The notes under the pieces were generated by a model, which saw only the letters and a program-made list of their open reading frames with translations, was not told where the DNA came from and did not search any database. Source: Chloroflexota bacterium (lineage in GTDB: Bacteria > Chloroflexota > Anaerolineae > UBA2200). Taken from it: a stretch of DNA of 64,000 nucleotides. Both the position numbers and the translations under genes were made by a program. The stretch is taken from the NCBI GenBank assembly GCA_014360905.1, contig JACIWW010000002.1, positions 124,001 to 188,000 of the forward strand, in the 5' to 3' direction. The stretch's first letter is position 1. Every line of letters starts with the position of its first letter. Positions 1 to 64,000 of this stretch are shown here, piece after piece.

Positions 1-1
1 G

Positions 2-220
2 CAACTTGGCAGTCCAGCCTACTTTAAACTGCTGGCGGAGCATCCGCAGTGGGGCAAATACTTCGCTGTTGGCAGCCAGGTCATCGTGGTACTGGAGGGC
101 ACGGCGTACCAGGTCAAGGCAGACGCATGTGAAACTCAAGAGCCTCCTCTGGCGAACCCTCAGGCCTTGAGCCCGTGGGAACAATTCTGGCAGTGGTTTT
201 GTGCCATAACAAAACGATAA
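2..220 (+). CDS. C-terminal end of an unidentified protein (partial)
   Basis: An open frame enters from the left edge in phase 2 and stops at TAA 218-220, giving the last 72 residues of a protein. The tail contains a beta-like stretch around VIVVLEGTAYQV followed by a Trp-rich end (SPWEQFWQWF). I do not recognise a family, and nothing can be said about the N-terminal part. The base composition resembles the neighbouring genes, so it is probably a genuine coding end. The next gene is about 100 bases downstream behind a TATAAT box, which suggests a separate transcript. Confidence 0.5.
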   Translation, partial: QLGSPAYFKLLAEHPQWGKYFAVGSQVIVVLEGTAYQVKADACETQEPPLANPQALSPWEQFWQWFCAITKR

Positions 221-231
221 CGATTCACTAA

Positions 232-260
232 TTTGCGTTTTGGGAGATATGCTGTATAAT
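232..260 (+). promoter_or_regulatory. Probable promoter of the first LysM gene
   Basis: A perfect TATAAT lies at 255-260, directly preceded by TG. A weak -35 (TTTGCG at 232-237) is 17 bases upstream. The box is about 58 bases before the start codon at 319 in an otherwise empty gap. Confidence 0.4.
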
Positions 261-318
261 CTGGTTGAGCAATTGTGCGCTATCCTCCAATGACCCTGAA
301 TGAAGGAGGTTTTAAGAA

Positions 319-789
319 ATGAACGCGAAATTGCTGCGCTTTAGGATATTGAGCCTACTGATGGCGACCGTCCTACTTTGTCTGAGCGCCTTACCTGTTC
401 AGGCTGCCCCACCGCCCACACCTGTGCCATCCGCTGCTCCGCCTATGCCACCTACTCCTTATGCACCGACAGGCTATCCCATTTATCATCAAGTACAGCG
501 GGGAGAGAATCTGACGCGCATTGCCTTGCGCTATGGAACGACCATATGGGCTATTGCTCAGGCAAACGGCATTTGGAATATCAACTATATCCGTGCTGGA
601 CAGATCCTGCTCATTCCGGTACCAGGCCCTACCCCTGGGCCAACGCCGCGTATCTACATCGTGCAGCCAGGTGACACCCTGAGCGCTATTGCCTGGCGGT
701 TCGGCACCACGGTGTGGGCGATAGCTCAGGCTAATGGCGTCTGGAATCCCAACTTGATTTACATCGGACAGAGGTTGTACATCCCTTAA
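319..789 (+). CDS. Secreted protein with two LysM domains
   Basis: This is a 156-residue exported protein. Residues 1-29 form a signal peptide (basic start, hydrophobic core, AQA-like end). A Pro-rich spacer (about 30-55) leads to LysM domain 1 (56-100) and LysM domain 2 (112-156), joined by a Pro/Thr linker. Both LysM copies keep the GxxLxxIAxRxGT and IxxGQxLxIP elements typical of the fold, which binds N-acetylglucosamine polymers such as peptidoglycan. There is no catalytic domain, so it is probably a wall-binding or structural protein. An AGGAGGT ribosome-binding site precedes the ATG. The next gene encodes another LysM protein, which suggests a local duplication. Confidence 0.85.
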   Translation: MNAKLLRFRILSLLMATVLLCLSALPVQAAPPPTPVPSAAPPMPPTPYAPTGYPIYHQVQRGENLTRIALRYGTTIWAIAQANGIWNINYIRAGQILLIPVPGPTPGPTPRIYIVQPGDTLSAIAWRFGTTVWAIAQANGVWNPNLIYIGQRLYIP

Positions 790-812
790 AACCGCGCTGA
801 TGGCGCGTTTCG
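788..812 (+). terminator. Weak hairpin after the first LysM gene
   Basis: Just after the stop codon the sequence can fold as AAAC-CGCGC, loop, GCGCG-TTT, followed by a short T run. The stem is short and partly bulged, so termination here is only possible, not certain. Confidence 0.3.
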
Positions 813-869
813 ATTGACACTTCGTCAGTTAGAAATGTGTGCCGTCGAGCAATCCAGAAGGAGGGGACA

Positions 870-1229
870 ATGAAAAGGATGATCAGAAAAGGGTTGCTGG
901 TCTTTGCGCTCCTGGTAGTTTTGCAATTGATCGTGGGGGCAACAGCCGTTATGGCTGACTGCAGCCGCTGGCACGTCGTCAGGCCGGGCGAGACGCTTTT
1001 TGCCCTTGGCCGTTTATACGGCGTCAATCCCTATACGATTGCTCAGGTGAACGGACTGGCTAATCCGAACTACATTCGGATAGGGCAGGTGTTGTGTATC
1101 CCCGCTTCCTGTGGCTGGACTGCTCCGCCACCCCAACCACGCTATCCACCAACCCAATGCTGGTACTACTATCGTTGCTGGCCCTATTATTACCCCTGCT
1201 ATTGGTGGAACTGGTGTTGGGATCCATAA
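870..1229 (+). CDS. Secreted single-LysM protein with aromatic/Cys-rich tail
   Basis: The 119-residue product has a signal peptide (1-29), one LysM domain (about 34-78, WHVVRPGETLF to IRIGQVLCIP) and an unusual C-terminal tail (82-119) made almost only of Pro, Tyr, Trp and Cys (for example CWYYYRCWPYYYPC). Six Cys occur in the mature part, suggesting disulfide bonding or metal contacts outside the cytoplasm. The start at 870 is chosen because GGAGGGG lies just before it; the frame is open upstream to 837, but that would bury the signal peptide. LysM indicates binding to glycan chains. The role of the tail is unknown. Confidence 0.75.
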   Translation: MKRMIRKGLLVFALLVVLQLIVGATAVMADCSRWHVVRPGETLFALGRLYGVNPYTIAQVNGLANPNYIRIGQVLCIPASCGWTAPPPQPRYPPTQCWYYYRCWPYYYPCYWWNWCWDP

Positions 1230-1255
1230 AGCCTTTCCCCCACGATTCATAAGTT

Positions 1256-1295
1256 GCAGGGTATCGGGGAGTGCCGACCTCGGTACCCTGCTTTT
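1256..1295 (+). terminator. Rho-independent terminator
   Basis: Perfect 8-bp stem GCAGGGTA (1256-1263) / TACCCTGC (1284-1291), with the inner sequence able to extend it (CGGGG with CCTCG). TTTT follows at once at 1292-1295. It lies after the second LysM gene and before the hydantoinase, separating the two transcripts. Confidence 0.75.
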
Positions 1296-1322
1296 ATGTA
1301 GCCTATCTTCATGGAGGTCAAC

Positions 1323-2699
1323 ATGGATTGCGTCATCAGAAATGGTACGATTGTTACTGCCGAGCGCACGTTGGTGGCTGACATTGGCATTCAGGGCGAG
1401 AAAATTGCTGCTATTGAGCCAGGACTTGAAGGCGACAAGTACATTGATGCCAGTGGCTTCTATGTATTCCCCGGCTTTATTGACCCGCATGTACATCTGC
1501 AGATGGCTATTGGCGACCTCACGTCGAGCGACGATTTCACCACAGGCACGATCGCTGCTGCCTGCGGTGGAACAACCACAGTCATTGATTTCACAGAGAA
1601 CTACCGTGGAGATGACCTGCTCGAAGGAGTTGAGAAACGACGCGCTCAAGCGGATGGAAAAGTAGCAGTGGATTATGCCCTTCATCTGACCCTCGCCGAT
1701 GCAAGCGAAAGGACGTTGGTACAGTTGCCCTTGTTGGCCAAGGAGGGTTATGCAAGTGCCAAGCTGTATACCACCTACGAGGGCCTCTGGCTGCAGGATG
1801 GAGAGCTCTTGCGCCTGCTTGCAGCAACGCGCGATTGCGGCATATTGCCCATGGTTCACACGGAAAACCGGGATGCCATCGCCTATCTCACAGCTGAACT
1901 CTTGCGCCAAGGCAAAACAGCCCCCAAATACCATCCTCTTAGCCGCCCACCCCTAGTTGAGGCTGAAGCCGCAAATCGTGTGACGGTTCTGGCCGATCTG
2001 GTAGATGCTCCCATCTACATAGCCCATCTCACCTGCCAGGAGACGCTGGAAAGAGTGCAGGCAGCAAGGTTGCGCGGGCAGAAGGTGTATGCAGAAACCT
2101 GTCCCCAGTACCTGCTGCTCTCTCAAGAGGATTATGAGCGGCCTGGCTTTGAGGGAGCCAAGTTCGTGCTGTCCCCCCCATTGCGCGACAGGTCCAACTG
2201 GGACGTGCTTTGGTTGGCACTGGCGAACAACGAAGTGCAGGTTGTATCAACGGATCACTGTCCTTGGTATTATGAGACACAAAAGATCCGCGGTCTGAAT
2301 TCATTCGCTGAAATCCCCAATGGCACCCCGGGTATCGAGACTCGTGTGCCTTTGCTCTTCAGCGAAGGAGTGGGCAAGGGACGTATTTCTCTACGGCGCT
2401 TCGTGGAGATCTGCGCTACCGCGACAGCAAAGCTCTTTGGCCTGTACCCTCGTAAAGGTACTATCGCGGTAGGCTCCGATGCCGACCTGGTCATCTATGA
2501 TCCCAATAAAGAGGTCACCTTGTCCTACCAGACACTTCATCAACGGGCAGATTACTGCCCCTATGAGGGGCATACCGTGCACGGTTATCCTCGCACGGTA
2601 TTGTTGCGCGGCCAAGTCATCGTGGACGATGGACGTTTTGTTGGTCAAGCAGGCCAGGGCCAATTCGTCCTCAGAGATACTTTTGCCTTCCACTCGTAA
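1323..2699 (+). CDS. hydA: Dihydropyrimidinase / D-hydantoinase
   Basis: A cyclic amidohydrolase of 458 residues that hydrolyses dihydropyrimidines or hydantoins to N-carbamoyl amino acids in the cytosol. The full binuclear metal set of the family is visible: H56 and H58 (DPHVHL), K147 (SAKLYTTYEG, the lysine normally carboxylated), H179 (MVHTEN), H235 (IAHLTC) and D311 (STDHCPW). Length is normal for the family. The start at 1323 is preferred over an in-frame ATG at 1311, because the GGAGG ribosome-binding site (1313-1317) would then be inside the gene. No other pyrimidine catabolic gene is adjacent, so the natural substrate cannot be deduced. Allantoinase and dihydroorotase are less likely. 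Confidence 0.88.
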   Translation: MDCVIRNGTIVTAERTLVADIGIQGEKIAAIEPGLEGDKYIDASGFYVFPGFIDPHVHLQMAIGDLTSSDDFTTGTIAAACGGTTTVIDFTENYRGDDLLEGVEKRRAQADGKVAVDYALHLTLADASERTLVQLPLLAKEGYASAKLYTTYEGLWLQDGELLRLLAATRDCGILPMVHTENRDAIAYLTAELLRQGKTAPKYHPLSRPPLVEAEAANRVTVLADLVDAPIYIAHLTCQETLERVQAARLRGQKVYAETCPQYLLLSQEDYERPGFEGAKFVLSPPLRDRSNWDVLWLALANNEVQVVSTDHCPWYYETQKIRGLNSFAEIPNGTPGIETRVPLLFSEGVGKGRISLRRFVEICATATAKLFGLYPRKGTIAVGSDADLVIYDPNKEVTLSYQTLHQRADYCPYEGHTVHGYPRTVLLRGQVIVDDGRFVGQAGQGQFVLRDTFAFHS

Positions 2700-2723
2700 T
2701 CGAACTTCAGAGCAACCATGTGC

Positions 2724-4280
2724 TCAAGGATGCCACGCTGGACATGGCGGTGTCGCACGCTGTTTGTACGGGCCGCTGGCAAATGCATTCCAATAGCCAC
2801 GCGAGTTGACGATTCCGTAAGAGAAAATCGCATGTCCAGGAACAGCGCCAATAGCCGCAGCCTCTCTGCGCTCAGCGTTGATGCGCATTTCGATGGAGGC
2901 CCAGTCCATATCCGCGCTGATACCCGGGAAAACGAAACGGCTAGCACGGTGACTTAACCAATCGCGCATAACCGTGATCCAGTTGTCATCGCCAACTGAA
3001 CCACCCACAAAGGCTGAGCAACCATATAGCATGGGCATCTCAGCATCCACTATGCCCTCACTCAGCCAACCGCGGCTGTCCTGGTAATAGCGGTCATAAC
3101 CACCAGCGCAGCCCATGCCCCACAAATCCTGTGGGAACCACCATACTGCCGCACTGAGCAGCGCTTGCCGATCCAATGGGACGATGCCCTCTTGGTATAT
3201 TCGTCTAATCAGGCGTGTGATCTGTGCGCGTTGCCAGTCTGCATAACCATCTTCTGTGAAACACGGTGCTCCCCAACGTTCTTCGCTGCGTGGATCGCAT
3301 GAATAGTTCACACCAGCGTAACGCACCAAATCCAGGTGCAATCCATCCACATCGTAGCGTGTAAGGATGTCAACGGCAGTGGCAACGAGGTGATTCTCAA
3401 CCAGCCAGTCGTTTCCGGGGCTGGCCCATAAATAATGCGCATTCAGCAGCATCGGTTGATGGTTCATATCCCATTGCCGCCAATAAGCCCACGAACTGCC
3501 TGGCGCACGGCTCCAAACCCAGAAGGGATGGAGCGGCTGGGTATCATCAGGTGGTGCAGCTGTCCCTGACCAAACGGAATATACATTGAAATACGCATGT
3601 ACCTGAATGCCACGGGCATGTGCTGCAGTGATTAACGTGGCAAGGGGATCCCAGCCGGGATTCTGCCCCAGAGTGGCAGTATAGGTCCCTGTCAGTCGCG
3701 CTGACCATGGTTCAAGTCCTGGTGTGTAGAAAGCATCGCCCTGACTGCGAACCTGAAAAAGGATCATATTAAATCCTGCTGCATCTATATTGGCTACCAT
3801 CTGCCAGATTATATCTGGCCCGGGCAATTGTCCATCAGGGCAATCCGGCAGCATGCACGTCCAGTCGAAACGGGTGACCCAAATAGCACGCGCCTCTATC
3901 TCAGGAGATGCTACCGTTGGAGTAGCAGTGGGCGTTGGGACTTGGAGCATTGCTCGAAATGCTATGGGCAGGTAAAGTTGGTTCGGATAGGACATTGGCA
4001 GCAAGCCTCCATTCGGCACTGGCGTGGGTTCGATTTCCGCGGCTGGTGGTGCATCCAGATAGCCATGAGCAACGTACCAAGCCTCGTGGCCCAAGATAGC
4101 CCAAAGCTGTTCGTCAAATAGAGTATTGGTGGGATATAGTTCAGGCGTCACACAAGTTGCTACACCATGCTGTGGTACTGACCACGCGTATATATTGAGC
4201 ATTGCTGCAGCTAGGAAGCTCGCAGCAGCTAGCAGATGTAGCGGCCTTATGCTTTTTCGCGCACTTTCGCCTCGCTTCAT
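2724..4280 (-). CDS. Secreted glycosyl hydrolase-like (GHL10/DUF187 family) protein
   Basis: The 518-residue product has a basic N-terminus and a hydrophobic segment (about residues 12-32) acting as signal or anchor. The conserved family start EARAIWVTRFDW is followed by a TIM-barrel-like body with IDAAGFNMILFQVRSQGDA, HARGIQVHAYFNVYSVW and YDVDGLHLDLVRY. This is the GHL10 pattern, thought to act on polysaccharides outside the cell. The start at 4280 (MKRGES) has AGGTGG before it; the frame continues to 4379, but the longer version hides the signal sequence. It ends 24 bases from the hydantoinase end, tail to tail, with no obvious terminator between. Substrate unknown. Confidence 0.75.
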   Translation of the reverse strand: MKRGESARKSIRPLHLLAAASFLAAAMLNIYAWSVPQHGVATCVTPELYPTNTLFDEQLWAILGHEAWYVAHGYLDAPPAAEIEPTPVPNGGLLPMSYPNQLYLPIAFRAMLQVPTPTATPTVASPEIEARAIWVTRFDWTCMLPDCPDGQLPGPDIIWQMVANIDAAGFNMILFQVRSQGDAFYTPGLEPWSARLTGTYTATLGQNPGWDPLATLITAAHARGIQVHAYFNVYSVWSGTAAPPDDTQPLHPFWVWSRAPGSSWAYWRQWDMNHQPMLLNAHYLWASPGNDWLVENHLVATAVDILTRYDVDGLHLDLVRYAGVNYSCDPRSEERWGAPCFTEDGYADWQRAQITRLIRRIYQEGIVPLDRQALLSAAVWWFPQDLWGMGCAGGYDRYYQDSRGWLSEGIVDAEMPMLYGCSAFVGGSVGDDNWITVMRDWLSHRASRFVFPGISADMDWASIEMRINAERREAAAIGAVPGHAIFSYGIVNSRGYWNAFASGPYKQRATPPCPAWHP

Positions 4281-4480
4281 GCACCACCTGCACCAGATAA
4301 TATAATCAATCACCTTTTTCACAAAACCATATACTCTCGGCTGTGCGGACAGCCGCAATACCAAAGTTGACCGATCCAATCAAGGCACTTGGCAATTGAA
4401 CATGATAAACCCGATACAGTTACTCCTCTTTTGCTTTTTTCACACTTTTGCGGTACAATATCCTACCAGGAGGTGAGAAC

Positions 4481-4990
4481 ATGGCTTTCAATGAAGGACT
4501 GACTGCGCTTGAAGTACTTGGTTTAGCCATTAGATCTGAGATCGAAGCTGCTTCACTCTATGCCTATATGGTTGGACAGGTACGTAATACCTCGCTAGCA
4601 AGCAAACTAGCCTTCCTACGCCAGGAAGAAGAGAAACATCGCGAGATGCTGGAAAGCCTTTATTCCCACCGCTTCCCAGACATCGAGCTGCAACTACCGG
4701 CCAAATCCCCCGTCCCTCAGATCCAGTTAGCCAATCTCGCCGATTTAAGCGTCCCGGAATTGTTCCAACTCGCATTGAAAGCTGAACAAATGGCTGCAGA
4801 GTTCTATGCGCGCGAAGCGGATCGCTCCAATGACCAGACGGGGCGCATAATGCTGCGTTACCTGAGCAATGTGGAGCGAGGACATCACCATTTATTGGAA
4901 ACCGAGTATGAACTCGTATCCCGCTTTCCTAGCTATTACGATGCAGATGAGTTTCATTTCGGCGATGAAATGATGCATATCGGACCATAA
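4481..4990 (+). CDS. Ferritin-like (rubrerythrin-type) diiron protein
   Basis: A 169-residue all-helical protein with two Glu/His pairs: an N-terminal one (RSEIEAASLYAY and RQEEEKHREM) and a C-terminal one (KAEQMAAEFYAREAD and VERGHHHLLE). This spacing of E and ExxH motifs is that of the ferritin/rubrerythrin four-helix bundle, which holds a diiron centre used for peroxide reduction or iron handling. There is no rubredoxin-like CxxC tail, so it is not a classical rubrerythrin. The start at 4481 has AGGAGGTGAG in front. A possible TTGCTT / TACAAT promoter lies at 4431-4459. It is the first of four ferritin-like domains within 9 kb. Confidence 0.8.
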   Translation: MAFNEGLTALEVLGLAIRSEIEAASLYAYMVGQVRNTSLASKLAFLRQEEEKHREMLESLYSHRFPDIELQLPAKSPVPQIQLANLADLSVPELFQLALKAEQMAAEFYAREADRSNDQTGRIMLRYLSNVERGHHHLLETEYELVSRFPSYYDADEFHFGDEMMHIGP

Positions 4991-5082
4991 ATAGCCAGCG
5001 ATAAACATGGCTTGCTCGCCGAGCAACCAAATTTATAGACCATGGAATACATAACTCAACCGCAAAATTGGAGGGTGAACAA

Positions 5083-5865
5083 ATGAGCAATCTATCTGGA
5101 AAACGTGCTGTTATTTTGGCTGAAGATTTGTACCAGGAATTGGAGCTTTGGTATCCATTGCTCAGGCTGCGCGGTACAGGTATGGAAGTTCAGGTAGTGG
5201 GAACAGGTAGTGCCTCTGTCTACACGAGCAAATACGGATATCCTGTAGAAGTGGATACAACGGCGGACAAGGTCAATGCAAAGGACATAGATGCTATCGT
5301 GATCCCCGGTGGATATGCCCCCGATCGCTTGCGGAGATATCCTGCTGTGCTGAAGTTAGTTCGGGAAGCATTCGAGCAGGGCAAGGTGGTTGCTGCCATT
5401 TGTCACGCGGGTTGGGTACTTATTTCGGCTGACATCGTGAAGGGGCGTAGGGTAACCTCTTTTTCTGCGATCAAGGACGACATGGTCAATGCAGGAGGAC
5501 ATTGGGTAGACCAAGAGGTGGTACAGGATGGCAATTTGATTACATCGCGTCAGCCAAGTGACCTGCCAGCTTTCACTGATGCAATTATTGCTACGCTTGG
5601 CGGCATTGAAGCAGGCGGGTTGGAAAAAGTCACAGAGAAAACTAGGCCACTCGAAGCGCTACGCATGGCAATCCAAGCCGAAGAAGCGGCTTACAACTTC
5701 TATACTATGGCCGCCCAGAAGACCAAGGACGCGGAAGCGAAAAATATCTTCTATAACCTGGCACAGGAAGAGCAGCGTCATCGCTCTATTGTCCAAGATG
5801 AATACAACCGCCTGGCTATGAACCCGGATTGGGATCGCTACAGCATCTGGCGGGAGATCCTTTAG
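5083..5865 (+). CDS. DJ-1/PfpI domain fused to a rubrerythrin-like domain
   Basis: A 260-residue two-domain protein. Residues 1-180 are a DJ-1/PfpI (type 1 glutamine amidotransferase-like) domain with the nucleophile elbow AAICHAGW; C107 and H108 are the expected reactive pair. Residues 190-248 carry a half rubrerythrin/ferritin unit (AIQAEEAAYNFY, then LAQEEQRHRSIV), which has one E + ExxH pair and would need to dimerise to build a diiron site. DJ-1/PfpI proteins act as proteases, glyoxalases or deglycases; joined to a diiron module, the likely theme is oxidative damage. An in-frame TTG at 5068 overlaps the GGAGGG site, so ATG 5083 is the start. Confidence 0.85.
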   Translation: MSNLSGKRAVILAEDLYQELELWYPLLRLRGTGMEVQVVGTGSASVYTSKYGYPVEVDTTADKVNAKDIDAIVIPGGYAPDRLRRYPAVLKLVREAFEQGKVVAAICHAGWVLISADIVKGRRVTSFSAIKDDMVNAGGHWVDQEVVQDGNLITSRQPSDLPAFTDAIIATLGGIEAGGLEKVTEKTRPLEALRMAIQAEEAAYNFYTMAAQKTKDAEAKNIFYNLAQEEQRHRSIVQDEYNRLAMNPDWDRYSIWREIL

Positions 5866-5901
5866 AAATTACTCGCATAGCGAGATGGGGTGAGCACAAC
5901 G

Positions 5902-6498
5902 ATGAAAATACTGGCAATAGCGGGCAGCCCTCGTCGTGGGGGCAACACCGATGCCCTGTTAGAGCAGGCCAGTGCGGGCGCTAAAAGCGTGGGCGCTGAG
6001 GTCGAGCAGGTTGTCCTGAGTCGTCTGAAGATTGCCCCATGTATGGCGTGCAATCGCTGCTTCGAGACTGGCCGTTGTGTCGTGAAGGACGATTACCAGT
6101 ACCTCTACGACAAGACGCTAGGTGCAGATGGCATTATATTGGCCTCCCCGATCTTTTTCATGAACGTTACCGGCTGGACCAAGGCCTTTATTGACCGTTT
6201 TCAATGTCTCTGGGCGCTCCGGTATGTGCTCAAGCAGCCTATTCCGCCTCCACCAGGAGGTGAAAAGAGACGCGCCATCTTCTTGTCTACGGCTGGCTCA
6301 CCCAAAACCAAGTTTGACGGCACGCTATACACTGTACGCGCTTTCTTGAGCACTATAGATGCAAAATTGATTGGCATGCAGTGCATCAATGCTGTGGATG
6401 AGAAGGGAGCTGTGGCTGCACATCCAGAAATGCTTCAGGAGGCCTATGCCTTGGGTGTCCTGTTAGCCTCTGGCCAGGCAACGAACGATGTTTCATAA
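5902..6498 (+). CDS. Iron-sulfur flavoprotein / NADPH-dependent FMN reductase family
   Basis: A 198-residue flavodoxin-fold protein. The N-terminal GSPRRGGNTD (8-17) binds the FMN phosphate. The compact cysteine motif C47-x2-C50-x2-C53-x5-C59 matches the iron-sulfur flavoproteins (Isf) of methanogens and anaerobes, where it holds a [4Fe-4S] cluster between ferredoxin and FMN. The middle part ASPIFFMNVTGWTKAFIDR is typical of the family. It probably transfers single electrons to oxygen, peroxide or quinone acceptors. ATG 5902 is preferred, with GGGGTGAG as ribosome site; GTG 5890 is an alternative. It lies 36 bases after the DJ-1/rubrerythrin gene. Confidence 0.82.
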   Translation: MKILAIAGSPRRGGNTDALLEQASAGAKSVGAEVEQVVLSRLKIAPCMACNRCFETGRCVVKDDYQYLYDKTLGADGIILASPIFFMNVTGWTKAFIDRFQCLWALRYVLKQPIPPPPGGEKRRAIFLSTAGSPKTKFDGTLYTVRAFLSTIDAKLIGMQCINAVDEKGAVAAHPEMLQEAYALGVLLASGQATNDVS

Positions 6499-6509
6499 GG
6501 AGAAGAGAC

Positions 6510-7184
6510 TTGACTGAAGAGACCTTAGACATCCCTCTTTTCCCAATAAATGTGGTGCTCTTTCCTGGGATGGCATTGCCTTTGCACATCTTCGAAGAAA
6601 ACCATCAATGGATGATCACGGAGTCCTTGGAAAGCAATCGACAGATTGGCATAGTTTGGGCCAACCCCGAGGCTGAAGGAGCCGTGGCCGTCTATACGAC
6701 AGGCACATCTGCACTGATTACCCATGTTGACAAACTAGAAGATGGCAGTATGGATATCCTGACAGCGGGGCTGGATCGTTTTCGTGTTTTGCATCTGCTG
6801 CACAGTGAGCCTTATATCGTTGGTCGGGTGGAATTGTTTCCACTTGAGAGTGCAACATCGCCAGGAGCTGCAAGACTAGCCAACAAAGCAAAGGCCCCAT
6901 TTGTGCGCTACCTCAGACTGGTCAGTGAAGTGCTGGGCACTACAATACGCATTGAGAGCACGCCACGCGACCCAACTGAATTGGCCTATCTTATGGCAAT
7001 TGCGCTGCAAGTATCCATGGAAGAGAAACAAGAATTGCTCAGTATACCTTCCTTACCCGCCCTTTTATGGAAAGAGTGTCTCATCCTGAACCGTGAGGAG
7101 ATATTGCTTAGCCGCATGCAGGAGGTTCAACGTCACAATACAGGCTATATGCGGGGAATAACGAGCTATCTGTCCGTAAACTAA
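6510..7184 (+). CDS. LON substrate-binding domain protein (no protease)
   Basis: A 224-residue protein beginning with LDIPLFPINVVLFPGMALPLHIFE, the hallmark of the LON N-terminal domain (PF02190). The AAA and protease parts of Lon are absent, so it is a stand-alone domain as found in many bacteria, with a presumed substrate- or ligand-binding role. The start codon is TTG, supported by AAGGAG seven bases upstream (6498-6503). No ATG fits the conserved N-terminus. It follows the flavoprotein by 11 bases and is probably in the same transcript. Confidence 0.85.
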   Translation: MTEETLDIPLFPINVVLFPGMALPLHIFEENHQWMITESLESNRQIGIVWANPEAEGAVAVYTTGTSALITHVDKLEDGSMDILTAGLDRFRVLHLLHSEPYIVGRVELFPLESATSPGAARLANKAKAPFVRYLRLVSEVLGTTIRIESTPRDPTELAYLMAIALQVSMEEKQELLSIPSLPALLWKECLILNREEILLSRMQEVQRHNTGYMRGITSYLSVN

Positions 7185-7265
7185 TGGTATGCAACTAATG
7201 AACTCGGCTGTTCAGGTAACTGCACGAGCTATTCATACAACTATTACCTAAAAAGGAGGCCCTTC

Positions 7266-7808
7266 ATGGCAAAGAAAAACCATCTACAGATCTTCAGAGC
7301 GCGACGCACTATTCGCAGGTTTACTCCAGAAGCTGTCAGCGAAGAATACCTACAATCGCTACTTGAGGCGGGCAGCGTAGCCCCTAGTCGGTTAGATCGC
7401 CGCCCTCTCCATTACGTGCTTATCCGCAACAATGACACCAAAACTAAAATCGCTGAGGCTTTGCGCGTGCGTCCTTACATCGAAGAAGCGCCTCTCGTCA
7501 TCGCCGTATGCGCAAACCCAGAGATCTCCGATACCTGGGAGATGGACGGCAGCGCAGCAATTGAAAACATGTTGCTAGCAGCGACCACGCTCGGTTTAGG
7601 AGGAGCCTGGGTTGGCTCCAAGGGAAGCGCATTGTGGGACCAGACCGTGCAGGTCCTGCGCCAGACCACAGGGATTCCGGCAAATATCGAGGTGGTGTCG
7701 CTGGTCTGCTTTGGCCACCCAGCCGAAGAGAAAAGGGCGTACGAACCGGGCGAAAAGATGGACCGGCAACGGGTGCACTATGAGCATTGGAATAACTTGA
7801 AACTGTAA
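7266..7808 (+). CDS. Nitroreductase-family flavoprotein
   Basis: A 180-residue FMN-dependent oxidoreductase of the nitroreductase fold. It opens with FRARRTIRRFTPEAVSEE, in which the RR-x-x-R/RxF phosphate-binding segment contacts FMN, and later has AAIENMLLAATTLGLGGAW, the second signature. Such proteins reduce nitro compounds, quinones or flavins with NAD(P)H. The short length is typical of the compact anaerobe subgroup. A strong AAAAAGGAGG site precedes the ATG. The next gene, another flavoprotein, starts 19 bases later. Confidence 0.85.
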   Translation: MAKKNHLQIFRARRTIRRFTPEAVSEEYLQSLLEAGSVAPSRLDRRPLHYVLIRNNDTKTKIAEALRVRPYIEEAPLVIAVCANPEISDTWEMDGSAAIENMLLAATTLGLGGAWVGSKGSALWDQTVQVLRQTTGIPANIEVVSLVCFGHPAEEKRAYEPGEKMDRQRVHYEHWNNLKL

Positions 7809-7827
7809 CAGTCCGAAGGTGCATGTC

Positions 7828-9180
7828 ATGACGAAAAATCAACGCTTAGTAGTCATTGGCGCAGTTGCCGCGGGCACCAGTGCTGCAGCCAAAGCCAAGC
7901 GGACCAATCCAGAGCTGGAGGTGCTCCTGCTTGAACGTGATTCATACATTTCGTACGGTGCTTGCGGGCTGCCCTATTTTATTTCAGGCCTTATTCCTAG
8001 CGCAGATGCACTGATCGCGCGTAGCCCCAATGAGTTTCAGAAACAAGGCGTCGAAGTGCGGATCCGGCATGAGGTGCTCGAGATCAATCCACAAGATATG
8101 AGCCTTCGTGTAATTGACCACGAGCACACAAAAGAATACCGATTGCCATACGACTATCTAGTTGTCGCCACAGGTGCTACGTCTTTCCGTCCCCCAATCC
8201 CAGGACTTGACCTCCACGGTGTATTTACTTTGCGCACCCTGCACGATGGGTTGGCTTTGCAAGAGACCCTTAGGGAAAAACGCCCCAAGCACGTTGTCAT
8301 CATCGGCGGAGGATATATCGGGCTGGAAATGGCCGAGGCTTTTCGTGCTCTTGATCTGCCCGTGACGATCGTCGAAATGGCACCGCAACTCATGGTGAAC
8401 TTGGATGAAGACATGAGCAGATTGGTGCTTGCCGAAGTGGAACGCCAAGGCGTACGTGTGCTGCTCAACGATGGCTTGGTACGCTGTGAAGGGGCAAATC
8501 ACGTGGAAAAAGTGGTCACGCAGCATAATGAAATCTCAGCAGATTTGGTATTGCTGGCTATTGGTGTGCGCCCTAATGTCCAATTGGCGGAACGGGCTGG
8601 CGTTAAATTGGGCGCAGGCAAGGCCATCGGTGTGGACAATTATATGCGTACCAATCTAGAAAGCATTTACGCCGCTGGAGATTGTGCGGAAACTACCCAT
8701 GTCGTAACAGGCGAAAAAGTCTACATCCCCTTAGGCACGACGGCGAATAAACAGGGCAGGGTAGCTGGGGCGAATGTAGCAGGCATGAGCTGTACCTTTG
8801 AAGGCGTGGCAGGTACAGCAGTGGCAAAAATCTTTGGCTTGGAGGTAGCGCGCACCGGGCTGACCGAAAGAGAGGCCACCGCGAAGGGGTTCAGCGTGCA
8901 CACAGCCACCATTCGCACCACAGACCGCGCTCGTTACTATCCTGGTGCAACCGAACTGTACGTGAAATTGATCATGGAACGCACTTCCAGACGCTTGCTA
9001 GGTACACAGTTAATCGGTGCGCAAGGGGCGGCCAAACGCATTGATGTGCTCGCCGCTGCGTTATATGCGAAGATGACCGTGGACGACCTAACTCGACTTG
9101 ATTACAGCTATGCACCGCCATACGCCTCAGTGTGGGATGCGACGCTGATTGCAGCCAATGTGGCCAGCAGGTGCAGTTAG
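7828..9180 (+). CDS. CoA-disulfide reductase / NADH oxidase family flavoprotein
   Basis: A 450-residue FAD- and NAD(P)-dependent disulfide reductase. An FAD-binding GxxxAGTSAA segment is at 8-20 and the second dinucleotide fold (VVIIGGGYIGLEMAEAF) begins near 152. The single redox cysteine C46 (SYGACGLPYF) matches the CoA-disulfide reductase / NADH oxidase / persulfide reductase group rather than the CxxxxC lipoamide group. Near the C-terminus, LDYSYAPPYASVWD is the standard dimer-interface motif. Likely roles are reduction of oxygen, CoA-disulfide or polysulfide. ATG 7828 has AAGGTG six bases before; GTG 7819 is an alternative. It belongs with the redox genes on both sides. Confidence 0.85.
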   Translation: MTKNQRLVVIGAVAAGTSAAAKAKRTNPELEVLLLERDSYISYGACGLPYFISGLIPSADALIARSPNEFQKQGVEVRIRHEVLEINPQDMSLRVIDHEHTKEYRLPYDYLVVATGATSFRPPIPGLDLHGVFTLRTLHDGLALQETLREKRPKHVVIIGGGYIGLEMAEAFRALDLPVTIVEMAPQLMVNLDEDMSRLVLAEVERQGVRVLLNDGLVRCEGANHVEKVVTQHNEISADLVLLAIGVRPNVQLAERAGVKLGAGKAIGVDNYMRTNLESIYAAGDCAETTHVVTGEKVYIPLGTTANKQGRVAGANVAGMSCTFEGVAGTAVAKIFGLEVARTGLTEREATAKGFSVHTATIRTTDRARYYPGATELYVKLIMERTSRRLLGTQLIGAQGAAKRIDVLAAALYAKMTVDDLTRLDYSYAPPYASVWDATLIAANVASRCS

Positions 9181-9263
9181 AAGGCTAACTCCTCCTAGAA
9201 AAACTACGGTTGGAAAGCATAAACTGGCTTTGCTGTAGCTAACAAACTTTTAGAGGTAGTGCA

Positions 9264-11012
9264 ATGATGGCAACTGTTAACAACATGACCTTCAAATTCT
9301 CTGGTGAAGCCGGCCAGGGAATAGAATCCACCGGGAGGGGGTTTGCCAAAGCACTTGTACGTGGTGGTCTGTATGTATTCGGCCTGCAGGACTATCACTC
9401 TCGCATCCGTGGCGGTCACAATTTTTATCAGATCCGCGTGGCAGACCACGAAATCTACTCCCATGATGAGCAAGTGCATGTTTTGCTAGCCTTTACGAAT
9501 GAAGCCATTGCCGAACACTTGCAGGAGATTGTCCCCGGTGGCGGCGTCATTTACGACCCAGAGCTACAAATCAACCCAGCAGCCCTGGCAGCAAGATTTG
9601 TGCAGGCTTTTCCCGTTCCCCTGAACCAAATCGCTATGAAAGAAGGGGGAAATAAAGTTATGAGCAACACAGCAGCAACTGGCGCTGCTGCTGGGTTAAG
9701 TGGTTTTGACCTGGAAGCAATTAACAGCGTGATTCGTGATAACTTTGGGAAAAAGGGCCCCACCGTGGTAGAAAGCAATCTTAAGGTGGCAGCCGCCGCC
9801 TACCATTTTGTCAGAGAGAAATATGGTAGCTCGTTGACATTCCGATTGCAAGCACAAAAAGCAAAACCTCGTATGCTGATCAGTGGTAATGAAGCGCTGG
9901 CTCTGGGAGCACTTATGGCGGGGTGCAAGTTTGTTGCGGGCTATCCCATGACACCGGGCAGCCCTATCCTAGAATGGTTTGCCACCCATAGCAAGGACTA
10001 TGGTATCGTTACCAAGCATGCCGAGGATGAGATTGCGGCTATCAATATGGTCATAGGGGCAGCACAGATGGGCATACGAGCCATGACAGCTACCTCCGGT
10101 GGCGGATTCTCCCTCATGGTCGAAGCCCTGGGGCTGGCGGGCATGACCGAAGTCCCCATCGTCGTAGTCAATGCACAGCGACCTGGGCCAGCAACGGGCC
10201 ACGCTACTCGCCATGAACAAGGCGACCTGCTTTTCATGCTCTATGCTGCGCAAGGCGAGTTTCCACGCATCATCCTCGCGCCAGGAACGGTCGAGCAATG
10301 TTTTGAGGCTGCCTACCGCGCCTTCAATTTAGCCGAAAAGTATCAATGTCCGGCTATAATCCTTTCAGATGCATTCTTAGCACACTCGCCACGCGCTTTG
10401 GAGCTGGACACACTGCAACTGGATGTTCCTATTGACCGTGGTGAACTTCTTAGTGACGAGGAATTGGATCAGTTAACCGAGCGCTATCAACGCCACGCCC
10501 TCACCCCATCAGGCATTTCACCTAGAGCTTTGCCCGGACATCCTAAAGCAATCTACTCGACGTCTAGCGACGAACACGATGAGTACGGGCAAATTTGCGA
10601 GGATGCTGCTATCCGCACTCAGCAGATGGACAAACGTATGCGCAAGTTGGAGACAGCACGAGCGGAAATGAAGGCACCACTGCACTATGGCCCATCTCAA
10701 GCCGAAATCACTTTTCTGACCTGGGGATCTACCTATGGCCCCCTGCGCTCAGCTGTGGATATCCTGAATGCACAAGGCACGCCAGCCAACATTGTACAAA
10801 TCATGGATATCTGGCCTCTGCCTGTTGAGAAAGTGAGCCAAGCCTTGCGAGGAGCCAAAAAACTGATCAGCGTAGAGCAAAACTACAGCGGACAGTTGGC
10901 TACGTTAGTGCGGGCCTATACCGGGATCAAGATAGATGGCTTGATTAACAAATACGATGGACGACCTATGTCGCCTGAATACATCCTGTCCCGCCTAAAG
11001 GAGGTGGCATAA
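9264..11012 (+). CDS. korA: 2-oxoacid:ferredoxin oxidoreductase, fused gamma-alpha subunit
   Basis: A 582-residue protein with a gamma domain first (about 7-190, FKFSGEAGQGIESTGRGF, GGHNFYQIRV) and an alpha domain after it (about 203-582, SGNEALALGALMAGCKFVAGYPMTPGS, then EDEIAAINMVIGAAQMGIRAMTATSGGGFSLM). This gamma-alpha fusion is the layout of two-gene 2-oxoglutarate/2-oxoacid ferredoxin oxidoreductases (KorAB), which oxidatively decarboxylate 2-oxoacids with CoA and reduce ferredoxin. The beta subunit follows three bases later. No delta (2x[4Fe-4S]) subunit is present. In the reverse direction the enzyme could fix CO2. Substrate choice (2-oxoglutarate, pyruvate or branched-chain oxoacid) cannot be read from the sequence. 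Confidence 0.9.
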   Translation: MMATVNNMTFKFSGEAGQGIESTGRGFAKALVRGGLYVFGLQDYHSRIRGGHNFYQIRVADHEIYSHDEQVHVLLAFTNEAIAEHLQEIVPGGGVIYDPELQINPAALAARFVQAFPVPLNQIAMKEGGNKVMSNTAATGAAAGLSGFDLEAINSVIRDNFGKKGPTVVESNLKVAAAAYHFVREKYGSSLTFRLQAQKAKPRMLISGNEALALGALMAGCKFVAGYPMTPGSPILEWFATHSKDYGIVTKHAEDEIAAINMVIGAAQMGIRAMTATSGGGFSLMVEALGLAGMTEVPIVVVNAQRPGPATGHATRHEQGDLLFMLYAAQGEFPRIILAPGTVEQCFEAAYRAFNLAEKYQCPAIILSDAFLAHSPRALELDTLQLDVPIDRGELLSDEELDQLTERYQRHALTPSGISPRALPGHPKAIYSTSSDEHDEYGQICEDAAIRTQQMDKRMRKLETARAEMKAPLHYGPSQAEITFLTWGSTYGPLRSAVDILNAQGTPANIVQIMDIWPLPVEKVSQALRGAKKLISVEQNYSGQLATLVRAYTGIKIDGLINKYDGRPMSPEYILSRLKEVA

Positions 11013-11015
11013 ACC

Positions 11016-11888
11016 ATGGTCAGCCTGAAAGATTATCTCAGTCCTATGCGTCCCACTTGGTGTACAGGATGCGGCAACTTTGGCATCTGGAATGCCCTGA
11101 AGAAGGCGCTAGTTGAATCAGGATTAGAGCCACATCAAGTGATCCTGATCAGTGGCATAGGTTGTGGCTCGAAACTCCCTGACTATACCACCGCCAATGG
11201 CTATTTGAGCCTCCACGGACGTACTTTGGCAGTTGCAACTGGCGCGCGTCTGGCCAATCACGGGCTCAAGGTTATCTGTACCCATGGCGATGGCGATGGC
11301 TATGGAGAGGGTGGCAATCATTTTATCAGTGCCGTCCGCCGTAACATCGGCATCGCAGACATTGTGCAGAACAATCGCGTGTATGGGCTGACCAAGGGAC
11401 AATACTCTCCAACAAGCCCGCATGGCTTTGTAAGCAAAACATCGCCCCAAGGGGCTATCGAACATCCTTTTAATCCGTTAGCTATCGCCCTGGCAGCGAA
11501 CGGCACTTTTATCTCCCGTGGTTGGTCGGGAGATGTGGAACACCTGGCCTGGCTTATCAAGGAGGCACTGCAGCATCGTGGCTACGCTTTGATTGATGTG
11601 TTACAACCCTGCGTAACCTTCAACCGCATGTACTCGTATGAGTGGTTGCGTCCACGAGTGTACAAAGTGCAGGATGATCCAAATTACGATTCCAGTGATA
11701 AGGGGGCAGCTTTCGCCAAGGCGCAGGAATGGGGCGAGCGCATCCCCATCGGAATTATCTACCGCACGGAAGACGTCCCAGCATATGAGGAACAGGTGCC
11801 AGCATTGACACTCGGACCGCTGGTAAAACAACCCATTCGTGTGAAGCCAATGGCAGAATACGAACTACTGAAGCAGGAATATCTGTGA
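11016..11888 (+). CDS. korB: 2-oxoacid:ferredoxin oxidoreductase, beta subunit
   Basis: The 290-residue TPP-binding partner of the preceding fused gamma-alpha subunit. The N-terminus RPTWCTGCGNFG carries two cluster cysteines, ISGIGCGSKLP a third, and LQPCVTFN the fourth, consistent with the proximal [4Fe-4S] cluster. The TPP/Mg motif is GDGDGYGEGGNHF followed by VQNNRVYGLTKGQ. The ribosome-binding site AAAGGAGGTGG overlaps the end of korA, so the two are translationally linked. The next gene, a glutaredoxin-PDZ protein, starts 13 bases after the stop and appears to be in the same operon. Confidence 0.92.
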   Translation: MVSLKDYLSPMRPTWCTGCGNFGIWNALKKALVESGLEPHQVILISGIGCGSKLPDYTTANGYLSLHGRTLAVATGARLANHGLKVICTHGDGDGYGEGGNHFISAVRRNIGIADIVQNNRVYGLTKGQYSPTSPHGFVSKTSPQGAIEHPFNPLAIALAANGTFISRGWSGDVEHLAWLIKEALQHRGYALIDVLQPCVTFNRMYSYEWLRPRVYKVQDDPNYDSSDKGAAFAKAQEWGERIPIGIIYRTEDVPAYEEQVPALTLGPLVKQPIRVKPMAEYELLKQEYL

Positions 11889-11901
11889 GGAGGGAATACG
11901 T

Positions 11902-12396
11902 ATGGAGGTAACTGTATATACTACCAAAACCTGACCTTACTGTTATCAAGTGAAGGGGTTCCTTTCGCAAAGAGGAATTCCGTTTAAGGAATACGATGTC
12001 GGTATCGACCGGGAAGCAGCCCTCCGTATGATCCGCCTTTCTGGTCAACAAGGCGTGCCTGTTACCACTATTGATGACGAGGTTATCGTAGGATTTGACC
12101 GACGCCGTTTAGAAGAAGCATTGGCCAAAGCGCAAAGCCGTAAGCCTCCACTGGGCGTCGCAGTAGCAGATGCTACGGGAACCACAGAGGGTGCATACGT
12201 AGGGCGAGTAACCCCCTACTCTCTAGCAGAGAAAGCGAGTTTACAAGTCGGGGATGTCATTATCGAGATAGGCGGGCAACCTGTGCGTAATGCAGTAGAT
12301 TTGGAGCGAATTTACAAGAAGCTGCACACGGGTTCGCGCGTCGCGTTGATTTTCCTTCGCCAAGGACGGCTTACCCAAACCGAGTTATCCCTTTAG
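11902..12396 (+). CDS. Glutaredoxin-PDZ fusion with in-frame TGA: probable selenoprotein
   Basis: The frame opens at ATG 11902, six bases after GAGGAGGGA, and reads VTVYTTKT, then TGA at 11932-11934, then PYCYQVKGFL. The TGA sits exactly where glutaredoxins have the first Cys of CPYC, so reading it as selenocysteine gives UPYC at residues 11-14 and an intact 164-residue protein. The glutaredoxin fold spans 1-80 (GVPVTTIDDEVIVGFD is the cis-Pro/GF segment). Residues 88-164 form a PDZ domain (GAYVGRVTPYSLAEKASLQVGDVIIEIGGQPV). A hairpin suited to a bacterial SECIS follows the TGA. A start at GTG 11950 would lack the active site and a ribosome site. Expected role: thiol/selenol redox chemistry, possibly targeted to a partner by the PDZ domain. 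A TGC-to-TGA mutation or error is the main alternative. Confidence 0.8.
11932..11968 (+). promoter_or_regulatory. SECIS-like hairpin after the in-frame TGA
   Basis: Counting the T of TGA as 1, bases 19-37 fold as GTG (19-21) with CGC (35-37, one G-T wobble), AAGG (22-25) with CCTT (30-33), a single bulged T at 34, and the tetraloop GGTT (26-29). The loop starts with G and contains GU at 27-28. Loop position and small size fit what is known of bacterial selenocysteine insertion elements, where SelB reads an apical-loop G close behind the UGA. In Escherichia coli fdhF the bulged U is on the other arm, so this is similar but not identical. Confidence 0.55.
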
Positions 12397-12420
12397 AATA
12401 CTTATGAATAAGGAGGCAAA

Positions 12421-12924
12421 ATGAACAATCGGATTGATGGTGCATTGAAGGCTTTGGAAGAAGCAAAATGCCTAGAGCAAGAAGGACAAGCTTTTTACAG
12501 TGAGGCGGCCAAAAAAGTCAAAGATGCGAAAGCTCAGGAGATGTTTCTCTCCTTGGCTAGGGATGAAACAATGCATGAGCGCCTCATCCAGCGACAGATT
12601 GATAACCTAGTTTCAACAAGCCAATGGGCAGAATTGCCCGAAACCAAGGGCGCCAAATGCGATCTGAGCCAGGATATTTTTCCACGAGGGCGCGCTGGAC
12701 TCCCCAAGGTACTCAATGCAGATCCCACTGAGACCGAAGTTCTGATCACGGCGCTTGAGTTCGAGGCAAAAAGCTATGACAAATATCGCCACGAAGCCGA
12801 GGTCTCAACGGACGCAGCAGCCCGTGAAATGTACGAGTTCCTCACCAGCCAGGAACGATTGCACTTTGACCTACTGATGACAAATTATGAATCTATGGTG
12901 CGTTACGGGGGCTGGGCTGATTGA
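12421..12924 (+). CDS. Rubrerythrin-like ferritin-family protein
   Basis: A 167-residue four-helix diiron protein. First half: AKCLEQEGQAFYSEAA and LARDETMHERLIQ. Second half: ALEFEAKSYDKYRHEAE and SQERLHFDLL. Each half supplies one Glu and one ExxH, giving a complete site in one chain. There is no rubredoxin tail, as in reverse or minimal rubrerythrins. It is a paralogue of the next gene (about the same length and plan). The position directly behind the glutaredoxin-PDZ gene suggests that the thiol/selenol protein and the peroxidase-type diiron proteins are made together. Confidence 0.83.
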   Translation: MNNRIDGALKALEEAKCLEQEGQAFYSEAAKKVKDAKAQEMFLSLARDETMHERLIQRQIDNLVSTSQWAELPETKGAKCDLSQDIFPRGRAGLPKVLNADPTETEVLITALEFEAKSYDKYRHEAEVSTDAAAREMYEFLTSQERLHFDLLMTNYESMVRYGGWAD

Positions 12925-12982
12925 GAAGGTAGGCAAACCATAGACCGAAACTCTGTAAGAATTACACCTTGGGAGGTTGTGA

Positions 12983-13519
12983 ATGGAAAAAGCAGCGTGT
13001 ATGGCAGCGCTCACCGCGCTCGAAAAAGCCATGGAAGCGGAGCGGCAAGGCAAAGCCTTCTATGAGGAAGCCGCAGAGCGCGTTCAGGATCCAATGGGCG
13101 CGGCGGTGTTCAAAACCTTGGCTGATGATGAGATCAATCATTTGCGCCTATTGCAAGCGGAATATGAAAAGATCAGCAGTGATGATGAATGGATGGAACT
13201 AGATGAAGCCAAGGTCTGCGAACCGCAGACACCGCTCAAGCTCTTCCCTGATAAAAGGGAAGCCTCACTGATCCTGCCGGACAATGCCACGGATCTAGAA
13301 GCATTGCAAATGGCGATGCAGTTTGAGGAAATGGGGTACAATCTGTACGCCAAAGCCGCAAATGAAACCGACGATCCGAAAGGGAAAGAGGTATTCCGCT
13401 TCCTGGCCAGACTCGAAAACGAGCATTTTGTCTTCTTGCAAAAGACGCACGACTATCTGACGAACAAGGGGGTTTGGTACTTCGACGAGCAAGAGTTCCC
13501 CATGTTCGACGGAGGATAA
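12983..13519 (+). CDS. Rubrerythrin-like ferritin-family protein (paralogue)
   Basis: A 178-residue protein with the same two-half plan as its upstream neighbour: AMEAERQGKAFYEEAAERV, TLADDEINHLRLLQAEYEK, then AMQFEEMGYNLYAKAANE and FLARLENEHFVFLQKTHDYL. The E + ExxH pairs predict a diiron centre in the cytosol. No CxxC rubredoxin domain is present, so electrons must come from a separate donor; the nearby flavoproteins are candidates by context only. A GGGAGG site precedes ATG 12983. The repeat of two such genes suggests tandem duplication. Confidence 0.83.
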   Translation: MEKAACMAALTALEKAMEAERQGKAFYEEAAERVQDPMGAAVFKTLADDEINHLRLLQAEYEKISSDDEWMELDEAKVCEPQTPLKLFPDKREASLILPDNATDLEALQMAMQFEEMGYNLYAKAANETDDPKGKEVFRFLARLENEHFVFLQKTHDYLTNKGVWYFDEQEFPMFDGG

Positions 13520-13566
13520 GCGACAAAGCGAATCGTTGTCCTGGCAACTACGATGGAGGCATTGTG

Positions 13567-13857
13567 ATGAAGAAATGGGAATACGACATCACTTCATATT
13601 CCATTGAGCAGGTTCTCGCGATAAGGGAGAAATTGGGTTATCCCCCAGAGCAGGAAAAGCCGGTTGTGTTCTGCACGGATACGGGAGTATGCTTCTTCAA
13701 CAACATTCCCAATCCCAATATCAATGCTATCCTGCATATCCTCAACACCAAGGGGGCGGAGGGCTGGCAACTCGCAGCTGTAACCTTTCGTGCAGATGAG
13801 ATGCTCTGTTTCTGGATGAGAGAAGCGGAAAGTAAGTCGCAGCAAGCAGAAGGCTGA
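13567..13857 (+). CDS. Small DUF4177-like protein
   Basis: A 96-residue cytosolic protein. The pattern KKWEYDITSY at the start and LNTKGAEGWQLAAVTF in the middle is that of DUF4177-type small proteins (K-W-E-Y ... L-N-x-x-G-x-x-G-W-E-L), of unknown function. ATG 13567 is chosen since GGAGG lies about ten bases before it and the family begins at this point; the frame is open further upstream, but it overlaps the previous gene. It belongs to the korAB-rubrerythrin series by spacing (47 bases). Confidence 0.65.
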   Translation: MKKWEYDITSYSIEQVLAIREKLGYPPEQEKPVVFCTDTGVCFFNNIPNPNINAILHILNTKGAEGWQLAAVTFRADEMLCFWMREAESKSQQAEG

Positions 13858-13886
13858 CAACAGATCCCAATAAAGAGGAAATTACC

Positions 13887-14591
13887 TTGATCGGCACTTT
13901 GCTTAACGTAGCCACCGTATTGATCGGCGGTGGATTGGGTACCATATTGGGTCAACGTTTGCCCAATAAAATGCGCCAAACCGTGCTCCAAGGCTTGGGT
14001 CTGGTGACGCTTGTGACTGGCCTGAGCATGGCCCTACAAACCAACAATATCCTCATTGTCATGGGCAGTGTTTTGCTTGGGGGTATCCTAGGCGAATGGT
14101 GGGGCATCGAAGAGCGCCTCCAAGCGGCGGGAGAGGCTCTACAACAGCGCCTGCGCTTGGGGCATACGGGCAAGCTTGCCGAGGGTTTTGTCACTGCCAG
14201 CCTCATTTTTTGCGTCGGTCCGATGACCATCATCGGCTCGATCCGCGACGGACTAGTTGGGGATTACAGTTTGCTAGCTATTAAATCTTTGCTGGATGGG
14301 TTTGCAGCATTGGCCTTGGCATCTTCGTTGGGCATTGGAGTGATGCTTTCTGCCATTACGGTTCTGCTCTACCAGGGTGGTCTGAGCCTTCTCGCCAGCC
14401 TGGCTCAGGTAGCAATGAGCGAAGCAATGATCACGGAAATGACCGCTACGGGCGGTACGATTATCATGGGCATTGGGCTGATCCTGCTCGACCTCAAATG
14501 CATCCGCGTGGCTAACCTGCTTCCTGGCATTTTCATTGCGCCTTTGATTGTGGCCATCTTAACGACTCTGGGCATACCAATAGCCCCCTAA
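13887..14591 (+). CDS. DUF554 family membrane protein
   Basis: A 234-residue hydrophobic protein with about six to seven membrane spans. It starts MIGTLLNVATVLIGGGLGTILGQRLP and contains ASLIFCVGPMTIIGSIRDGL and GGTIIMGIGLILLDLKCIRVANLLPG, the conserved blocks of DUF554 (YdfK/YqgA type), a family of inner-membrane proteins without a proven function. The start is TTG with GAGGA eight bases ahead; no ATG fits. It is the last gene of the same-strand run from korA. Confidence 0.82.
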   Translation: MIGTLLNVATVLIGGGLGTILGQRLPNKMRQTVLQGLGLVTLVTGLSMALQTNNILIVMGSVLLGGILGEWWGIEERLQAAGEALQQRLRLGHTGKLAEGFVTASLIFCVGPMTIIGSIRDGLVGDYSLLAIKSLLDGFAALALASSLGIGVMLSAITVLLYQGGLSLLASLAQVAMSEAMITEMTATGGTIIMGIGLILLDLKCIRVANLLPGIFIAPLIVAILTTLGIPIAP

Positions 14592-14642
14592 AAGGTACGC
14601 CAATAGACTTGCCCAAAGTGAACTATACTCGATGCGCCCTGG

Positions 14643-14671
14643 TTGCCTTTTGTGCAAATTTGTGCTAAAAT
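14643..14671 (+). promoter_or_regulatory. Promoter of the FmdB-type gene
   Basis: TTGCCT (14643-14648), a 17-base spacer and TAAAAT (14666-14671) preceded by TGC, making an extended -10. It lies 44 bases before the start codon at 14715. Confidence 0.5.
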
Positions 14672-14714
14672 TTCTTTTGCATCAACATCGCAATCAGGAG
14701 GGTGAAGGAGAGCC

Positions 14715-15011
14715 ATGCCTATCTATGAATACGAATGTGAGTCTTGTCGCATTCGTTTCGAACGTTTTCAGCATTTCAAGGACGAACCACTGAAGGAATG
14801 CCCTGAGTGCGGCGGCACGGTGCACCGCTTGTTGCAGCCTGTGGGTATTATCTTCAAGGGTTCTGGCTTTTACATCACGGACAGCCGCCAACTGTCCTCG
14901 GCCTCGAGTCAGCCGCCAAAGGAAATCTCTGCACCTAAGGAGTCAGGTGAAAAGAAAGCACTGCCGGCTGCAGAGAGCAGTTCGGGTCGAAAAACAGAGG
15001 CGGCGGATTAA
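14715..15011 (+). CDS. FmdB-family zinc ribbon protein
   Basis: A 98-residue protein starting MPIYEYECESCRIRFERFQ and continuing ECPECGGTVHRLL. The CxxC ... CxxC pair (C9, C12, C29, C32 by count) is the zinc ribbon of the FmdB/CxxC_CXXC_SSSS regulatory-protein family, and PVGIIFKGSGFYITD is the usual sequence after it. The C-terminal 40 residues are low-complexity Ser/Lys/Glu. Function is not known beyond possible nucleic-acid or protein binding. A strong ribosome site (GGAGGGTGAAGGAGA) precedes the ATG. The stop codon lies inside the terminator hairpin that follows. Confidence 0.85.
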   Translation: MPIYEYECESCRIRFERFQHFKDEPLKECPECGGTVHRLLQPVGIIFKGSGFYITDSRQLSSASSQPPKEISAPKESGEKKALPAAESSSGRKTEAAD

Positions 15012-15023
15012 TACCGCCGCCTC
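14997..15023. terminator. Bidirectional terminator hairpin
   Basis: Perfect 10-bp inverted repeat GAGGCGGCGG (14997-15006) / CCGCCGCCTC (15014-15023) with a 7-base AT loop containing the stop codon of the FmdB gene. It separates two convergent genes. There is no T run on the plus strand, so termination could rely on stem strength alone. Confidence 0.55.
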
Positions 15024-15054
15024 ATCCCACAACATAGGGCATGATAGAGTAAGC

Positions 15055-15354
15055 TCACAACTGGAAGCCGCCTGTGGCTTTGACAATGCGGCGTTTGTAG
15101 TTTTCCACAAAGTTCAACAGTTTGGCCTCCAGTTCTTGCCATTCTTTGCTGGCCAAAATGTCGCGCATCTGGGGCAAAGTCTCCGTAACACCCCCAGCCA
15201 GCACCTGGGGCCCTTCGCCGTACATGGTGTACCAAGCATCTGTCAATTGTAACCCCGCTTGCACCATGGCTGGACCAAATTCGCGCATAATAAACTCGAT
15301 GTATTCGGATTCCCGATCCCGTTTGATATCCCAGGTCATCAACAGTTTGAACAT
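15055..15354 (-). CDS. Conserved small protein of unknown function
   Basis: A 99-residue cytosolic protein starting MFKLLMTWDIKRDRESEYIEF. It has an alternating beta/alpha look and a central segment MYGEGPQVLAGGVTETL, reminiscent of dimeric alpha/beta-barrel (ferredoxin-like) small proteins, but I cannot name the family. The start at 15354 has GAGAGGAC directly in front; the frame could extend to 15372. It is convergent with the FmdB gene and divergent from dtd. Confidence 0.6.
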   Translation of the reverse strand: MFKLLMTWDIKRDRESEYIEFIMREFGPAMVQAGLQLTDAWYTMYGEGPQVLAGGVTETLPQMRDILASKEWQELEAKLLNFVENYKRRIVKATGGFQL

Positions 15355-15482
15355 GTCCTCTCGCCTCAACAAAATTCTAAATCGGATGTATCATACCCGA
15401 TGGTGTATGGAAATGCAAGTCCCGTGCTGATCGCTATTGTATTGCTACTACCTATACATACAACTATCTAGGAGCAAAATCC

Positions 15483-15920
15483 TTGAAAGCGGTCGTACAG
15501 AGAGTAACTCAGGCAAAGGTAACAGTTGAAAACACGGTGGTAGGTGCCATCCAATCCGGGTTGGTTGTCTTGCTTGGCATTGGCCAGGGCGATGGCGAAG
15601 AAGAAGCGCAGTGGATGGCCAACAAGATTGCCAACTTGCGTATCTTTGCCGATGAAAACAGCAAGTTCAACCGCTCCATCCTGGATGTGGGTGGACAGGT
15701 GTTGCTCATCTCCCAATTCACTTTGTATGGCGATGCACGCAAAGGACGGCGGCCCAGCTTCACGGATGCTGCTCCTCCTGAAATAGCCGAACCCCTGGTA
15801 AATCGCGTGGCACAATTGCTGGTTGAAAATGGCGTACCGGTAGCTTGTGGGCAGTTTCAAGCGCACATGCTGGTCGAAATCCACAACGATGGCCCTGTAA
15901 CGATCATCCTAGAAAAATGA
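15483..15920 (+). CDS. dtd: D-aminoacyl-tRNA deacylase
   Basis: A 145-residue enzyme that removes D-amino acids (and glycine) mischarged on tRNA. The start MKAVVQRVTQAKVTVEN, the SQFTLYGD motif near residue 80 that forms the catalytic pocket, and the C-terminal NDGPVTIIL (Gly-cisPro-like region) are all present. Length is standard. The start codon is TTG with GGAG at 15471; this agrees with the conserved N-terminus. Monocistronic between a divergent small gene and a lipoprotein. Confidence 0.93.
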   Translation: MKAVVQRVTQAKVTVENTVVGAIQSGLVVLLGIGQGDGEEEAQWMANKIANLRIFADENSKFNRSILDVGGQVLLISQFTLYGDARKGRRPSFTDAAPPEIAEPLVNRVAQLLVENGVPVACGQFQAHMLVEIHNDGPVTIILEK

Positions 15921-16018
15921 TGAGCGCTCAATAGCTGGTAGCCGTATCGCTAGACAAAGCGAACTGGTGTTAGGAATTGGGAAGCCATTCCATCGTCTAG
16001 ACTAGTGGGGGCATTACG

Positions 16019-17620
16019 ATGCATAGATTTAGGCGTGCAGCAACAATCATATCCATTATCTTGGTTGTTTGCCTATCCTGGCTCACCGCTTGCCAGCCAG
16101 GGCGTGACAAAACAGTATCTATCGCCTTGGAATCCCTGTACACCCAGTCCGGATTAGCGTTAAGGGTATCGGGCAGAAACTGGCGCCCTGGCAGCCAAGT
16201 AACTGTTGGCTTCAATGCACCAGAAAGCCAGCCACAGGATAGCGAAACCATCGCCACCACGCTGACAGATGCATCAGGTAATTTTGTGGCCTTGTTTCCT
16301 TTCCCCACGGATAAGCACTGGGCCCTCATGCCCGAGATATGGATAGTGGCTCATACATTTGACTTTAGCCAAGTCGCCGTGACCAGTTTTCACAATCCAC
16401 AACTCTTCACACCTACTCCCTTACCTAGGTCTACCCTTCCTGCCATACCTACCGCTATACCCATTGCCTACGTGCTTGGTTACGTTGAAAAGATTGCCCT
16501 CGATTCCCGTAGCCTTATTCTGAAACCACTTGATGGCCAGGCTAGGGTTATAACTTGGCATGAAAGCACACAGGTCATAGCGGCTGGACAGCCAGCACAG
16601 CTCGCAGACATGCGTGTTGGAGATCTCATCGAAGCCAGTGGACAAACCGTCACAAAAGATAGCCTCATTGCCGACCGCATCCGTATCCTGTCCCGCACCA
16701 CTGCTGAACCAAGCCCAACCCATGCACCGACAAAACCTATCTCCGCGTGGCGCGGCGAGTATTACAACAACACCGCCTTCAGCGGCATCCCTACGGTGAC
16801 GCGGAGCGATCCGGTCATTGATTTTCAATGGCAGAATGGTTCCCCTGCAGAAGGATTGCCCGCCGATCAGTTTGCTGTACGGTGGACAGGCGCCTGGTCA
16901 TTCGAGGCAGGCACCTACCGTTTCTATGCACAAGTGGATGATGGCGTTCGTTTGTGGCTTGATGCGCATCTAATAATTGACCGCTGGCACGAAAGCACTG
17001 GCGCACTGTACAGCGCAGATGCATACTTGAGCACTGGATCACATGCCGTTCGAGTAGAGTACTTCGATGCATGGGACAATGCCTACGCCAGAGTCTGGTG
17101 GGAGTATCGCGGACCTAACATTGCAGTCGCTGCTCCTGATTGGAAAGCTGAGTATTACGACAATATGACCTTGAGTGGGACGCCTTTTCTCGTGCTGAAC
17201 GAGCGCGCAATTGATTTTGACTGGGGAGCAGGAGCCCCAGCAACTGGTATGAACACTGACCATTTTTCGGCTAGATGGACGCGAACGATCTCGCTAGATA
17301 CAGGCACCTATCGTTTCTATGCCCTTAGCGATGATGGCGTCCAATTGTGGATAGATGACACGATAGTGATCGATCATTGGATGGACGGAGCCGCACAAAC
17401 CTACGTGGGCGATCTACACCTCCTGCAAGGCAGCCATACGATTCGCGTGCACTATTACGAAAATGCCGGGCAGGCCGTAATCAAGGTGTGGTGGGAATTG
17501 CTTCCTGCTACTCCTACGCCAACCTACACACCAGTGCCACCCACGCCGACTTTCACACCCCTGCCACCTACAGCTACAGCGACTTCTACCTTGGAAACTC
17601 CGCAGCCGACACCTGAGTGA
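16019..17620 (+). CDS. Lipoprotein with two PA14 domains
   Basis: A 533-residue exported protein. The N-terminus has a hydrophobic segment ending in a lipobox (SWLTAC, C25). Residues about 155-225 resemble a DUF5666-type beta domain (VEKIALDSRSLILKPLDG ... MRVGDLIEASGQ). Two PA14 domains follow, about 242-365 (GEYYNNTAFSG) and 375-497 (AEYYDNMTLSG), each with the YRFYAxxDDGVxLWxD signature. PA14 domains bind carbohydrate in adhesins and glycosidases. The end is a Pro/Thr stretch as common in Chloroflexi surface proteins. No catalytic domain is present; a cell-surface glycan-binding role is likely. Confidence 0.85.
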   Translation: MHRFRRAATIISIILVVCLSWLTACQPGRDKTVSIALESLYTQSGLALRVSGRNWRPGSQVTVGFNAPESQPQDSETIATTLTDASGNFVALFPFPTDKHWALMPEIWIVAHTFDFSQVAVTSFHNPQLFTPTPLPRSTLPAIPTAIPIAYVLGYVEKIALDSRSLILKPLDGQARVITWHESTQVIAAGQPAQLADMRVGDLIEASGQTVTKDSLIADRIRILSRTTAEPSPTHAPTKPISAWRGEYYNNTAFSGIPTVTRSDPVIDFQWQNGSPAEGLPADQFAVRWTGAWSFEAGTYRFYAQVDDGVRLWLDAHLIIDRWHESTGALYSADAYLSTGSHAVRVEYFDAWDNAYARVWWEYRGPNIAVAAPDWKAEYYDNMTLSGTPFLVLNERAIDFDWGAGAPATGMNTDHFSARWTRTISLDTGTYRFYALSDDGVQLWIDDTIVIDHWMDGAAQTYVGDLHLLQGSHTIRVHYYENAGQAVIKVWWELLPATPTPTYTPVPPTPTFTPLPPTATATSTLETPQPTPE

Positions 17621-17742
17621 GTGCTGGGATTTGCAGGGCTCCTGATTCAGCCTGCCTCACAAAGCCGATAGGCCGTACTTCAGAGTGTAGAGCCAACCAT
17701 ATCGTGAGAATCAGGGTGCTTCAGCAGGCGAGCCTGCTCCGT

Positions 17743-17771
17743 TTGACAAATAGAACATTTGTTCCTAAAAT
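17743..17771 (+). promoter_or_regulatory. Consensus promoter with LexA-like (SOS) operator
   Basis: TTGACA (17743-17748), a 17-base spacer and TAAAAT (17766-17771) form a near-perfect sigma-70 promoter. Within the spacer is the perfect inverted repeat GAAC-ATTT-GTTC (17753-17764), which matches the GAACNNNNGTTC LexA box of Gram-positive and green non-sulfur bacteria. A repressor bound there would block the polymerase. The gene downstream encodes a radical-SAM protein of the DNA-repair-linked group. Confidence 0.72.
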
Positions 17772-17804
17772 AACCTTATTAGTATATCATCGCGAGGTCT
17801 CCAG

Positions 17805-18929
17805 GTGGACAGGGTTGCCAAGTTGAAATTGCTCACTCGTGCTGCACAATACGATCTGTGCGCTGCTTGTGGTGCCCAGGCTTCTCGCGTGCGCGACGAA
17901 ATTGGGCAATGGCTCTACCCCGCTTCGCTGCCGGATGGCAAGAGGGTTACCCTGTTGAAAATCCTGCAGTCCAGTCTATGCGAGAACGATTGCCTCTATT
18001 GTGCAAACCGCCGTTCACGTGATGTAGAAAGGAGCACCCTCGGTCCCGAGGAACTTGCAGCAACTTTCGATGAACTGGTGAGGCGCAACCGAGCACAAGG
18101 GCTCTTCTTAAGCTCAGCGGTATGGAATAGTGCCTCGCGCTCTATGGAGCAAATGATCGCCACCGTGGAATTGGTGCGCTTCAAGTACCACTTCACGGGC
18201 TACGTGCACCTTAAACTGTTGCCTGGCTGTGAGAAGGCAGCAGTCGAACGAGCCGTGCAGATCGCCGATCGCGTTTCTGTAAATCTGGAAGCACCGAGCG
18301 CTGGACACTTGCAAAGATTGAGCGGAGACAAACATTTCGAGCGGGATCTATTGCAACCCATGGAGTGGGCCAAGCAATTCCGCGAGGCTCACTTAGGGGC
18401 TAAGGCAGGACTGACGACGCAGTTTGTCATCGGTGCAGCAGGCGAGTCCGATCAGGAAATCCTGGCTCTCGTCGAGCGGTTGTACCGCGAGCACAACCTG
18501 ACTCGCGCGTACTTTAGCGCTTTTCAACCTATTCCCGATACTCCTCTGGAACACCTACCTGCTACCCCGCCACTGCGTGAACATCGGCTCTATCAAAGTG
18601 ATTTCCTTCTTCGTCATTACGGTTTTACCTTGCAGGACCTGACATTTGACCGCAACGGCTATCTTGATGTGGATGTGGACCCCAAAATGGCCTGGGCGCA
18701 AAGGCATCCTGAGTATTTCCCGCTGGAAATCAACCGTGCTAGTAAGGAACAACTACTGCGCGTACCGGGCATCGGCCCACGCTCGGCGGCACGCATTCTG
18801 CGTGCACGGAGAGAAAGCAAGCTTCGCTATATGGAAGATTTGCACGCCCTAGGCATTGAAACAAAGCGAGCAGCACCCTTTATCCTACTTGATGGGCACT
18901 GCCCGCCTCAACAGCTGGCACTCTGGTAA
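17805..18929 (+). CDS. Radical-SAM protein with helix-hairpin-helix, putative DNA repair/modification
   Basis: A 374-residue protein. The radical-SAM cluster motif C59-x3-C63-x2-C66 (SSLCENDCLYCANR) follows a Cys pair at C19/C22. The C-terminal part (about 305-345) contains INRASKEQLLRVPGIGPRSAARILRAR, a helix-hairpin-helix DNA-binding motif. The arrangement matches the group annotated as putative DNA modification/repair radical-SAM protein, often linked to a uracil-glycosylase-like partner, which is absent here. The start is GTG 17805 with GCGAGGT in front and fits the family N-terminus. Its promoter carries a LexA-like box, which supports a DNA damage role. The chemical reaction is unknown. 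Confidence 0.85.
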   Translation: MDRVAKLKLLTRAAQYDLCAACGAQASRVRDEIGQWLYPASLPDGKRVTLLKILQSSLCENDCLYCANRRSRDVERSTLGPEELAATFDELVRRNRAQGLFLSSAVWNSASRSMEQMIATVELVRFKYHFTGYVHLKLLPGCEKAAVERAVQIADRVSVNLEAPSAGHLQRLSGDKHFERDLLQPMEWAKQFREAHLGAKAGLTTQFVIGAAGESDQEILALVERLYREHNLTRAYFSAFQPIPDTPLEHLPATPPLREHRLYQSDFLLRHYGFTLQDLTFDRNGYLDVDVDPKMAWAQRHPEYFPLEINRASKEQLLRVPGIGPRSAARILRARRESKLRYMEDLHALGIETKRAAPFILLDGHCPPQQLALW

Positions 18930-18951
18930 CAACTTCGTATTCACCCAGGGA

Positions 18952-19998
18952 TTACATCGTAACTATGACGCGGTAATTGTCCCCATTTAGCGCTGCTTCC
19001 AAAGCCTCGCGGAGCTGGGAGAAGGGAAATGCCTTGGAGATCAGAGGCTGAACGTTGATGGAATGGCTGGATAAAAGAGCTACTGCCTGCGAAAAGTCCT
19101 CTTGATCCTGACTCACCGTGCCGGTCAACACAATCTCTTTATGATGGAACAGGTTCGGGTCGATCGTGATCATTGAACCCCGGGGGTGCACGCTGGCATA
19201 GATCATCAGTCGGCCACCTTTGCCTACTGCTTTGATTGCTTCCTCAATGGCAGAGGCAACCCCAATAGCAGCGAAGATCACATCTGCACCTCGGCCCCCG
19301 GTCAATTCCTTGACACGCTCTGTAAAGTTTTCTTTGCTGGGATCAACAGTTGCCATAGCGCCCATCTCCAGCGCTTTTGCTGCTCGCACAGGGTTGGGTT
19401 CGCTGACAAAGACCCGTGCGCCAAGACGCTTGGTCAAAATAAGGTGCAGCAATCCCATAGTGCCTGCGCCGATGATGACCACGTTGTCCGCAGGCTCTAC
19501 CTGTGCCTTCTTAATGCTGCGCAGCACACAAGATACAGGCTCGGATAGACAAGATTCGATAAATGGTACATCGCCATTCACAGGATAGATTTGATAGCCA
19601 TCCACCAACATATACTCAGCTAACCCGCCAGGTCCAGCAGGCTCACCGCTCTTACGATTTTGCCAGGCGTTGTCACAAATATTGTCCAGCCCACGACGAC
19701 AGGATGTGCATTGGAAACAACGATAGAGCCTTGCCGCAACAACATGGTCGCCAGGTTTGACCTTCGCCTGAAGCCCTGGGCCAACTTCCGCTACAACCCC
19801 AGAGACTTCGTGCCCTCCTAACAGCGGGTAAACGCTCGTGTCAGCACCAGCGTACACCCGCTGCTCCCACGTACACAAAGCGCAAGCTTTGACCTGCACC
19901 AGAACCTGTCCAGGCCCAGGAACAGGGATCGGCACTTCCTCGAACTGGATTTCTTTCGGAGCAACCAGTATGGAACGAATAAAAGTTTTCTTTGCCAT
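18952..19998 (-). CDS. Zinc-dependent medium-chain alcohol/polyol dehydrogenase
   Basis: A 348-residue NAD(P)-dependent dehydrogenase of the sorbitol/threonine dehydrogenase type. Catalytic-zinc residues: C in ACALCTWEQ and H-E in GGHEVSG. Structural zinc: C-x2-C-x2-C-x7-C in CFQCTSCRRGLDNIC. Cofactor fold: VVIIGAGTMGLLHL. It is the last gene of the minus-strand PTS operon, 41 bases after the aldolase, so it probably oxidises or reduces a sugar alcohol (or phosphate) that the PTS brings in. Substrate not determinable. Confidence 0.85.
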   Translation of the reverse strand: MAKKTFIRSILVAPKEIQFEEVPIPVPGPGQVLVQVKACALCTWEQRVYAGADTSVYPLLGGHEVSGVVAEVGPGLQAKVKPGDHVVAARLYRCFQCTSCRRGLDNICDNAWQNRKSGEPAGPGGLAEYMLVDGYQIYPVNGDVPFIESCLSEPVSCVLRSIKKAQVEPADNVVIIGAGTMGLLHLILTKRLGARVFVSEPNPVRAAKALEMGAMATVDPSKENFTERVKELTGGRGADVIFAAIGVASAIEEAIKAVGKGGRLMIYASVHPRGSMITIDPNLFHHKEIVLTGTVSQDQEDFSQAVALLSSHSINVQPLISKAFPFSQLREALEAALNGDNYRVIVTM

Positions 19999-20039
19999 TC
20001 TCGTATTAGCTTTCTAGCGAAGTATTGTGGTTCAGAGAG

Positions 20040-20834
20040 TTAGTGCAAAGCCTTCTCAGCCTGCTTGACCGTAGCATTATCATGAATGATGGCGGCAATA
20101 GCACGCGTCATCTTGTCGGGCGCAGGATGTTGGTAAATATTGCGCCCAATGGCAACCCCCTTTGCTCCCGCCTGCATCGCATCATACACAACGGTCAACA
20201 AATCGGCTTCACTCTTGATCTTGCCACCGCCCAGGATAACGATGGGAACATAAGTGGTATCTACAATGCGACGGAAGCTCTCCACATCACCGCTGTATTG
20301 CGTCTTCACAAAGTCCGCACCCAACTCGGCCCCAATACGGCACGCATGGCCGATGTTCTCCGGCGTCCACCAGTTTGCAGGATCCTCAAACCCAGCGGGC
20401 AACATCTCAGCCAACACAGGGAGGTTCCAATCACGGCACTCACTGACCAGCAGCGAGAGATAAGGCAGTGTTTCTGCTTCGTAGCGGCTGCCTGGAAAAC
20501 CCATGGCTACAACGCCATCCGCTCCAATGCGCAAGGCATCAATGGCATTGTAAATGAGCGACATAGCGCCACGATCTTTCGCCAGCGTGCTCGTTCCACC
20601 ATCTACACGCAGGATAAGCCCAGCCGTGCCGATTTGCTGTGCAAAGCGGGTTGCCACCCCATACGTGGTCATGATAACATCTGCACCGCCTGCCACGACC
20701 TGCTTGATCGTCTTACCTGGGTTGTCTAGGCCGGGAACAACTCCCATTCCTCCAGCGTGATCCATGGCGACAATAAGCGTCCTGCCATCACTTCTGAAGA
20801 TGCGCTGCATTCTGCGTTCCTTTGTTCCGTACAA
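20040..20834 (-). CDS. Class I aldolase, DeoC/LacD-type (FbaB-like)
   Basis: A 264-residue TIM-barrel aldolase of the archaeal-type fructose-bisphosphate aldolase / DhnA family. It starts KERRMQRIFRSDGRTLIVAMDHAGG, includes ADFVKTQYSGD with the likely Schiff-base lysine, and ends with GAKGVAIGRNIYQ, the phosphate-binding GRN segment. In the PTS operon it would cleave the phosphorylated sugar. Start choice: TTG 20834 has a strong AAGGAGG site six bases upstream and gives the family's usual N-terminus; ATG 20810 with AAAGGA is the alternative. A strong hairpin (20910-20947) lies between it and the PTS permease gene. Confidence 0.85.
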   Translation of the reverse strand: MYGTKERRMQRIFRSDGRTLIVAMDHAGGMGVVPGLDNPGKTIKQVVAGGADVIMTTYGVATRFAQQIGTAGLILRVDGGTSTLAKDRGAMSLIYNAIDALRIGADGVVAMGFPGSRYEAETLPYLSLLVSECRDWNLPVLAEMLPAGFEDPANWWTPENIGHACRIGAELGADFVKTQYSGDVESFRRIVDTTYVPIVILGGGKIKSEADLLTVVYDAMQAGAKGVAIGRNIYQHPAPDKMTRAIAAIIHDNATVKQAEKALH

Positions 20835-20909
20835 AAGTAGCCTCCTTGTTTCTTCATTCAGATGCTGTGTTTTCCGTTCGGCACACCCATCCCTTCGAGC
20901 ACACAACTG

Positions 20910-20947
20910 GCTATGGGCCGGGGCTTGCTCGCACGCCGACCCATAGC
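20910..20947. other. Intercistronic hairpin between PTS permease and aldolase
   Basis: Inverted repeat GCTATGGG (20910-20917) / CCCATAGC (20940-20947) around a GC-rich centre. There is no T run on either side. In the transcript it would sit after the IIC-IID stop and about 75 bases before the aldolase start, where it could limit or stabilise mRNA. Confidence 0.45.
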
Positions 20948-20972
20948 GAGTCCTGTTAAGCCAGGCTTTGCT

Positions 20973-22703
20973 CTAGAAGATACCAAACTGCCCGAAGATC
21001 GGGTAAGACCCCAGCACAGCAACGACGATAATTCCAATCAGGATCCTGGTCGGCGAGATTTTCTTCCTTTCCAGTAACCACCAAACTAGCAACACCAGCA
21101 AGAGTGGTAGCATGTTAGGCAACAACCCATCCAGAATCTTCTGCAGCTCAAAAGTGCTGCCGCCGATCGTAAACTTGATCTTGGTGCTAACCTTAACAAA
21201 ATTGACAGTCAATGCACCAAGCACAAAGTTGCCCAGCACACCAGCTATAGTGATCGCCCGATTCAGCGCACCGCTCTTGAGGATATTGGTAACTGCATCC
21301 CGACCCTGCAGATAGCCTTGCTGCCAGATCCACCAGCCAATGCCCCATACAAAAGCCGCCACAAGGATAAGGTAGATAATGGGCCCCAAGAAATTACCTT
21401 GTAGCGCCAGGCTCATGCCGATGGCTAGCGAGATAGGAATAACGATACCCTGCTGGATCGTATCACCAATGCCTGCCATGGGCCCCATCAGGCCTGTCTT
21501 GACCGAGTTGATGGCGTCATCGCTGATGTCAGCACCCAGTGCTCGCTCCTCCTCCATAGCGATGGTGATGCCGTGGACAACGCCACCAATGTCAGGTTGG
21601 GTGTTGAAGAATACCAAATGGCGTTTGAGGGCTGCTTTAATGTCCTCCTTGTTCTTATACAATTTGCGGATGATAGGGGTCATGCTCATGGCAAAGCCTG
21701 TACCCTGCAGGCGTTCCCAGTTATAGCAAGCATGCGAGAAGAACAACCAGAGCAGCCAGGAGCGAAAGACGTCCCTGCGCTCCAGCAGCGTATATCGTTC
21801 AGCCTTTTCTCCCCCAGTTGGGAAAAGGGGCCCTGTTTCTTCAGCGCCGGTGATAAACGTCACATGCAACAATGCGACACACAGGCCAATGATAGCCAAC
21901 ACCAGCAGGTTCGCGCTTCCAGCTGCCAGAGTAGCAATAAAGAAACCAATGAAGAAGTAGGCTGGCAGCGAGCCCCGGAAAAGGAAGCGGAGGTTGAGTG
22001 CAATTCCTAGGGCAGCCAGCATGCCACTCGCTGTGTACAAGCCACTCATCACCCAGCCTAGGTTCTGCCCGATCCAGTTCAGCGCATTGGCTACTGCAGC
22101 CGAACCAAGATAGGCTGCTAACGCAACCGGAGCAGCGTACAGGAAGAATAAGAAAATCTGCGAGGGGACAACATTCATCAAAGCTACCCCACGGATGTCT
22201 GCCTTCTCGGCGCGGGCATCAGCCCAGTGAGCAAAGGCTGAACAGACCGACATGCGCAACGCCCAGGTGAGGCCACCGAGCAAGCCCAGTGGAGCAGCCA
22301 AAGCCAATGCTGCCTCCGTCTGCAGCCCACCACCCAAAGCGAGAGCCGTGCCAAGGTAACCTGCTAACCCCGGGTCACCCGGCAGCGAGCCGCCAGCGGA
22401 GATCCAGCCTAGATAGAGCACGTTGATGTTAGCACCAATGGTCATGCCTTCTACAGGTCGCCCCATCACCAGGCCTACTAGCGTACCAGCGATCAGAGGA
22501 CGGTAGAGTACCGTAAAGCCAAGGTTGGCAAACCAGGGCGATAGTGCTAAGTAATACAAAATGCCCACAATGATTGCCACACCCAGACTCATCCTTGTCT
22601 CGCCCTGTGCCAGTGACGCTGCATGACTGATAGAGAACAAAGATCCTGCCAGCAGCAACACTAAGCTGATCATTAGGGCAAGTGCTACCTTGCGACGTTC
22701 CAT
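20973..22703 (-). CDS. Mannose-family PTS permease, fused IIC-IID
   Basis: A 576-residue membrane protein. Residues 1-30 look like a signal sequence (MERRKVALALMISLVLLLAG ... SHAAS). Residues 38-285 match EIIC of the mannose family (GRPVEGMTIGANINVLYLGW, GTALALGGGLQTEAALALA). Residues 303-576 match EIID (LLERRDVFRSWLLWLFFSHACYNWERLQGTGFAMSM, MGPMAGIGDTIQQG). These are normally two separate proteins; here no stop separates them. It takes up and phosphorylates a sugar together with the IIA and IIB proteins encoded upstream. AAAAAGGAGG precedes ATG 22703. Confidence 0.88.
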   Translation of the reverse strand: MERRKVALALMISLVLLLAGSLFSISHAASLAQGETRMSLGVAIIVGILYYLALSPWFANLGFTVLYRPLIAGTLVGLVMGRPVEGMTIGANINVLYLGWISAGGSLPGDPGLAGYLGTALALGGGLQTEAALALAAPLGLLGGLTWALRMSVCSAFAHWADARAEKADIRGVALMNVVPSQIFLFFLYAAPVALAAYLGSAAVANALNWIGQNLGWVMSGLYTASGMLAALGIALNLRFLFRGSLPAYFFIGFFIATLAAGSANLLVLAIIGLCVALLHVTFITGAEETGPLFPTGGEKAERYTLLERRDVFRSWLLWLFFSHACYNWERLQGTGFAMSMTPIIRKLYKNKEDIKAALKRHLVFFNTQPDIGGVVHGITIAMEEERALGADISDDAINSVKTGLMGPMAGIGDTIQQGIVIPISLAIGMSLALQGNFLGPIIYLILVAAFVWGIGWWIWQQGYLQGRDAVTNILKSGALNRAITIAGVLGNFVLGALTVNFVKVSTKIKFTIGGSTFELQKILDGLLPNMLPLLLVLLVWWLLERKKISPTRILIGIIVVAVLGSYPIFGQFGIF

Positions 22704-22743
22704 TTGTTCCTCCTTTTTGAATTTGGTATAAGAGTACTACGGC

Positions 22744-23232
22744 CTACTTAACCAACGCTGAAAAATCCACGCACTGTTCGCCTGGCACAGTCTGGAGAGT
22801 GATTTTCACCCCGTCCTTCACGAGGCTCTTCAAGATTTCCTTTTCCTCATCCGACATGGAGATGTTTTTGAACACGGATTTGCGACTTGACCCTGCTCCC
22901 AGGCCTCCTACGTTCAAATGGCTAAAACGAACCCCACCATCAAACAATTGGCGAGCAGCTTGGGGCGATTTGAGCAGTATCATCGTGCGATCCCTTTGCG
23001 ATGAGCCTTCACCAAAGGTGGCAATGGCCTCCTGAATAGTGCGTACATCCACCTTAATGCCTGGAGGCGCGGCCAAGCGCAGCACTTCCTGCATAAATGG
23101 GTCTCTAGCCACCCCATCATCTACAATGACAATGCGATCAGTACGAATGTGTTTGACCCAGACTGCTACAACTTGCCCATGGATAAGGCGATCATCAATC
23201 CTCACCAGACTGAACTCAGCGATTGTCCTCAC
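22744..23232 (-). CDS. Mannose-family PTS EIIB
   Basis: A 162-residue protein with LVRIDDRLIHGQVVAVWVK; H18 in this numbering is the phosphorylated histidine of mannose-family IIB. Further conserved blocks are IVIVDDGVARDPF and HLNVGGLGAGSSRK. The start is uncertain: GTG 23232 lies inside the AAGGAGG sequence that should serve as its ribosome site, so translation may start a few codons later, nearer the conserved LVRIDDR. It receives phosphate from the IIA protein and passes it to the incoming sugar. Confidence 0.87.
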   Translation of the reverse strand: MRTIAEFSLVRIDDRLIHGQVVAVWVKHIRTDRIVIVDDGVARDPFMQEVLRLAAPPGIKVDVRTIQEAIATFGEGSSQRDRTMILLKSPQAARQLFDGGVRFSHLNVGGLGAGSSRKSVFKNISMSDEEKEILKSLVKDGVKITLQTVPGEQCVDFSALVK

Positions 23233-23245
23233 CTCCTTTCCCTGC

Positions 23246-23656
23246 TCAGTTTTTGACAGTGGCTTTACACAGGAGCGGCTTCAAATTCAGGACGGATTTC
23301 TGCCCCGCTTCTGCCACGTGTGCTGCTAACTCACTCAACGACATACAGTCACGCGATGTGAGGGCTTCAATGACTGTGGCCATATTTGCACCAGTAACGC
23401 ACTCCACATTGGGCTGCAAAATTTTACGCACCGCCACGTTACATGGAGTGCCTCCAAAAAGGTCAAGCAGCATGAGCGTATCCTGCCCCTGAAAGTCCAG
23501 CAGGGCACTCTCCAATTTGTCGCCAAAGCCTTCCGGGCTTTCCTCAGGAAGGAGTGAAACAGCGCGCACGCCTTCTTGCGCTCCTACGATCATCTGTGCA
23601 GCGCGAATGAGCGCTTCACCCAAGTTTCCATGAGTGACAACGACTACGTGGATCAA
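23246..23656 (-). CDS. Mannose-family PTS EIIA
   Basis: A 136-residue protein with the fold start IHVVVVTHGNLGEALI, where H9 is the phosphorylation site. LMLLDLFGGTPCNVAVRK is the second family block. Translation begins at TTG 23656, overlapping the TGA of the GntR gene by four bases, which shows translational coupling. It is phosphorylated by HPr; ptsI and ptsH are not in the window. Confidence 0.87.
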   Translation of the reverse strand: MIHVVVVTHGNLGEALIRAAQMIVGAQEGVRAVSLLPEESPEGFGDKLESALLDFQGQDTLMLLDLFGGTPCNVAVRKILQPNVECVTGANMATVIEALTSRDCMSLSELAAHVAEAGQKSVLNLKPLLCKATVKN

Positions 23657-24444
23657 GGATTCGCTCTACTTTCTTTTCGTTCTCCATAAGGATCCAACTC
23701 AAAATGTAACCTGTACCACTCGCCGCAATAGAAAACCTGCGAAAACTCGATGACCTCCCCCGTATCAAGGTAGGTAGTGCGTTCCGCGTGTAGAACAGGA
23801 GCAGGAGCAGATAGACCGAGCAGCTCTAATTCACGAGGTCCAGCCAGTACCGCTCGCACGGTTTGTTCCGCGCGCGCCAGGTGCAAACCATATACCTTCT
23901 CGAGGGTATGGAACAGCGACTCCTCAGCCAAGTTGTATTGGAGGATGTCGGGACAAAGGCGGTGAGGGAGGTAAGCCGTATGCAAAGCCAGCGGCACATT
24001 GTTGACCAGACGCAGTCGTTCTACCTTGACCACTTCTTCCTGCCTTGAGATATGAAGCTCCTTGGCTAACGCAGGCGTTGCCTGCAATAATCTGGCTTCC
24101 AAGAGAATAGAGGAGGACTTGGCTCCAGAACGCCGAATGTCTTCGCTGAAACCAGCTAAAGAAATCTTTACTTTCAAACCTCTCGGGGGATCAGCAACAA
24201 AGACGCCTTTACCTACTCGAGTGTAGACAAGCCCTTCCTTGACAAGGTTACCTATAGCCTGGCGCACCGTCATGCGGCTGATGCCAAGACGGCGGCACAG
24301 CTCACGCTCAGATGGGAGCTTCTGATAAGGATGCAAATCGCCGCTTACAATCTGCGACACTAGAATTCTTTCGAGTTGCACGTACAATGGTTCTGAACTG
24401 TCTGGTCTTAACAACAGATGCGTTTCCTTAGAACACTTTGCCAT
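23653..24444 (-). CDS. GntR-family (HutC/UTRA) transcriptional regulator
   Basis: A 263-residue regulator. The N-terminal winged helix is EPLYVQLERILVSQIVSGDL ... LPSERELCRRLGISRMTVRQAIGNL. The C-terminal UTRA effector domain carries VVKVERLRLVNNVPLALHTAYLP and EFSQVFYCGEWYRLHFEL. It should sense a sugar phosphate and control the PTS operon of which it is the first gene. ATG 24444 has no clear ribosome site and directly overlaps a TATAAT-like sequence; a TTG about 30 bases downstream with AAGGA is an alternative. A matching operator lies just upstream. Confidence 0.86.
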   Translation of the reverse strand: MAKCSKETHLLLRPDSSEPLYVQLERILVSQIVSGDLHPYQKLPSERELCRRLGISRMTVRQAIGNLVKEGLVYTRVGKGVFVADPPRGLKVKISLAGFSEDIRRSGAKSSSILLEARLLQATPALAKELHISRQEEVVKVERLRLVNNVPLALHTAYLPHRLCPDILQYNLAEESLFHTLEKVYGLHLARAEQTVRAVLAGPRELELLGLSAPAPVLHAERTTYLDTGEVIEFSQVFYCGEWYRLHFELDPYGERKESRANP

Positions 24445-24459
24445 TATAATGGTTATGAT

Positions 24460-24471
24460 TGGTCTATACCA
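24460..24471. promoter_or_regulatory. GntR/HutC-type operator
   Basis: TGGTCTATACCA is a nearly perfect palindrome (TGGT-N4-ACCA with one central mismatch), resembling the TGGTnTAnACCA sites bound by NagR/HutC-type GntR regulators. It lies 16 bases upstream of the regulator's ATG. A further half-site-like ATACCA occurs at 24478-24483, and a minus-strand TTGACA (24502-24507) is nearby as a possible -35. Autoregulation of the PTS operon is implied. Confidence 0.6.
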
Positions 24472-24588
24472 GTTGAATACCAATATAGCAGTTCGGATTT
24501 TTGTCAAATTTGCAATGTACGCTAAAGAGAATGACCAACCCAGGTTGGGTCTCCATGACACATCATCCTCAAACAATCTTCGCTATGG

Positions 24589-25557
24589 TCAGTGTACCGA
24601 ATCCAAGAAAGCGGCCACTGCCTGCAGGAATTCTTCTGCGCATTCCTCCTGGACTAAATGGCCGCAATTAGGAATAACTACTAATTCAGCTTCAGGCAAC
24701 TCAGCCGCAAGACGCACACTCTGCATAGAGGGCACCCAGCGGTCATCGTCGCCAGTGATGACCAATACCGGCTGATCAATATGCTCCAATTGTTTATCTA
24801 GTTCCAAGGGATGGCTAGCCAGGACAAACTCCCAGAAAGCGCGCTCCCAGTTATCAGCGTGCAGCGGTTTTTTGTAACCAGCAAGCACTTCTGGAGTGAT
24901 TTTGTTCGGGTCATGCCAGGCACTGGGCAATGCTCCCTCCAGGCGGGAAGTGAGTAGACGCACTAGCAAAGGGCCAAGGCGTTGCAACTGTGGCAGGTGC
25001 AAGAACGGACGAACCCATGAGGGTGCACCACCCCCTTCGTATATTGCGGGGCTGACCAATATCAATGCCTGTACCCGTTCAGGGAAAAGGAGAGTAGTTA
25101 GTACAGCGATCGTACCCCCCGCTGAGTGTCCCACCAGAATCGCCCTTTCGATGCCCATCTGGTTCAACAGGCCTACCGTAAGACGAGCCTGTGCTTCGAC
25201 CGTGTAGGGATTCTCGTTTTCCCACTCGCTGGGCAGGGGACGCTCAGTCAATCCGAAGGCAGGACGGTCAAAGGCAATGACCATGCCAAACTGGGACAAA
25301 GACGGCATGACCTCGCGCCAAGACCAGGCGCTAGCCCCAAAGCCATGCAACAACACCAGCACGGGTTCGCCCTGCCCCATGGATTTGTAGTGCACCTCCA
25401 AATTGTTGACCGTGATAAAACGACTATCCGTGTCAGCCAATTGCCTAGGGGGTACAGTGTTTTCAAGCGGGGGCACGGGAATGAAAAAGGGCCCAACGCA
25501 CAACACAAGCAACAAAATGGCAAGAATGGGCAGAACCACGCGTTGTAAACGTTTCAT
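24589..25557 (-). CDS. Membrane-anchored alpha/beta hydrolase
   Basis: A 322-residue hydrolase with one N-terminal membrane span (about 8-26). The oxyanion segment is LLHGFGASAW and the nucleophile elbow is LVGHSAGG (Ser). The late Asp (ITGDDDRWVP) and His (IPNCGHLVQEE) complete the triad. Typical of esterases and C-C bond hydrolases; substrate unknown. It lies upstream of the gntR gene on the same strand with a 144-base gap, so it is probably a separate transcript. Confidence 0.85.
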   Translation of the reverse strand: MKRLQRVVLPILAILLLVLCVGPFFIPVPPLENTVPPRQLADTDSRFITVNNLEVHYKSMGQGEPVLVLLHGFGASAWSWREVMPSLSQFGMVIAFDRPAFGLTERPLPSEWENENPYTVEAQARLTVGLLNQMGIERAILVGHSAGGTIAVLTTLLFPERVQALILVSPAIYEGGGAPSWVRPFLHLPQLQRLGPLLVRLLTSRLEGALPSAWHDPNKITPEVLAGYKKPLHADNWERAFWEFVLASHPLELDKQLEHIDQPVLVITGDDDRWVPSMQSVRLAAELPEAELVVIPNCGHLVQEECAEEFLQAVAAFLDSVH

Positions 25558-25732
25558 TACAAGTGCTCCATAGCTGTGGAGTAATAGTACAATAAATTAT
25601 AACATCGGGTTGCTTTCTGGTACAAGATGCCCTCTTCTCAATGCCTCGGCACGGGAGCAGGCCTCAAGCTGTGCACCACTGAACATGGGTGAAGGGGCTG
25701 AGCACTCAAAATTTACAAACTAGAACCTTGCA

Positions 25733-25761
25733 TTGACATTCCGCGCAAATGGGGGCATAAT
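25733..25761 (+). promoter_or_regulatory. Promoter of the TPR gene
   Basis: TTGACA (25733-25738), 17-base spacer, CATAAT (25756-25761), located 52 bases before the GTG start at 25813. Confidence 0.6.
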
Positions 25762-25812
25762 AGGAGTATCAAGTGCTTTATTGAGAGCTCTCGAACAGCG
25801 AAAGGAGGAGCT

Positions 25813-27264
25813 GTGGCCCGAGTTACCTTACAAGAGTATTGCGATGAGGCCCGCGATTTGATCAGTGCGCACGCTTATGATGACGCTATTGCCATCTGCC
25901 AGCACATCTTGAAACGGTACCCCAAACACATTAGGGCTTATCAAATCCTAGGCGAAGCTTGCCTGGACAAAGGCGAGATTGACGAGGCTATTGACATCTT
26001 CAAACGACTTTTGGACCATGCCGATCCAGAGAATTTTGTCGCTTATGCTGGCCTTGGCGTCGCGCTCGAGGAAAAGGGGCAGATCCCTGAGGCAATTTGG
26101 TACATGGAGAGGGCTTTCGAACTGGCGCCAAACAACGAAGAAATTCGCGGAGCGCTGCGCAGATTGTATGCCAAGCGGGACGGCAGGGAGCCCGAACGGA
26201 TCAAGTACAATAAAGCGGCATTTGCTCGCGTGTACACCAAAGGGGGACAATACCGCCAGGCTATTCGAGAGTTTCGCGATTTGCTTGAAAGCGAAGCCGG
26301 TCGTGACCGCTTGGATCTGAAGCTCTCTTTTGCCGAAACCCTCTGGCGCGATGGACGTCACGAGGAAGCAGCCGCAGTAGCACGTGAGATTTTGCAGATA
26401 TGCCCTGACTGCCTCAAGGCCATTCTGCTTTTGGGAGCGATACTGCTCGAAAAGGGCCGTCAGGATGAGGGCTGGGCTATCTTAGCCAATGCACGCCATT
26501 TGGACCCTGAAAACAAATTAGCCCAAACCCTTTTTGGCGACCAATCTCCCTTGCCACCCCAGAGTATCAGGATACCCCGCCTCGAAAAGAAGGCAGAGCC
26601 CGAAGTAACACCTGCTGCAATTCCTGAGGTCTTGGCACCGGCTGGCGCAGCTATAACAGAAGTAGCAGCAACAACAGAAGAGATGCCAATTGAAATCATC
26701 CCCGCTGGCCTTGAACCAGTCGTGCCATCAACGGAGGAACAGGTCAGCCCAATCCCGGAAGCAGCCTTGGAAAAGGAAACAGGGGTTGCCGAACTTGAGC
26801 CTACAACGCCTGCCGTTGAAGAAGCGCACCTTGAAGAAAAAGCACAAGCCATGGTAGCTCCGGCTGAATCAGAAGCCCTGACGCCCCTAGAGGTAGCCTC
26901 TGAGGAGACAACCCTAGCATCTGCTGCAGGGATGACGCCTAGCGCAACGGCGGTGATAGAACGTTACAAGCTGCATCTGGAGGAAAGTCCCAAGGATGAC
27001 GAAACGCGCCTGGCTTTGGCTCGCGCCTATCTTGACCTGGGTCAGGTGAAGCTAGCGCTGGAACAATACAACCTGCTGCTTCAGGGCAAGTCCAAGATCT
27101 TGCCAGAACTCATCCGTGACGTGGAAACCATCGTGGCATCTAGGCCAGATAATCTAGAAGCCCATGAATTGCTCGCGGATCTCTACGTAAAAGATGGCCA
27201 GTTGCAGAAAGCACTGGACAGATACCGATGGATCTTGCGCAGGCTGGAGGAGAAAACCACATAA
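25813..27264 (+). CDS. Tetratricopeptide-repeat protein
   Basis: A 483-residue protein. Residues 1-235 hold several TPR units (for example AYQILGEACLDKGEIDEAIDIFKRLL and AYAGLGVALEEKGQIPEAIWYMERAF). A long acidic Ala/Pro/Glu-rich linker (about 255-380) follows, then another TPR block (about 385-480, ARAYLDLGQVKLALEQYNLL, LADLYVKDGQLQKALDRYRWIL). TPR surfaces bind partner proteins; the flexible linker suggests a scaffold. No signal peptide or enzyme domain is present. The start is GTG with AAAGGAGGAG immediately upstream. It is followed 41 bases later by ndk. Confidence 0.85.
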   Translation: MARVTLQEYCDEARDLISAHAYDDAIAICQHILKRYPKHIRAYQILGEACLDKGEIDEAIDIFKRLLDHADPENFVAYAGLGVALEEKGQIPEAIWYMERAFELAPNNEEIRGALRRLYAKRDGREPERIKYNKAAFARVYTKGGQYRQAIREFRDLLESEAGRDRLDLKLSFAETLWRDGRHEEAAAVAREILQICPDCLKAILLLGAILLEKGRQDEGWAILANARHLDPENKLAQTLFGDQSPLPPQSIRIPRLEKKAEPEVTPAAIPEVLAPAGAAITEVAATTEEMPIEIIPAGLEPVVPSTEEQVSPIPEAALEKETGVAELEPTTPAVEEAHLEEKAQAMVAPAESEALTPLEVASEETTLASAAGMTPSATAVIERYKLHLEESPKDDETRLALARAYLDLGQVKLALEQYNLLLQGKSKILPELIRDVETIVASRPDNLEAHELLADLYVKDGQLQKALDRYRWILRRLEEKTT

Positions 27265-27305
27265 CTGCAACAAGCCTACTATTTCATTGAGGAGACATCC
27301 AAGAT

Positions 27306-27755
27306 ATGGAAAGAACTCTGGTTATCATCAAGCCGGATGGAGTACAGCGTGGCCTGATTGGCGAGATTATCACGCGGCTAGAGCGCCGAGGTCTGAAGAT
27401 CGTGGCCATGAAAATGATTCAGATGAGTAAGGAACTGGCAGCAAAGCATTACTCCATACATAAGGGCAAACCCTTCTATGAGGGATTAGTCGAATATATC
27501 ACTTCCAGCCCAGTGGTCGTCATGGTAGTGGAGGGCAACCGAGCCATTGAACTGGTGCGAAACACCATGGGCGCAACGAACCCAGCCAATGCGACGCCCG
27601 GGACCATCCGCGCTGATTTTGCCGTAGAAATCGGTCGAAACCTGGTGCACGGCTCAGATGGTCCCGAGACGGCTGCTTTTGAACTGGGATTGTTTTTCCG
27701 CGATGAGGAAATCCTATCCTGGAATCGGGACACGGATCGCTGGATATTCGAGTAA
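27306..27755 (+). CDS. ndk: Nucleoside diphosphate kinase
   Basis: A 149-residue enzyme that exchanges the terminal phosphate between nucleoside tri- and diphosphates. ERTLVIIKPDGVQRGLIGEI is the family start. The phosphorylated histidine H115 is in GRNLVHGSDGPETA, and RNTMGATNPANATPGTIR forms the nucleotide site. Length is standard for bacterial Ndk. Confidence 0.96.
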   Translation: MERTLVIIKPDGVQRGLIGEIITRLERRGLKIVAMKMIQMSKELAAKHYSIHKGKPFYEGLVEYITSSPVVVMVVEGNRAIELVRNTMGATNPANATPGTIRADFAVEIGRNLVHGSDGPETAAFELGLFFRDEEILSWNRDTDRWIFE

Positions 27756-27759
27756 CTGA

Positions 27760-27799
27760 AAGCGCAAGAAGATGTACAGCTTATCACCCTCTTGCGCTT
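27760..27799. terminator. Bidirectional terminator between ndk and rsfS
   Basis: Inverted repeat AAGCGCAAGA (27760-27769) / TCTTGCGCTT (27790-27799), 10 bp perfect with a 20-base loop, located between the convergent ndk and rsfS genes. Confidence 0.5.
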
Positions 27800-27811
27800 C
27801 CTCGCAGGCCA

Positions 27812-28156
27812 TTAGAGGATTCTAAGCACAGGCCTGGCATCCTTCCACAATTGCTCCAAGTTATAATAACGTCTCGTCAGCGGCAAAAAGATGTGAACAA
27901 TAACTGAACCGTAATCCATTAGGAGCCAACCGGATGTCGCCGTGCCCTCCGAACCGAGTAAACGCACACCCATTTCGTCCAGTTTTGTTAGGATATCTTC
28001 ATAGATAGCCTGAATCTGTCGCTCACTCGTACCGCTGCAGATGACGAAGTAATCGGCAAACGTCGATACTGGGCGGATATCCAGTAGAAGGACATCCTCT
28101 CCCAGTTTGCTTACGGCGAAATCCACTATAGCTCTGCCCAGTTTCTCTGGATCCAG
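27812..28156 (-). CDS. rsfS: Ribosomal silencing factor RsfS, probable CTG start
   Basis: A 114-residue protein of the RsfS/Iojap family, which binds L14 and blocks subunit joining in starved cells. Core motifs: VLLLDIRPVSTFADYFVICSG, SERQIQAIYEDI, GWLLMDYGSVIVHIF and YYNLEQLW. The family normally begins with about ten residues before the VLLLD strand; these are encoded here (LDPEKLGRAIVDFA) and only a CTG at 28156 can open them, with AGGAGG six bases upstream. The nearby ATG is in another frame and stops soon. GTG 28126 is an alternative that would cut the first helix. Confidence 0.88.
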   Translation of the reverse strand: MDPEKLGRAIVDFAVSKLGEDVLLLDIRPVSTFADYFVICSGTSERQIQAIYEDILTKLDEMGVRLLGSEGTATSGWLLMDYGSVIVHIFLPLTRRYYNLEQLWKDARPVLRIL

Positions 28157-28252
28157 ACCATTCCTCCTTTCTTTTGCTTAGGTATCAAGCCATGCAGTTG
28201 GATTACTATTCATATTATAAACTTATCCACCGAAAGGACAAAGGCACTACCC

Positions 28253-28708
28253 TCACACTTCTAATTTCTCCAGTTGTTCGCGCATCTTTTGCCAATGCGT
28301 CCCGCGCCAATAGAAGCGATTGCATTCAGGGCACAAGCGGAAACTCTCCTGGGTTTGAAAAACGAAGGGAGGTACCTGCCCCCAGGCTTCGTGCTTGGGG
28401 ACTTCTTCGAGCACTGTATTACACACCGGGCATCGGGAAAATGGTTGATCGAAGCGCAAACCAAATGCCTGCCGCACTTGTGCAAGTTGTTCCTGCAATA
28501 CCTCGCTCTCAATAAACAGGGAACGAAGGCCTTTGCGCCGGAGCAGACCAGTATCCCGTGTCAGCAGCACACGTCCTTCCAAGCGAGCCAGCCTTACTGC
28601 CTCGAGATCGTCGAGCTCGGGGGAGTACAATGTGTCGTATCCCAATATACGCAACCATTTGGCAAGTGTGCCCAGCATGCTATTGGCCAAAAAACGTATC
28701 TCGCTCAC
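28253..28708 (-). CDS. Mut7-C RNase domain protein
   Basis: A 151-residue protein matching the Mut7-C (PIN-like) domain: RFLANSMLGTLAKWLRILGYDT, then RVLLTRDTGLLRR, then a C-terminal zinc ribbon CPVC ... CPECNRFYWRGTHW. The Asp residues in LDDLEAV and TRDTGL are the presumed metal ligands. It is predicted to be a ribonuclease of unknown target. The start is GTG 28708. Confidence 0.85.
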   Translation of the reverse strand: MSEIRFLANSMLGTLAKWLRILGYDTLYSPELDDLEAVRLARLEGRVLLTRDTGLLRRKGLRSLFIESEVLQEQLAQVRQAFGLRFDQPFSRCPVCNTVLEEVPKHEAWGQVPPFVFQTQESFRLCPECNRFYWRGTHWQKMREQLEKLEV

Positions 28709-28901
28709 AGCAGCACAGCTCCATTTTGGCCTTGTTCACTCACATAATACATCAAACCAGCGATGTAGCCAAAGAAGCCAAAGTCCGATGTGGCGATTTC
28801 AGTATGAATCCTAGGACAGCAAGAACGACCGCGTGGCTTTTGACAAACAAGTCCTAATCGTGTACAGTAACGTCAATTACAGGAGCGTTTTCGGTGAAGG
28901 C

Positions 28902-29906
28902 ATGAATGAGATCAGGCAACAGCTCCTTCGTCTTATACCTCGGCTGGCCGGTCACAGTATCCTGGTTATCGGTGACCTGTTCCTCGATGAGTATGTACTG
29001 GGTCACGCCACCCGCCTTTCGCGGGAAGCACCGATTCCTGTCCTGGAATTCATGCGCCGCTTCTACGTCCCTGGAGGAGCAGCCAACCCCGCCCACAATG
29101 TGTGCGCTTTGGGTGGACAGGCTACGGTAATAGGTCTGATTGGAGACGATCCTGCCGGGGTACAATTACTGGCGGAACTACGCCAGGTGGGCATTGATCC
29201 ATCTGGTGTAGTAGTGGATAATTCTCGCCCAACCACCACCAAAACACGCATCCTGGCCGAGGGTTCCTTGCGCTTTCCACAACAAGTGGCGCGTATAGAC
29301 CATGTGGACCGCCGCGAAGTGAGCAAAGAGATAGAAGCAAAGCTAATCGCTCAGGTCCAAAAGCTTACGCCTCATATGGAAGCAGTGCTTGTGTCAGACT
29401 ACCAGACCGGTGTGGCCAGCCCAGCCGTAATTGAGGCTGTACAACGCAGTGCACGCGCTCAGGGCAAACTGTGCACAGTTGATGCTCAAGGAGCCTTCCA
29501 CAAATATACAGGTTTTCGCCTAATCAAGGGCAACCGACAAGAAGTAGAAACTGCATTGGATTGCCATCTGCAGAACAACGAAGACTATCATCTGGCTGGC
29601 AAAGAATTGCTACGCCAATTAGATGTGGATGCCGTCATTATCACTCGCGGCGCAGAAGGCTTGTCGCTTATCGCGCGTAACGAGGGATGCTGCCATCTGC
29701 CTGCTGTGAACCGTAGCGAGGTTTTCGATGTAACAGGTGCAGGCGATACCGTTATTGCTGTGGCTACCTTGGCTCTACTGGCAGGAGGAAATTTTTCTGA
29801 TGCAGCTCGCTTGGCCAACTATGCCGCAGGCTTGGTTGTACGCAAGTTGGGCAATGCAGTGCCAAGTGTAGATGAACTGGTCTGGGCAGTTGAGAACTGG
29901 GGATGA
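28902..29906 (+). CDS. PfkB-family sugar kinase, heptose kinase-like (RfaE domain I)
   Basis: A 334-residue ribokinase-fold enzyme. ILVIGDLFLDEYVLG and the GGAANPAHNVCALGG segment bind the sugar; DVTGAGDTVIAVATLALL contains the anion hole and catalytic Asp. The order of motifs is closest to the kinase half of HldE (D-glycero-beta-D-manno-heptose-7-phosphate kinase); the nucleotidyltransferase half is missing. No other heptose genes are in the window, so a different sugar is possible. The frame is open upstream to 28833, but ATG 28902 fits the family start. Confidence 0.85.
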   Translation: MNEIRQQLLRLIPRLAGHSILVIGDLFLDEYVLGHATRLSREAPIPVLEFMRRFYVPGGAANPAHNVCALGGQATVIGLIGDDPAGVQLLAELRQVGIDPSGVVVDNSRPTTTKTRILAEGSLRFPQQVARIDHVDRREVSKEIEAKLIAQVQKLTPHMEAVLVSDYQTGVASPAVIEAVQRSARAQGKLCTVDAQGAFHKYTGFRLIKGNRQEVETALDCHLQNNEDYHLAGKELLRQLDVDAVIITRGAEGLSLIARNEGCCHLPAVNRSEVFDVTGAGDTVIAVATLALLAGGNFSDAARLANYAAGLVVRKLGNAVPSVDELVWAVENWG

Positions 29907-29918
29907 GGAGCAAAAATT

Positions 29919-30227
29919 ATGCGCGACCTTCGAGTAAGCAAAGCAATTGTGGCTGGTATTGCTGGCGCGGTGCTCGGCGGGATCGCACAAACGCTGATTA
30001 ATTCCCTCGCTGGGGCAGCGCTGATTGCTGATGGCATGATGTGGGGTGCAGTATTGGCCATACTGATCGTCTCGTTGTCCAATTTCACGCGCATGGGCTA
30101 CTTAGCCATGAAAAGCGACAAGCCCGCCGTCAATTTCGTGATTGGCGTGGGTTTGTTCTGCCTCATCTCCGTGGTGGCTATCACCCTCTTCTTCGTCATT
30201 TTCTGGGTGCTTAGCCGCCTTCTGTGA
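29919..30227 (+). CDS. Small membrane protein of unknown function
   Basis: A 102-residue protein with three hydrophobic segments (about 9-28, 34-53 and 72-100) and no recognisable motif. A GAGGAG ribosome site precedes ATG 29919, 12 bases after the kinase gene, so it is probably co-transcribed with it. A local hypothetical. Confidence 0.6.
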   Translation: MRDLRVSKAIVAGIAGAVLGGIAQTLINSLAGAALIADGMMWGAVLAILIVSLSNFTRMGYLAMKSDKPAVNFVIGVGLFCLISVVAITLFFVIFWVLSRLL

Positions 30228-30275
30228 TCGAATTCTTGGCACTTCATATCACCACCATATCCTATGTCATGCCCT

Positions 30276-30303
30276 TTGGTTGGTATGCATTCTCGGCTAT
30301 AAT
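30276..30303 (+). promoter_or_regulatory. Probable promoter of the DUF6391-like gene
   Basis: Perfect TATAAT at 30298-30303 with TTGGTT 16 bases upstream (30276-30281), 70 bases before GTG 30373. Confidence 0.4.
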
Positions 30304-30372
30304 AAGTTTGTAACCTATCTACGCAATACTGTTTGTAACTTGTGCATGATCAAATCTGAAAGGAATCGCCCC

Positions 30373-30873
30373 GTGAACCCTTTGGAATTGCCGCCAATGG
30401 ATGCCATTCGGCGCAATCATGCTCTGGAACATGCTACCATCAATGTCCTGACCGAAAGGCACCCTGCGCTCCGCCTTTTAGGACGAAGCGACTGGGAGGG
30501 CTTTACCCTGTACGGCTCTGTCACTACAGACGCAGTGATCAAAGCGCTCTCTGACGCCTGGCAGCGTTTGAGTGCTGGTGAAAAGCAGCTAGCCATCCAC
30601 CCACGTTGTGGAACGAACCTGACCACAGGACTTGTGCTGAGCAGCCTCGTTTCCTACATTACTTTGGGCAATAGAAAGAGGTCCCCTCTGAGGAAATTCC
30701 TACAGCTGCTTATAGGGCTGGCAGTAGTGCTGACCCTAGTACAGCCCCTTGGAGTTAAGCTCCAAGAACTCATCACGACCTCACCGGATGTGAGCAGATT
30801 GCGCATTGTGGATATTCGCTGTCAGAAGCAAGGCAACGTGGTAGTGCATCGCATCAAGACGGTGCAGGAGTAA
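30373..30873 (+). CDS. DUF6391-like protein with C-terminal membrane segment
   Basis: A 166-residue protein. The conserved-looking N-terminus is MDAIRRNHALEHATINVL, followed by HPRCGTNLTTGL and a hydrophobic segment (about 110-128, FLQLLIGLAVVLTLVQP). I associate the HALEHATI pattern with DUF6391-type proteins of unknown function. The start is GTG with AAAGGA upstream; ATG 30346 has no ribosome site. The holA gene follows after two bases. Confidence 0.6.
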   Translation: MNPLELPPMDAIRRNHALEHATINVLTERHPALRLLGRSDWEGFTLYGSVTTDAVIKALSDAWQRLSAGEKQLAIHPRCGTNLTTGLVLSSLVSYITLGNRKRSPLRKFLQLLIGLAVVLTLVQPLGVKLQELITTSPDVSRLRIVDIRCQKQGNVVVHRIKTVQE

Positions 30874-30875
30874 AC

Positions 30876-31892
30876 GTGCTTTACCTCTTTCACGGCGAAG
30901 ACGAGTTCACGCGCTCTGAGGCACTGGCGAAAGCAAAGAAGAGTCTGGGCGATCCTATTGTGGCCGGCCTCAATACAACCGTGTTTGATGGGCGCAAGAT
31001 CAACCTGGTGACACTCATCCAGGCTTGCGATGCGTTGCCCTTCATGTCTGAGCGGCGTCTGGTGATTGTGGAAGAGTTCTGGTCTAAGTTTGAACCGCCT
31101 AAGGAGGGCAAGTTAAGGGATAAGCAACCAAAGATTTCTGAGGCCGATGAGGCCTTCTTTGAAGGGTTGAAACAGTACTTGCCACGATTGCCAGAGACCA
31201 CTTACCTTGCTTTTGTCGAGAGCCGCTCCCTCAGCCCAACAAATCCTGTTTTCCGCACTCTACCCTTGGACAAGAAATGGGTGTATGTAAAGGAATTTAC
31301 CCCTCCGGCGGAACGCGATTTGGGACGTTGGATCGAGCAGCGCATGAAAGCAAAAGGCGGGAAAATCACCCCTCAGGCTGCCCACGCACTGGCTTGTCTT
31401 GTCGGCAGCGAGCTGCGAGTGTTGGACCAGGAGTTGGAGAAGCTGCTGGCTTACGCCAACTTTCAGCGGACTGTGACGCTCAACGATGTGCACGAACTGG
31501 TCAACGAGGCAAGAACGTACAACGTGTTTGCCCTCGTTAATGCGATTGGGTTGCGTCAGAGGGAGAACGCAGTCCGCTACTTACATAAACTGCTCGAAAG
31601 CGGAGCAGCACCAGCGTACCTGCTCACCATGATCGAGCGTCAATTCCGTATCTTGTTGCAAGTGACGGAACTGCAATCCCAAGGTGTCAAGCGAGCCCAA
31701 ATTCAGAAGACCTTGGAAATTAGGCACGCTTTCATTGTTGACAAGGCATCGGAGCAAGCAGAGAAGTTTTCTATAGAACGGTTGGAATCCATCTATCGTC
31801 GGTTGGCCGAGGTCGAGCAGGCCATTAAAACTGGTCAGATGGATGAGTTGTTGGCTCTCGACTTGCTAGTAGTGGAACTTTGTGCAGGATGA
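30876..31892 (+). CDS. holA: DNA polymerase III delta subunit
   Basis: A 338-residue clamp-loader subunit. The start LYLFHGEDEFTRSEALAKAK is typical, then PFMSERRLVIVEEF, GRWIEQRMKAKGGKITPQAAHAL and the C-terminal helical part LLTMIERQFRILLQVTEL. It opens the beta clamp for loading onto DNA together with the gamma and delta-prime subunits. GTG start with CAGGAG before it. Convergent with tyrS. Confidence 0.92.
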   Translation: MLYLFHGEDEFTRSEALAKAKKSLGDPIVAGLNTTVFDGRKINLVTLIQACDALPFMSERRLVIVEEFWSKFEPPKEGKLRDKQPKISEADEAFFEGLKQYLPRLPETTYLAFVESRSLSPTNPVFRTLPLDKKWVYVKEFTPPAERDLGRWIEQRMKAKGGKITPQAAHALACLVGSELRVLDQELEKLLAYANFQRTVTLNDVHELVNEARTYNVFALVNAIGLRQRENAVRYLHKLLESGAAPAYLLTMIERQFRILLQVTELQSQGVKRAQIQKTLEIRHAFIVDKASEQAEKFSIERLESIYRRLAEVEQAIKTGQMDELLALDLLVVELCAG

Positions 31893-31905
31893 TTGTTAAG
31901 GCGGG

Positions 31906-33099
31906 CTATTTCCTAGAGCGCACGAGCTGAACAAACTTGCGCTTTCCTACCCGGATGACCATTCCCTCCCGAGGCTGAACAATCAGGCCAATATCCTCCA
32001 CTTTCTCGTCATCAATTCGTACTCCGCCTTGCTCAACCAGTCGCCGAGCTGCACTAGCACTGCTTGCCAGTCCTGCATTTTTCAACAAATCTACGATTGC
32101 TATGGGTGACCAGTCAGGCGGTTCATAAAGCGGAATTTGGCTTGGTAGTTCACGTCGCTGAAAAATTCGGACGAACTCCTCCTCTGCTTTGCGTGCCGCT
32201 TCCGGGCCATGAAATTGCCGCACGATATCATAGGCCAGGCGCATTTTCACATCTCGCGGGTTGACCGTGCCATCGGCAAGTGCACGCCGTATCTCTGCTA
32301 ATTCGCTATCAGGTATCTCACTGGCTAGAGTCAGGTATTCATCGAGCATGTCATCGCTGATAGACATAGCTTTGCCATACATCTGATCGGGCGGATCGGT
32401 CAGGTCTATTGTGTTGCCAAAGCTTTTGCTCATTTTGCGTCCATCAATGCCAGGCAAAAGCGGTACCAGAAAGACATCCTGTGCGGGCAAGCCAAGACTG
32501 GCCTGCAGTTCGCGTCCGGCCAAGATATTGAATTTCTGATCCGTGCCTCCAAATTCGACATCCGCCTGGATGGCCACCGAGTCGTACGCCTGCAATAAGG
32601 GGTACATCAGTTCCATAAGTGTCAGGGCACGGCCCTGCTCCCAGCGCTGGCGGAATGTCTCATGGGCCATCATCTGGGCCAGAGTGAAGCGGCTAGCGAG
32701 GTTAAAGACATCCGCTAAGGTGAACTTGCCGAACCACTCACTTTGCCAGCGAACTTCGGTGCGTGAGCGGTCCACTACAATGAAAAACTGCCGCATGTAG
32801 GTTTCGGCATTACGCCGCACTTCTTCCGCACTGAGCATGGTGCGCGTTTCATCCCGTCCACTGGGGTCGCCAATCTGGGCAGTCCAGTCGCCCACGATCA
32901 GTACAACCTGGTGTCCCAACTCCTGAAACTGTCGCAGCTTGCGCAAAGCGATCGCATGTCCAATGTGCAGGTTCGGCTTGCTGGGGTCTAGTCCCAGTTT
33001 CAAACGCAGCTTGCGTCCCGAGCGCAGCTTCTCTTCCAATTCCTCTCTGACGATGACTTCGGCTACTGTACGATCAAAGATACGCTCAATAGCATCCAT
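31906..33099 (-). CDS. tyrS: Tyrosyl-tRNA synthetase
   Basis: A 397-residue class I synthetase. GLDPSKPNLHIGHAIALRKL carries the HIGH motif, GRKMSKSFGNTIDL the KMSKS motif, and FGGTDQKFNILAGREL belongs to the tyrosine site of the TyrZ-like subtype. The C-terminal S4 RNA-binding domain (about 335-395) ends the protein. It attaches tyrosine to tRNA-Tyr. There is no room for a T-box leader, since the SLOG gene ends only 68 bases upstream on the same strand. Confidence 0.96.
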   Translation of the reverse strand: MDAIERIFDRTVAEVIVREELEEKLRSGRKLRLKLGLDPSKPNLHIGHAIALRKLRQFQELGHQVVLIVGDWTAQIGDPSGRDETRTMLSAEEVRRNAETYMRQFFIVVDRSRTEVRWQSEWFGKFTLADVFNLASRFTLAQMMAHETFRQRWEQGRALTLMELMYPLLQAYDSVAIQADVEFGGTDQKFNILAGRELQASLGLPAQDVFLVPLLPGIDGRKMSKSFGNTIDLTDPPDQMYGKAMSISDDMLDEYLTLASEIPDSELAEIRRALADGTVNPRDVKMRLAYDIVRQFHGPEAARKAEEEFVRIFQRRELPSQIPLYEPPDWSPIAIVDLLKNAGLASSASAARRLVEQGGVRIDDEKVEDIGLIVQPREGMVIRVGKRKFVQLVRSRK

Positions 33100-33167
33100 A
33101 GCTCACCCTTATGATGAAATGATGCAAAATTATACTACACCAATTGGGACGATAAAAAGCAAACCCC

Positions 33168-33725
33168 TTAATGTGAATCCCCTTGGCGCTCCTGCGCTGC
33201 CAGCTTCTCCAGGAATTGGTAGACACCATCCAGATCCTCTACCCAGTGCAGATTCGTTTCTGCTTCCACTTCTGGGGGAATGCCGCTGATGAGCGGCTTG
33301 ATGATCACCACAGAGGTCTGACCCACCCACTTGGTCCAAGCAATCTCGGCGATAGTGCCACAGCTCAAGCCAATACAAACCAGCACATCAGCGAGTTGAG
33401 CAATGCATTCGTGTTGCCCTGTCCAGGTCAGGTCTTCTACCGTCTCGTGACAGAGATGGCGGTGGCGCTCGCAGCAAGCAGTAGCTTCCTGCGCTGAGGT
33501 CCCTCCATGGGGGATGATGCCTATCAGCCTGCGTCCCCCTGCCTCTCGATAGGCCTGAGCTGCCAACAATGCGACACCCCGGTCAGGCACTAACACGACC
33601 TCGTACCCGCGCTGAGCCAAACCCGCTCCTGCTGCCTTGGCTACGCGCTCGCAAACGCTGGGATCTAGGCCAGCGGCTCTAGATGTCACTTGGATATCCG
33701 TGGGGCCAATGATGCCTACGAGCAT
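33168..33725 (-). CDS. SLOG/LOG-like Rossmann-fold protein
   Basis: A 185-residue protein with MLVGIIGPTDI at the start, RLIGIIPHGG in the middle and VCIGLSCGTIAEIAWTKW, a variant of the PGGxGTxxE loop of the SLOG superfamily (LOG, DprA, TIR-like nucleotide sensors). Lysine decarboxylase-type LOG proteins cleave nucleotide phosphoribosyl bonds; the altered loop (SCGT) makes the activity here uncertain. It lies directly upstream of tyrS on the same strand. Confidence 0.7.
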   Translation of the reverse strand: MLVGIIGPTDIQVTSRAAGLDPSVCERVAKAAGAGLAQRGYEVVLVPDRGVALLAAQAYREAGGRRLIGIIPHGGTSAQEATACCERHRHLCHETVEDLTWTGQHECIAQLADVLVCIGLSCGTIAEIAWTKWVGQTSVVIIKPLISGIPPEVEAETNLHWVEDLDGVYQFLEKLAAQERQGDSH

Positions 33726-33828
33726 GCTTCTTCTCGTTTCCTCTTGTATGTAAGTCGCTTTGTCCCGAGAGTGAGAGCATGCGCTATATTATAATCGCTC
33801 TCACTGTTGGCCGTTCAACAGTCTGGAT

Positions 33829-36414
33829 TTAAGATCCGAGGTCTGGGTACTCCAGAAAACTGCCATCGGCAAACAGAACATAGACAACAGGACGGATACG
33901 GGATCGGATCATCTGCCCACGTTCAAAGGCTTGCCATTCAGTCGTATTGCCTCGTTCTTCTGTATTTGCCCAGCCTAGCCCTTCCTTGACTGCCCTTTGT
34001 GCGCACCAGACCAAGCCAAATCCGCGTTTGGGCTGTAAAAAGCCTCCTGGGGGAGTTGCTGTGCAACTGTATTCTGGCATGCCCTCCTGCCACTGATCGG
34101 CAAAGCTGTGCCATTGACCATCGTTGTACAACACAAAGATGTTCCGATCAGCTTCCCGCCAAATCATGTAACCCCGTTCAAAGGGCTGTTCCGCAATAAA
34201 CCCGCCTTGCATCTCTTCAGTTGGACAACCCAGGCCTAGGCGCAGAGCAGGCTCGCTCATCCAACGGCCAGCAAACGGTGGCCCTGGAACCCGCTGACAT
34301 GAGGGCTCCGGGATGATTGTTGCCGTCAGGCTGGGTTCAGGTTGGGGTGTCAGCGTGGGCCATGGCGTTGGCGTGTGTGTAGGTGTGGGAGTTGGTGGCG
34401 GTGGCAATAATGCATCGCGCAATACGTGCACCGTGCCTCTTTCCCTGTCAGCAATATACACGTATCCTCGTTGTACATCTACTGTCATGTCGTACGGGTC
34501 AAAAACCTGGCCGGGCTCGCCAGGCAAGCGAAGCTGCGCCACGGTACCAAAGCCGCGGCTATCGAGAATCCATAACTGAGGACCGGGTTCAACAGTCGGA
34601 TCCGAGGTAGTAGTGAGACAAAGGAAGACGTGGTGTGTCTTGGGGTTGTAAGCAAGAGCTGCTGGATACTTGGGCAAATCCACAACCGCTACCTGTCTGA
34701 AGTCGATGGCATCGTTGATAATCAATTGAAAGCGCCCAAAGCGCCCCGCTGTAGAGAAAACGAGCTGTCCCTCAGAATCTAGCACCATATCTGTGGTGCT
34801 CAAGCCCCCAACTGCACCTGGAATCAATTCTCCGCTGGTCAAATCCATCACATAGATAATGAAACCGCCATTGGAGCCGGGTATGCCATTGTGAGCCACC
34901 ATGTAAGCACGACCGCTTTTTGCGTCCAGTTCGATCTGAACAGGCTTAACGACCGAGCCATACGTAGTTAGCAACTCGATGTTGCGCAGTACCCGTTGGC
35001 TATCGGCATCCAACACGGCATCGCTGGCATATAACCGAGCTGCTTCGGACGCAACCGCAAGCCCTTGGGGTGCTGAACCAACGTTCACAGTCTTGACAAC
35101 CCGATTGTCACGCATCGAGATTACGCTTAAATCCCCAGATACATGATTTAAAACAAACAGTTGCCCCCGTTTAGCATCCACTGCTACCTCAATTGGATGC
35201 AACCCTACGGACACTTCGGTCGTAACGCGTTGATCCTGCAGCACGAAAACGCTGTTTGTGCTCGCGCAGGCGATGTAGAGTCGTCCAGTGTTTTCATCTA
35301 CCGCCATGTCCCGGGGCAGCAAAGCCAGCGGCACTACGGTGTGCAACTGGTTGGTTTCGCCATCTAGTATGACCACGTTCTCGCTATCCGCATTGACTAC
35401 GTATACTCGCCCCTTTTCATCCACAGCCACATCCCACGGTCGCAGTCCAACCGGCACGGTAGCGACCAACTGCAGCTTGCCGCCATCAATAACTGATACA
35501 TCGTTTGTCCAAGAGTTAGCCACGTAAATGCGTCCATTTTGGGGATTTACGGCTATGCCTCGGGGATCCCCACCAATAGGCACACGTCCCATCTCTTGCT
35601 GCCCAAACGCGGCATAGTTCACCAAATAGCTCGTATTGCTGACAGCGTCATATTCGCCTACGAGGAAGCCACCATGCACCGGGTCTGCTTCCAGTGTGAG
35701 ATAGACAGGGCACTTGAGCTGTGCTACAATGGTCATAGTTTCCAAACTCACGATTTGCACGCTATCATACACACTAGCATACAATAACCTGGTCGCTGGG
35801 TTCACCGTAAGGGCCAATATACCGATGGGTGCTGGCAAAGTTGCAGAGCCTATCCGTTCACCTGAAAAGCCGTCTAACACCCTGAGTACATTCTCCCCAC
35901 GTCCACCAACGTAGACGCGGCCATCCCAGGCAGCCAGGCAAGCGGGGCTTTTGACAGTGGGCACTGTCTTGACTACCTGATCGCTTGAGATGATGGAAAG
36001 GGAGTCATTCCCCTCGTTAGCTACGTACACGAAACCAGTCTTTGCGTCCGCTGCCAGGGCAACTGGCTTGTCGCCAACAGGGATTACTGCAGATACGCGA
36101 TTTCCTTCAATCACAGAAACATTGTTAGTGCTGCGATTGGCCACGTAGACTCGGCCATTCAATATGACGATCGCCTGCGGAGCATGACCTACACCACGCA
36201 GAGAACGAAGGGGTATTTCTCCGATAAGATACGGCCTATCGGGAAATGTTGGCGAGGGTAAGGCAGTAGCAGTGGGCAGCAAAGTAGGCGATGCCCCTTG
36301 AGTTGGTGCTTTGACGGTTGGCGTAGGAGTAGAAGGTACCGGTGTGGGGACACAGGATGCTAGCAAAAAGAGCACAGCGAATAGCGATAATATGCAGATC
36401 AATGCCCGACCCAT
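33829..36414 (-). CDS. YVTN beta-propeller lipoprotein
   Basis: An 861-residue exported protein. A lipobox (LFLLASC, C21) is followed by a Thr/Pro linker, then a large beta-propeller (about 50-660) made of YVTN repeats such as GRVYVANRSTNNVSVI, GFVYVANEGNDSLSII and GRIYVANSWTNDVSVID. A second Pro/Thr linker (about 675-705) leads to a C-terminal part with two related blocks, ERGYMIWREADRNIFVLY and ERGQMIRSRIRPVVYVLF. YVTN propellers bind proteins or glycans at the cell surface. ATG 36414 gives the signal peptide directly; the frame runs up to 36432 through the ribosome site. Confidence 0.87.
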   Translation of the reverse strand: MGRALICILSLFAVLFLLASCVPTPVPSTPTPTVKAPTQGASPTLLPTATALPSPTFPDRPYLIGEIPLRSLRGVGHAPQAIVILNGRVYVANRSTNNVSVIEGNRVSAVIPVGDKPVALAADAKTGFVYVANEGNDSLSIISSDQVVKTVPTVKSPACLAAWDGRVYVGGRGENVLRVLDGFSGERIGSATLPAPIGILALTVNPATRLLYASVYDSVQIVSLETMTIVAQLKCPVYLTLEADPVHGGFLVGEYDAVSNTSYLVNYAAFGQQEMGRVPIGGDPRGIAVNPQNGRIYVANSWTNDVSVIDGGKLQLVATVPVGLRPWDVAVDEKGRVYVVNADSENVVILDGETNQLHTVVPLALLPRDMAVDENTGRLYIACASTNSVFVLQDQRVTTEVSVGLHPIEVAVDAKRGQLFVLNHVSGDLSVISMRDNRVVKTVNVGSAPQGLAVASEAARLYASDAVLDADSQRVLRNIELLTTYGSVVKPVQIELDAKSGRAYMVAHNGIPGSNGGFIIYVMDLTSGELIPGAVGGLSTTDMVLDSEGQLVFSTAGRFGRFQLIINDAIDFRQVAVVDLPKYPAALAYNPKTHHVFLCLTTTSDPTVEPGPQLWILDSRGFGTVAQLRLPGEPGQVFDPYDMTVDVQRGYVYIADRERGTVHVLRDALLPPPPTPTPTHTPTPWPTLTPQPEPSLTATIIPEPSCQRVPGPPFAGRWMSEPALRLGLGCPTEEMQGGFIAEQPFERGYMIWREADRNIFVLYNDGQWHSFADQWQEGMPEYSCTATPPGGFLQPKRGFGLVWCAQRAVKEGLGWANTEERGNTTEWQAFERGQMIRSRIRPVVYVLFADGSFLEYPDLGS

Positions 36415-36579
36415 TATTTCTATCTCCCTCAAACCTTAAAACGTGGTTTTCAGCGCTCAGGTTCCCTACAGCCCCTGCCACAAATTATCGATTGGTTAGC
36501 ACCCTCCACCGCCATGTTGAGGTCTATCTTCTTTGCTACCTACTGTCAGCGATTATAGCATGAACAGGAAAAACGAAAA

Positions 36580-36603
36580 AGCCTGGCCACTTGGGGCCAG
36601 GCT
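36580..36603 (-). terminator. Terminator of the minus-strand LysM gene
   Basis: Perfect 9-bp stem AGCCTGGCC / GGCCAGGCT with a 6-base loop. On the minus strand it is followed by TTTTTCGTTTTTC. It lies 42 bases after the end of the LysM gene at 36645. Confidence 0.8.
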
Positions 36604-36644
36604 AGATGCGTACGTCCATGCCGCAGCACAAAGCCGTAGTTGTT

Positions 36645-37070
36645 TCACGGTATGCGCAATTTTTGGCCAGGATGGATGAGGTTCGGGTTGTCTCCGATGA
36701 GCTCCTTGTTGGCTTCGTAAATCTCGGGCCAACGCTTTGCGTCGCCGTACATTTCTTTGGCAATTTTGGACAAGGAATCGCCGCTTTGCACCACATAGAA
36801 GCGCTCAGCACCAGCAGCCTGCGCCTGAGCTTTCGCAGCTAGGCGCTCTCGCTCCTGTTTGGCAAGTTCTTCAAGTTTTTTCTGCTCTTCCAGGCGCTGC
36901 CGTTCGCTCTCCTCGAAACGTCTGCGAGCTTCTTCCATCTCCTGCCGTTCACGAGCGAGTTGCTCTCGTCGTGCCCGCGCTGCTTCTTCATCCACGCGCT
37001 GCGGAGTTGCTTCTTCTTTCTTTTCTTCTTCCTTCTTTCGACCGAAAAGACGATCTAAAATTGACGGCAT
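36645..37070 (-). CDS. Cytoplasmic-type LysM protein with charged coiled coil
   Basis: A 141-residue protein. It begins MPSILDRLFGRKKEEEKKEE, continues as a highly charged Glu/Arg coiled coil (about 10-85), and ends with one LysM domain (about 92-141, FYVVQSGDSLSKIAKEMYGDAKRWPEIYEANKE in two pieces of the canonical fold). There is no signal peptide, as in the BON/LysM-type stand-alone proteins. ATG 37070 has AAGGAG seven bases ahead; GTG 37076 is the alternative. Function is not known; a scaffold or stress role is possible. Confidence 0.8.
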   Translation of the reverse strand: MPSILDRLFGRKKEEEKKEEATPQRVDEEAARARREQLARERQEMEEARRRFEESERQRLEEQKKLEELAKQERERLAAKAQAQAAGAERFYVVQSGDSLSKIAKEMYGDAKRWPEIYEANKELIGDNPNLIHPGQKLRIP

Positions 37071-37203
37071 GCTCACTCTCCTTTTCTCCTGTCATACAAA
37101 TTACCGACCAGTGGCGAATCAAAACGATCTGCAGTATACAACTTTCAGCACACCAGACGCTGAAGCACCTACTACAAACGTATTTCGTACAAAAACTGAC
37201 CGG

Positions 37204-37611
37204 CTAGTAGGTGAGAACTCGGGGCAGTTTCTTGGCTTGCTGTACCCAGTCTTTGACCTGTTCCAGAGTGGGCAAGCGGCGCACCAGACTTTTGCGGTCG
37301 TTGACTTCCTTTAGCATGGCAAAAAGGTTTTCCGGATTGCGTTGCGCCAACTCGACCACCGTATCCACCCCTGCCTCTTCCAGCAAGTCGGAATATTCTT
37401 CCCCAACGCCCTTAATCCGGAACAGGTCAGCCAAATTTGCCCATTCTAGAATGAGTTTCTCGCTGATACCCGTCTTGGCGGCAAGTTCTTCGCGCTTTTT
37501 GGGAGTTGCGGCTGCCTCCAGAAAAGCTTCAGTGGTCGTGATGCCGGCCTTCTCTTTAAGCGCCTTTTTGTAAACCGGACCAATCCCCTCGATATCAATG
37601 ATCCTTGCCAT
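37204..37611 (-). CDS. DUF4332 (helix-hairpin-helix-like) protein
   Basis: A 135-residue protein. IDIEGIGPVYKKALKEKAGITTTEAFLEA and LFRIKGVGEEYSDLLEEAGVDTVVELA are two helix-hairpin-helix-like halves, the pattern of DUF4332. Such proteins may bind DNA or act as adaptors; function unproven. ATG 37611 is preceded by AAGGAGG; the long open frame before it is non-coding leader and overlaps the promoter region of the divergent ATPase gene. Confidence 0.8.
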   Translation of the reverse strand: MARIIDIEGIGPVYKKALKEKAGITTTEAFLEAAATPKKREELAAKTGISEKLILEWANLADLFRIKGVGEEYSDLLEEAGVDTVVELAQRNPENLFAMLKEVNDRKSLVRRLPTLEQVKDWVQQAKKLPRVLTY

Positions 37612-37699
37612 ACCATGCCTCCTTTGGCTATTTTGTGTGGTGCTCACAAAAATCATATCGAATAAAGAAGAATTAGTCAAACTAGCAGATACGCTTCTT

Positions 37700-37728
37700 T
37701 TGCCCGTGTTTCGGTCAGGATGTATAAT
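37700..37728 (+). promoter_or_regulatory. Promoter of the HerA-like gene
   Basis: TTGCCC (37700-37705), 17-base spacer, TATAAT (37723-37728), leaving a leader of about 93 bases before the start at 37828. Confidence 0.55.
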
Positions 37729-37827
37729 GCAACTAGCGTACTTTCCCGCTTTGTTGAGGTGGATAAGAGCATTTGCCACTAAGGAAACGGCAGCGATAAA
37801 CTCGCTGCAATTTGGGGAGGTGTCAAT

Positions 37828-40356
37828 ATGCAAGCATTTGAAAAACTAGGTGCCTTCTACCTGGGCCAGGAATACGATTTGGCACAGGACAAACGGCTTG
37901 AACAATTAATCATGTACGATGCCCGTGATCTCACTACCCATGCTGTCTGCGTGGGTATGACTGGCTCCGGAAAGACAGGCCTGTGCATTGATTTGCTGGA
38001 GGAAGCAGCCCTAGATAGCGTTCCGGCCATCATCATTGACCCCAAGGGCGACGTCACGAATCTCCTATTGACCTTTCCCGAATTGCGTCCGGAAGATTTT
38101 CAACCATGGGTTAATCTCGATGATGCACGACGCAAGGGCATGACTGTAGCAGAATACGCTGCTTACATTGCAGAAACCTGGCGCAAAGGGCTGGCTGATT
38201 GGGGACAAGGGCCTGAGCGCATCCGCATGTTGAAAGAAAGCGTGGACTTTGCTATTTACACGCCTGGTTCCGATTCCGGCTTGCCTGTTTCCATCCTGGC
38301 TTCGCTCAAAGCACCTGCTTTGGATTGGAGCGAAAATGCCGAGTTGCTGCGTGAGCAAATACAAGGCACGGTCAGTGCCTTGCTCGGACTAGTGGGCATG
38401 AAAGCCGATCCCCTGCGCAGCCGCGAGCACATCCTGCTTTCCAACATCTTCGAACATTTCTGGAGCCAGGGGCAGGATCTCGACCTGGCCAAGCTAATTA
38501 CAGCAGTGCAATCACCGCCAGTGCGAAAACTAGGCGTGTTTGATTTGGATACCTTTTTCCCGGAAAAGGAGCGCTTTGGCCTGGCTATGTCCTTGAACCG
38601 TATCATCGCAGCACCTACCTTTGGGGCATGGATTCAAGGCGAGCCGCTTGATGTCAATAGCCTCTTGTATACAGCGAGTGGCAAACCGCGGCACAGCATC
38701 TTTTACATCGCTCACCTGAGCGACTCAGAGCGCATGTTCTTTGTCACCCTTTTGCTGCAGCAAATCGTCACGTGGGTGAGGCAACAATCGGGTACAACCA
38801 GCCTTCGTGCGCTGCTCTACTTTGATGAGTTGTTTGGCTTTTTCCCGCCAGTTGCGAATCCCCCGTCCAAGTTGCCCTTGCTGACCCTCTTGAAACAGGC
38901 TCGAGCCTTTGGCTTGGGAGTTGTGCTCACCACGCAGAATCCAGTGGACATAGATTACAAAGGCTTGAGCAATGCTGGCACCTGGTTCATCGGAAAGCTG
39001 CAAACCGATCAGGATAAAGCTCGTGTGCTGGATGGGCTGCAGTCTGCATCTGCTACAGCAGGGAGCGTTCCGGATCGCAGCCAGCTTGATCGTAGCATAT
39101 CCGCCCTCTCCTCACGCATTTTTCTGCTGCACAATGTCCATCAAGATCGTCCCGTTATCTTTCAAACGCGTTGGGCAATGAGCTACCTACGTGGGCCACT
39201 CACCCGCCCTCAGGTACGCGAATTAATGGCCGAAAGGAAAGCTGCAATGGCTGCAATGCCTGCAACAGTTGCAACAGAACAGATAACTCGCGAAAAAGTT
39301 GCCCCCGCAGTCATGGAAATGGCTGCGGGCTATAGCCATATCCCTCCAACCTTGCCCCACGACTTGCCCCAATTTTTCCTGCCTGTGCGACTTAGCTCTG
39401 CTAGTGCTGTCGCTGCTCTGGAGAGAAATCAAGGGCGACGTGTGGAGGCATTGGAGAGCAAACTGGTCTATGAACCCGCTCTGCTGGCTTTGGGCCGTGT
39501 GCGCTTTGCCGATCGAGCTCGAAATGTAGATGAGACGAGAGAAATAGGCTTCCTGGTACCGCCTAATGCCCTGGGAACAGTGATCCGCTGGCAGGACGCG
39601 GAGCAAATAACAGTAGACCTGCATGGCCTCCCGACACAGCCAGAACCAGAAGCCCTTTTCGCCTCGGTTCCGTCACAGCTCAACACTGCCGCTAAACTGA
39701 AAGCAATCGAAAAGGAGTTTGCGGATTATCTATACCGCGAGCAAACATTAAACCTGCTATACATCCCAGCCTTGAAGCTTTATGCAGAACCTGGCGAGTC
39801 TGAGCGCGATTTTGCTGCCCGGGCCCAGCAACTGGCGCGCGAAAACCGCGATGCTGAGGTGGAAAAACTGCGCCAAAAGTACCAACAGAAGCTCGACCGG
39901 TTAGAAGATCAGTTGGCGCGAGAGCAAACGGAGCTCAGCAAAGATCGTGCTGAATACGAAGCGCGCAAACGGGAAGAGCTGCTCTCTGCTGGTGAAACGG
40001 TTATCGGCATGTTAGGCATATTCGGTCGCCGCCGAAGCACAACCACGCTCTCTCGTGCTGCGACCAAGCGTCGCCTCACTGCCAGCGCACAAGCCGATAT
40101 CAAGGAATCAGAGGAGCAAATCGCCTGCTTGCAGTCCGAGATCGAAAACATGCGCCGCGAGATGGAACTAGAAGCAGAGGCACTCAGCAAAAAATGGGCC
40201 TCGATCTTGGACAAAATCGAGACTTATCCAGTCAGGCCTGGACGTGGAGCAGTGCAGGTAACCATGATGGCGTTAGCTTGGACGCCTTACTGGGAAATTG
40301 GTTACACTTCAGCCAGCGGTAGTCTAACCCACGACCGTGTACCTGCTTGGCGCTAG
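37828..40356 (+). CDS. HerA-like (DUF87/DUF853-type) ATPase
   Basis: An 842-residue FtsK/HerA-fold ATPase. Walker A is GMTGSGKTGL (43-52). After it come IIIDPKGDVTNLLL and, near 330, LLYFDELFGFFPP, the Walker B region, followed by TTQNPVDIDYKGLSNAGTWFIGKLQTD, the usual end of the motor. Residues about 655-790 form a long coiled coil (ARENRDAEVEKLRQKYQQKL). HerA ATPases pump or translocate DNA, but no NurA nuclease is adjacent, so it may belong to the stand-alone bacterial group. A GGGGAGG site precedes the ATG. Confidence 0.85.
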   Translation: MQAFEKLGAFYLGQEYDLAQDKRLEQLIMYDARDLTTHAVCVGMTGSGKTGLCIDLLEEAALDSVPAIIIDPKGDVTNLLLTFPELRPEDFQPWVNLDDARRKGMTVAEYAAYIAETWRKGLADWGQGPERIRMLKESVDFAIYTPGSDSGLPVSILASLKAPALDWSENAELLREQIQGTVSALLGLVGMKADPLRSREHILLSNIFEHFWSQGQDLDLAKLITAVQSPPVRKLGVFDLDTFFPEKERFGLAMSLNRIIAAPTFGAWIQGEPLDVNSLLYTASGKPRHSIFYIAHLSDSERMFFVTLLLQQIVTWVRQQSGTTSLRALLYFDELFGFFPPVANPPSKLPLLTLLKQARAFGLGVVLTTQNPVDIDYKGLSNAGTWFIGKLQTDQDKARVLDGLQSASATAGSVPDRSQLDRSISALSSRIFLLHNVHQDRPVIFQTRWAMSYLRGPLTRPQVRELMAERKAAMAAMPATVATEQITREKVAPAVMEMAAGYSHIPPTLPHDLPQFFLPVRLSSASAVAALERNQGRRVEALESKLVYEPALLALGRVRFADRARNVDETREIGFLVPPNALGTVIRWQDAEQITVDLHGLPTQPEPEALFASVPSQLNTAAKLKAIEKEFADYLYREQTLNLLYIPALKLYAEPGESERDFAARAQQLARENRDAEVEKLRQKYQQKLDRLEDQLAREQTELSKDRAEYEARKREELLSAGETVIGMLGIFGRRRSTTTLSRAATKRRLTASAQADIKESEEQIACLQSEIENMRREMELEAEALSKKWASILDKIETYPVRPGRGAVQVTMMALAWTPYWEIGYTSASGSLTHDRVPAWR

Positions 40357-40751
40357 GATAGACTAGTTCGCTGTCAGCGCTAAGCGGTTCGATACCAAAA
40401 GCACTATATAGGTCTGCAGCAGTTTTCTTGCCTGTAGGCCAGATTGGCCATAGGCGGTGCTCCTTCTGGTACAGTTATTTCCGCAACTCTTTTTACTATA
40501 GGAGCACCCCCTTTTGTCAAAATTGCCTGTACCACCTGGTAACGATCTGTGGGCGCAAGCGCATTGTAAATTTGACAATGGCGCCAAGCTGTGGTAAAAT
40601 CACTTTGTTTAGTAGTGAAAGATTTCACAATTGGGCAGAATGAGGACTATACCTTAGGGGGCGTAGTCCTCGACCAGTTTGGGTCCCTATCAAACGCGTC
40701 TTTTGAAATGCGTTTGACTCATATATTCATGATTGCACAAAGGAGGCAGAT
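40357..40751 (+). other. 395-base intergenic region with structured leader of fhs
   Basis: No convincing gene lies here; a 74-codon minus-strand frame (40404-40628) has no recognisable content. The plus strand carries a strong promoter (40572-40600) and a leader of about 145 bases. The leader has two perfect hairpins: GAGGACTA (40642-40649) / TAGTCCTC (40664-40671) and TCAAACGC (40690-40697) / GCGTTTGA (40710-40717). The ribosome site AAAGGAGG of fhs follows. No known riboswitch class could be matched by eye. Confidence 0.6.
40572..40600 (+). promoter_or_regulatory. Promoter of the Wood-Ljungdahl cluster (fhs)
   Basis: TTGACA (40572-40577), exact 17-base spacer, TAAAAT (40595-40600); transcription would begin near 40607, about 145 bases before fhs. 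Confidence 0.65.
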
Positions 40752-42620
40752 ATGATCGTCGAAGTCAAATCACCAGTACCGAGCGATATTGAAATTGCTC
40801 AAGCGGCCAGACTGCGACCTATTCGTGAGGTGGCAGCTGAATTAGGCCTCTCAGAGGATGACCTTGACCTCTATGGCAAATACAAGGCCAAGGTTCATCT
40901 CGATGTCTTGGAGCGCTTGAAGGACCGCCCCAATGCCAAGTACGTTGATGTAACCGCTATCACCCCCACACCACTGGGTGAAGGCAAAACAGTAACTACG
41001 ATAAGCCTCAGCCAAGGCCTACATTATATCGGCAAAAAAGTTTTCACCTGTATCCGTCAACCCTCACAAGGTCCTACCTTCGGCATCAAGGGAGGTGCAG
41101 CCGGCGGCGGCTATGCCCAGATCGTCCCTATGGAGGACTTTAACCTGCACCTTACAGGCGATATCCATGCTGTAGGCGCCGCTAACAACTTGCTGGCTGC
41201 TGCCATTGATGCCCGCATCATGCACGAGGATGAGATGAGCGATGAGAGGCTGCTCAAAGCGCTCTGCCCAGATGACAAGTTTGCCCCCTGGATGTACAAG
41301 CGGCTGCAGAAACTGGGCATCAAAGCAGAGAAGCCGTCTGATTTGAGCCCTGAAGATAGGAGGCGCTTTGTCCGTCTGGACATTGATCCATACAGTATCA
41401 CTCTGAACCGCGTGATTGATATCAATGACCGGGCTATCCGTAATGTGGTTATCGGGCTGGGCACGAAAGACGATGGGCGACCTCGCCAAACCGGTTTTGA
41501 TATCACTGTCGCTAGCGAGGTGATGGCTATCCTGGCCTTGGCGACCAGTCTGAGGGACTTGCGTGAGCGCATCGGGCGCATGGTTGTTGGCACGGACAAG
41601 AACCACAATCCCATTACGGCTGAGGACCTTGGCGTAGCCGGGGCCATGACCGTCCTGCTTAAAGACGCGCTCATGCCTAACCTGATGCAGACCCTCGCTG
41701 GTACCCCAGCTTTTGTCCATGCCGGGCCGTTTGCCAACATCGCTCACGGTAATAACTCAATTATCGCAGACATGATCGGCCTGAAGTTAATCTCGGGCGG
41801 CTACCTGGTCACAGAGTCCGGTTTTGGTGCGGACTGCGGCATGGAAAAGTTCTTCGACATTAAGTGCCGTTACAGTGGGCTAATACCTAACTGCGTAGTC
41901 ATGGTTGCCTCTATCCGCGCTCTGAAGATGCACGGTGGTGGCCCAAGGGTGGTGGCTGGCGTTCCTCTCAACCCGGCTTACAAGCAGGAGAACCTCGAGC
42001 TTTTGGAGAAGGGTCTTTGTAACTTGGAAGCCAATATCAAGATTGCCCTCAAGTTTGGTATCCCGGTCGTGGTGAGCGTCAACAAGTTTAATACGGATAC
42101 GGCCAGAGAGATTGCGCTGGTAAAAGAAGCTGCCGTTGCTGCTGGCGCTGAGGTGGCCGTGGTCAATGAGGGGTGGGCGAAAGGTGAAGCTGGCGCTGCC
42201 GAACTGGCTGAAGCTGTGGTTGCTGCCTGCGAGAAGCCCAGCAACTTCCGGTTCCTCTATCCGCTGGATATACCGATCAAAGACAAGATCGAGATCATCG
42301 CCAGAGAAATTTATGGCGCTGACGGCGTTCTCTTTGAGGCAGCAGCTCAGCAAAAGCTCAAACTCTACACAGACCTTGGTTATGACAAACTGCCTATTAA
42401 TATGGCCAAGACCCATCTATCGCTGTCTCATGATCCAAACTGGAAAGGCGTGCCGAAGAACTACATGCTACCCGTGCGCGATATCCGTGCCTCAGTCGGT
42501 GCAGGATTCCTGTATCCGCTCTGCGGCGCCATGCGCACCATGCCCGGCCTGCCCTCCCGCCCTGTCTTCATGGACATTGACATTGACGTAGAGACTGGTA
42601 AGGTTTTAGGGCTGTCATAG
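40752..42620 (+). CDS. fhs: Formate-tetrahydrofolate ligase
   Basis: A 622-residue enzyme that makes 10-formyl-THF from formate, ATP and THF, the first THF step of the methyl branch. The nucleotide loop [13 protein letters not shown] (71-83) and the block [21 protein letters not shown] (split by the P-loop domain) are diagnostic. The protein is longer than the common form of about 557 residues, with extra sequence at the N-terminus ([18 protein letters not shown] is usual, the added parts are internal). It opens the carbon-fixation cluster; AAAGGAGG precedes the ATG. Confidence 0.96.
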
Positions 42621-42680
42621 CGCATGGATTGAGAGGTGGTGGAGCGCTGCTCCTCCACCTCTGCTATACATTTTGTGAAT

Positions 42681-42709
42681 TTCCAAAAAGGACTTATCTG
42701 TGCTATAAT
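42681..42709 (+). promoter_or_regulatory. Internal promoter before the HMA-like/CODH genes
   Basis: TATAAT (42704-42709) preceded by TGC (extended -10), with TTCCAA 17 bases upstream as a weak -35. Confidence 0.55.
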
Positions 42710-42718
42710 TCATCCAAA

Positions 42719-42737
42719 TAGGATAATTTTTATCCTA
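42719..42737. promoter_or_regulatory. Palindromic operator-like site
   Basis: Perfect inverted repeat TAGGATAA-TTT-TTATCCTA, starting about ten bases after the -10 box, at or just past the transcription start. A repressor bound here would block the promoter of the HMA-like/CODH/ACS genes. The regulator is not identified in this window. Confidence 0.6.
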
Positions 42738-42783
42738 ATACGGTCCCAGAGCGGCCGTGTATCCAAACCAAAGGAGGGGAAAG

Positions 42784-43122
42784 GTGCCGATGGAAAAGGC
42801 TGTTTTCGATGTGCCGAAAATGTATGCTGACCACCATGTAGAAGCAGTGCGCAAGGCTTTGCTGGAATTGCCTGGCATTGAGCAGATTACGGCGAGCAGC
42901 GCTCTGAAGCGCGTGGTGATAGTTTATAATGACGGGCAGCTGGCCCCTGGCGTTATTGAGCAGAGTCTCCGTGCAGCGGGCTATGCTCCTGGAGAAGAGT
43001 GGGAACTGCCCAAACTGCCTGAAGGTAAGGAAGACCACTCCCCGTGGTTCCAGGTCATCCCAAGGGTAACGACTACGGATAGACGTGACCTGGAAATGTC
43101 GGGAGATTTCCGCAAGTACTAG
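42784..43122 (+). CDS. HMA-fold protein lacking the CxxC metal motif
   Basis: A 112-residue protein. Residues about 4-66 follow the heavy-metal-associated (ferredoxin-like) fold: AVFDVPKMYADHHVEAVRKALLELPG, then VVIVYNDGQLAPGVIEQSLRAAGY. The usual MxCxxC loop is replaced by KMYADHH, so cysteine copper binding is not possible; His or Met may take over. The C-terminal 45 residues are polar and unknown. It is placed between fhs and the CODH gene, which points to a role in this Ni/Fe/Co pathway. GTG 42784 has AGGAGG six bases ahead; ATG 42790 is the alternative. Confidence 0.7.
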   Translation: MPMEKAVFDVPKMYADHHVEAVRKALLELPGIEQITASSALKRVVIVYNDGQLAPGVIEQSLRAAGYAPGEEWELPKLPEGKEDHSPWFQVIPRVTTTDRRDLEMSGDFRKY

Positions 43123-43169
43123 ATTCTGCAGTTAACCTACCAAGATTGCTATAGAAGGAGCAAGATCCA

Positions 43170-45137
43170 ATGACAGATCAAAAATCCATAGACCCAGCGG
43201 TGTGTGATTTGCTGGAAGTATGCGAATCCGAGGGTATTTCCACCGCTTTCGACCGCGCAGAACAAATGAAGCCATGTCCCATTGGCAGTAAAGGGGCTTG
43301 TTGCAAGAACTGTGCGATGGGCCCCTGTCGTCTCACTAAAGAAGGCCAGGTCGGTATCTGTGGGGCTACCATTGACACGGTAGCGGCACGTAACTTTGCG
43401 CGCATGGTTGCGGCTGGCTCTGCTGCCCATTCTGACCATGGCCGCGATATGGCGTTAACCCTTCTGGCAGCGGCCACAGGTCATGCTCCGGATTATGGCG
43501 TACGCGACGTGCGCAAGCTCTATGAAGTTGCCTCTTTTCTCGATGTCAAGACAGATGACCGCCCAATCAACGACATCGCCAAAGATGTAGCTGAGAAGGC
43601 TCTGATCGAATTTGGCCGCCAGCAGGGAGAGATCATCTACCTCAAGCGTGCGCCACACAAGCGCCAACAAATCTGGCAAAGCCTGGGCATTGCACCGCGT
43701 GGCATTGACCGCGAAGTGGTGGATATCATGCATCGCACTCACGCTGGAAACGATCAAGCCGTTGAGAGCCTTATGATGTCCGCACTGCGTACTGCCCTTG
43801 CTGATGGCTGGGGTGGCTCGATGCTTTCCACCGACATCACAGATATCCTTTTTGGCTCCCCTGTGCCACTCGTGGCCAGGGCGAACATGGGCAACCTCAG
43901 CGAAGACCAGGTGAATATCGTGATCCACGGCCATGAACCAACTTTGTCTGAGATGATTCTGGTTGCGGTCAACGATCCAGAGATGATTGAATATGCCAAG
44001 TCAAAGGGCGCTAAAGGCATTAACCTGACCGGCATTTGCTGCACCGCTAACGAGACATTGATGCGCCAAGGCGTGCCCACCATCGGCAATTTCCTCAGCC
44101 AGGAACTGGCCATTGCCACGGGTGCAGTAGATCTGATGGTTGTAGACATCCAGTGCATTATGCAAGCCTTGGCTCCCATGACAAAGCATTTCCATACTAT
44201 CCTGGTCACTACTTCTTCCAAAGCACATATTGATGGCACCACCCATATTGAGTTTGACGAGCACCATGCTGGAGAGATAGCCAGACAAATCGTGAAGATG
44301 GGCATTGACAACTTCCCCAACCGTGGAGACATGCATATCCCTAAGGATATTAGCCACCTGGTAGCTGGCTTCTCGCACGAGTATATCAACTATGCATTGG
44401 GTGGTTTCTACCGTGGCTCTTTCCGCCCCTTGAACGATGCCGTCATCCAGGGGCGGCTGCGCGGTGTTGCAGGCGTGGTTGGTTGCAACAACGCGCGAAC
44501 TTGCCATGACGCGGCTCATACCTATATTGTACGGGAGCTAATCAAGAATGATGTGTTGGTCGTGATGACTGGCTGTGGAGCGATTGCCTGTGCCAAATAC
44601 GGCTTCTTGTCCCCTGAAGCAGCGCAATACGCAGGGCCAGGGTTGCGCGAAATCTGCGAGGCAGTGGGCATTCCGCCAGTGCTACACATGGGCAGTTGCG
44701 TGGACAACACTCGCATCCTCACCGTGCTTAGCCAGATGGCTACGGAAGGCGGGCTGGGTCAAGACATTGCAGATATTCCGGGTGTCGGCTTTGCCCCCGA
44801 ATGGATGAGCGAAAAGGCGATCTCCATAGGTTGCTACTTCGTCGGTTCAGGAGTATATACCATCTTTGGCAGCGAATCGCCCGTAGCCAATAGCCCTGCT
44901 GTGGTGCGTTTTATGAGCGAGGGCTGGGAAGAGCGTGTCGGCGGCAAAATGGAATTCATTCCCGATCCAGAGGAAGCGGTGCGCAAAGCTTTGGAGCACA
45001 TTGACAAAAAGCGGGCTGCTTTAGGGCTGGTAGAATACGACCCAGCGCGCTATGGCCAAAGCGGCGATGCGCTCATGCTCAAGGTATTGGAGCAGGTAGA
45101 CGAAGGGACGCTCAATCTGTACAGCGCCAAATTGTAG
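43170..45137 (+). CDS. cooS: Anaerobic CO dehydrogenase catalytic subunit
   Basis: A 655-residue Ni-Fe enzyme interconverting CO2 and CO (acsA of the CODH/ACS complex). N-terminal cysteines C36 and C44 fit the D-cluster, C45, C48, C53 and C64 the B-cluster. Further blocks with C-cluster ligands are NIVIHGHEPTL, GINLTGICCTANE, DIQCIMQA, GVVGCNNARTCHD, VMTGCGAIACAKYG and LHMGSCVDNTR. Length and order match bacterial CooS/AcsA. It forms the core of the complex with the acsB product encoded 85 bases later. CO made here enters the ACS A-cluster. Confidence 0.97.
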   Translation: MTDQKSIDPAVCDLLEVCESEGISTAFDRAEQMKPCPIGSKGACCKNCAMGPCRLTKEGQVGICGATIDTVAARNFARMVAAGSAAHSDHGRDMALTLLAAATGHAPDYGVRDVRKLYEVASFLDVKTDDRPINDIAKDVAEKALIEFGRQQGEIIYLKRAPHKRQQIWQSLGIAPRGIDREVVDIMHRTHAGNDQAVESLMMSALRTALADGWGGSMLSTDITDILFGSPVPLVARANMGNLSEDQVNIVIHGHEPTLSEMILVAVNDPEMIEYAKSKGAKGINLTGICCTANETLMRQGVPTIGNFLSQELAIATGAVDLMVVDIQCIMQALAPMTKHFHTILVTTSSKAHIDGTTHIEFDEHHAGEIARQIVKMGIDNFPNRGDMHIPKDISHLVAGFSHEYINYALGGFYRGSFRPLNDAVIQGRLRGVAGVVGCNNARTCHDAAHTYIVRELIKNDVLVVMTGCGAIACAKYGFLSPEAAQYAGPGLREICEAVGIPPVLHMGSCVDNTRILTVLSQMATEGGLGQDIADIPGVGFAPEWMSEKAISIGCYFVGSGVYTIFGSESPVANSPAVVRFMSEGWEERVGGKMEFIPDPEEAVRKALEHIDKKRAALGLVEYDPARYGQSGDALMLKVLEQVDEGTLNLYSAKL

Positions 45138-45222
45138 ATACGATGATTCGCCAGGTTTGCATTCAGACTATTCCGGCCCCTGGCTGTACCAATTCCAATC
45201 AACGGAGATAAGGAGAGCATCT

Positions 45223-47505
45223 ATGTCAAGGTATATTGCAACCCGTGCCATCCGTGGTGCAAATCTGATCGTTGCCGAAGCCGAGAGGATACTAAAAGAG
45301 GCCCTCGAGGAGTTAGGTCCAGACACCCCAGTCAAGTTCACGAACACGGCTTACTATCTCCCTGTCATTCTGGCTTTCACGGGAAGAGAGGTGAGCAAAC
45401 TGGGTGACCTCGTGCCTGTCCTGGAGGATGCAAAACGGATTCTGCACCCCGTCCCAGATGACAAGCTATGGCTGCCCTATTTGGGCGAGACCCTGGATTG
45501 TGGCATGGCGACGCTCTTGGCTGAGGAAGCCATCGAGGGTATCCGCTTTGCGCGTGGCCTTGAACCACAACCCATTACTTGGGATGGCAGTTACATTCCC
45601 AGTACTAGTTTTACCTCCCCTGATATGGAAGCACAAGCGGGAAAACGCCTCAATGGTCCCATTGACGACATCCAATTGCGGGCTTGGGGTATCCAACTGG
45701 TAGATGGGCGCATGCCTGGCTTTGCTGCCATCGTTGGCTGCGCCAAGAGCAACGAAGTGGCGGTGCAGATCGTGCGCGAATTGCAGCAGCGCAACATCCT
45801 TGTCTTTCTGTGTGGCAATGTCAATGGGCGCAGCATCATTCACCAGTTGATGGAAGAAGGGGTTGAGATGGGGTATGATACCTATATCATCCCCTTTGGC
45901 ACGAATACCATTGCTGCTATCTATCCGCTGGGTTTTGCTGCCCGCAGCGCACTGACCTTTGGGGGTTTGAAGCCAGGACAAGCGCGCGAGATCCTCTTGT
46001 ATAACAAGTATCGCGTTTTCGCCTTTGTGTTGGCTTTGGGCGAAGTGGACGATTTGAAATATGCTACGGCGGCAGGTGCAATCAACTACGGCTTCCCCAC
46101 TATCGCTGATACGGTAATCCCGCAAATACTGCCCACGGGCATCACGACCTATGAGCACGTCATCAGCATGCCCTTTGACGACATCGAGGGAAAAGACGAT
46201 CTGGAACGTGCTAAGAGGTTAGTGCAACGCTGCATCGAAGTACGCGGGGTTAAGATTAAGATCACTGAAGTGCCCATCCCAGTGCCTTATGGTTCAGCCT
46301 TTGAAGGCGAGCGCGTGCGCAAGGCTGATATGCGTGTGGAATTTGGCGGTAAGTACAGCCGCTGCTTCGAATACTTGAAGATGTCAGATTTTGATGCCGT
46401 GGAAGACGGTAAGATCACAGTGGTAGGGCCTGGCTTCGAGGATGTGCTGCCAGAAGGGTCAATGGACATGGGCATCGTAGTTGAGGTAGCTGGGCGTAAG
46501 ATGCAGGAAGATTTTGAGCCCGTGTTAGAGCGGCAGATTCACTATTTCATCAACGGAGCGTCGGGCATCCAGCATATTGGCCAGCGCGATATTGCCTGGA
46601 TCCGTATCAGCAAAGCGGCAGCGGAGAAGGGATTCAAGCTGGAGCATTTTGGGAAGATCCTATATGCTCGTTTCCACGCTGACTTTGGCGCTATTGTGGA
46701 CAAGGTGCAGGTTACCATCTACACCGATAAAGCCAAGATGGAAGAATGGCTAGCGAAAGCCCGTGAGGCCTACGATCGTCGCAACAGGCGTCTGGCAGAC
46801 ATGACTGACGACTCAGTGGAAGAGTTCTATAGCTGCACCCTATGCCAAAGCTTTGCCCCCAACCACGTCTGCGTTGTCTCGCCGGAACGACTGGGGTTGT
46901 GCGGCGCTTACAACTGGCTGGACTGCAAAGCCTCCCACCAAATCAATCCCACGGGACCGAATCAGCCCATCAAAAAAGGAACCTGTGAGGATCCCGTTTA
47001 CGGAGTTTTCAGCGGGGTGAACGAGTTCGTGCACCAGCACTCGCACCAGTCCGTGCAGCAAGTTTCGATGTACTCTATCATGGTGAATCCCATGACTGCC
47101 TGCGGCTGCTTTGAGTGCATCGCAATGGTCATTCCAGAAGCCAATGGCATCATGGTTGTCTCCCGCGAAGACCCCAGCATGACGCCGGCAGGCATGACCT
47201 TCTCCACCTTGGCTGGCATGGCTGGTGGCGGATTGCAGACGCCCGGTGTCATGGGTCATGGTAAGTACTATCTGACGAGCAGAAAGTTTATCTCTGCGGA
47301 TGGCGGCTTCAAGCGCGTGGTCTGGATGTCTTCCTTCCTCAAAGAGACCATGGCAGAAGAGCTCAAAGTCGTTGCCGAGCGCGAGGGCGATCCAGATCTT
47401 ATTGATAAGATAGCCGACGAGCGCGTAGCTACGACCGTAGATGAACTTCTGCCCTACCTGGAGGAGAAGGGGCATCCCGCATTGACCATGCCGCCCTTGT
47501 TCTAG
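45223..47505 (+). CDS. acsB: CO-methylating acetyl-CoA synthase (ACS)
   Basis: A 760-residue enzyme that joins a methyl group from the corrinoid protein with CO and CoA. The A-cluster cysteines are in SCTLCQSFAPNHVC, RLGLCGAYNWLDC and the CGC of TACGCFECIAM. The N-terminal domain that binds CODH is present (GLKPGQAREILLYNKYRVFAF). ATG 45223 has AAGGAGAG upstream; the frame is open further but has no ribosome site. A terminator-like hairpin follows the stop codon. Confidence 0.96.
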   Translation: MSRYIATRAIRGANLIVAEAERILKEALEELGPDTPVKFTNTAYYLPVILAFTGREVSKLGDLVPVLEDAKRILHPVPDDKLWLPYLGETLDCGMATLLAEEAIEGIRFARGLEPQPITWDGSYIPSTSFTSPDMEAQAGKRLNGPIDDIQLRAWGIQLVDGRMPGFAAIVGCAKSNEVAVQIVRELQQRNILVFLCGNVNGRSIIHQLMEEGVEMGYDTYIIPFGTNTIAAIYPLGFAARSALTFGGLKPGQAREILLYNKYRVFAFVLALGEVDDLKYATAAGAINYGFPTIADTVIPQILPTGITTYEHVISMPFDDIEGKDDLERAKRLVQRCIEVRGVKIKITEVPIPVPYGSAFEGERVRKADMRVEFGGKYSRCFEYLKMSDFDAVEDGKITVVGPGFEDVLPEGSMDMGIVVEVAGRKMQEDFEPVLERQIHYFINGASGIQHIGQRDIAWIRISKAAAEKGFKLEHFGKILYARFHADFGAIVDKVQVTIYTDKAKMEEWLAKAREAYDRRNRRLADMTDDSVEEFYSCTLCQSFAPNHVCVVSPERLGLCGAYNWLDCKASHQINPTGPNQPIKKGTCEDPVYGVFSGVNEFVHQHSHQSVQQVSMYSIMVNPMTACGCFECIAMVIPEANGIMVVSREDPSMTPAGMTFSTLAGMAGGGLQTPGVMGHGKYYLTSRKFISADGGFKRVVWMSSFLKETMAEELKVVAEREGDPDLIDKIADERVATTVDELLPYLEEKGHPALTMPPLF

Positions 47506-47519
47506 AAGCGGGGCAAGTG

Positions 47520-47570
47520 GTGAGTAACGAATGATGAGCAATGAACTCTCACTCGTTACTCATCTTTTTT
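47520..47570 (+). terminator. Terminator after acsB
   Basis: Stem GTGAGTAACGA (47520-47530) / TCGTTACTCAT (47553-47563), 10 bp plus a G-T pair, with the inner part (TGA..GAG / CTC..TCA) also pairing. It is followed by C and TTTTTT (47565-47570). It sits inside the Wood-Ljungdahl run, so it may lower expression of the downstream genes relative to CODH/ACS. Confidence 0.72.
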
Positions 47571-47606
47571 GACCGAGCTTGGTTTTATCGCCACAATGGA
47601 GGGTGT

Positions 47607-48029
47607 ATGAAAGCGAACGAAGTTCAAACGTACGAAAAGCGCGTCGAGGATGTTATGCACTATGGCGTGATTACCTGCCGCACCTATACTTCATTGAAAG
47701 AAGCGGTGCGCATCATCACGGATACCGACGTACATGCTCTAGTTGTTATCCATGACAATGGAAATGTCGCTGGCATCGTTTCACACATGGATTTGCTTCG
47801 TCTGTACGGCTGCAATCTGCTCGAGTACAAAGCGGAAGATGTGATGACGCCGAATGTGATTACTATTAGCCCGGATGCACCCGTTAAAGAGGCAGTAGCC
47901 TTGATGCTGAAGCACAACATCCGACGGCTTTTGGTAACGGAAAAGACGCCGGAAGGCGAACGCCCCATAGGGGTGATATCCACAACCGATGTAATCAGAG
48001 ATATGCGAGAGCAGCCTTGGTTTTGGTAA
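47607..48029 (+). CDS. Two-CBS-domain protein
   Basis: A 140-residue protein consisting of a CBS pair: VEDVMHYGVITCRTYTSLKEAVRI ... VHALVVIHDNGNVAGIVSHMDLL and AEDVMTPNVITISPDAPVKEAV ... RRLLVTE ... PIGVISTTDVIRDM. CBS pairs bind adenine nucleotides (AMP, ATP, SAM) and regulate partner proteins. It has no attached enzyme or channel. Between acsB and acsD it is a candidate energy sensor for the pathway. ATG 47607 follows TGGAGGG; the open frame before it includes the acsB terminator. Confidence 0.87.
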   Translation: MKANEVQTYEKRVEDVMHYGVITCRTYTSLKEAVRIITDTDVHALVVIHDNGNVAGIVSHMDLLRLYGCNLLEYKAEDVMTPNVITISPDAPVKEAVALMLKHNIRRLLVTEKTPEGERPIGVISTTDVIRDMREQPWFW

Positions 48030-48103
48030 CCCATATGATGCCGAGTCCGAGATGATCCCTGTCTTTTTGATCTTTGTATCTTCGTGAAAGGAGATATTAC
48101 ACA

Positions 48104-49072
48104 ATGCCCATCGCAGTAGAAACCCCAAAAGAAAAGTGGACGGGTAAAGTGAGGGAAGTAAAATTAGGCGCGACTGCTGCTGAAGGAGGCACGCGACAGA
48201 GAACCGTTACAGTGGGAGGCGAGAGTACCCTGCCTTTCCTTACTTTCGAAGGCGATATCCCTAATCCACCTGCCATTGCAGTAGAGGTGCAAGATCGTTA
48301 CCCTAGTGATTGGTCTGCTGTCCTAAAGGCGGCATGGGGGGACGTGCTGAATGACCCCGCTGCCTGGGCTAAAAAAGCAGAAGAATACGGCGCTGACATC
48401 ATTGCGCTTAAGTTGCAAAGTGCCCACCCCGAGGGCGATAACACAGATGCAGCCCATGCTGTAGCCACGGTGAAAGCAGTGCTGGCAGCCACAGGGTTAC
48501 CCCTGATTGTCTATGGCCCGGGACAGGCCGAGAAGGACAATGAGGTGCTGGTAGCAGTTGCAGAAGCTGCCAAAGGTGAGCGCATTGCCTTGGGCAACTG
48601 CGAGGATAAAAATTATCGCACCATCGTCGCTGCAGCCCTAGCCAATGGCCATGTCGTGGTAGCCAAAACGCCTATTGACGTGAACTTGGCCAAACAATTG
48701 AATATCCTCATCAGCGACATGCGTCTGGATCTTGACCGAATTTTGATGGACCCAACCACAGGCGCACTGGGCTACGGCCTTGAATATACGTACTCGGTCA
48801 TGGAACGCCTCCGCCTGGCGGCATTGACAGGCGATAGCATGACCCAGCAGCCCATGATCTGTACAGTGGGTGAAGAAGCCTGGCGCGCAAAGGAGAGCAA
48901 GGTGAACGAAGGCGTGCCCGCAGCGTGGGGCAATTGGGAACGACGCAGCAGAAACTGGGAAGTTCTTACCGCCAGTACGCTGATCCAGGCTGGGGCGGAT
49001 ATTGTCGTGCTACGCCATCCAGAAAGCATCCATCTAGTCAAACAGACCATCTCGAACCTGATGGCGCGGTAA
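48104..49072 (+). CDS. acsD: Corrinoid iron-sulfur protein small subunit (CdhD/AcsD)
   Basis: A 322-residue TIM-barrel subunit of the corrinoid iron-sulfur protein, which carries the methyl group from methyl-THF to ACS. Recognisable blocks are LPFLTFEGDIPNPPAIAVEV, ADIIALKLQSAHPEGDNT, LPLIVYGPGQAEKDNEVL and ILMDPTTGALGYGLEYTYSVMERLR. It pairs with the large subunit encoded next. AAAGGAGAT precedes the ATG; an upstream extension to 48074 lacks a ribosome site. Confidence 0.94.
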   Translation: MPIAVETPKEKWTGKVREVKLGATAAEGGTRQRTVTVGGESTLPFLTFEGDIPNPPAIAVEVQDRYPSDWSAVLKAAWGDVLNDPAAWAKKAEEYGADIIALKLQSAHPEGDNTDAAHAVATVKAVLAATGLPLIVYGPGQAEKDNEVLVAVAEAAKGERIALGNCEDKNYRTIVAAALANGHVVVAKTPIDVNLAKQLNILISDMRLDLDRILMDPTTGALGYGLEYTYSVMERLRLAALTGDSMTQQPMICTVGEEAWRAKESKVNEGVPAAWGNWERRSRNWEVLTASTLIQAGADIVVLRHPESIHLVKQTISNLMAR

Positions 49073-49148
49073 AGCAATTTTGCTCTCCATGCGATTGCTT
49101 CTGAGCAACCATGACTCATCATTTATCTAAATCTAAGGAGCTAAAAAT

Positions 49149-50495
49149 ATGGGACTGAGCGGCCTTGATATCTACAAACTGTTACCGAAAACCAATTGCA
49201 AGGAATGCGGTCAACCTACTTGCTTGGCTTTTGCGATGAAGTTAGCGGCCAAGCAGGCTGAGCTATCTGCCTGCCCTTACGTTTCCGAAGAAGCAAAAGC
49301 CAAGCTCGCGGCTGCGGCAGCTCCTCCAATTCGCCTAGTGACTATTGGCACAGGGGACAAGAAACTGGAGGTCGGCAACGAAACTGTCCTGTTCCGCCAT
49401 GACAAAACTTTCTACCATCCACCCGGATTGTTCATACGCTTGAAAGATACCATGCCCTTGCCAGAGTTTGAAGCGATGCTCGAGCGCATCCGAGACTGGG
49501 GTGTCGAGCGTGTGGGCATTCCGTTGTGGATAACCGGTGTGGCGATTGAAAACACCTCTGGGGAGGCAGCCAACTTTGCTAAATACGTAGCTGCTGCCCA
49601 GGCCAAGCTGGCGCGACCACTTATTCTGATTGCCTCAGATCCCGGTTCCATGGCTGCAGCATTGCAACAGACCGATGGCTCTGCGCCCCTCGTTTATGCT
49701 GCCACTGCAGAGAATTGGCAGGCAATGGCCGAATTGGCAGCGAAGCACAAAGCACCCATTGCTGTCCGTAGCAATGGCGATCTGGGGATGCTGGCAGAAA
49801 TTGCAGAGAAGGTTAAGAACGCAGGCGTAGAAAACATCATCCTAGATCCAGGTGTTCGCGACCCACACGGCACGCTGGTAGCTTTAACCCAGTTACGCCG
49901 CCTCGCTCTGAAGAGCAATTTCCGTCCCCTCGGTTATCCGATCATCACTTTCCCAGGCGAAGGGGCACAATCGGAAGAGGAAGAAGCAATCCAGGCTGCT
50001 CAACACATCGCAAAATATGCTGGTGTGATTGTCCTCGATCACTTCGATCCAGCCACCATTTACCCATTGTGTACTCTGCGTCAAAATATCTACACCGACC
50101 CGCAAAAACCAATCCAGGTGAGCCCTGGTTTATACGAGATATCCAATCCTACTCCCGATTCACCGCTATTGGTCACAACGAATTTCTCGCTTACCTACTT
50201 CAGTGTAGCTGGCGAAGTGGAGGGAAGCGGCAAGCCCACATGGCTGCTCATTGTGGACTCAGAGGGCATGTCGGTGCTGACTGGTTGGGCAGCGGGCAAG
50301 TTTGATGCCGAGAAAATCGCCAAGTCAGTGCAGCAGTTCAATGTTCCCAGCAAGATTAACCACAAGAAAATCGTGATCCCTGGCCTCGTGGCCGCCATTT
50401 CTGGTGAACTAGAGGAGGAGTTGCCAGGCTGGGAAGTCCGTGTGGGGCCGCGCGAAGCCATAGATATACCAGCTTATTTAAAGACCTGGAGCTAA
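49149..50495 (+). CDS. acsC: Corrinoid iron-sulfur protein large subunit (CdhE/AcsC)
   Basis: A 448-residue subunit with an N-terminal [4Fe-4S] motif (C17, C20, C25, C42 in TNCKECGQPTC ... LSACP), a TIM barrel and a C-terminal B12-binding domain (from about 320, DSPLLVTTNFSLTYFSVAGEVE, then LLIVDSEGMSVLTGWAAGKF). The cluster keeps cobalt in the Co(I) state and the corrinoid shuttles the methyl group. It works with the acsE methyltransferase and the RACo-type activator encoded downstream. Confidence 0.95.
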   Translation: MGLSGLDIYKLLPKTNCKECGQPTCLAFAMKLAAKQAELSACPYVSEEAKAKLAAAAAPPIRLVTIGTGDKKLEVGNETVLFRHDKTFYHPPGLFIRLKDTMPLPEFEAMLERIRDWGVERVGIPLWITGVAIENTSGEAANFAKYVAAAQAKLARPLILIASDPGSMAAALQQTDGSAPLVYAATAENWQAMAELAAKHKAPIAVRSNGDLGMLAEIAEKVKNAGVENIILDPGVRDPHGTLVALTQLRRLALKSNFRPLGYPIITFPGEGAQSEEEEAIQAAQHIAKYAGVIVLDHFDPATIYPLCTLRQNIYTDPQKPIQVSPGLYEISNPTPDSPLLVTTNFSLTYFSVAGEVEGSGKPTWLLIVDSEGMSVLTGWAAGKFDAEKIAKSVQQFNVPSKINHKKIVIPGLVAAISGELEEELPGWEVRVGPREAIDIPAYLKTWS

Positions 50496-50499
50496 ACGC

Positions 50500-50559
50500 G
50501 TCGTGGGTTGCGGGTAGCGAGTGAAGATAAATCTAGAACCTGTAACCCACGACTTAATA
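50500..50559. repeat. Large inverted repeat between acsC and the hydrolase gene
   Basis: A 16-bp stem with two G-T pairs: the arm GTCGTGGGTTGCGGGT begins at 50500, and the other arm ends AACCCACGAC at 50544-50553; the loop is about 22 bases. No T run follows, so it is not a normal terminator. The arms resemble dispersed palindromic elements. It overlaps the longest possible version of the next gene and argues for its start at 50581. Confidence 0.6.
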
Positions 50560-50580
50560 CAAGCGAGAGGTTGGTTTCGA

Positions 50581-51624
50581 GTGCTGTATTTTGTGTCCGT
50601 GGGATTGGCCCTGGGTTATGTGCTTTTCTCCTTTCTATCCGCCCTGGGCGTCTTGCAGTTTGTTGCCGCGCGATATCGCCTGAGCGGATTGGCTCTCCTC
50701 GATTACGCAGAGAACCATACGAAGGGATATGCACTAGCGACGCTGCTGATTGCCTGCGGGGTGCTGGTCTTTTTCGGTGGACAGTGGCGGGCCATTCTCA
50801 CTCCAGGGCCAGCCGGCAGTGAGTTAGCCCTTCTCTTTGGTATGAGCGCAGTGTGTGCTTTGGCTTTTACGCTCATACTAGCATCACTTTCACAGCAGCT
50901 ACGCCGCGGTCGCTCTACACCATCCAGCGATGACATGGGCAAGACGCTAGCTGTTGGACGTGGGACAGGGCGCCTTTACCTTCCACCTAATCTGACTACA
51001 CCCGTGCCCGCTGTAGCCCTTGTGCCAGGATTGCGTAGCAAGAAAAGCTCTCTGATCCTGCTGGCACGCCGCATGGCCCAGGAAGGTCTGGCTGCTCTTG
51101 TGATTTGCCCGGACGAAGAAGTATGCACCTATCCAGAGGTGCTGAGTATCGTGCCGGCAGCCATATCTGAACTCAGCAAGCAGCCGGAGATAGATCCGCA
51201 GCGCCTTGGGGCACTGGGCCATGACCTGGGCGGGGATCTCATCATACGCGCTGCGAGCATGGACAAGCACATCAAAGCCCTAGCAGCTTTGGCTCCCGTG
51301 CTTGTAGCCGTGCCTCCTAGTCTGGACCTGTTGCGCGAGATGACCTACCCACAGGCAATGCGCTGGGTACGAGATCGGGAACAGGCTATTTTGCGCGCTG
51401 AACTAGATGCCATCGCGTATGTAACCAAGATCGCTCCGCGACCTCTTTTGCTGCTGTATGGAACAGAAGACCGGGTGGTGAGCAGAGCGCCAGTGGAGAG
51501 CTGGGAGGCGCAACAAGTAACCTCTATGTACGTGGAAGTACTAGAAGGCATAGGCCACTTTGATTTGGTAGAAAACCCGATGGCGACGCGAACTGTGATA
51601 CAGTGGTTTAAGGAGCATCTGTAG
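50581..51624 (+). CDS. Membrane alpha/beta hydrolase with Asp at the nucleophile position
   Basis: A 347-residue protein. Three hydrophobic segments cover about residues 1-110. The rest is a dienelactone-hydrolase-like alpha/beta fold with VALVPGLRSKKSSL, LGALGHDLGGDLII (nucleophile elbow with Asp instead of Ser), LLLYGTEDRVV and GIGHFDLVE. Asp nucleophiles are known in haloalkane dehalogenases and epoxide hydrolases; here the enzyme type is not certain. GTG 50581 with GAGAGG upstream is preferred over GTG 50521, which lies in a large hairpin. It is embedded in the Wood-Ljungdahl run for no evident reason. Confidence 0.72.
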   Translation: MLYFVSVGLALGYVLFSFLSALGVLQFVAARYRLSGLALLDYAENHTKGYALATLLIACGVLVFFGGQWRAILTPGPAGSELALLFGMSAVCALAFTLILASLSQQLRRGRSTPSSDDMGKTLAVGRGTGRLYLPPNLTTPVPAVALVPGLRSKKSSLILLARRMAQEGLAALVICPDEEVCTYPEVLSIVPAAISELSKQPEIDPQRLGALGHDLGGDLIIRAASMDKHIKALAALAPVLVAVPPSLDLLREMTYPQAMRWVRDREQAILRAELDAIAYVTKIAPRPLLLLYGTEDRVVSRAPVESWEAQQVTSMYVEVLEGIGHFDLVENPMATRTVIQWFKEHL

Positions 51625-51628
51625 ACGA

Positions 51629-52207
51629 ATGTCTATTGACTGGGCTTTGTTCAAATTGGCCAATGGACTGGCAGGACGTTCGCCCATCCTCGATACAGCG
51701 ATTCAGATGCTTATGAATGACTACGCACTCACGACGGCAATGGTCCTTTTGCTGTTCACTCTGTGGTTCAGTGGGAGCACGCTTGAAGCCCGTGAGCGGA
51801 ATCAGCGTGCCGTGCTCACGGCCATCGCTGCTGTTCTGCTTGCCAATCTCATCGTTAAAGCATGTAACCTAATTTTCTACCGGCCGCGTCCTTTCGCCTA
51901 CCATTCCGTAACCCTGTTGTTCTACCATCCATCTGACTCCTCTTTTCCTAGCAATGCGGCTACTGTTGGTTTCTGCTTTGCGGCATCCATCTGGCGGTTC
52001 AACCGCAAAGTAGGGATTGTTTTGTATGTCTTAGCCTGTTTGTTGGCATTGGCTAGGGTATGCGGGGGCGTCCACTATCCCAGTGACATCCTGGGTGGGC
52101 TGTTGGTAGGTACGTTTTCTGCCTGGCTTGTTACTACGAAATTCGACTTTCTAAATCGTCTTTGGACCATGATCATCCATCAGCTACGTCGTGTATTGTT
52201 AGCTTGA
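51629..52207 (+). CDS. PAP2-family membrane phosphatase (BcrC-like)
   Basis: A 192-residue membrane protein with about five spans. Motif 1 is KACNLIFYRPRPF (K-x6-RP), motif 2 is SSFPSNAATVGF and motif 3 is ARVCGGVHYPSDILGG (His and Asp present). The family normally has PSGH or PSxH in motif 2; the His is Ala here. The fold is that of undecaprenyl-pyrophosphate phosphatases, but loss of this His may lower activity. It starts five bases after the hydrolase gene and is probably translated with it. Confidence 0.8.
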   Translation: MSIDWALFKLANGLAGRSPILDTAIQMLMNDYALTTAMVLLLFTLWFSGSTLEARERNQRAVLTAIAAVLLANLIVKACNLIFYRPRPFAYHSVTLLFYHPSDSSFPSNAATVGFCFAASIWRFNRKVGIVLYVLACLLALARVCGGVHYPSDILGGLLVGTFSAWLVTTKFDFLNRLWTMIIHQLRRVLLA

Positions 52208-52208
52208 T

Positions 52209-54215
52209 GTGTCAGCCGGAATGGCAATGGAGAACTTGGTGACACTCCCGAGTGGCAGTGCACAGGATACAAAATGTTATAAAATTGTTTTTAGGCCGGA
52301 TGGGAAGACGGTAGAAGTACCCGATGGCGTGCTGCTAAGCGATGCCATTGCTCAGACAGGCCTTCGCTTCAACCTGCCTTGCGGTGGGCAAGGGCGCTGC
52401 GGCCGCTGCAAGGTCGTCGTGGAAAGGGGAAAAATCAAACGGCGCAGCACGAGCCGTTTGTCGGCCATCGAACTAGAGCAGGGTTATACCTTGGCTTGTC
52501 AGACCACAATTCACAGTGATCTGCAGGTCTTTATCCCACCTCAGGAAGCCATTCTGCGCCGATTGCCTAGCGAAAAAGCCGCTGCTGAAATCCCAACTTT
52601 GCCCGTAAAGTGCGATTGGCAAAGCAATCCCATTATCCAAAAGTTTTTCTTCACCATAGAGCCCCCCAGTCTGTCGGACAACACGACCGATTTCGAACGG
52701 CTGCAACGCGAACTGGCGAAGCAACACAACATCAGGAACATCACGGCGAGCCTACCAGTGCTGCGAAAGCTGGCGAGAACGCTGCGAGAATCGGAAAAGG
52801 AGGGCGTGGGCTGGCAGGTAACTGCTGTGTTCGAAATGGGCAATTGGATGGATGAAGATGCACCCCCACGCTTGATAGACCTGCGCCCTGGTGACCATAC
52901 AGGGCGTACATTGGCAGTCGCTGTGGACATTGGCACGACCAGCAATGTAGTGTACCTGGTAGATCTTGTCAGCGGGAAGTTCATTGACAGTGCAGCAGCC
53001 TATAATGCGCAGATATCCTGTGGCGAGGACGTCATATCACGCATTCTCTATGCCAGGAAAGAGGGCGGATTGGAACATCTGCAAAGGCTTGTAGTCCAGA
53101 CGATCAATGAGTTATTGCACGAACTAGCTGAACGCAACCGGGTTGACCTAAACGAAATCTATGCCATGACTGTAGCCGGCAATACCACCATGATCCATCT
53201 ATTCCTGGCGCTTGATCCATCGTTTATCCGCCTTGAACCGTATATCCCCACCATCAGTCATCCGCCGCCAGTGCGGGCTTCTGAGCTAGGACTCCACATC
53301 TGCCCAGAAGCTCCGGTAGATTGTCTGCCCGGTGTGGGAGCCTATGTAGGTGGGGATATCGTTGCTGGCGTGCTTAGTTCTGGCATGTTCAAAACATACA
53401 AACTGACCCTTTTCATTGATGTGGGCACAAATGGCGAGATCGTATTGGGTAATGTAGACTGGCTTATCTCTTGTGCTTGCTCAGCAGGGCCTGCCTTTGA
53501 AGGCGCTGGTGTGCATTCTGGCATGCGTGCTACAGTGGGCGCTATCGAAGAAGTATGGATCAATGCACAAACATACGAGCCGACATACCGTGTCATCGGT
53601 GACGTGCCGCCGCGTGGCATATGCGGTTCTGCCATGATCTCGTTGCTTGCAGAGATGTTCCTCACTGGCGTGATAGACAAGTCCGGCCGCATCAACCGCT
53701 ATCTCAACACGCCCCGTGTACGCATTGGGGACCATGGGCCAGAATACGTGGTGGCCTGGGCTAAAGAGACACAGGATCAAAAGGAGGACATTGTCCTGAC
53801 CGAGGTAGACATCTCCAACCTCATCCGTGCCAAGGGAGCTATTTACGCTGGGTTCTCCGTACTGACCACTAGCGTGGGCATCGACCTGGCGGATGTGGAG
53901 CAAGTGCTAATCGGTGGAGCCTTTGGCAAGTATATTGACGTCGAGAAAGCGATTCAAATCGGCTTGCTGCCGGACATGCCTTGGGAGCGTTTCAAGTACC
54001 TGGGCAACACCTCTGTCTTGGGGGCTTTTACTGCCCTGCTCTGTCGAGATATGCGGCGCGAAGTGGTCGAGATTGCCAGGAAGATGACTTATTTAGAGCT
54101 CAGCACCGACAACCGATTCATGGAACAATTCACTTCGGCGCTGTTCCTGCCGCACACGGACACCACTGCTTTCCCTTCAGTAATGCGCTTGTTGAAGGAG
54201 CAAAGGAAAGCATAG
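52209..54215 (+). CDS. Reductive activator of corrinoid protein (RACo/ASKHA, DUF4445)
   Basis: A protein of up to 668 residues. An N-terminal [2Fe-2S] ferredoxin domain has C58, C64, C67 and C97 (LPCGGQGRCGRCKVV ... TLACQT). The C-terminal part is an ASKHA ATPase-like domain: AVDIGTTSNVVYLVDL, YAMTVAGNTTMIHLFL, LFIDVGTNGEIVLG, SCACSAGPAFEGAGV and VLIGGAFGKYID. These proteins use ATP and low-potential electrons to bring inactive Co(II) corrinoid protein back to Co(I). It fits next to acsC, acsD and acsE. The start is unclear: GTG 52209, ATG 52221 and ATG 52227 all lack a good ribosome site. Confidence 0.93.
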   Translation: MSAGMAMENLVTLPSGSAQDTKCYKIVFRPDGKTVEVPDGVLLSDAIAQTGLRFNLPCGGQGRCGRCKVVVERGKIKRRSTSRLSAIELEQGYTLACQTTIHSDLQVFIPPQEAILRRLPSEKAAAEIPTLPVKCDWQSNPIIQKFFFTIEPPSLSDNTTDFERLQRELAKQHNIRNITASLPVLRKLARTLRESEKEGVGWQVTAVFEMGNWMDEDAPPRLIDLRPGDHTGRTLAVAVDIGTTSNVVYLVDLVSGKFIDSAAAYNAQISCGEDVISRILYARKEGGLEHLQRLVVQTINELLHELAERNRVDLNEIYAMTVAGNTTMIHLFLALDPSFIRLEPYIPTISHPPPVRASELGLHICPEAPVDCLPGVGAYVGGDIVAGVLSSGMFKTYKLTLFIDVGTNGEIVLGNVDWLISCACSAGPAFEGAGVHSGMRATVGAIEEVWINAQTYEPTYRVIGDVPPRGICGSAMISLLAEMFLTGVIDKSGRINRYLNTPRVRIGDHGPEYVVAWAKETQDQKEDIVLTEVDISNLIRAKGAIYAGFSVLTTSVGIDLADVEQVLIGGAFGKYIDVEKAIQIGLLPDMPWERFKYLGNTSVLGAFTALLCRDMRREVVEIARKMTYLELSTDNRFMEQFTSALFLPHTDTTAFPSVMRLLKEQRKA

Positions 54216-54305
54216 TTCTGTAAGCTGTCGCAAACTGTGGTATTATCTATGGAACAAAATGTCCATACCCTGTTACTTTGAATATATGAGGAGTGCAGAA
54301 CGACG

Positions 54306-55070
54306 ATGACCATGACCATTGCGGTAGCCGGCAAGGGTGGCACTGGCAAAACCACCTTTGCGGCGCTGCTGATTAAATACATACGCAGTCAAAATCTGGG
54401 TTACATCCTGGCGATCGACGGGGATCCCAGCACTAATCTGAACCTAGTGCTGGGCATGGAGCTTCCGGGTACTATTGGCGGCATCCGTGAGGACACACTG
54501 GCGCAGGTCAGCACGGGCCGTTACGATTCTTCCATCCCAAAAGCAGACTTTTTCGAGTACCGCATCAACGAAGCCCTGGCCGAAGGAGACAAGATTGATT
54601 TGATCGCTATGGGCCGCCCAGAAGGGCCTGGGTGCTACTGTGCAGCGAATAGCATCTTGCGCAGCGTCATTGATCGTCTTGGAAATCAATATGACTTTGT
54701 GGTTATAGATAACGAAGCAGGAATGGAGCATATCAGCCGCCAGACTACCCGCGACGTGGACAAGCTTTTCGTGGTCACCGACATGACCATGCGTGGAATC
54801 ACTGCTGCTGGGCACATCGTGGGTCTCATTAAGGAGCTAGGCACGCGGGTTCATGAAACATACCTGGTGATCAATCGGGTTAATGGGGACATCCCAGCGC
54901 TCATGAAACAAGAAATTGCACGGCTTGGCTTAAACCTCATTGGCACGTTGCCCCAAGATAGGACGATCGCAGAGTTCGATTTGATTGGCAAGCCATTGAT
55001 TGAGATTAGCGAAGAGTCACCCATATACACGGCTGTGGCGGAGATCGCTGCCAAGGCCGGCATTCGCTGA
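54306..55070 (+). CDS. cooC: CooC-type nickel-insertion ATPase
   Basis: A 254-residue MinD/ParA-like ATPase. The deviant Walker A is AVAGKGGTGKTTF (7-19). IDGDPSTNLNLVLG is switch I, VVIDNEAGMEHISR the Walker B area. The CxC pair C110/C112 (GPGCYCAAN) is the metal site seen in CooC dimers. It matures the Ni-Fe C-cluster of CODH or the A-cluster of ACS (AcsF). It lies between the activator and acsE. The start at 54306 has GAGGAG about ten bases before. Confidence 0.93.
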   Translation: MTMTIAVAGKGGTGKTTFAALLIKYIRSQNLGYILAIDGDPSTNLNLVLGMELPGTIGGIREDTLAQVSTGRYDSSIPKADFFEYRINEALAEGDKIDLIAMGRPEGPGCYCAANSILRSVIDRLGNQYDFVVIDNEAGMEHISRQTTRDVDKLFVVTDMTMRGITAAGHIVGLIKELGTRVHETYLVINRVNGDIPALMKQEIARLGLNLIGTLPQDRTIAEFDLIGKPLIEISEESPIYTAVAEIAAKAGIR

Positions 55071-55172
55071 GCAGTGTGAATTGAGTGCAACGGCGTTTTC
55101 CACGAGTATGAAAAGCTAAGAGATATTGGATTCCAAGCATGTAAATATGACATATGACAAAAGGAGGATAAC

Positions 55173-56093
55173 ATGCTCATTATCGGCGAGAATATTCACA
55201 TTATCTCACCCAAGGTCAGGGCCGCCTTTGAAACGCAGGACAGCAAGTTCATCCAGGATCTAGCCCTACGCCAGGTCAAACACGGAGCGGATATGCTGGA
55301 TTTGAACATTGGGCCACAGCGAAAGCGCGGTGTAGAAGTAATGGAATGGATTGTGGATGCCGTGCAAGAGGTTACGGATGTGCCACTTTCGCTGGATACC
55401 ACGAATGCAGCGGCTATCGAGGCAGGTCTGAAAAGGGTCAAACGTCAGGCGATGATCAATTCCACCTCCGCCGATCCAGAGCGGTTAGAGAACATCATGC
55501 CGCTGGCTGCCAAGTACAACGCCAAAATCGTCGCCCTGACCATGGGGAAATCGGGCATTCCTACGACCGCTGAAGCACGCGTAGAGCTGGCGATGGAGGT
55601 GCTGATTCCCAAAGCTATGGAGCTGGGTATCCCCATGTCCAATCTGTACCTCGATCCACTGGTACTCACAGTGAACGGGACACAGGAGCATGCACCACAT
55701 ACACTGAATGCCGTGCGCTTCTTCAAGCAGCTCGCTGATCCACCGCCCATGACCGTAGTTGGCTTATCCAATATTTCCAACAGCGTTCCCACCGAAAATC
55801 GCAGCCTGATCAACCGCACCTTCCTGGTGATGTTGATGGCTGCCGGCTTGGATGCAGCGATTGCTGATCCGCTGGATGAAGAACTGAACCGATACATGCG
55901 CATTGTCGAGCAGCGCGATACAAGCACAGGCCTAGGTGATTTGCTCGTGACGCTTTACGACAAGACGGCGGCAATGGAAGAGCTAGAACCTACGGATGTG
56001 GACATGAGCGATCCAGAACAGGTAGCTATCTGGAAAACGGTGCAAATCTTGTACAACAAGGTCATCTACGCACATTCATACCTGCGTATGTAA
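55173..56093 (+). CDS. acsE: Methyltetrahydrofolate:corrinoid methyltransferase
   Basis: A 306-residue pterin-binding TIM barrel. It starts MLIIGENIHIISPKVRAAFE, continues ADMLDLNIGPQRKRGVEVMEW and VPLSLDTTNAAAIEAGL, INSTSADPERLENIMPLAAKYNAKIVALTMGKSG (in two parts), and ends YNKVIYAHSYLRM. It transfers the methyl group from methyl-THF to the corrinoid iron-sulfur protein. AAAGGAGG precedes the ATG. The TAA stop forms part of the target duplication of the inserted palindromic element that follows. Confidence 0.95.
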   Translation: MLIIGENIHIISPKVRAAFETQDSKFIQDLALRQVKHGADMLDLNIGPQRKRGVEVMEWIVDAVQEVTDVPLSLDTTNAAAIEAGLKRVKRQAMINSTSADPERLENIMPLAAKYNAKIVALTMGKSGIPTTAEARVELAMEVLIPKAMELGIPMSNLYLDPLVLTVNGTQEHAPHTLNAVRFFKQLADPPPMTVVGLSNISNSVPTENRSLINRTFLVMLMAAGLDAAIADPLDEELNRYMRIVEQRDTSTGLGDLLVTLYDKTAAMEELEPTDVDMSDPEQVAIWKTVQILYNKVIYAHSYLRM

Positions 56094-56236
56094 GTGGAGG
56101 GTGTTGAAAAGAACACCAACCGTCGTGCTGAACCTTGTCCCGAGCGAAGCCGAAGGGAAGTGAAACTTCCCACTTCTCGTATCATGAAGTCCTTCGCTCA
56201 GGATGACACCTGAGGCTTTTTAAACACCCTCTAAGT
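56091..56236. mobile_element. MITE-like palindromic element with TAAGT duplication
   Basis: The element (56096-56231, about 136 bases) has terminal inverted repeats GAGGGTGTTGAAAAG (56097-56111) and CTTTTTAAACACCCTC (56216-56231), which match apart from one substitution and one extra base. Both ends are flanked by TAAGT (56091-56095 and 56232-56236), as expected of a target site duplication. The inside is also palindromic: GGGAAGT-gaa-ACTTCCC (56155-56171) and two inverted versions of a GTCxTxCTGAxC...GAGCGAAG sequence. There is no coding capacity, so it is non-autonomous. The left TAA is the acsE stop codon. Confidence 0.7.
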
Positions 56237-56487
56237 ACGGGTTAAACGAAGCAGTTCTTAGATACTTGACAAGCTGGCAGATTAGGCACTGTCACTTGCT
56301 TGTCGCATCATTTTTCACCAAGGGCAAGGCGGTATCGAGAAGCCCTGGCTAGAGTATAGGCCAGGGCGTATACTTCTCCGCCGCTTAGGTAAAACGTGAT
56401 ATAATCGTAGCGGGTAGAATGCGGTGTGCACTTTAGAGCAGCCGAGATATTTCTGCCCCCTCACTTCAGACAAAGGAGGAAACTGCC
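56237..56487 (+). promoter_or_regulatory. Intergenic region with candidate promoter of the aminotransferase
   Basis: No gene is visible. A hairpin GCCCTGGC (56342-56349) / GCCAGGGC (56360-56367) lies in the middle without a T run. A perfect TATAAT at 56400-56405 has no good -35, but is placed suitably (83 bases) for the gene starting at 56488. TTGACA also occurs near 56265 without a matching -10. Confidence 0.4.
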
Positions 56488-57678
56488 ATGTCCGTTACTT
56501 ACCACGATCTCAATCCACCCGAGCGTTTATTGCTTGGCCCGGGACCAAGCAATGTAGACCCCCGCGTGCTGCGGGCGATGTCCACACCATTGCTGGGCCA
56601 CCTCGATCCGGACTTTCTCAAAATCATGGACGAGACGAAACAGTTGCTACAATACACTTTCCAGACGAATAACTACCTCACGCTCCCTGTGTCCGGCACG
56701 GGCAGTGCCGGCATGGAAGCCGCTTTGTGTAACGTGATCGAGCCTGGGGATAAGGTGGTAGTATGTGTCAGTGGCGTGTTTGGCGAACGAATGTGCGATA
56801 TTGTGGAACGCTGTGGCGCAGAATTGATCCGAGTTGAGGCAGAATGGGGCCACATCATCGAACCAGAGCAAGTGGAGAGTGCTGTGAAGAGAGGCAAGGT
56901 CAAAGTTGTCGCTATCGTACATGCCGAGACCTCAACAGGCATCCTGCAGCCTCTGGAAGACATCGGTCGTCTAGCGCATGAGTATGGCGCTCTGTTCCTG
57001 GTTGATACCGTTACTTCTCTGGGAGGTTGCCCGGTCAAAGTGGATGAATGGGAGTTGGACGTCGTCTATAGTGGAACCCAGAAGTGCCTGAGTTGCCCAC
57101 CAGGACTGGCCCCCATCACCTTCTCGCCGCGAGCGGAGCAAGTCCTAGACGCACGCAAGAACAAAGTGCAAAGCTGGTACCTCGATATGACCATGATCCG
57201 GCGTTATTGGGGACAGGAGAGGTTCTATCATCACACTGCACCAATCAGCATGTGCTATGCACTGAGGGAAGCCCTGCGCCTGATTTACGAAGAGGGTCTG
57301 GAAGCACGCTGGCAGCGACATGCGCTGAACCATCGCGCCTTGATGTCAGGATTGCAGGCCATGGGACTGCAGCCATTTGCCCAAGAGGGGCATTGGCTGC
57401 CTTCGCTGAATGCTGTGCGTGTACCCGATGGCATCCAGGACCTGAAAGTGCGCGGGCGCTTGCTGCAGGAGTATGGGATTGAGATTGGAGGAGGCCTGGG
57501 CAAGATCAAGGGACAAATCTGGCGCATTGGGCTGATGGGTTACAACTCTACCCGGAAAACAGTCATGGTGTTCCTAAGCGCGCTGGAGACTGTGTTGCGC
57601 AGAGAAGGTTATCCCGTCCGTCCGGGAGAGGCAATAGCCGCTGTCGAAAAAGTGTACGGGATGACAACCAGTACGTAA
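56488..57678 (+). CDS. Class V aminotransferase (alanine/serine-glyoxylate type)
   Basis: A 396-residue PLP enzyme. LLLGPGPSNVDPRVLRAM is the usual N-terminus; VSGTGSAGMEAAL binds PLP phosphate; HAETSTGILQPL and LVDTVTSLGG follow; the Schiff-base lysine is K199 in YSGTQKCLSCPPGLAP. Typical of alanine/serine-glyoxylate and purine-catabolic (ureidoglycine-glyoxylate) aminotransferases. The downstream glycolate-oxidase-like gene makes glyoxylate metabolism plausible. AAAGGAGG precedes the ATG. Confidence 0.87.
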   Translation: MSVTYHDLNPPERLLLGPGPSNVDPRVLRAMSTPLLGHLDPDFLKIMDETKQLLQYTFQTNNYLTLPVSGTGSAGMEAALCNVIEPGDKVVVCVSGVFGERMCDIVERCGAELIRVEAEWGHIIEPEQVESAVKRGKVKVVAIVHAETSTGILQPLEDIGRLAHEYGALFLVDTVTSLGGCPVKVDEWELDVVYSGTQKCLSCPPGLAPITFSPRAEQVLDARKNKVQSWYLDMTMIRRYWGQERFYHHTAPISMCYALREALRLIYEEGLEARWQRHALNHRALMSGLQAMGLQPFAQEGHWLPSLNAVRVPDGIQDLKVRGRLLQEYGIEIGGGLGKIKGQIWRIGLMGYNSTRKTVMVFLSALETVLRREGYPVRPGEAIAAVEKVYGMTTST

Positions 57679-57715
57679 TGTGTTTTGTGACAGCCTCGAG
57701 GAAGAGAGATTGGTC

Positions 57716-58615
57716 ATGGCCAAATTTCCTTTGACAGGGATTTATGCTCCCATCCCCACACCCTTCGACGCCCAGGGAGCAATTGCCCACAACAAACTGG
57801 CAGAGAATCTCGCCAAATGGAATAAGACCTGCCTGGCAGGTTTCGCAGTGTTAGGCACAAATGGCGAATTTGCGTTCTTAAGCGACGCAGAAAAATTAGC
57901 CGTGCTGCGCACGGCCCGCCAAACTATCCCCAAAGGCAAGCTATTCATTGCCGGTACTGGTTGCGAGTCAACTATTCATACCTTACAACTGACGGAGCAG
58001 GCCGCTGCCATTGGAGCGGATGCGGCGATGGTCATTACCCCCAGTTACTTCAAAGCCAGAATGGATGCATCCGCAATGCGCCGACACTTTCTGCAGTTAG
58101 CTGATCGCTCGCCATTGCCTATTATCCTCTACAACATGCCCGGAAACACGGGGATTGACCTGTCAGCAGAGGTCGTAACGGAACTAGCCCAGCATCCGAA
58201 TATCGTAGGAATTAAAGATAGCAGTGGCAACATTGCCAAATTAGGGGATATCATCCGAACTGCCCCGCCACATTTTCGGGTCCTGGCGGGATCGGCCAGC
58301 TTTCTTTATGCGGCGCTGGTTCTAGGTGCAGTGGGTGGGGTTGCCGCCTTAGCAAACATTGCTCCAGAGGCATGCTGTGCTCTATATGAGTATGCTCAGC
58401 AAGGGCGACACCGCGAGGCACAGCAACTACAATTGAAATTGATTCCCCCCAATGCAGCGGTGACCAGTCGCTTTGGCGTCCCAGGATTGAAATTGGCACT
58501 CGACTGGCTAGGTTACTACGGCGGGCCACCGCGTTCGCCGCTGGGGCCTTTGGATGAAGTGCAGCAGGCCACGCTGAAAGCTATTCTAATCGCCGCCGAT
58601 ATTCTCCCAGCCTGA
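57716..58615 (+). CDS. DapA/NanA-family aldolase
   Basis: A 299-residue TIM-barrel lyase of the dihydrodipicolinate synthase / N-acetylneuraminate lyase family. GIYAPIPTPFDAQG, GTNGEFAFLSDAEK (T48 region), the tyrosine in ILYNMPGNTGIDL (Y139) and the Schiff-base K167 in IVGIKDSSGN are all in place. In the family it could be lysine biosynthesis DapA or a 2-keto-acid aldolase; the neighbours (aminotransferase, FAD oxidase) speak for a catabolic 2-keto acid role. ATG 57716 is preferred over the in-frame start at 57680. Confidence 0.87.
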   Translation: MAKFPLTGIYAPIPTPFDAQGAIAHNKLAENLAKWNKTCLAGFAVLGTNGEFAFLSDAEKLAVLRTARQTIPKGKLFIAGTGCESTIHTLQLTEQAAAIGADAAMVITPSYFKARMDASAMRRHFLQLADRSPLPIILYNMPGNTGIDLSAEVVTELAQHPNIVGIKDSSGNIAKLGDIIRTAPPHFRVLAGSASFLYAALVLGAVGGVAALANIAPEACCALYEYAQQGRHREAQQLQLKLIPPNAAVTSRFGVPGLKLALDWLGYYGGPPRSPLGPLDEVQQATLKAILIAADILPA

Positions 58616-58636
58616 ACGTAATGGAACGGAGAGAAA

Positions 58637-60034
58637 ATGTACAACAAAGTAGATGCGCAGGTAGTTGCCGAATTGCGCCAGATTGTAGGTGAAGGCAATG
58701 TGCTAGTGAAGCGCGAGGATTTGGAACCCTACACGCACGATGAGGTGGTTGGTCTAAGGGCTGACCCCGAGGTCGTGGTCAAAGTGACTACTGCCCAACA
58801 GATTGCACAGATCTTCAAACTGGCTCAACGGAGAAGGATACCCGTAACTCCACGAGGCGCGGGTTGGGGGTTAAGTGGCGGGGCTGTACCCGTGTGCGGT
58901 GGAATTGTCCTCTCGCTGGAGAAAATGAACCGCATTCTGGAAATTGACAAAGAGAACCTGATGGTCACCGTCGAACCAGGGGTGATCACGGGCGACATCC
59001 ACCGTGCTGTCGAAGCAGAAGGGTTGTTCTACCCGCCTGACCCAGCCAGCCTTGATTCCTGCTCCATCGGTGGCAACATCGCCGAGGGGGCAGGCGGCCC
59101 TAGGGCGGTGAAGTATGGGACGACGATGCACTATGTATGCGGCCTGGAGGCGGTGCTGCCATCAGGTGATATCATTACCTGTGGCGGAAAACTGGTCAAA
59201 AATGTAACGGGCTACAACCTGGTGCAACTGCTCATCGGCTCGGAAGGCACCTTGGCCGTGGTAACCAAGATCATTCTGCGTCTGCTACCCCTCCCTAAAG
59301 AACAAATTGACCTGCTTGTGCCTTACGATGATTTCCAAGCAGCAGCCGATACTGTCTCCGCGATTATCGCTCACCGCATTGTGCCCGCTACTATTGAGTT
59401 TATGGAACGAGACAGTATCTTGGCTGTGGAACGTTTGCTGCAGAAAGAGATGCCGTACGATGACGCAGAAGCCCATCTGCTCATCCAATTGGATGGCAAT
59501 CACCGCGAACAGGTGGATGCAGATATGGAGATAGTGGGTGAACTATGCCTGGAGCATGGTGCACGAGATGTCCTGGTGGCTAGGGACCGACCTACCCGCG
59601 ACCGTCTCTGGGAAGCAAGGCGCAAGATCATCGAAGCTCTTAAGCACGAAAGCCCCATCAATCACATGGAGGATGTGGTTGTGCCCCGCTCGGAGATACC
59701 GCGCCTGATGAAAGGGGTGAAGGAAATCGCCAGGGAGCATGGCGTGCGCATTATCAGTTTTGGTCACGCTGGTGATGGCAACGTACATCTCAATGTGCTA
59801 AAGGATGACATTCCCCTTGAGCAGTGGGAGAAGATGGTGCCATTGGTTGCTGAAGCCATCTACCGCCTCGCCCTGTCGCTGGGAGGGACAATTACTGGCG
59901 AGCATGGCATTGGTGCCACACGGCGCAGATACTTGCCCTTGGCCTTGGATGAAGCGCAGATCGAGGTTCAACGCCGTATTAGGGCAGCTTTCGATCCCAA
60001 CCAGATTCTGAACCCCAACAAGATTTTCCCATGA
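58637..60034 (+). CDS. glcD: FAD-linked oxidase, glycolate oxidase subunit D-like
   Basis: A 465-residue flavoprotein of the PCMH/FAD_binding_4 type. PRGAGWGLSGGAVPV binds the FAD phosphates; DPASLDSCSIGGNIAEGAGGPRAVKYG is the flavin loop; the C-terminal domain ends with HAGDGNVHLNVL, GGTITGEHGIGATRRRYL and AFDPNQILNPNKIF. It oxidises 2-hydroxy acids such as glycolate or lactate, usually with GlcE/GlcF partners, which are not next to it. It starts 21 bases after the aldolase gene. Confidence 0.9.
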   Translation: MYNKVDAQVVAELRQIVGEGNVLVKREDLEPYTHDEVVGLRADPEVVVKVTTAQQIAQIFKLAQRRRIPVTPRGAGWGLSGGAVPVCGGIVLSLEKMNRILEIDKENLMVTVEPGVITGDIHRAVEAEGLFYPPDPASLDSCSIGGNIAEGAGGPRAVKYGTTMHYVCGLEAVLPSGDIITCGGKLVKNVTGYNLVQLLIGSEGTLAVVTKIILRLLPLPKEQIDLLVPYDDFQAAADTVSAIIAHRIVPATIEFMERDSILAVERLLQKEMPYDDAEAHLLIQLDGNHREQVDADMEIVGELCLEHGARDVLVARDRPTRDRLWEARRKIIEALKHESPINHMEDVVVPRSEIPRLMKGVKEIAREHGVRIISFGHAGDGNVHLNVLKDDIPLEQWEKMVPLVAEAIYRLALSLGGTITGEHGIGATRRRYLPLALDEAQIEVQRRIRAAFDPNQILNPNKIFP

Positions 60035-60122
60035 GGTGATAAAGAGGCGCTCCCCACTACAAAAGAGTATTTAGGGCATTCTGCCTAGTGTGCGAACTAA
60101 TCCATCGGATGTTATAGAAACC

Positions 60123-60677
60123 ATGATAGAGAAACCCACTATCATCCTGGTACCACTTGGCCCGGTCCCTGTGGATTTGCTTGATTTTCTGGCCAGTGCG
60201 CTGATTCCCATCTTTGGCATCTCGTGTGGGATTGCCCCTACCATCCCTATTCCCTCTGCCGCCTATGACCAACGACGTGGCCAGTACGAGGGTCATCGTG
60301 TTTTAACTGTGCTGAGCCGGTTAGACATTCCACATGCTAAACGCGCCTTGGGCCTTGTTGATGCAGATTGCTACAGCTCAGGGCTCAACTTCATCTTTGG
60401 GCAAGCCAGGATTCATGGTCGCGATGCTTTCATTGCCCTACCACGCCTGCGGCAGTCTTTCTATGGTTTGCCAGAGGATGAAGCGCTGTTCCAGCAGCGG
60501 GCGCTGAAAGAAGCAGTGCACGAACTAGGGCATACTTACGGTCTGGATCACTGTCCCAATCCAAGATGTGTAATGCATTTTTCCAATAGCCTGCTCGATA
60601 CAGACAGAAAGGGAGCTGCATTCTGCACACGTTGCCAAACTAAACTTGGGACGCTGATGAAAGGAAATGGGCTCTGA
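60123..60677 (+). CDS. Archaemetzincin-type zinc protease
   Basis: A 184-residue metalloprotease. HELGHTYGLDHC (133-144) contains H133, E134, H137 and H143, the metzincin zinc site and general base. Four cysteines C144, C149, C168 and C171 form the second zinc site typical of archaemetzincins (HCxxxxCxM ... CxxC). Length is normal. The natural substrate is unknown. ATG 60123 fits the family start; GTG 60090 is possible, neither has a strong ribosome site. Confidence 0.9.
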   Translation: MIEKPTIILVPLGPVPVDLLDFLASALIPIFGISCGIAPTIPIPSAAYDQRRGQYEGHRVLTVLSRLDIPHAKRALGLVDADCYSSGLNFIFGQARIHGRDAFIALPRLRQSFYGLPEDEALFQQRALKEAVHELGHTYGLDHCPNPRCVMHFSNSLLDTDRKGAAFCTRCQTKLGTLMKGNGL

Positions 60678-60690
60678 AAAGGAGATTACT

Positions 60691-62124
60691 ATGCCACAAC
60701 CACTGATTACTGCTGTCCTGGTGGGTGCAGGTCAAAGAGGCCACGAAGCGTATGGCGCGTACGCCTTAGCCCACCCGGATGAGATCCGTTTCGTCGCTGT
60801 CGCCGAACCGCACGACGTTCGCCGAGCTCGCTTCGCTAGCGCTCACGCTATCCCTCCTGAGCGGCAGTTCCGCACCTGGGAAGAACTGTTTGCGTTGGGG
60901 AAGATTGCCGATGGAGCACTTATCTGCACGTTGGACAGGCAGCACGTCAAGCCTACCCTTGCCGCCTTGGAGACTGGCTACGATGTCCTCCTGGAGAAGC
61001 CTATGGCAACCACGCTCATGGATTGTGTGCGGCTGGTGCAAACCGCCGAGCGCACAGGGAGATTGCTGCAAATCTGCCACGAACTGCGCTACACACCTTT
61101 TTTCTCCATCCTCCATGATTTAGTCACCTCTGGACGCCTTGGGCGTATCATCACCGTTGAACACCGCGAGAATGTGAGCTATTGGCACATGGCTCATTCC
61201 TATGTGCGTGGCAATTGGCGCAACAGCCGCATTGAAAGCCCTATGATCCTAGCCAAATGCTGCCATGATTTGGACATCCTATTCTGGAACCTTGGACCTT
61301 GCAAACGCTTGAGTTCCTTTGGTTCTCTCATCCACTACCGACCGGAGAATGCACCTCCAGGCGCGCTGGAGCGCTGCACCGATGGCTGCCCGGTTGCCAA
61401 TGAATGCCCTTGGTATGCCCCTCGCTTCTATCTGGATATCGTTCCATTGCTGCAGATTGCCCGTGATTCGCCTGTACTATGGGAAAGACTTGCTGCAACT
61501 TTCGTGCTGAAGTATCCTCTGCTGGCCAAGAAAGCCAAACAACTGATACCCGGTCTGGCAACGGCGCTCGACTACCGGGGCTGGCCTCTTTCCGTCATCT
61601 CCGAGGACCCCACTCCACAGGCTCGACAGCGAGCACTCGAGACGGGGCCGTATGGCCGATGCATCTATCGCTGTGACAACGATGTAGTTGACCACCAAAT
61701 TGTCAATATGGAGCTCGAGAATGGAACATCTGTGGTATTAGTGATGCATGGCCATTCCCACAAAGAAGGCCGAACAATGCGCTACGATGGCACTCGCGCT
61801 ACATTATTTGGCTATTACTATCCTACCAAGCACGAAATACAGATTCACGATCACCTGACAGGCCGGGTGGAAATCATCCGGCCCCCAGTTGGCCCGCTTT
61901 CTGGCACCGGTCACGCTGGCGCCGACGAAAAACTAATGGCTGCCTTTGTCCGCGCTGTACGAGATCCCTCCTATGCTCTGACTACCGCTCGCGAATCACT
62001 AGAAAGCCACCTAATGGCCTTTGCCGCTGAAGAAGCTCGTGTCAACGGAACCATTGTGTACATGGATGAATTTCGCCGTCGAGCGGAGTCAGTGCGGTAT
62101 GACGGCACGGATGCTGGTCTCTGA
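60691..62124 (+). CDS. Gfo/Idh/MocA-family oxidoreductase
   Basis: A 477-residue NAD(P)-dependent sugar-type dehydrogenase. Rossmann start AVLVGAGQRGHEAYGAYA, then DVLLEKPMATTLMDCVRLV, the EKP active-site block, and KCCHDLDILFWNLG near residue 200. A Cys-rich insert, RCTDGCPVANECPWYAPRFYL, occurs in a subgroup of this family and may bind a metal. ATG 60691 follows AAAAGGAG. Substrate unknown; the context gives no clear pathway. Confidence 0.88.
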   Translation: MPQPLITAVLVGAGQRGHEAYGAYALAHPDEIRFVAVAEPHDVRRARFASAHAIPPERQFRTWEELFALGKIADGALICTLDRQHVKPTLAALETGYDVLLEKPMATTLMDCVRLVQTAERTGRLLQICHELRYTPFFSILHDLVTSGRLGRIITVEHRENVSYWHMAHSYVRGNWRNSRIESPMILAKCCHDLDILFWNLGPCKRLSSFGSLIHYRPENAPPGALERCTDGCPVANECPWYAPRFYLDIVPLLQIARDSPVLWERLAATFVLKYPLLAKKAKQLIPGLATALDYRGWPLSVISEDPTPQARQRALETGPYGRCIYRCDNDVVDHQIVNMELENGTSVVLVMHGHSHKEGRTMRYDGTRATLFGYYYPTKHEIQIHDHLTGRVEIIRPPVGPLSGTGHAGADEKLMAAFVRAVRDPSYALTTARESLESHLMAFAAEEARVNGTIVYMDEFRRRAESVRYDGTDAGL

Positions 62125-62185
62125 CAAAAGGCTGTTTTTTCATTTGCTCTGCCTTGCGATACAATAGCACCTGTAGGAGGTGTAC

Positions 62186-62524
62186 ATGGCAAGGCACCTG
62201 GTTGTCTTCATCACCGCTGGCTCAAGCGAAGAGGCACAGAGAATTGCACACGCTCTAGTAGAAGAGCGATTGGCGGCCTGTGTCAACATCGTTTTGCCTG
62301 TCCAATCGGTTTATCGTTGGCAGGGGAAGATCCAGGTAGATCAGGAGGCACTGCTTGTGGTCAAGACGGCCGCAGAGGTCGTGGAGAAGTTGGCTAAGCG
62401 TGTCAAGCAGTTGCATAGTTACGAACTCCCCGAGATCATCGCTGTGCCTATTCTTGTTGGAGCTGAGGATTACCTGCGTTGGATGGACGAGCAAATCCAA
62501 GTCTCTGTGGGCTCTACGTCGTAG
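62186..62524 (+). CDS. cutA: CutA1 divalent-cation tolerance protein
   Basis: A 112-residue trimeric protein of the CutA1 family. LVVFITAGSSEEAQRIAHALVEERLAACVNI (in two parts), YRWQGKIQVDQEALLVVKT and HSYELPEIIAVPI are all diagnostic. It is linked to copper or other divalent ion tolerance; its real function is not settled. AGGAGG lies five bases before the ATG. Confidence 0.93.
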   Translation: MARHLVVFITAGSSEEAQRIAHALVEERLAACVNIVLPVQSVYRWQGKIQVDQEALLVVKTAAEVVEKLAKRVKQLHSYELPEIIAVPILVGAEDYLRWMDEQIQVSVGSTS

Positions 62525-62563
62525 GCTTGGCTTTATCTCGGATAAACAGGCGGCGTGACGGAT

Positions 62564-64000
62564 ATGGAGGTTTTAGAGCACGTCAGGAGCACAATCAAGC
62601 GTTATCATTTGCTCACCAGAGGAGACGTGGTAGTCGTGGGGGTCTCTGGCGGGCCAGATTCGCTCTGTCTGCTGCATCTGCTTTTCCGCCTGCGCGATGA
62701 ATATGCCCTCTCTTTGCACGTGGCGCACCTAAATCACTGTCTGCGCGGAGCAGAGGCAGATGCTGACGCTGCATTTGTGGCTCAGTTGGCTACAGAATGG
62801 GGTCTGCCGGTCACTGTTGAAAAACGAGATGTAGCAGCGCTGGCCAAAGAAAGGAAACTCGCTATCGAGGAGGCAGCGCGCCAAGTACGGTATGCTTTCC
62901 TCGCTAGCGTCGCTCGACAGATTGGTGCATGCAAGATCGCCGTAGGACACAATGCGGATGACCAGGTGGAAACAGTGTGCATGCACTGGCTGCGTGGTTC
63001 TGGCCTGGCCGGGCTCAGAGGAATGCAACCGGTATCCAGACTGGACGAATTACGTCTAAAAGGTGAAAGGGTACCAGCCGGCGAAAAGGAGGGCGATCTA
63101 TTGCTCATTCGGCCCTTGCTCGAGGTTCCACGCGCGGAGATCGAGGCATACTGCGCTGCCCATGGCCTCCGACCGCGCTTCGACCGTTCGAACTTCGATA
63201 CCACGTACTATCGCAATAGATTACGACACGAGTTGCTGCCCTTTCTGGAGACCTTTAACCCACGCATTCGCGAGGTGATTCTGCGATCAGCAGACATTAT
63301 CTCCGCCGATTATGCGTATCTACGACAACAGGCACTCAAGGCTTGGACCGAGGTAACGCTAGCAGAGAACGAACAAGCCATCACCTTCGACCTCGAGAAA
63401 TGGCGCTTGCTGCCGCTTAGCCTGCAACGCTCGGTGCTGCGCGAAGCTATCCACCGCCTGCGCAAATCGCTGCGCAACATCAACTGGGTACACATTGATC
63501 AGGCGATATCCGTGCTGCAAACTGGCTGCACAGGCATGGCTGCTACCTTGCCTTCTGGCCTGGAAGCGCGTTTGAGGTATGATACTTTCATCGTGGCTGA
63601 TGCAACGTACGCCGAGCCTTTGCCTGATATACCTCTGCTGCATGGGGTCAAGGTGCCCCTCCATATCCCTGGGCAGACCCCTCTGCCAGACTCCGACTGG
63701 TACCTGGTTGCGGATATCATCGGGCGCTGTGAGCTGAGGGCGAAGACCCTGCACCAAGCTCAGCCTTGGCAAGCTTACCTGGACTATGACGTAACAGGCG
63801 ACGAGCTATACCTGCGGCCGCGTCGCACGGGTGACCGCTTCTGGCCTCAGGGTCTGGGCGATAAACCAACTACTGTGCACAATTTCATGATCAACGCCAA
63901 AGTTCCCCGTGCCTGGCGAGACAGCATCCCGCTCCTTGTCTCACCTCACCAGGTTTTATGGGTGGCTGGCTGGCGTATTGATGAGCGAGCCAAAGTAACT
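62564..64000 (+). CDS. tilS: tRNA(Ile)-lysidine synthase (right edge cut)
   Basis: The frame from ATG 62564 is open to the window end: 479 residues seen, no stop reached. VSGGPDSLCLLHLL is the SGGxDS PP-loop that binds ATP; HLNHCLRGAEADADAAFV, AVGHNADDQVETVCMHWLRGSGL and LIRPLLEVPRAEIEAYC are diagnostic of TilS. The C-terminal RRTGDRFWPQGLG and GWRIDERAKVT show that only a few residues are missing. It turns C34 of tRNA-Ile(CAU) into lysidine. Confidence 0.95.
   Translation, partial: MEVLEHVRSTIKRYHLLTRGDVVVVGVSGGPDSLCLLHLLFRLRDEYALSLHVAHLNHCLRGAEADADAAFVAQLATEWGLPVTVEKRDVAALAKERKLAIEEAARQVRYAFLASVARQIGACKIAVGHNADDQVETVCMHWLRGSGLAGLRGMQPVSRLDELRLKGERVPAGEKEGDLLLIRPLLEVPRAEIEAYCAAHGLRPRFDRSNFDTTYYRNRLRHELLPFLETFNPRIREVILRSADIISADYAYLRQQALKAWTEVTLAENEQAITFDLEKWRLLPLSLQRSVLREAIHRLRKSLRNINWVHIDQAISVLQTGCTGMAATLPSGLEARLRYDTFIVADATYAEPLPDIPLLHGVKVPLHIPGQTPLPDSDWYLVADIIGRCELRAKTLHQAQPWQAYLDYDVTGDELYLRPRRTGDRFWPQGLGDKPTTVHNFMINAKVPRAWRDSIPLLVSPHQVLWVAGWRIDERAKVT

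Follow-up and report, generated by a model that had tools for sequence, protein, structure and literature searches.

The window analysed here, a 64-kb stretch of a Chloroflexota genome, carries a run of genes in the order CoA-disulfide-reductase-type flavoprotein, korA, korB, a glutaredoxin-PDZ (Grx-PDZ) gene, two rubrerythrin-like genes and DUF554. The features considered below, all on the forward strand, are:

7819..9180, +, FAD disulfide oxidoreductase of the CoA-disulfide-reductase type; upstream neighbour within this family of genomes
9264..11012, +, korA-like alpha(+gamma) subunit of a 2-oxoacid:ferredoxin oxidoreductase (POR, POR_N); conserved neighbour
11016..11888, +, korB-like beta subunit, ending 13 nt ahead of the Grx-PDZ start
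11887..11895, +, Shine-Dalgarno-like purine-rich sequence GAGGAGGGA, overlapping the korB TGA stop (11886-11888)
11902..12396, +, predicted gene for a Grx-PDZ selenoprotein of 164 aa (ATG to TAG), with selenocysteine (Sec) as codon 11
11908..12126, +, glutaredoxin domain, residues 3-75, with an invariant GVP cis-Pro motif (residues 51-53)
11932..11934, +, in-frame TGA, read as Sec11, the first residue of U-P-Y-C
11941..11943, +, TGT, Cys14, the second (resolving) thiol of UPYC; Cys in 30/30 homologues
11950..11968, +, bacterial SECIS-like hairpin GUGAAGGG-GUU-CCUUUCGC, 8 bp, -7.8 kcal/mol
12136..12393, +, DegP/HtrA-type PDZ domain, residues 79-164, with a conserved LG..V loop
12421..12924, +, rubrerythrin-like protein 1, a neighbour conserved downstream
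12983..13519, +, rubrerythrin-like protein 2, likewise conserved downstream

The initial annotation of this locus described an ATG at 11902, preceded by the good Shine-Dalgarno site GAGGAGGGA, that opens a frame into a glutaredoxin active site with TGA as codon 11 and no further stop in the next 153 codons. This is what we find: from the TGA at 11932-11934, 153 sense codons run up to the TAG at 12394-12396. Its remark that standard calling would start at GTG 11950 and drop the active site is likewise borne out by the mechanical ORF list. The name it proposed, a selenocysteine glutaredoxin, stands with respect to Sec, which is supported by TGA/Cys exchange, a SECIS element and the presence of the decoding machinery, but 'glutaredoxin' is incomplete in that the product is a Grx-PDZ fusion. 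That first reading did not take in the PDZ domain at the C-terminus, the SECIS hairpin or the conservation of the neighbouring genes. When the 64-kb window was scanned for further ORFs that a single TGA connects, all hits were ordinary gene ends or upstream extensions. We put the probability that 11902-12396 encodes a Sec-containing Grx-PDZ redox protein at about 0.93.

Active-site codon and Sec/Cys exchange

Homologues were sought in 199 relatives, which yielded 30 full-length Grx-PDZ loci; the named relatives are Chloroflexota, mainly Anaerolineae. The alternation between TGA and TGC/TGT that the initial annotation had suggested looking for is present: 16 of the 30 relatives have TGA at the active-site codon and the remaining 14 have TGC or TGT, so that the in-frame TGA is not a chance occurrence. 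No other stop was found at this codon among the full-length homologues that were read. Further members, some with Sec and some with Cys, came from Dehalococcoidia, Thermomicrobiales and Chloroflexia when named genomes were searched, and a draw of 400 genomes from the phylum gave a match in 40 of them (32 matches with exactly one TGA, eight with none), plus one additional second copy with TAG elsewhere in the gene. In all, more than 40 genomes from several classes have TGA at the homologous codon, and its position was read in more than 30 of them.

To follow the exchange, we placed 44 proteins on a tree with the Sec/Cys residue masked. The tree is unrooted, and the direction of change is not readable from it; the Sec/Cys label changes six times, with at least four changes forced by well-supported branches. 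The exchange extends to a single genus, g6, in which L041 has TGC and L045 has TGA. These two genes differ at 37 nucleotides: 10 lie in the 37-nt segment that starts at the UGA and stops at the end of the hairpin, and the remaining 27 lie in the other 470 nt (Fisher p = 1e-4). Between two Sec genes from this genus there are 65 differences, none of which falls in that segment. The L041/L045 pair is a recent Sec/Cys exchange. Repeated exchange with matching presence or absence of the SECIS element, within one phylum and even one genus, offers a natural system for studying Sec gain and loss.

Genome G478 holds two Grx-PDZ copies, L198 (G478:C3:255371-255826) and L197 (G478:C2); one encodes UPYC with an intact hairpin, and the other, a split or decaying gene, encodes CPYC and is interrupted between the domains by TAG at codon 80. 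In family f61, genus g167, the TGA form is found in G239, G247, G278, G292, G307, G382, G442 and G455. These genomes measure 1.7-2.1 Mb and are mostly single-contig, the motif is UPHC in the two members read (L192 and L193), and the organisms may be cultured organohalide-respiring bacteria.

SECIS hairpin and Sec machinery

The model of the bacterial SECIS element (bSECIS) prescribes a stem of 4-16 bp, a loop of 3-9 nt with G in the first two loop positions, a distance of 16-37 nt from the UGA and a minimum free energy (MFE) ≤ -7.5 (PMC13188914). The window hairpin, with its apical loop GUU at 11958-11960 and 23 nt from UGA to loop, falls within all four limits of this model (PMC13188914), although its -7.8 kcal/mol is only just inside the energy limit. 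It begins 15 nt past the UGA, and its first base coincides with the alternative start GTG 11950. The same hairpin was common to 16/16 Sec genes of our first set, where it occupies nucleotides 19-37 (numbered from the U of UGA), has a GUN loop and keeps the 23-nt spacing. RNAalifold returned it as the only consensus structure of the Sec genes; 97.7% of cells are paired, all slid registers were worse, and its covariation of 0.218 was reached by none of 500 shuffled alignments (0.120 ± 0.021). Pair 20-36 changes from C-G to U-A, and pair 26-30 from A-U to G-C, G-U and C-G. All of 26 Sec genes compared have the apical GU, with A-U, G-U or G-C at pair 23-33, and the thermomicrobial Sec genes have a 7-bp stem with loop AGUU and a U-A/G-C exchange at the third pair.

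In the same columns of the Cys genes, 57.1% of cells are paired, and a search for a consensus structure found none. The Sec genes show no variation at third codon positions 21, 27 and 33, where the Cys genes have entropies of 1.7-1.8 bits; the constraint is therefore on the RNA and not on the protein alone. One Cys gene, L032, keeps seven of the eight hairpin pairs and is missing the apical G, a pattern consistent with a SECIS relic. For the window gene itself, a local structure of -15.8 kcal/mol that would compete with the hairpin is predicted over 56 nt, and the hairpin of a sister species has one mismatch and -5.1 kcal/mol.

All four sel genes that the initial annotation had pointed to are present in the genome of the window (2.83 Mb, 96% complete). 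selA lies on the same contig, about 64 kb downstream; selB was matched at 347.6 bits, the tRNA-Sec (selC) has the anticodon TCA, and selD has an in-frame UGA of its own in the active-site loop (AAGUAAK). The selD locus (L156 109-1212, minus strand; C38:244-1179 in its own genome) has a short DUF3343-like ORF and a cysteine desulfurase next to it, and forms a selenium gene cluster. selA was found in 29 of 30 genomes with Grx-PDZ vs 37 of 40 without it from the same class; being near-universal, the machinery is necessary but not discriminating, and we set aside its association with Grx-PDZ as uninformative. In G005, G199, G200 and G206, tRNA-Sec matches scoring under about 55 bits may be Ser or Leu tRNAs, and in G168 and G211 no tRNA-Sec was found.

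Could the UGA be a true stop, a sequencing error or a pseudogene lesion, with the product a 148-aa protein starting at GTG 11950? Standard ORF calling does yield that product, but we consider this exceedingly improbable: the TGA recurs across genomes and classes and the protein is intact to either side of it, a covarying hairpin specific to Sec genes overlaps the GTG, the shortened protein would be deprived of strand 1 together with the active site, and the good Shine-Dalgarno site belongs to ATG 11902. Reading of the UGA as Cys or Trp by recoding or suppression would agree with Cys being the alternative residue at this position. However, the neighbouring korB stops at TGA and the ordinary code is in use, the genome encodes a tRNA-Sec(UCA) along with selA, selB and selD, and the hairpin fits the bacterial SECIS model and vanishes where the codon is TGC or TGT; such decoding is thus very unlikely. 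Under the favoured reading, Sec insertion, SelB and tRNA-Sec would decode UGA 11932 as directed by the hairpin at 11950-11968.

Domains, relatives and proposed catalysis

The predicted protein matches Pfam Glutaredoxin PF00462 over residues 3-62 (3.1e-16) and PDZ_2 PF13180 over residues 83-164 (3.7e-10). Its Grx fold, N-terminal UxxC and cis-Pro motif mark the first domain as a glutaredoxin of the PF00462/YruB type, and a predicted PDZ fold with an intact carboxylate-binding loop, in which LG at residues 84-85 is invariant in 30 homologues, marks the second as HtrA-type. An AlphaFold2 model run on the family alignment had a pLDDT of 90.6 and a low pTM of 0.54, which indicates two well-defined domains whose relative orientation is uncertain. 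Residues 1-75 of the model superimpose on cGrx1 (7c10_A) with Z 14.1 and an rmsd of 0.9 Å over 74 residues at 46% identity, and residues 79-164 match the PDZ domains of HtrA/DegQ with Z 13-15.

Structure 7c10 is that of cGrx1, known as the natural selenoprotein glutaredoxin of Clostridium (Alkaliphilus) oremlandii. This closest characterised relative (PDB 7c10, 7c12) likewise has Sec first in its UxxC motif. It is a stand-alone chain of 84 residues in the PDB entries, whereas the Chloroflexota glutaredoxin is fused to a PDZ domain and its gene lies beside korAB and rubrerythrins. According to work cited in PMC13188914, cGrx1 contains Sec naturally and has MsrA as a partner. By analogy with cGrx1, the Sec selenolate of the U-P-Y-C centre would attack a disulfide, be it a protein disulfide, a mixed disulfide or a sulfenate, after which Cys14 would resolve the selenenylsulfide. 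The PDZ domain joined C-terminally to this Grx-fold redox head would presumably lead it to specific protein partners.

Two existing NCBI family models, YruB (TIGR02196, a hypothetical equivalog) and Uxx-star (NF041212), were matched over the Grx domain by 30/30 members, but both are without a PDZ domain. For TIGR02196 the window protein scored 83.4 bits, below the cut-off of 88.55, and is therefore not filed as YruB itself; one relative reached 88.9. Scores for NF041212 (cut-off 66) are borderline, with 63.1 for the window protein and 60-76 for its relatives, some of which pass (68.5, 76.5). The Trx7/PDZ family NF041199 likewise unites a thioredoxin-fold part and a PDZ part in a predicted selenoprotein of bacteria, but it combines Thioredoxin_7 with CxxU where the Chloroflexota protein combines Grx with UxxC; the latter scored 30.5 bits against a cut-off of 300, with the match confined to the PDZ part. 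The first PDZ domain of HtrA/DegP/DegQ is like residues 79-164 in fold and sequence. Those proteins have a protease domain, however, whereas Grx-PDZ has none and its PDZ domain follows a redox domain.

Sec-containing glutaredoxins are already known; the combination of Sec-Grx and PDZ appears to be new. Grx-PDZ is absent from the selenoprotein families tabulated in the reviews PMC9312934 and PMC13188914, in which Trx7/PDZ with CxxU is the only PDZ selenoprotein, and a literature search for Sec-Grx in Anaerolineae, or together with korAB or rubrerythrin, found no papers. This widespread domain combination, which plain ORF calling truncates at the GTG, enlarges the bacterial selenoproteome.

Two full-length archaeal matches, L076 and L124, were rejected as Grx-PDZ members on account of a different fusion. 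In L074, L076, L077 and L124, from Methanoculleus and other Methanomicrobiales, a glutaredoxin of the same type is fused to a thioredoxin-reductase-like flavoprotein, a hint that glutaredoxins of this family may receive electrons from a flavoprotein.

Gene neighbourhood and possible role

Where the flanking sequence was long enough for a check, most Anaerolineae families have korAB directly upstream of Grx-PDZ and rubrerythrin-like genes downstream; family f7 has one intervening gene in this order. The arrangement is different or absent in G012, G048, G013, G136, Dehalococcoidia and Thermomicrobia. From this gene order, a role in repairing or defending thiols around KorAB, an oxygen-sensitive enzyme, and the rubrerythrins can be proposed tentatively, and the neighbourhood makes protection of ferredoxin-linked anaerobic metabolism a testable role. 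A fuller and still more speculative version would have a dedicated, PDZ-guided Chloroflexota selenoredoxin keep the 2-oxoacid:ferredoxin oxidoreductase/rubrerythrin module working, with electrons possibly coming from reduced ferredoxin via a ferredoxin:thioredoxin reductase (FTR) encoded in the same genome. If this were true, Grx-PDZ would be a targeted selenoenzyme for the repair of metabolic enzymes.

It has been suggested that some UXX-star proteins bind metals or metalloids (PMC13188914), and the proximity of Grx-PDZ to model NF041212 could mean that its Sec serves such binding, or another function, and not thiol-disulfide exchange. The invariance of the second Cys of UxxC and of the GVP (cis-Pro) motif, a complete Grx fold nearly identical to that of cGrx1 and the redox genes next door argue against this, and we regard it as unlikely. 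As to the partner of the PDZ domain, docking of the selenoredoxin on the C-terminus of KorB is a doubtful proposal. The KorB tails encoded in Grx-PDZ operons are indeed hydrophobic (-EYL, -EYV, -EFL, -AYM), but KorB orthologues from genomes without Grx-PDZ have the same type of tail (-EFV, -EFI, -ELI, -EFM). Because the hydrophobic tail is equally common without Grx-PDZ, it is not an adaptation to the PDZ domain; having failed this control, the KorB C-terminus is unsupported as a PDZ ligand. Thiol-disulfide exchange by a Sec-containing Grx-PDZ protein is the reading that we prefer.

Other redox genes were seen near Grx-PDZ or elsewhere in these genomes. A small glutaredoxin and a ferredoxin:thioredoxin reductase are among the neighbours in G012, and this pair recurs in the genome of the window on a different contig (C12:74872-75407). 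Second FTR catalytic subunits with one in-frame TGA occur at G103:C4:132419-132682 and G172:C67:15978-16238 and are probably Sec-FTR; a Sec-FTR-type family is given as CxU in PMC13188914. In G054 (L143), PDO-like (thioredoxin-fold) and OsmC-like genes precede the Sec Grx-PDZ gene instead of korAB, 1.4 to 0.3 kb upstream. The dehalococcoidal Cys Grx-PDZ genes L060 and L061 are preceded by a small ORF (-367..-20 and -263..-18 respectively) with the motif C.HYW...C..CG.T.

Follow-up and report, generated by a model that had tools for sequence, protein, structure and literature searches.

The locus considered here raises the question whether a glutaredoxin (Grx) and a PDZ domain form one protein, and what such a protein may do. 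The window, i.e. the whole analyzed stretch of 64,000 nucleotides from an anaerobic Chloroflexota bacterium (contig JACIWW010000002.1, positions 124,001 to 188,000), had been read by the first-pass annotation as carrying an HtrA-like PDZ domain behind a cytosolic Grx, a layout assigned to no standard family. The fusion was suggested to direct the reductase to specific partners.

Gene and domain architecture

The gene grxPDZ (11902-12396, + strand) is predicted to encode 164 amino acids with selenocysteine (Sec) as residue 11. Standard ORF calls all fall short of this length, since codon 11 (11932-11934) is an in-frame TGA, the sole interruption of the frame opened by ATG 11902. A mechanical ORF call begins at GTG 11950 and loses the glutaredoxin active site. 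A GGAGGG motif resembling a ribosome binding site is located at 11889-11894, immediately behind the stop codon of korB, with 7 nt between it and the ATG. With the TGA read as Sec, the product is MEVTVYTTKTUPYCYQVKGF...TELSL, 164 residues long. The residues originally quoted for the PDZ domain (12160-12396) are found there on the + strand and in frame; they represent most of this domain, at the C-terminal end of the longer gene.

The glutaredoxin domain (PF00462, YruB-like subtype) covers residues 3-62 (11908-12087, + strand) with 59.8 bits, the Pfam cut-off being 22.9. The thioredoxin fold, the CxxC or UxxC site and the cis-Pro VP loop of glutaredoxins are all present, and U/C11, C14 and V52-P53 are invariant in the alignment. 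The PDZ domain of HtrA type, with an xLGxxV carboxylate-binding loop, covers residues 83-164 (12148-12393, + strand). PDZ_2 (PF13180) matched with 40.4 bits (cut-off 27) and places the domain start slightly before 12160, at 12148. PDZ (PF00595) and PDZ_6 (PF17820) also exceeded their Pfam cut-offs. Within the carboxylate loop (Phi-G-Phi), L84-G85 is invariant in 22/22 rows of the homologue alignment. A larger alignment has G85 constant in all 48 rows, and the alpha-B helix, which lines the groove, is among its less conserved parts.

AlphaFold2 on the family alignment yielded a mean pLDDT of 89.8 and a pTM of 0.55; the model predicts two well-formed domains with an unsure mutual placement. Foldseek aligned the Grx half with cGrx1 from Clostridium oremlandii (7c10; TM 0.92 on target, rmsd 1.2 A, 46% identity) and the PDZ half with PDZ domains of HtrA, DegP and DegQ. 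The PDZ assignment of the first-pass annotation is confirmed by both searches. Its description of a fusion without protease or signal peptide holds as well: the grxPDZ protein has no protease domain, and the first Grx strand lies right at the start, with no N-terminal extension fit for a signal peptide. Both domains were matched in 22/22 homologues scanned, and the combination recurs across the Chloroflexota; the fusion is therefore genuine, and chance is excluded.

Selenocysteine at the active site

Codon 11 is predicted to encode Sec, because the TGA aligns with Cys in homologues, a covarying bSECIS hairpin accompanies it in TGA genes, SelB and tRNA-Sec are present in the genome, and Sec and Cys change places on the family tree. 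The TGA (11932-11934, + strand; predicted active site U-P-Y-C) occupies the position of the first Cys of CPYC; 34/49 distinct proteins of the tree have the TGA, and 15/49 have Cys. SelB was matched with 347.6 bits (cut-off 242), and the tRNA-Sec carries the anticodon UCA.

A search of the window against Rfam gave nothing at gathering scores, so an alignment was used to test for the bSECIS. The bSECIS hairpin, GUGAAGG-GGUUC-CUUUCGC (11950-11968, + strand), has 7 bp and a G in the loop, and begins 15 nt past the UGA. One hairpin starting at this distance is possible in 34/34 distinct TGA genes, with 6-7 of 7 pairs and an apical G in each of the 34; most follow the consensus G-Y-GAAAG / CUUUC-R-C with a GU loop. 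In the 15 Cys genes, the same region forms 2-6 of 7 pairs and has no fixed apical G. The pairs covary (C-G/U-A 16 to 12; also A-U/G-C), and the paired cells (96.3%) and covariation surpass those of each of the 500 shuffles and of all slid versions. The 61-nt segment of the window, folded alone, favors a neighboring hairpin, while the family hairpin is still possible with 7/7 pairs. The grxPDZ hairpin agrees with the published description of bSECIS elements, namely a G in the first two loop positions, a distance of 16-37 nt from the UGA and a stem of 4-16 bp (PMC13188914). A true stop at the TGA, leaving a truncated product from GTG 11950 with a dead Grx remnant and the PDZ domain, would agree with standard gene calling, which yields exactly this ORF, but it is very hard to reconcile with the downstream frame, UxxC motif and covarying bSECIS kept in 34 distinct TGA genes, with the occurrence of Cys forms, and with SelB and tRNA-Sec both in the genome.

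On the tree of 49 distinct proteins, at least 7 Sec/Cys exchanges are counted, and at least 4 of them are forced by supported branches. Within one genus, near-identical Grx-PDZ proteins occur as a Cys form (L118) and as Sec forms (L120 and L122), and the Cys gene has no SECIS hairpin; the difference is a recent Sec/Cys switch. A loose scan of the window for other selenoprotein candidates revealed no further convincing in-frame TGA.

Distribution

Full-length Grx-PDZ proteins were recovered in 21/100 close relatives of the window's genome and in about 40/400 genomes spread over the Chloroflexota. One other phylum, the one to which locus L068 belongs, was covered with 398 genomes; no match over the full length reached 1e-30 there, and the matches at this level were single Grx domains only. 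The contig search matches with both domains in one frame were all from Chloroflexota, namely L022 and L023; L022 is a MAG of the same genus (JACIWX010000003.1, 80% identical). In viral contigs, the 80 best matches were relatives of the Grx domain only. Methanoregula-type archaeal matches (L024-L067) were considered as further members and rejected. They share the Grx subtype (about 45-56% identical), but those with a second domain carry the Grx N-terminal to a TrxB-like flavoprotein instead of a PDZ domain, i.e. they are Grx-thioredoxin reductase fusions of about 382 aa and were not counted. A single-domain Grx of 78 aa (L123, G094:C73:8147-8377) has an in-frame TGA at the equivalent codon (UPYC), is 58% identical and lacks a PDZ domain.

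Eight genomes of one genus (f53/g115) carry Grx-PDZ together with 23-53 reductive-dehalogenase matches each. They look like Dehalogenimonas, a name that we infer. In Candidatus Chlorohelix allophototropha, Grx and PDZ are encoded by two adjacent genes in the same frame, separated by TAG and 12 nt (L354:4995-5540, plasmid NZ_CP128401.1), near genes for rhodanese, TusA, DsrE and trxB. This pair is the fusion in a naturally split state, which may be either ancestral or derived.

Genomic neighborhood and candidate clients

The gene order in the window's lineage is korA-korB-grxPDZ-ferA-ferB, often with a CoA-disulfide-reductase-like flavoprotein and a nitroreductase upstream. In the window, the following genes are on the + strand. 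An FAD/NAD disulfide oxidoreductase of the CoA-disulfide reductase/NADH oxidase kind (7819-9180), a partly conserved upstream neighbor, precedes korA (2-oxoacid:acceptor oxidoreductase alpha, 9264-11012) and korB (2-oxoacid:ferredoxin oxidoreductase beta, 11016-11888), which adjoins grxPDZ. Two rubrerythrin/ferritin-like proteins are encoded downstream by ferA (12421-12924), which has a GGAGG of its own and starts 24 nt past the grxPDZ stop, and by ferB (12983-13519), with a conserved PMFDGG tail. By our own count over the examined loci, 7/22 families have kor genes near grxPDZ, which either precede it or, as at L142 and L187, follow it; ferritin-like genes are nearby in 7/22 families. In L200, a Dehalogenimonas-like genome, a pair resembling indolepyruvate oxidoreductase, assigned by reading the sequence, lies just upstream instead.

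Elsewhere in the window, a DJ-1/PfpI domain is joined to a C-terminal rubrerythrin-like domain (5068-5865, + strand); three loci of the same family (L132, L133 and L135) have matches at the equivalent position. The ORFs at 40752-56093 (+ strand), judged by reading their sequences only, resemble a Wood-Ljungdahl cluster with formate-THF ligase, CO dehydrogenase/acetyl-CoA synthase subunits, a corrinoid protein, a methyltransferase and an activator.

Among the 100 relatives, a close KorB was present in 18/21 Grx-PDZ genomes vs 9/79 others (Fisher p ~1e-10) and FerB in 18/21 vs 11/79 (p ~1e-9), both p values exaggerating the strength of the link since shared ancestry was uncorrected. The C-terminal tails of both neighbors were compared as possible PDZ ligands. 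KorB has a hydrophobic end in nearly all Grx-PDZ genomes, and likewise in genomes without Grx-PDZ. The FerB tail P-F/M-F-E/D-G is equally conserved in both groups, so the proposed check on the rubrerythrin tails, carried out by sequence, provides no evidence of PDZ recognition. The tails are general features of their families, and the comparison speaks neither for nor against recognition. The suggested targeting to specific partners is plausible by the invariant L84-G85. Outside the window's class, the neighbors of grxPDZ are mostly unrelated; for this reason operon neighbors are not universal clients. Clients among the operon neighbors seem rather unlikely. The narrower proposal, in which the PDZ domain docks the Sec glutaredoxin on the tail of the 2-oxoacid:ferredoxin oxidoreductase or of the ferritin-like proteins and reactivates them after oxidation, is improbable; we know of no other redox repair guided by C-terminal recognition.

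Proposed function and electron supply

Taken as a whole, the explanation toward which we lean, with some reserve, is a cytosolic selenol reductase fed by thioredoxin reductase, whose PDZ domain would hold clients by their C-terminal tails. The selenol at the attacking position of U-P-Y-C in the N-terminal Grx would reduce disulfides or other oxidized thiols on clients. Re-reduction would involve thioredoxin reductase and not glutathione, the electrons passing from NADPH to TrxB. The PDZ domain would grip clients, or a scaffold, by the C-terminal tail, raising the local reductase concentration at the targets.

Thioredoxin reductase is probably the electron donor. It is above cut-off in 20/21 Grx-PDZ genomes, a glutathione synthetase model is above cut-off in 0/18 (other synthesis routes or uptake are outside this model), and the archaeal Grx-thioredoxin reductase fusions point the same way. 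GSH or some other small thiol may be required, because structures with bound GSH exist for cGrx1, the closest relative with a solved structure (reference 109 as cited in PMC13188914). CoA, via the neighboring flavoprotein, is a possible second electron route. Peptide gripping by the PDZ domain is likewise probable, judged by the carboxylate loop xLGxxV, whose invariance in the 22-row alignment argues that binding has been kept; the lower conservation of the alpha-B helix counts against it.

In the window's lineage, the run of kor, grxPDZ and ferritin-like genes points to oxygen-labile central enzymes that would be kept working after oxidant exposure. Protection of 2-oxoacid:acceptor oxidoreductases has precedents. 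In Campylobacter, oxygen quickly abolishes the activity of Por and Oor, and di-iron hemerythrins protect both enzymes (PMC4257069). A disulfide of the Desulfovibrio PFOR, Cys1195-Cys1212, has been tied to protection from oxidative stress (Vita 2008, as cited in PMC8945911).

The PDZ domain might instead serve self-association or control, either by binding a second copy at its hydrophobic C-terminus or by capping the Grx site, with redox state or a peptide switching the activity. HtrA proteases have PDZ domains with a regulatory role, most homologues end with a hydrophobic residue (L, F, V, I), and the pTM of 0.55 leaves the domain arrangement free. The C-terminal residues, however, make up the final PDZ strand in the predicted structure, and a few members end with RR, G or A, which makes this role rather doubtful. 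A redoxin that relays sulfur or handles persulfides, with oxidized client proteins being secondary, is similarly unlikely. It would suit the split genes of Candidatus Chlorohelix allophototropha, which lie just past the rhodanese gene and near TusA, DsrE and trxB; this protein, however, is a Cys form and only 40% identical, and by inspection no rhodanese, TusA or DsrE was identified beside the gene in the window's lineage or noticed at the other loci examined.

Relation to known proteins and significance

The reductase proposed above has several partial relatives. cGrx1 (UxxC Grx, PDB 7c10/7c12) is listed in its native form as a Grx selenoprotein (reference 85 as cited in PMC13188914). It shares the fold, and its solved Cys form shares the CPxC site and the VGFDR motif, but it is a single domain without PDZ, with 84 residues in the solved chain. 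The Trx7/PDZ (seleno)protein NF041199 likewise joins a redoxin to a PDZ domain within a selenoprotein. It differs in having a Thioredoxin_7 redoxin, Sec as the second residue of the pair (listed as CxxU; PMC13188914) and a model length of 390 positions. The match of the window protein to this model is confined to the PDZ part (30.5 bits, cut-off 300), and the window protein is not a member. NCBIfam models nearest to the Grx part are YruB (TIGR02196), the top family match with 83.4 bits (cut-off 88.55), and the UXX-star model NF041212 with 63.1 (cut-off 66), each just below cut-off. TIGR02196 is a single-domain model of 74 positions. The UXX-star models (NF041212, NF041114, NF041211, NF047338) describe Grx-like proteins with Sec, but have 70-71 positions and no PDZ domain, and the window protein is below all their cut-offs. 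The PDZ part is nearest to HtrA-type proteases in NCBIfam; HtrA, DegP and DegQ share this PDZ type by sequence and fold, but Grx-PDZ lacks their protease domain and export signal.

Grx selenoproteins and the Trx7/PDZ selenoprotein are already known (PMC13188914, PMC9312934); a Grx-PDZ entry was not found in the selenoprotein lists of these two papers. A literature search for the combination produced nothing relevant, most subscription papers being outside its reach, so that a description there is possible. In agreement with the first-pass annotation, no family model or paper describing the layout was found. Grx-PDZ is well supported as a new domain architecture of a Grx selenoprotein; the same applies to the gene and its Sec, and client targeting is put forward as a hypothesis.

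Standard gene calling cuts grxPDZ at the UGA, and the redox active site is missing from the predicted protein. Grx-PDZ makes it possible to test whether a redoxin can select its clients via a PDZ domain. As the Dehalogenimonas-like hosts point to a genus with cultured strains, the protein can be sought directly. The switches between Sec and Cys within the family, with and without the hairpin, amount to a natural experiment on the reasons for retaining Sec.
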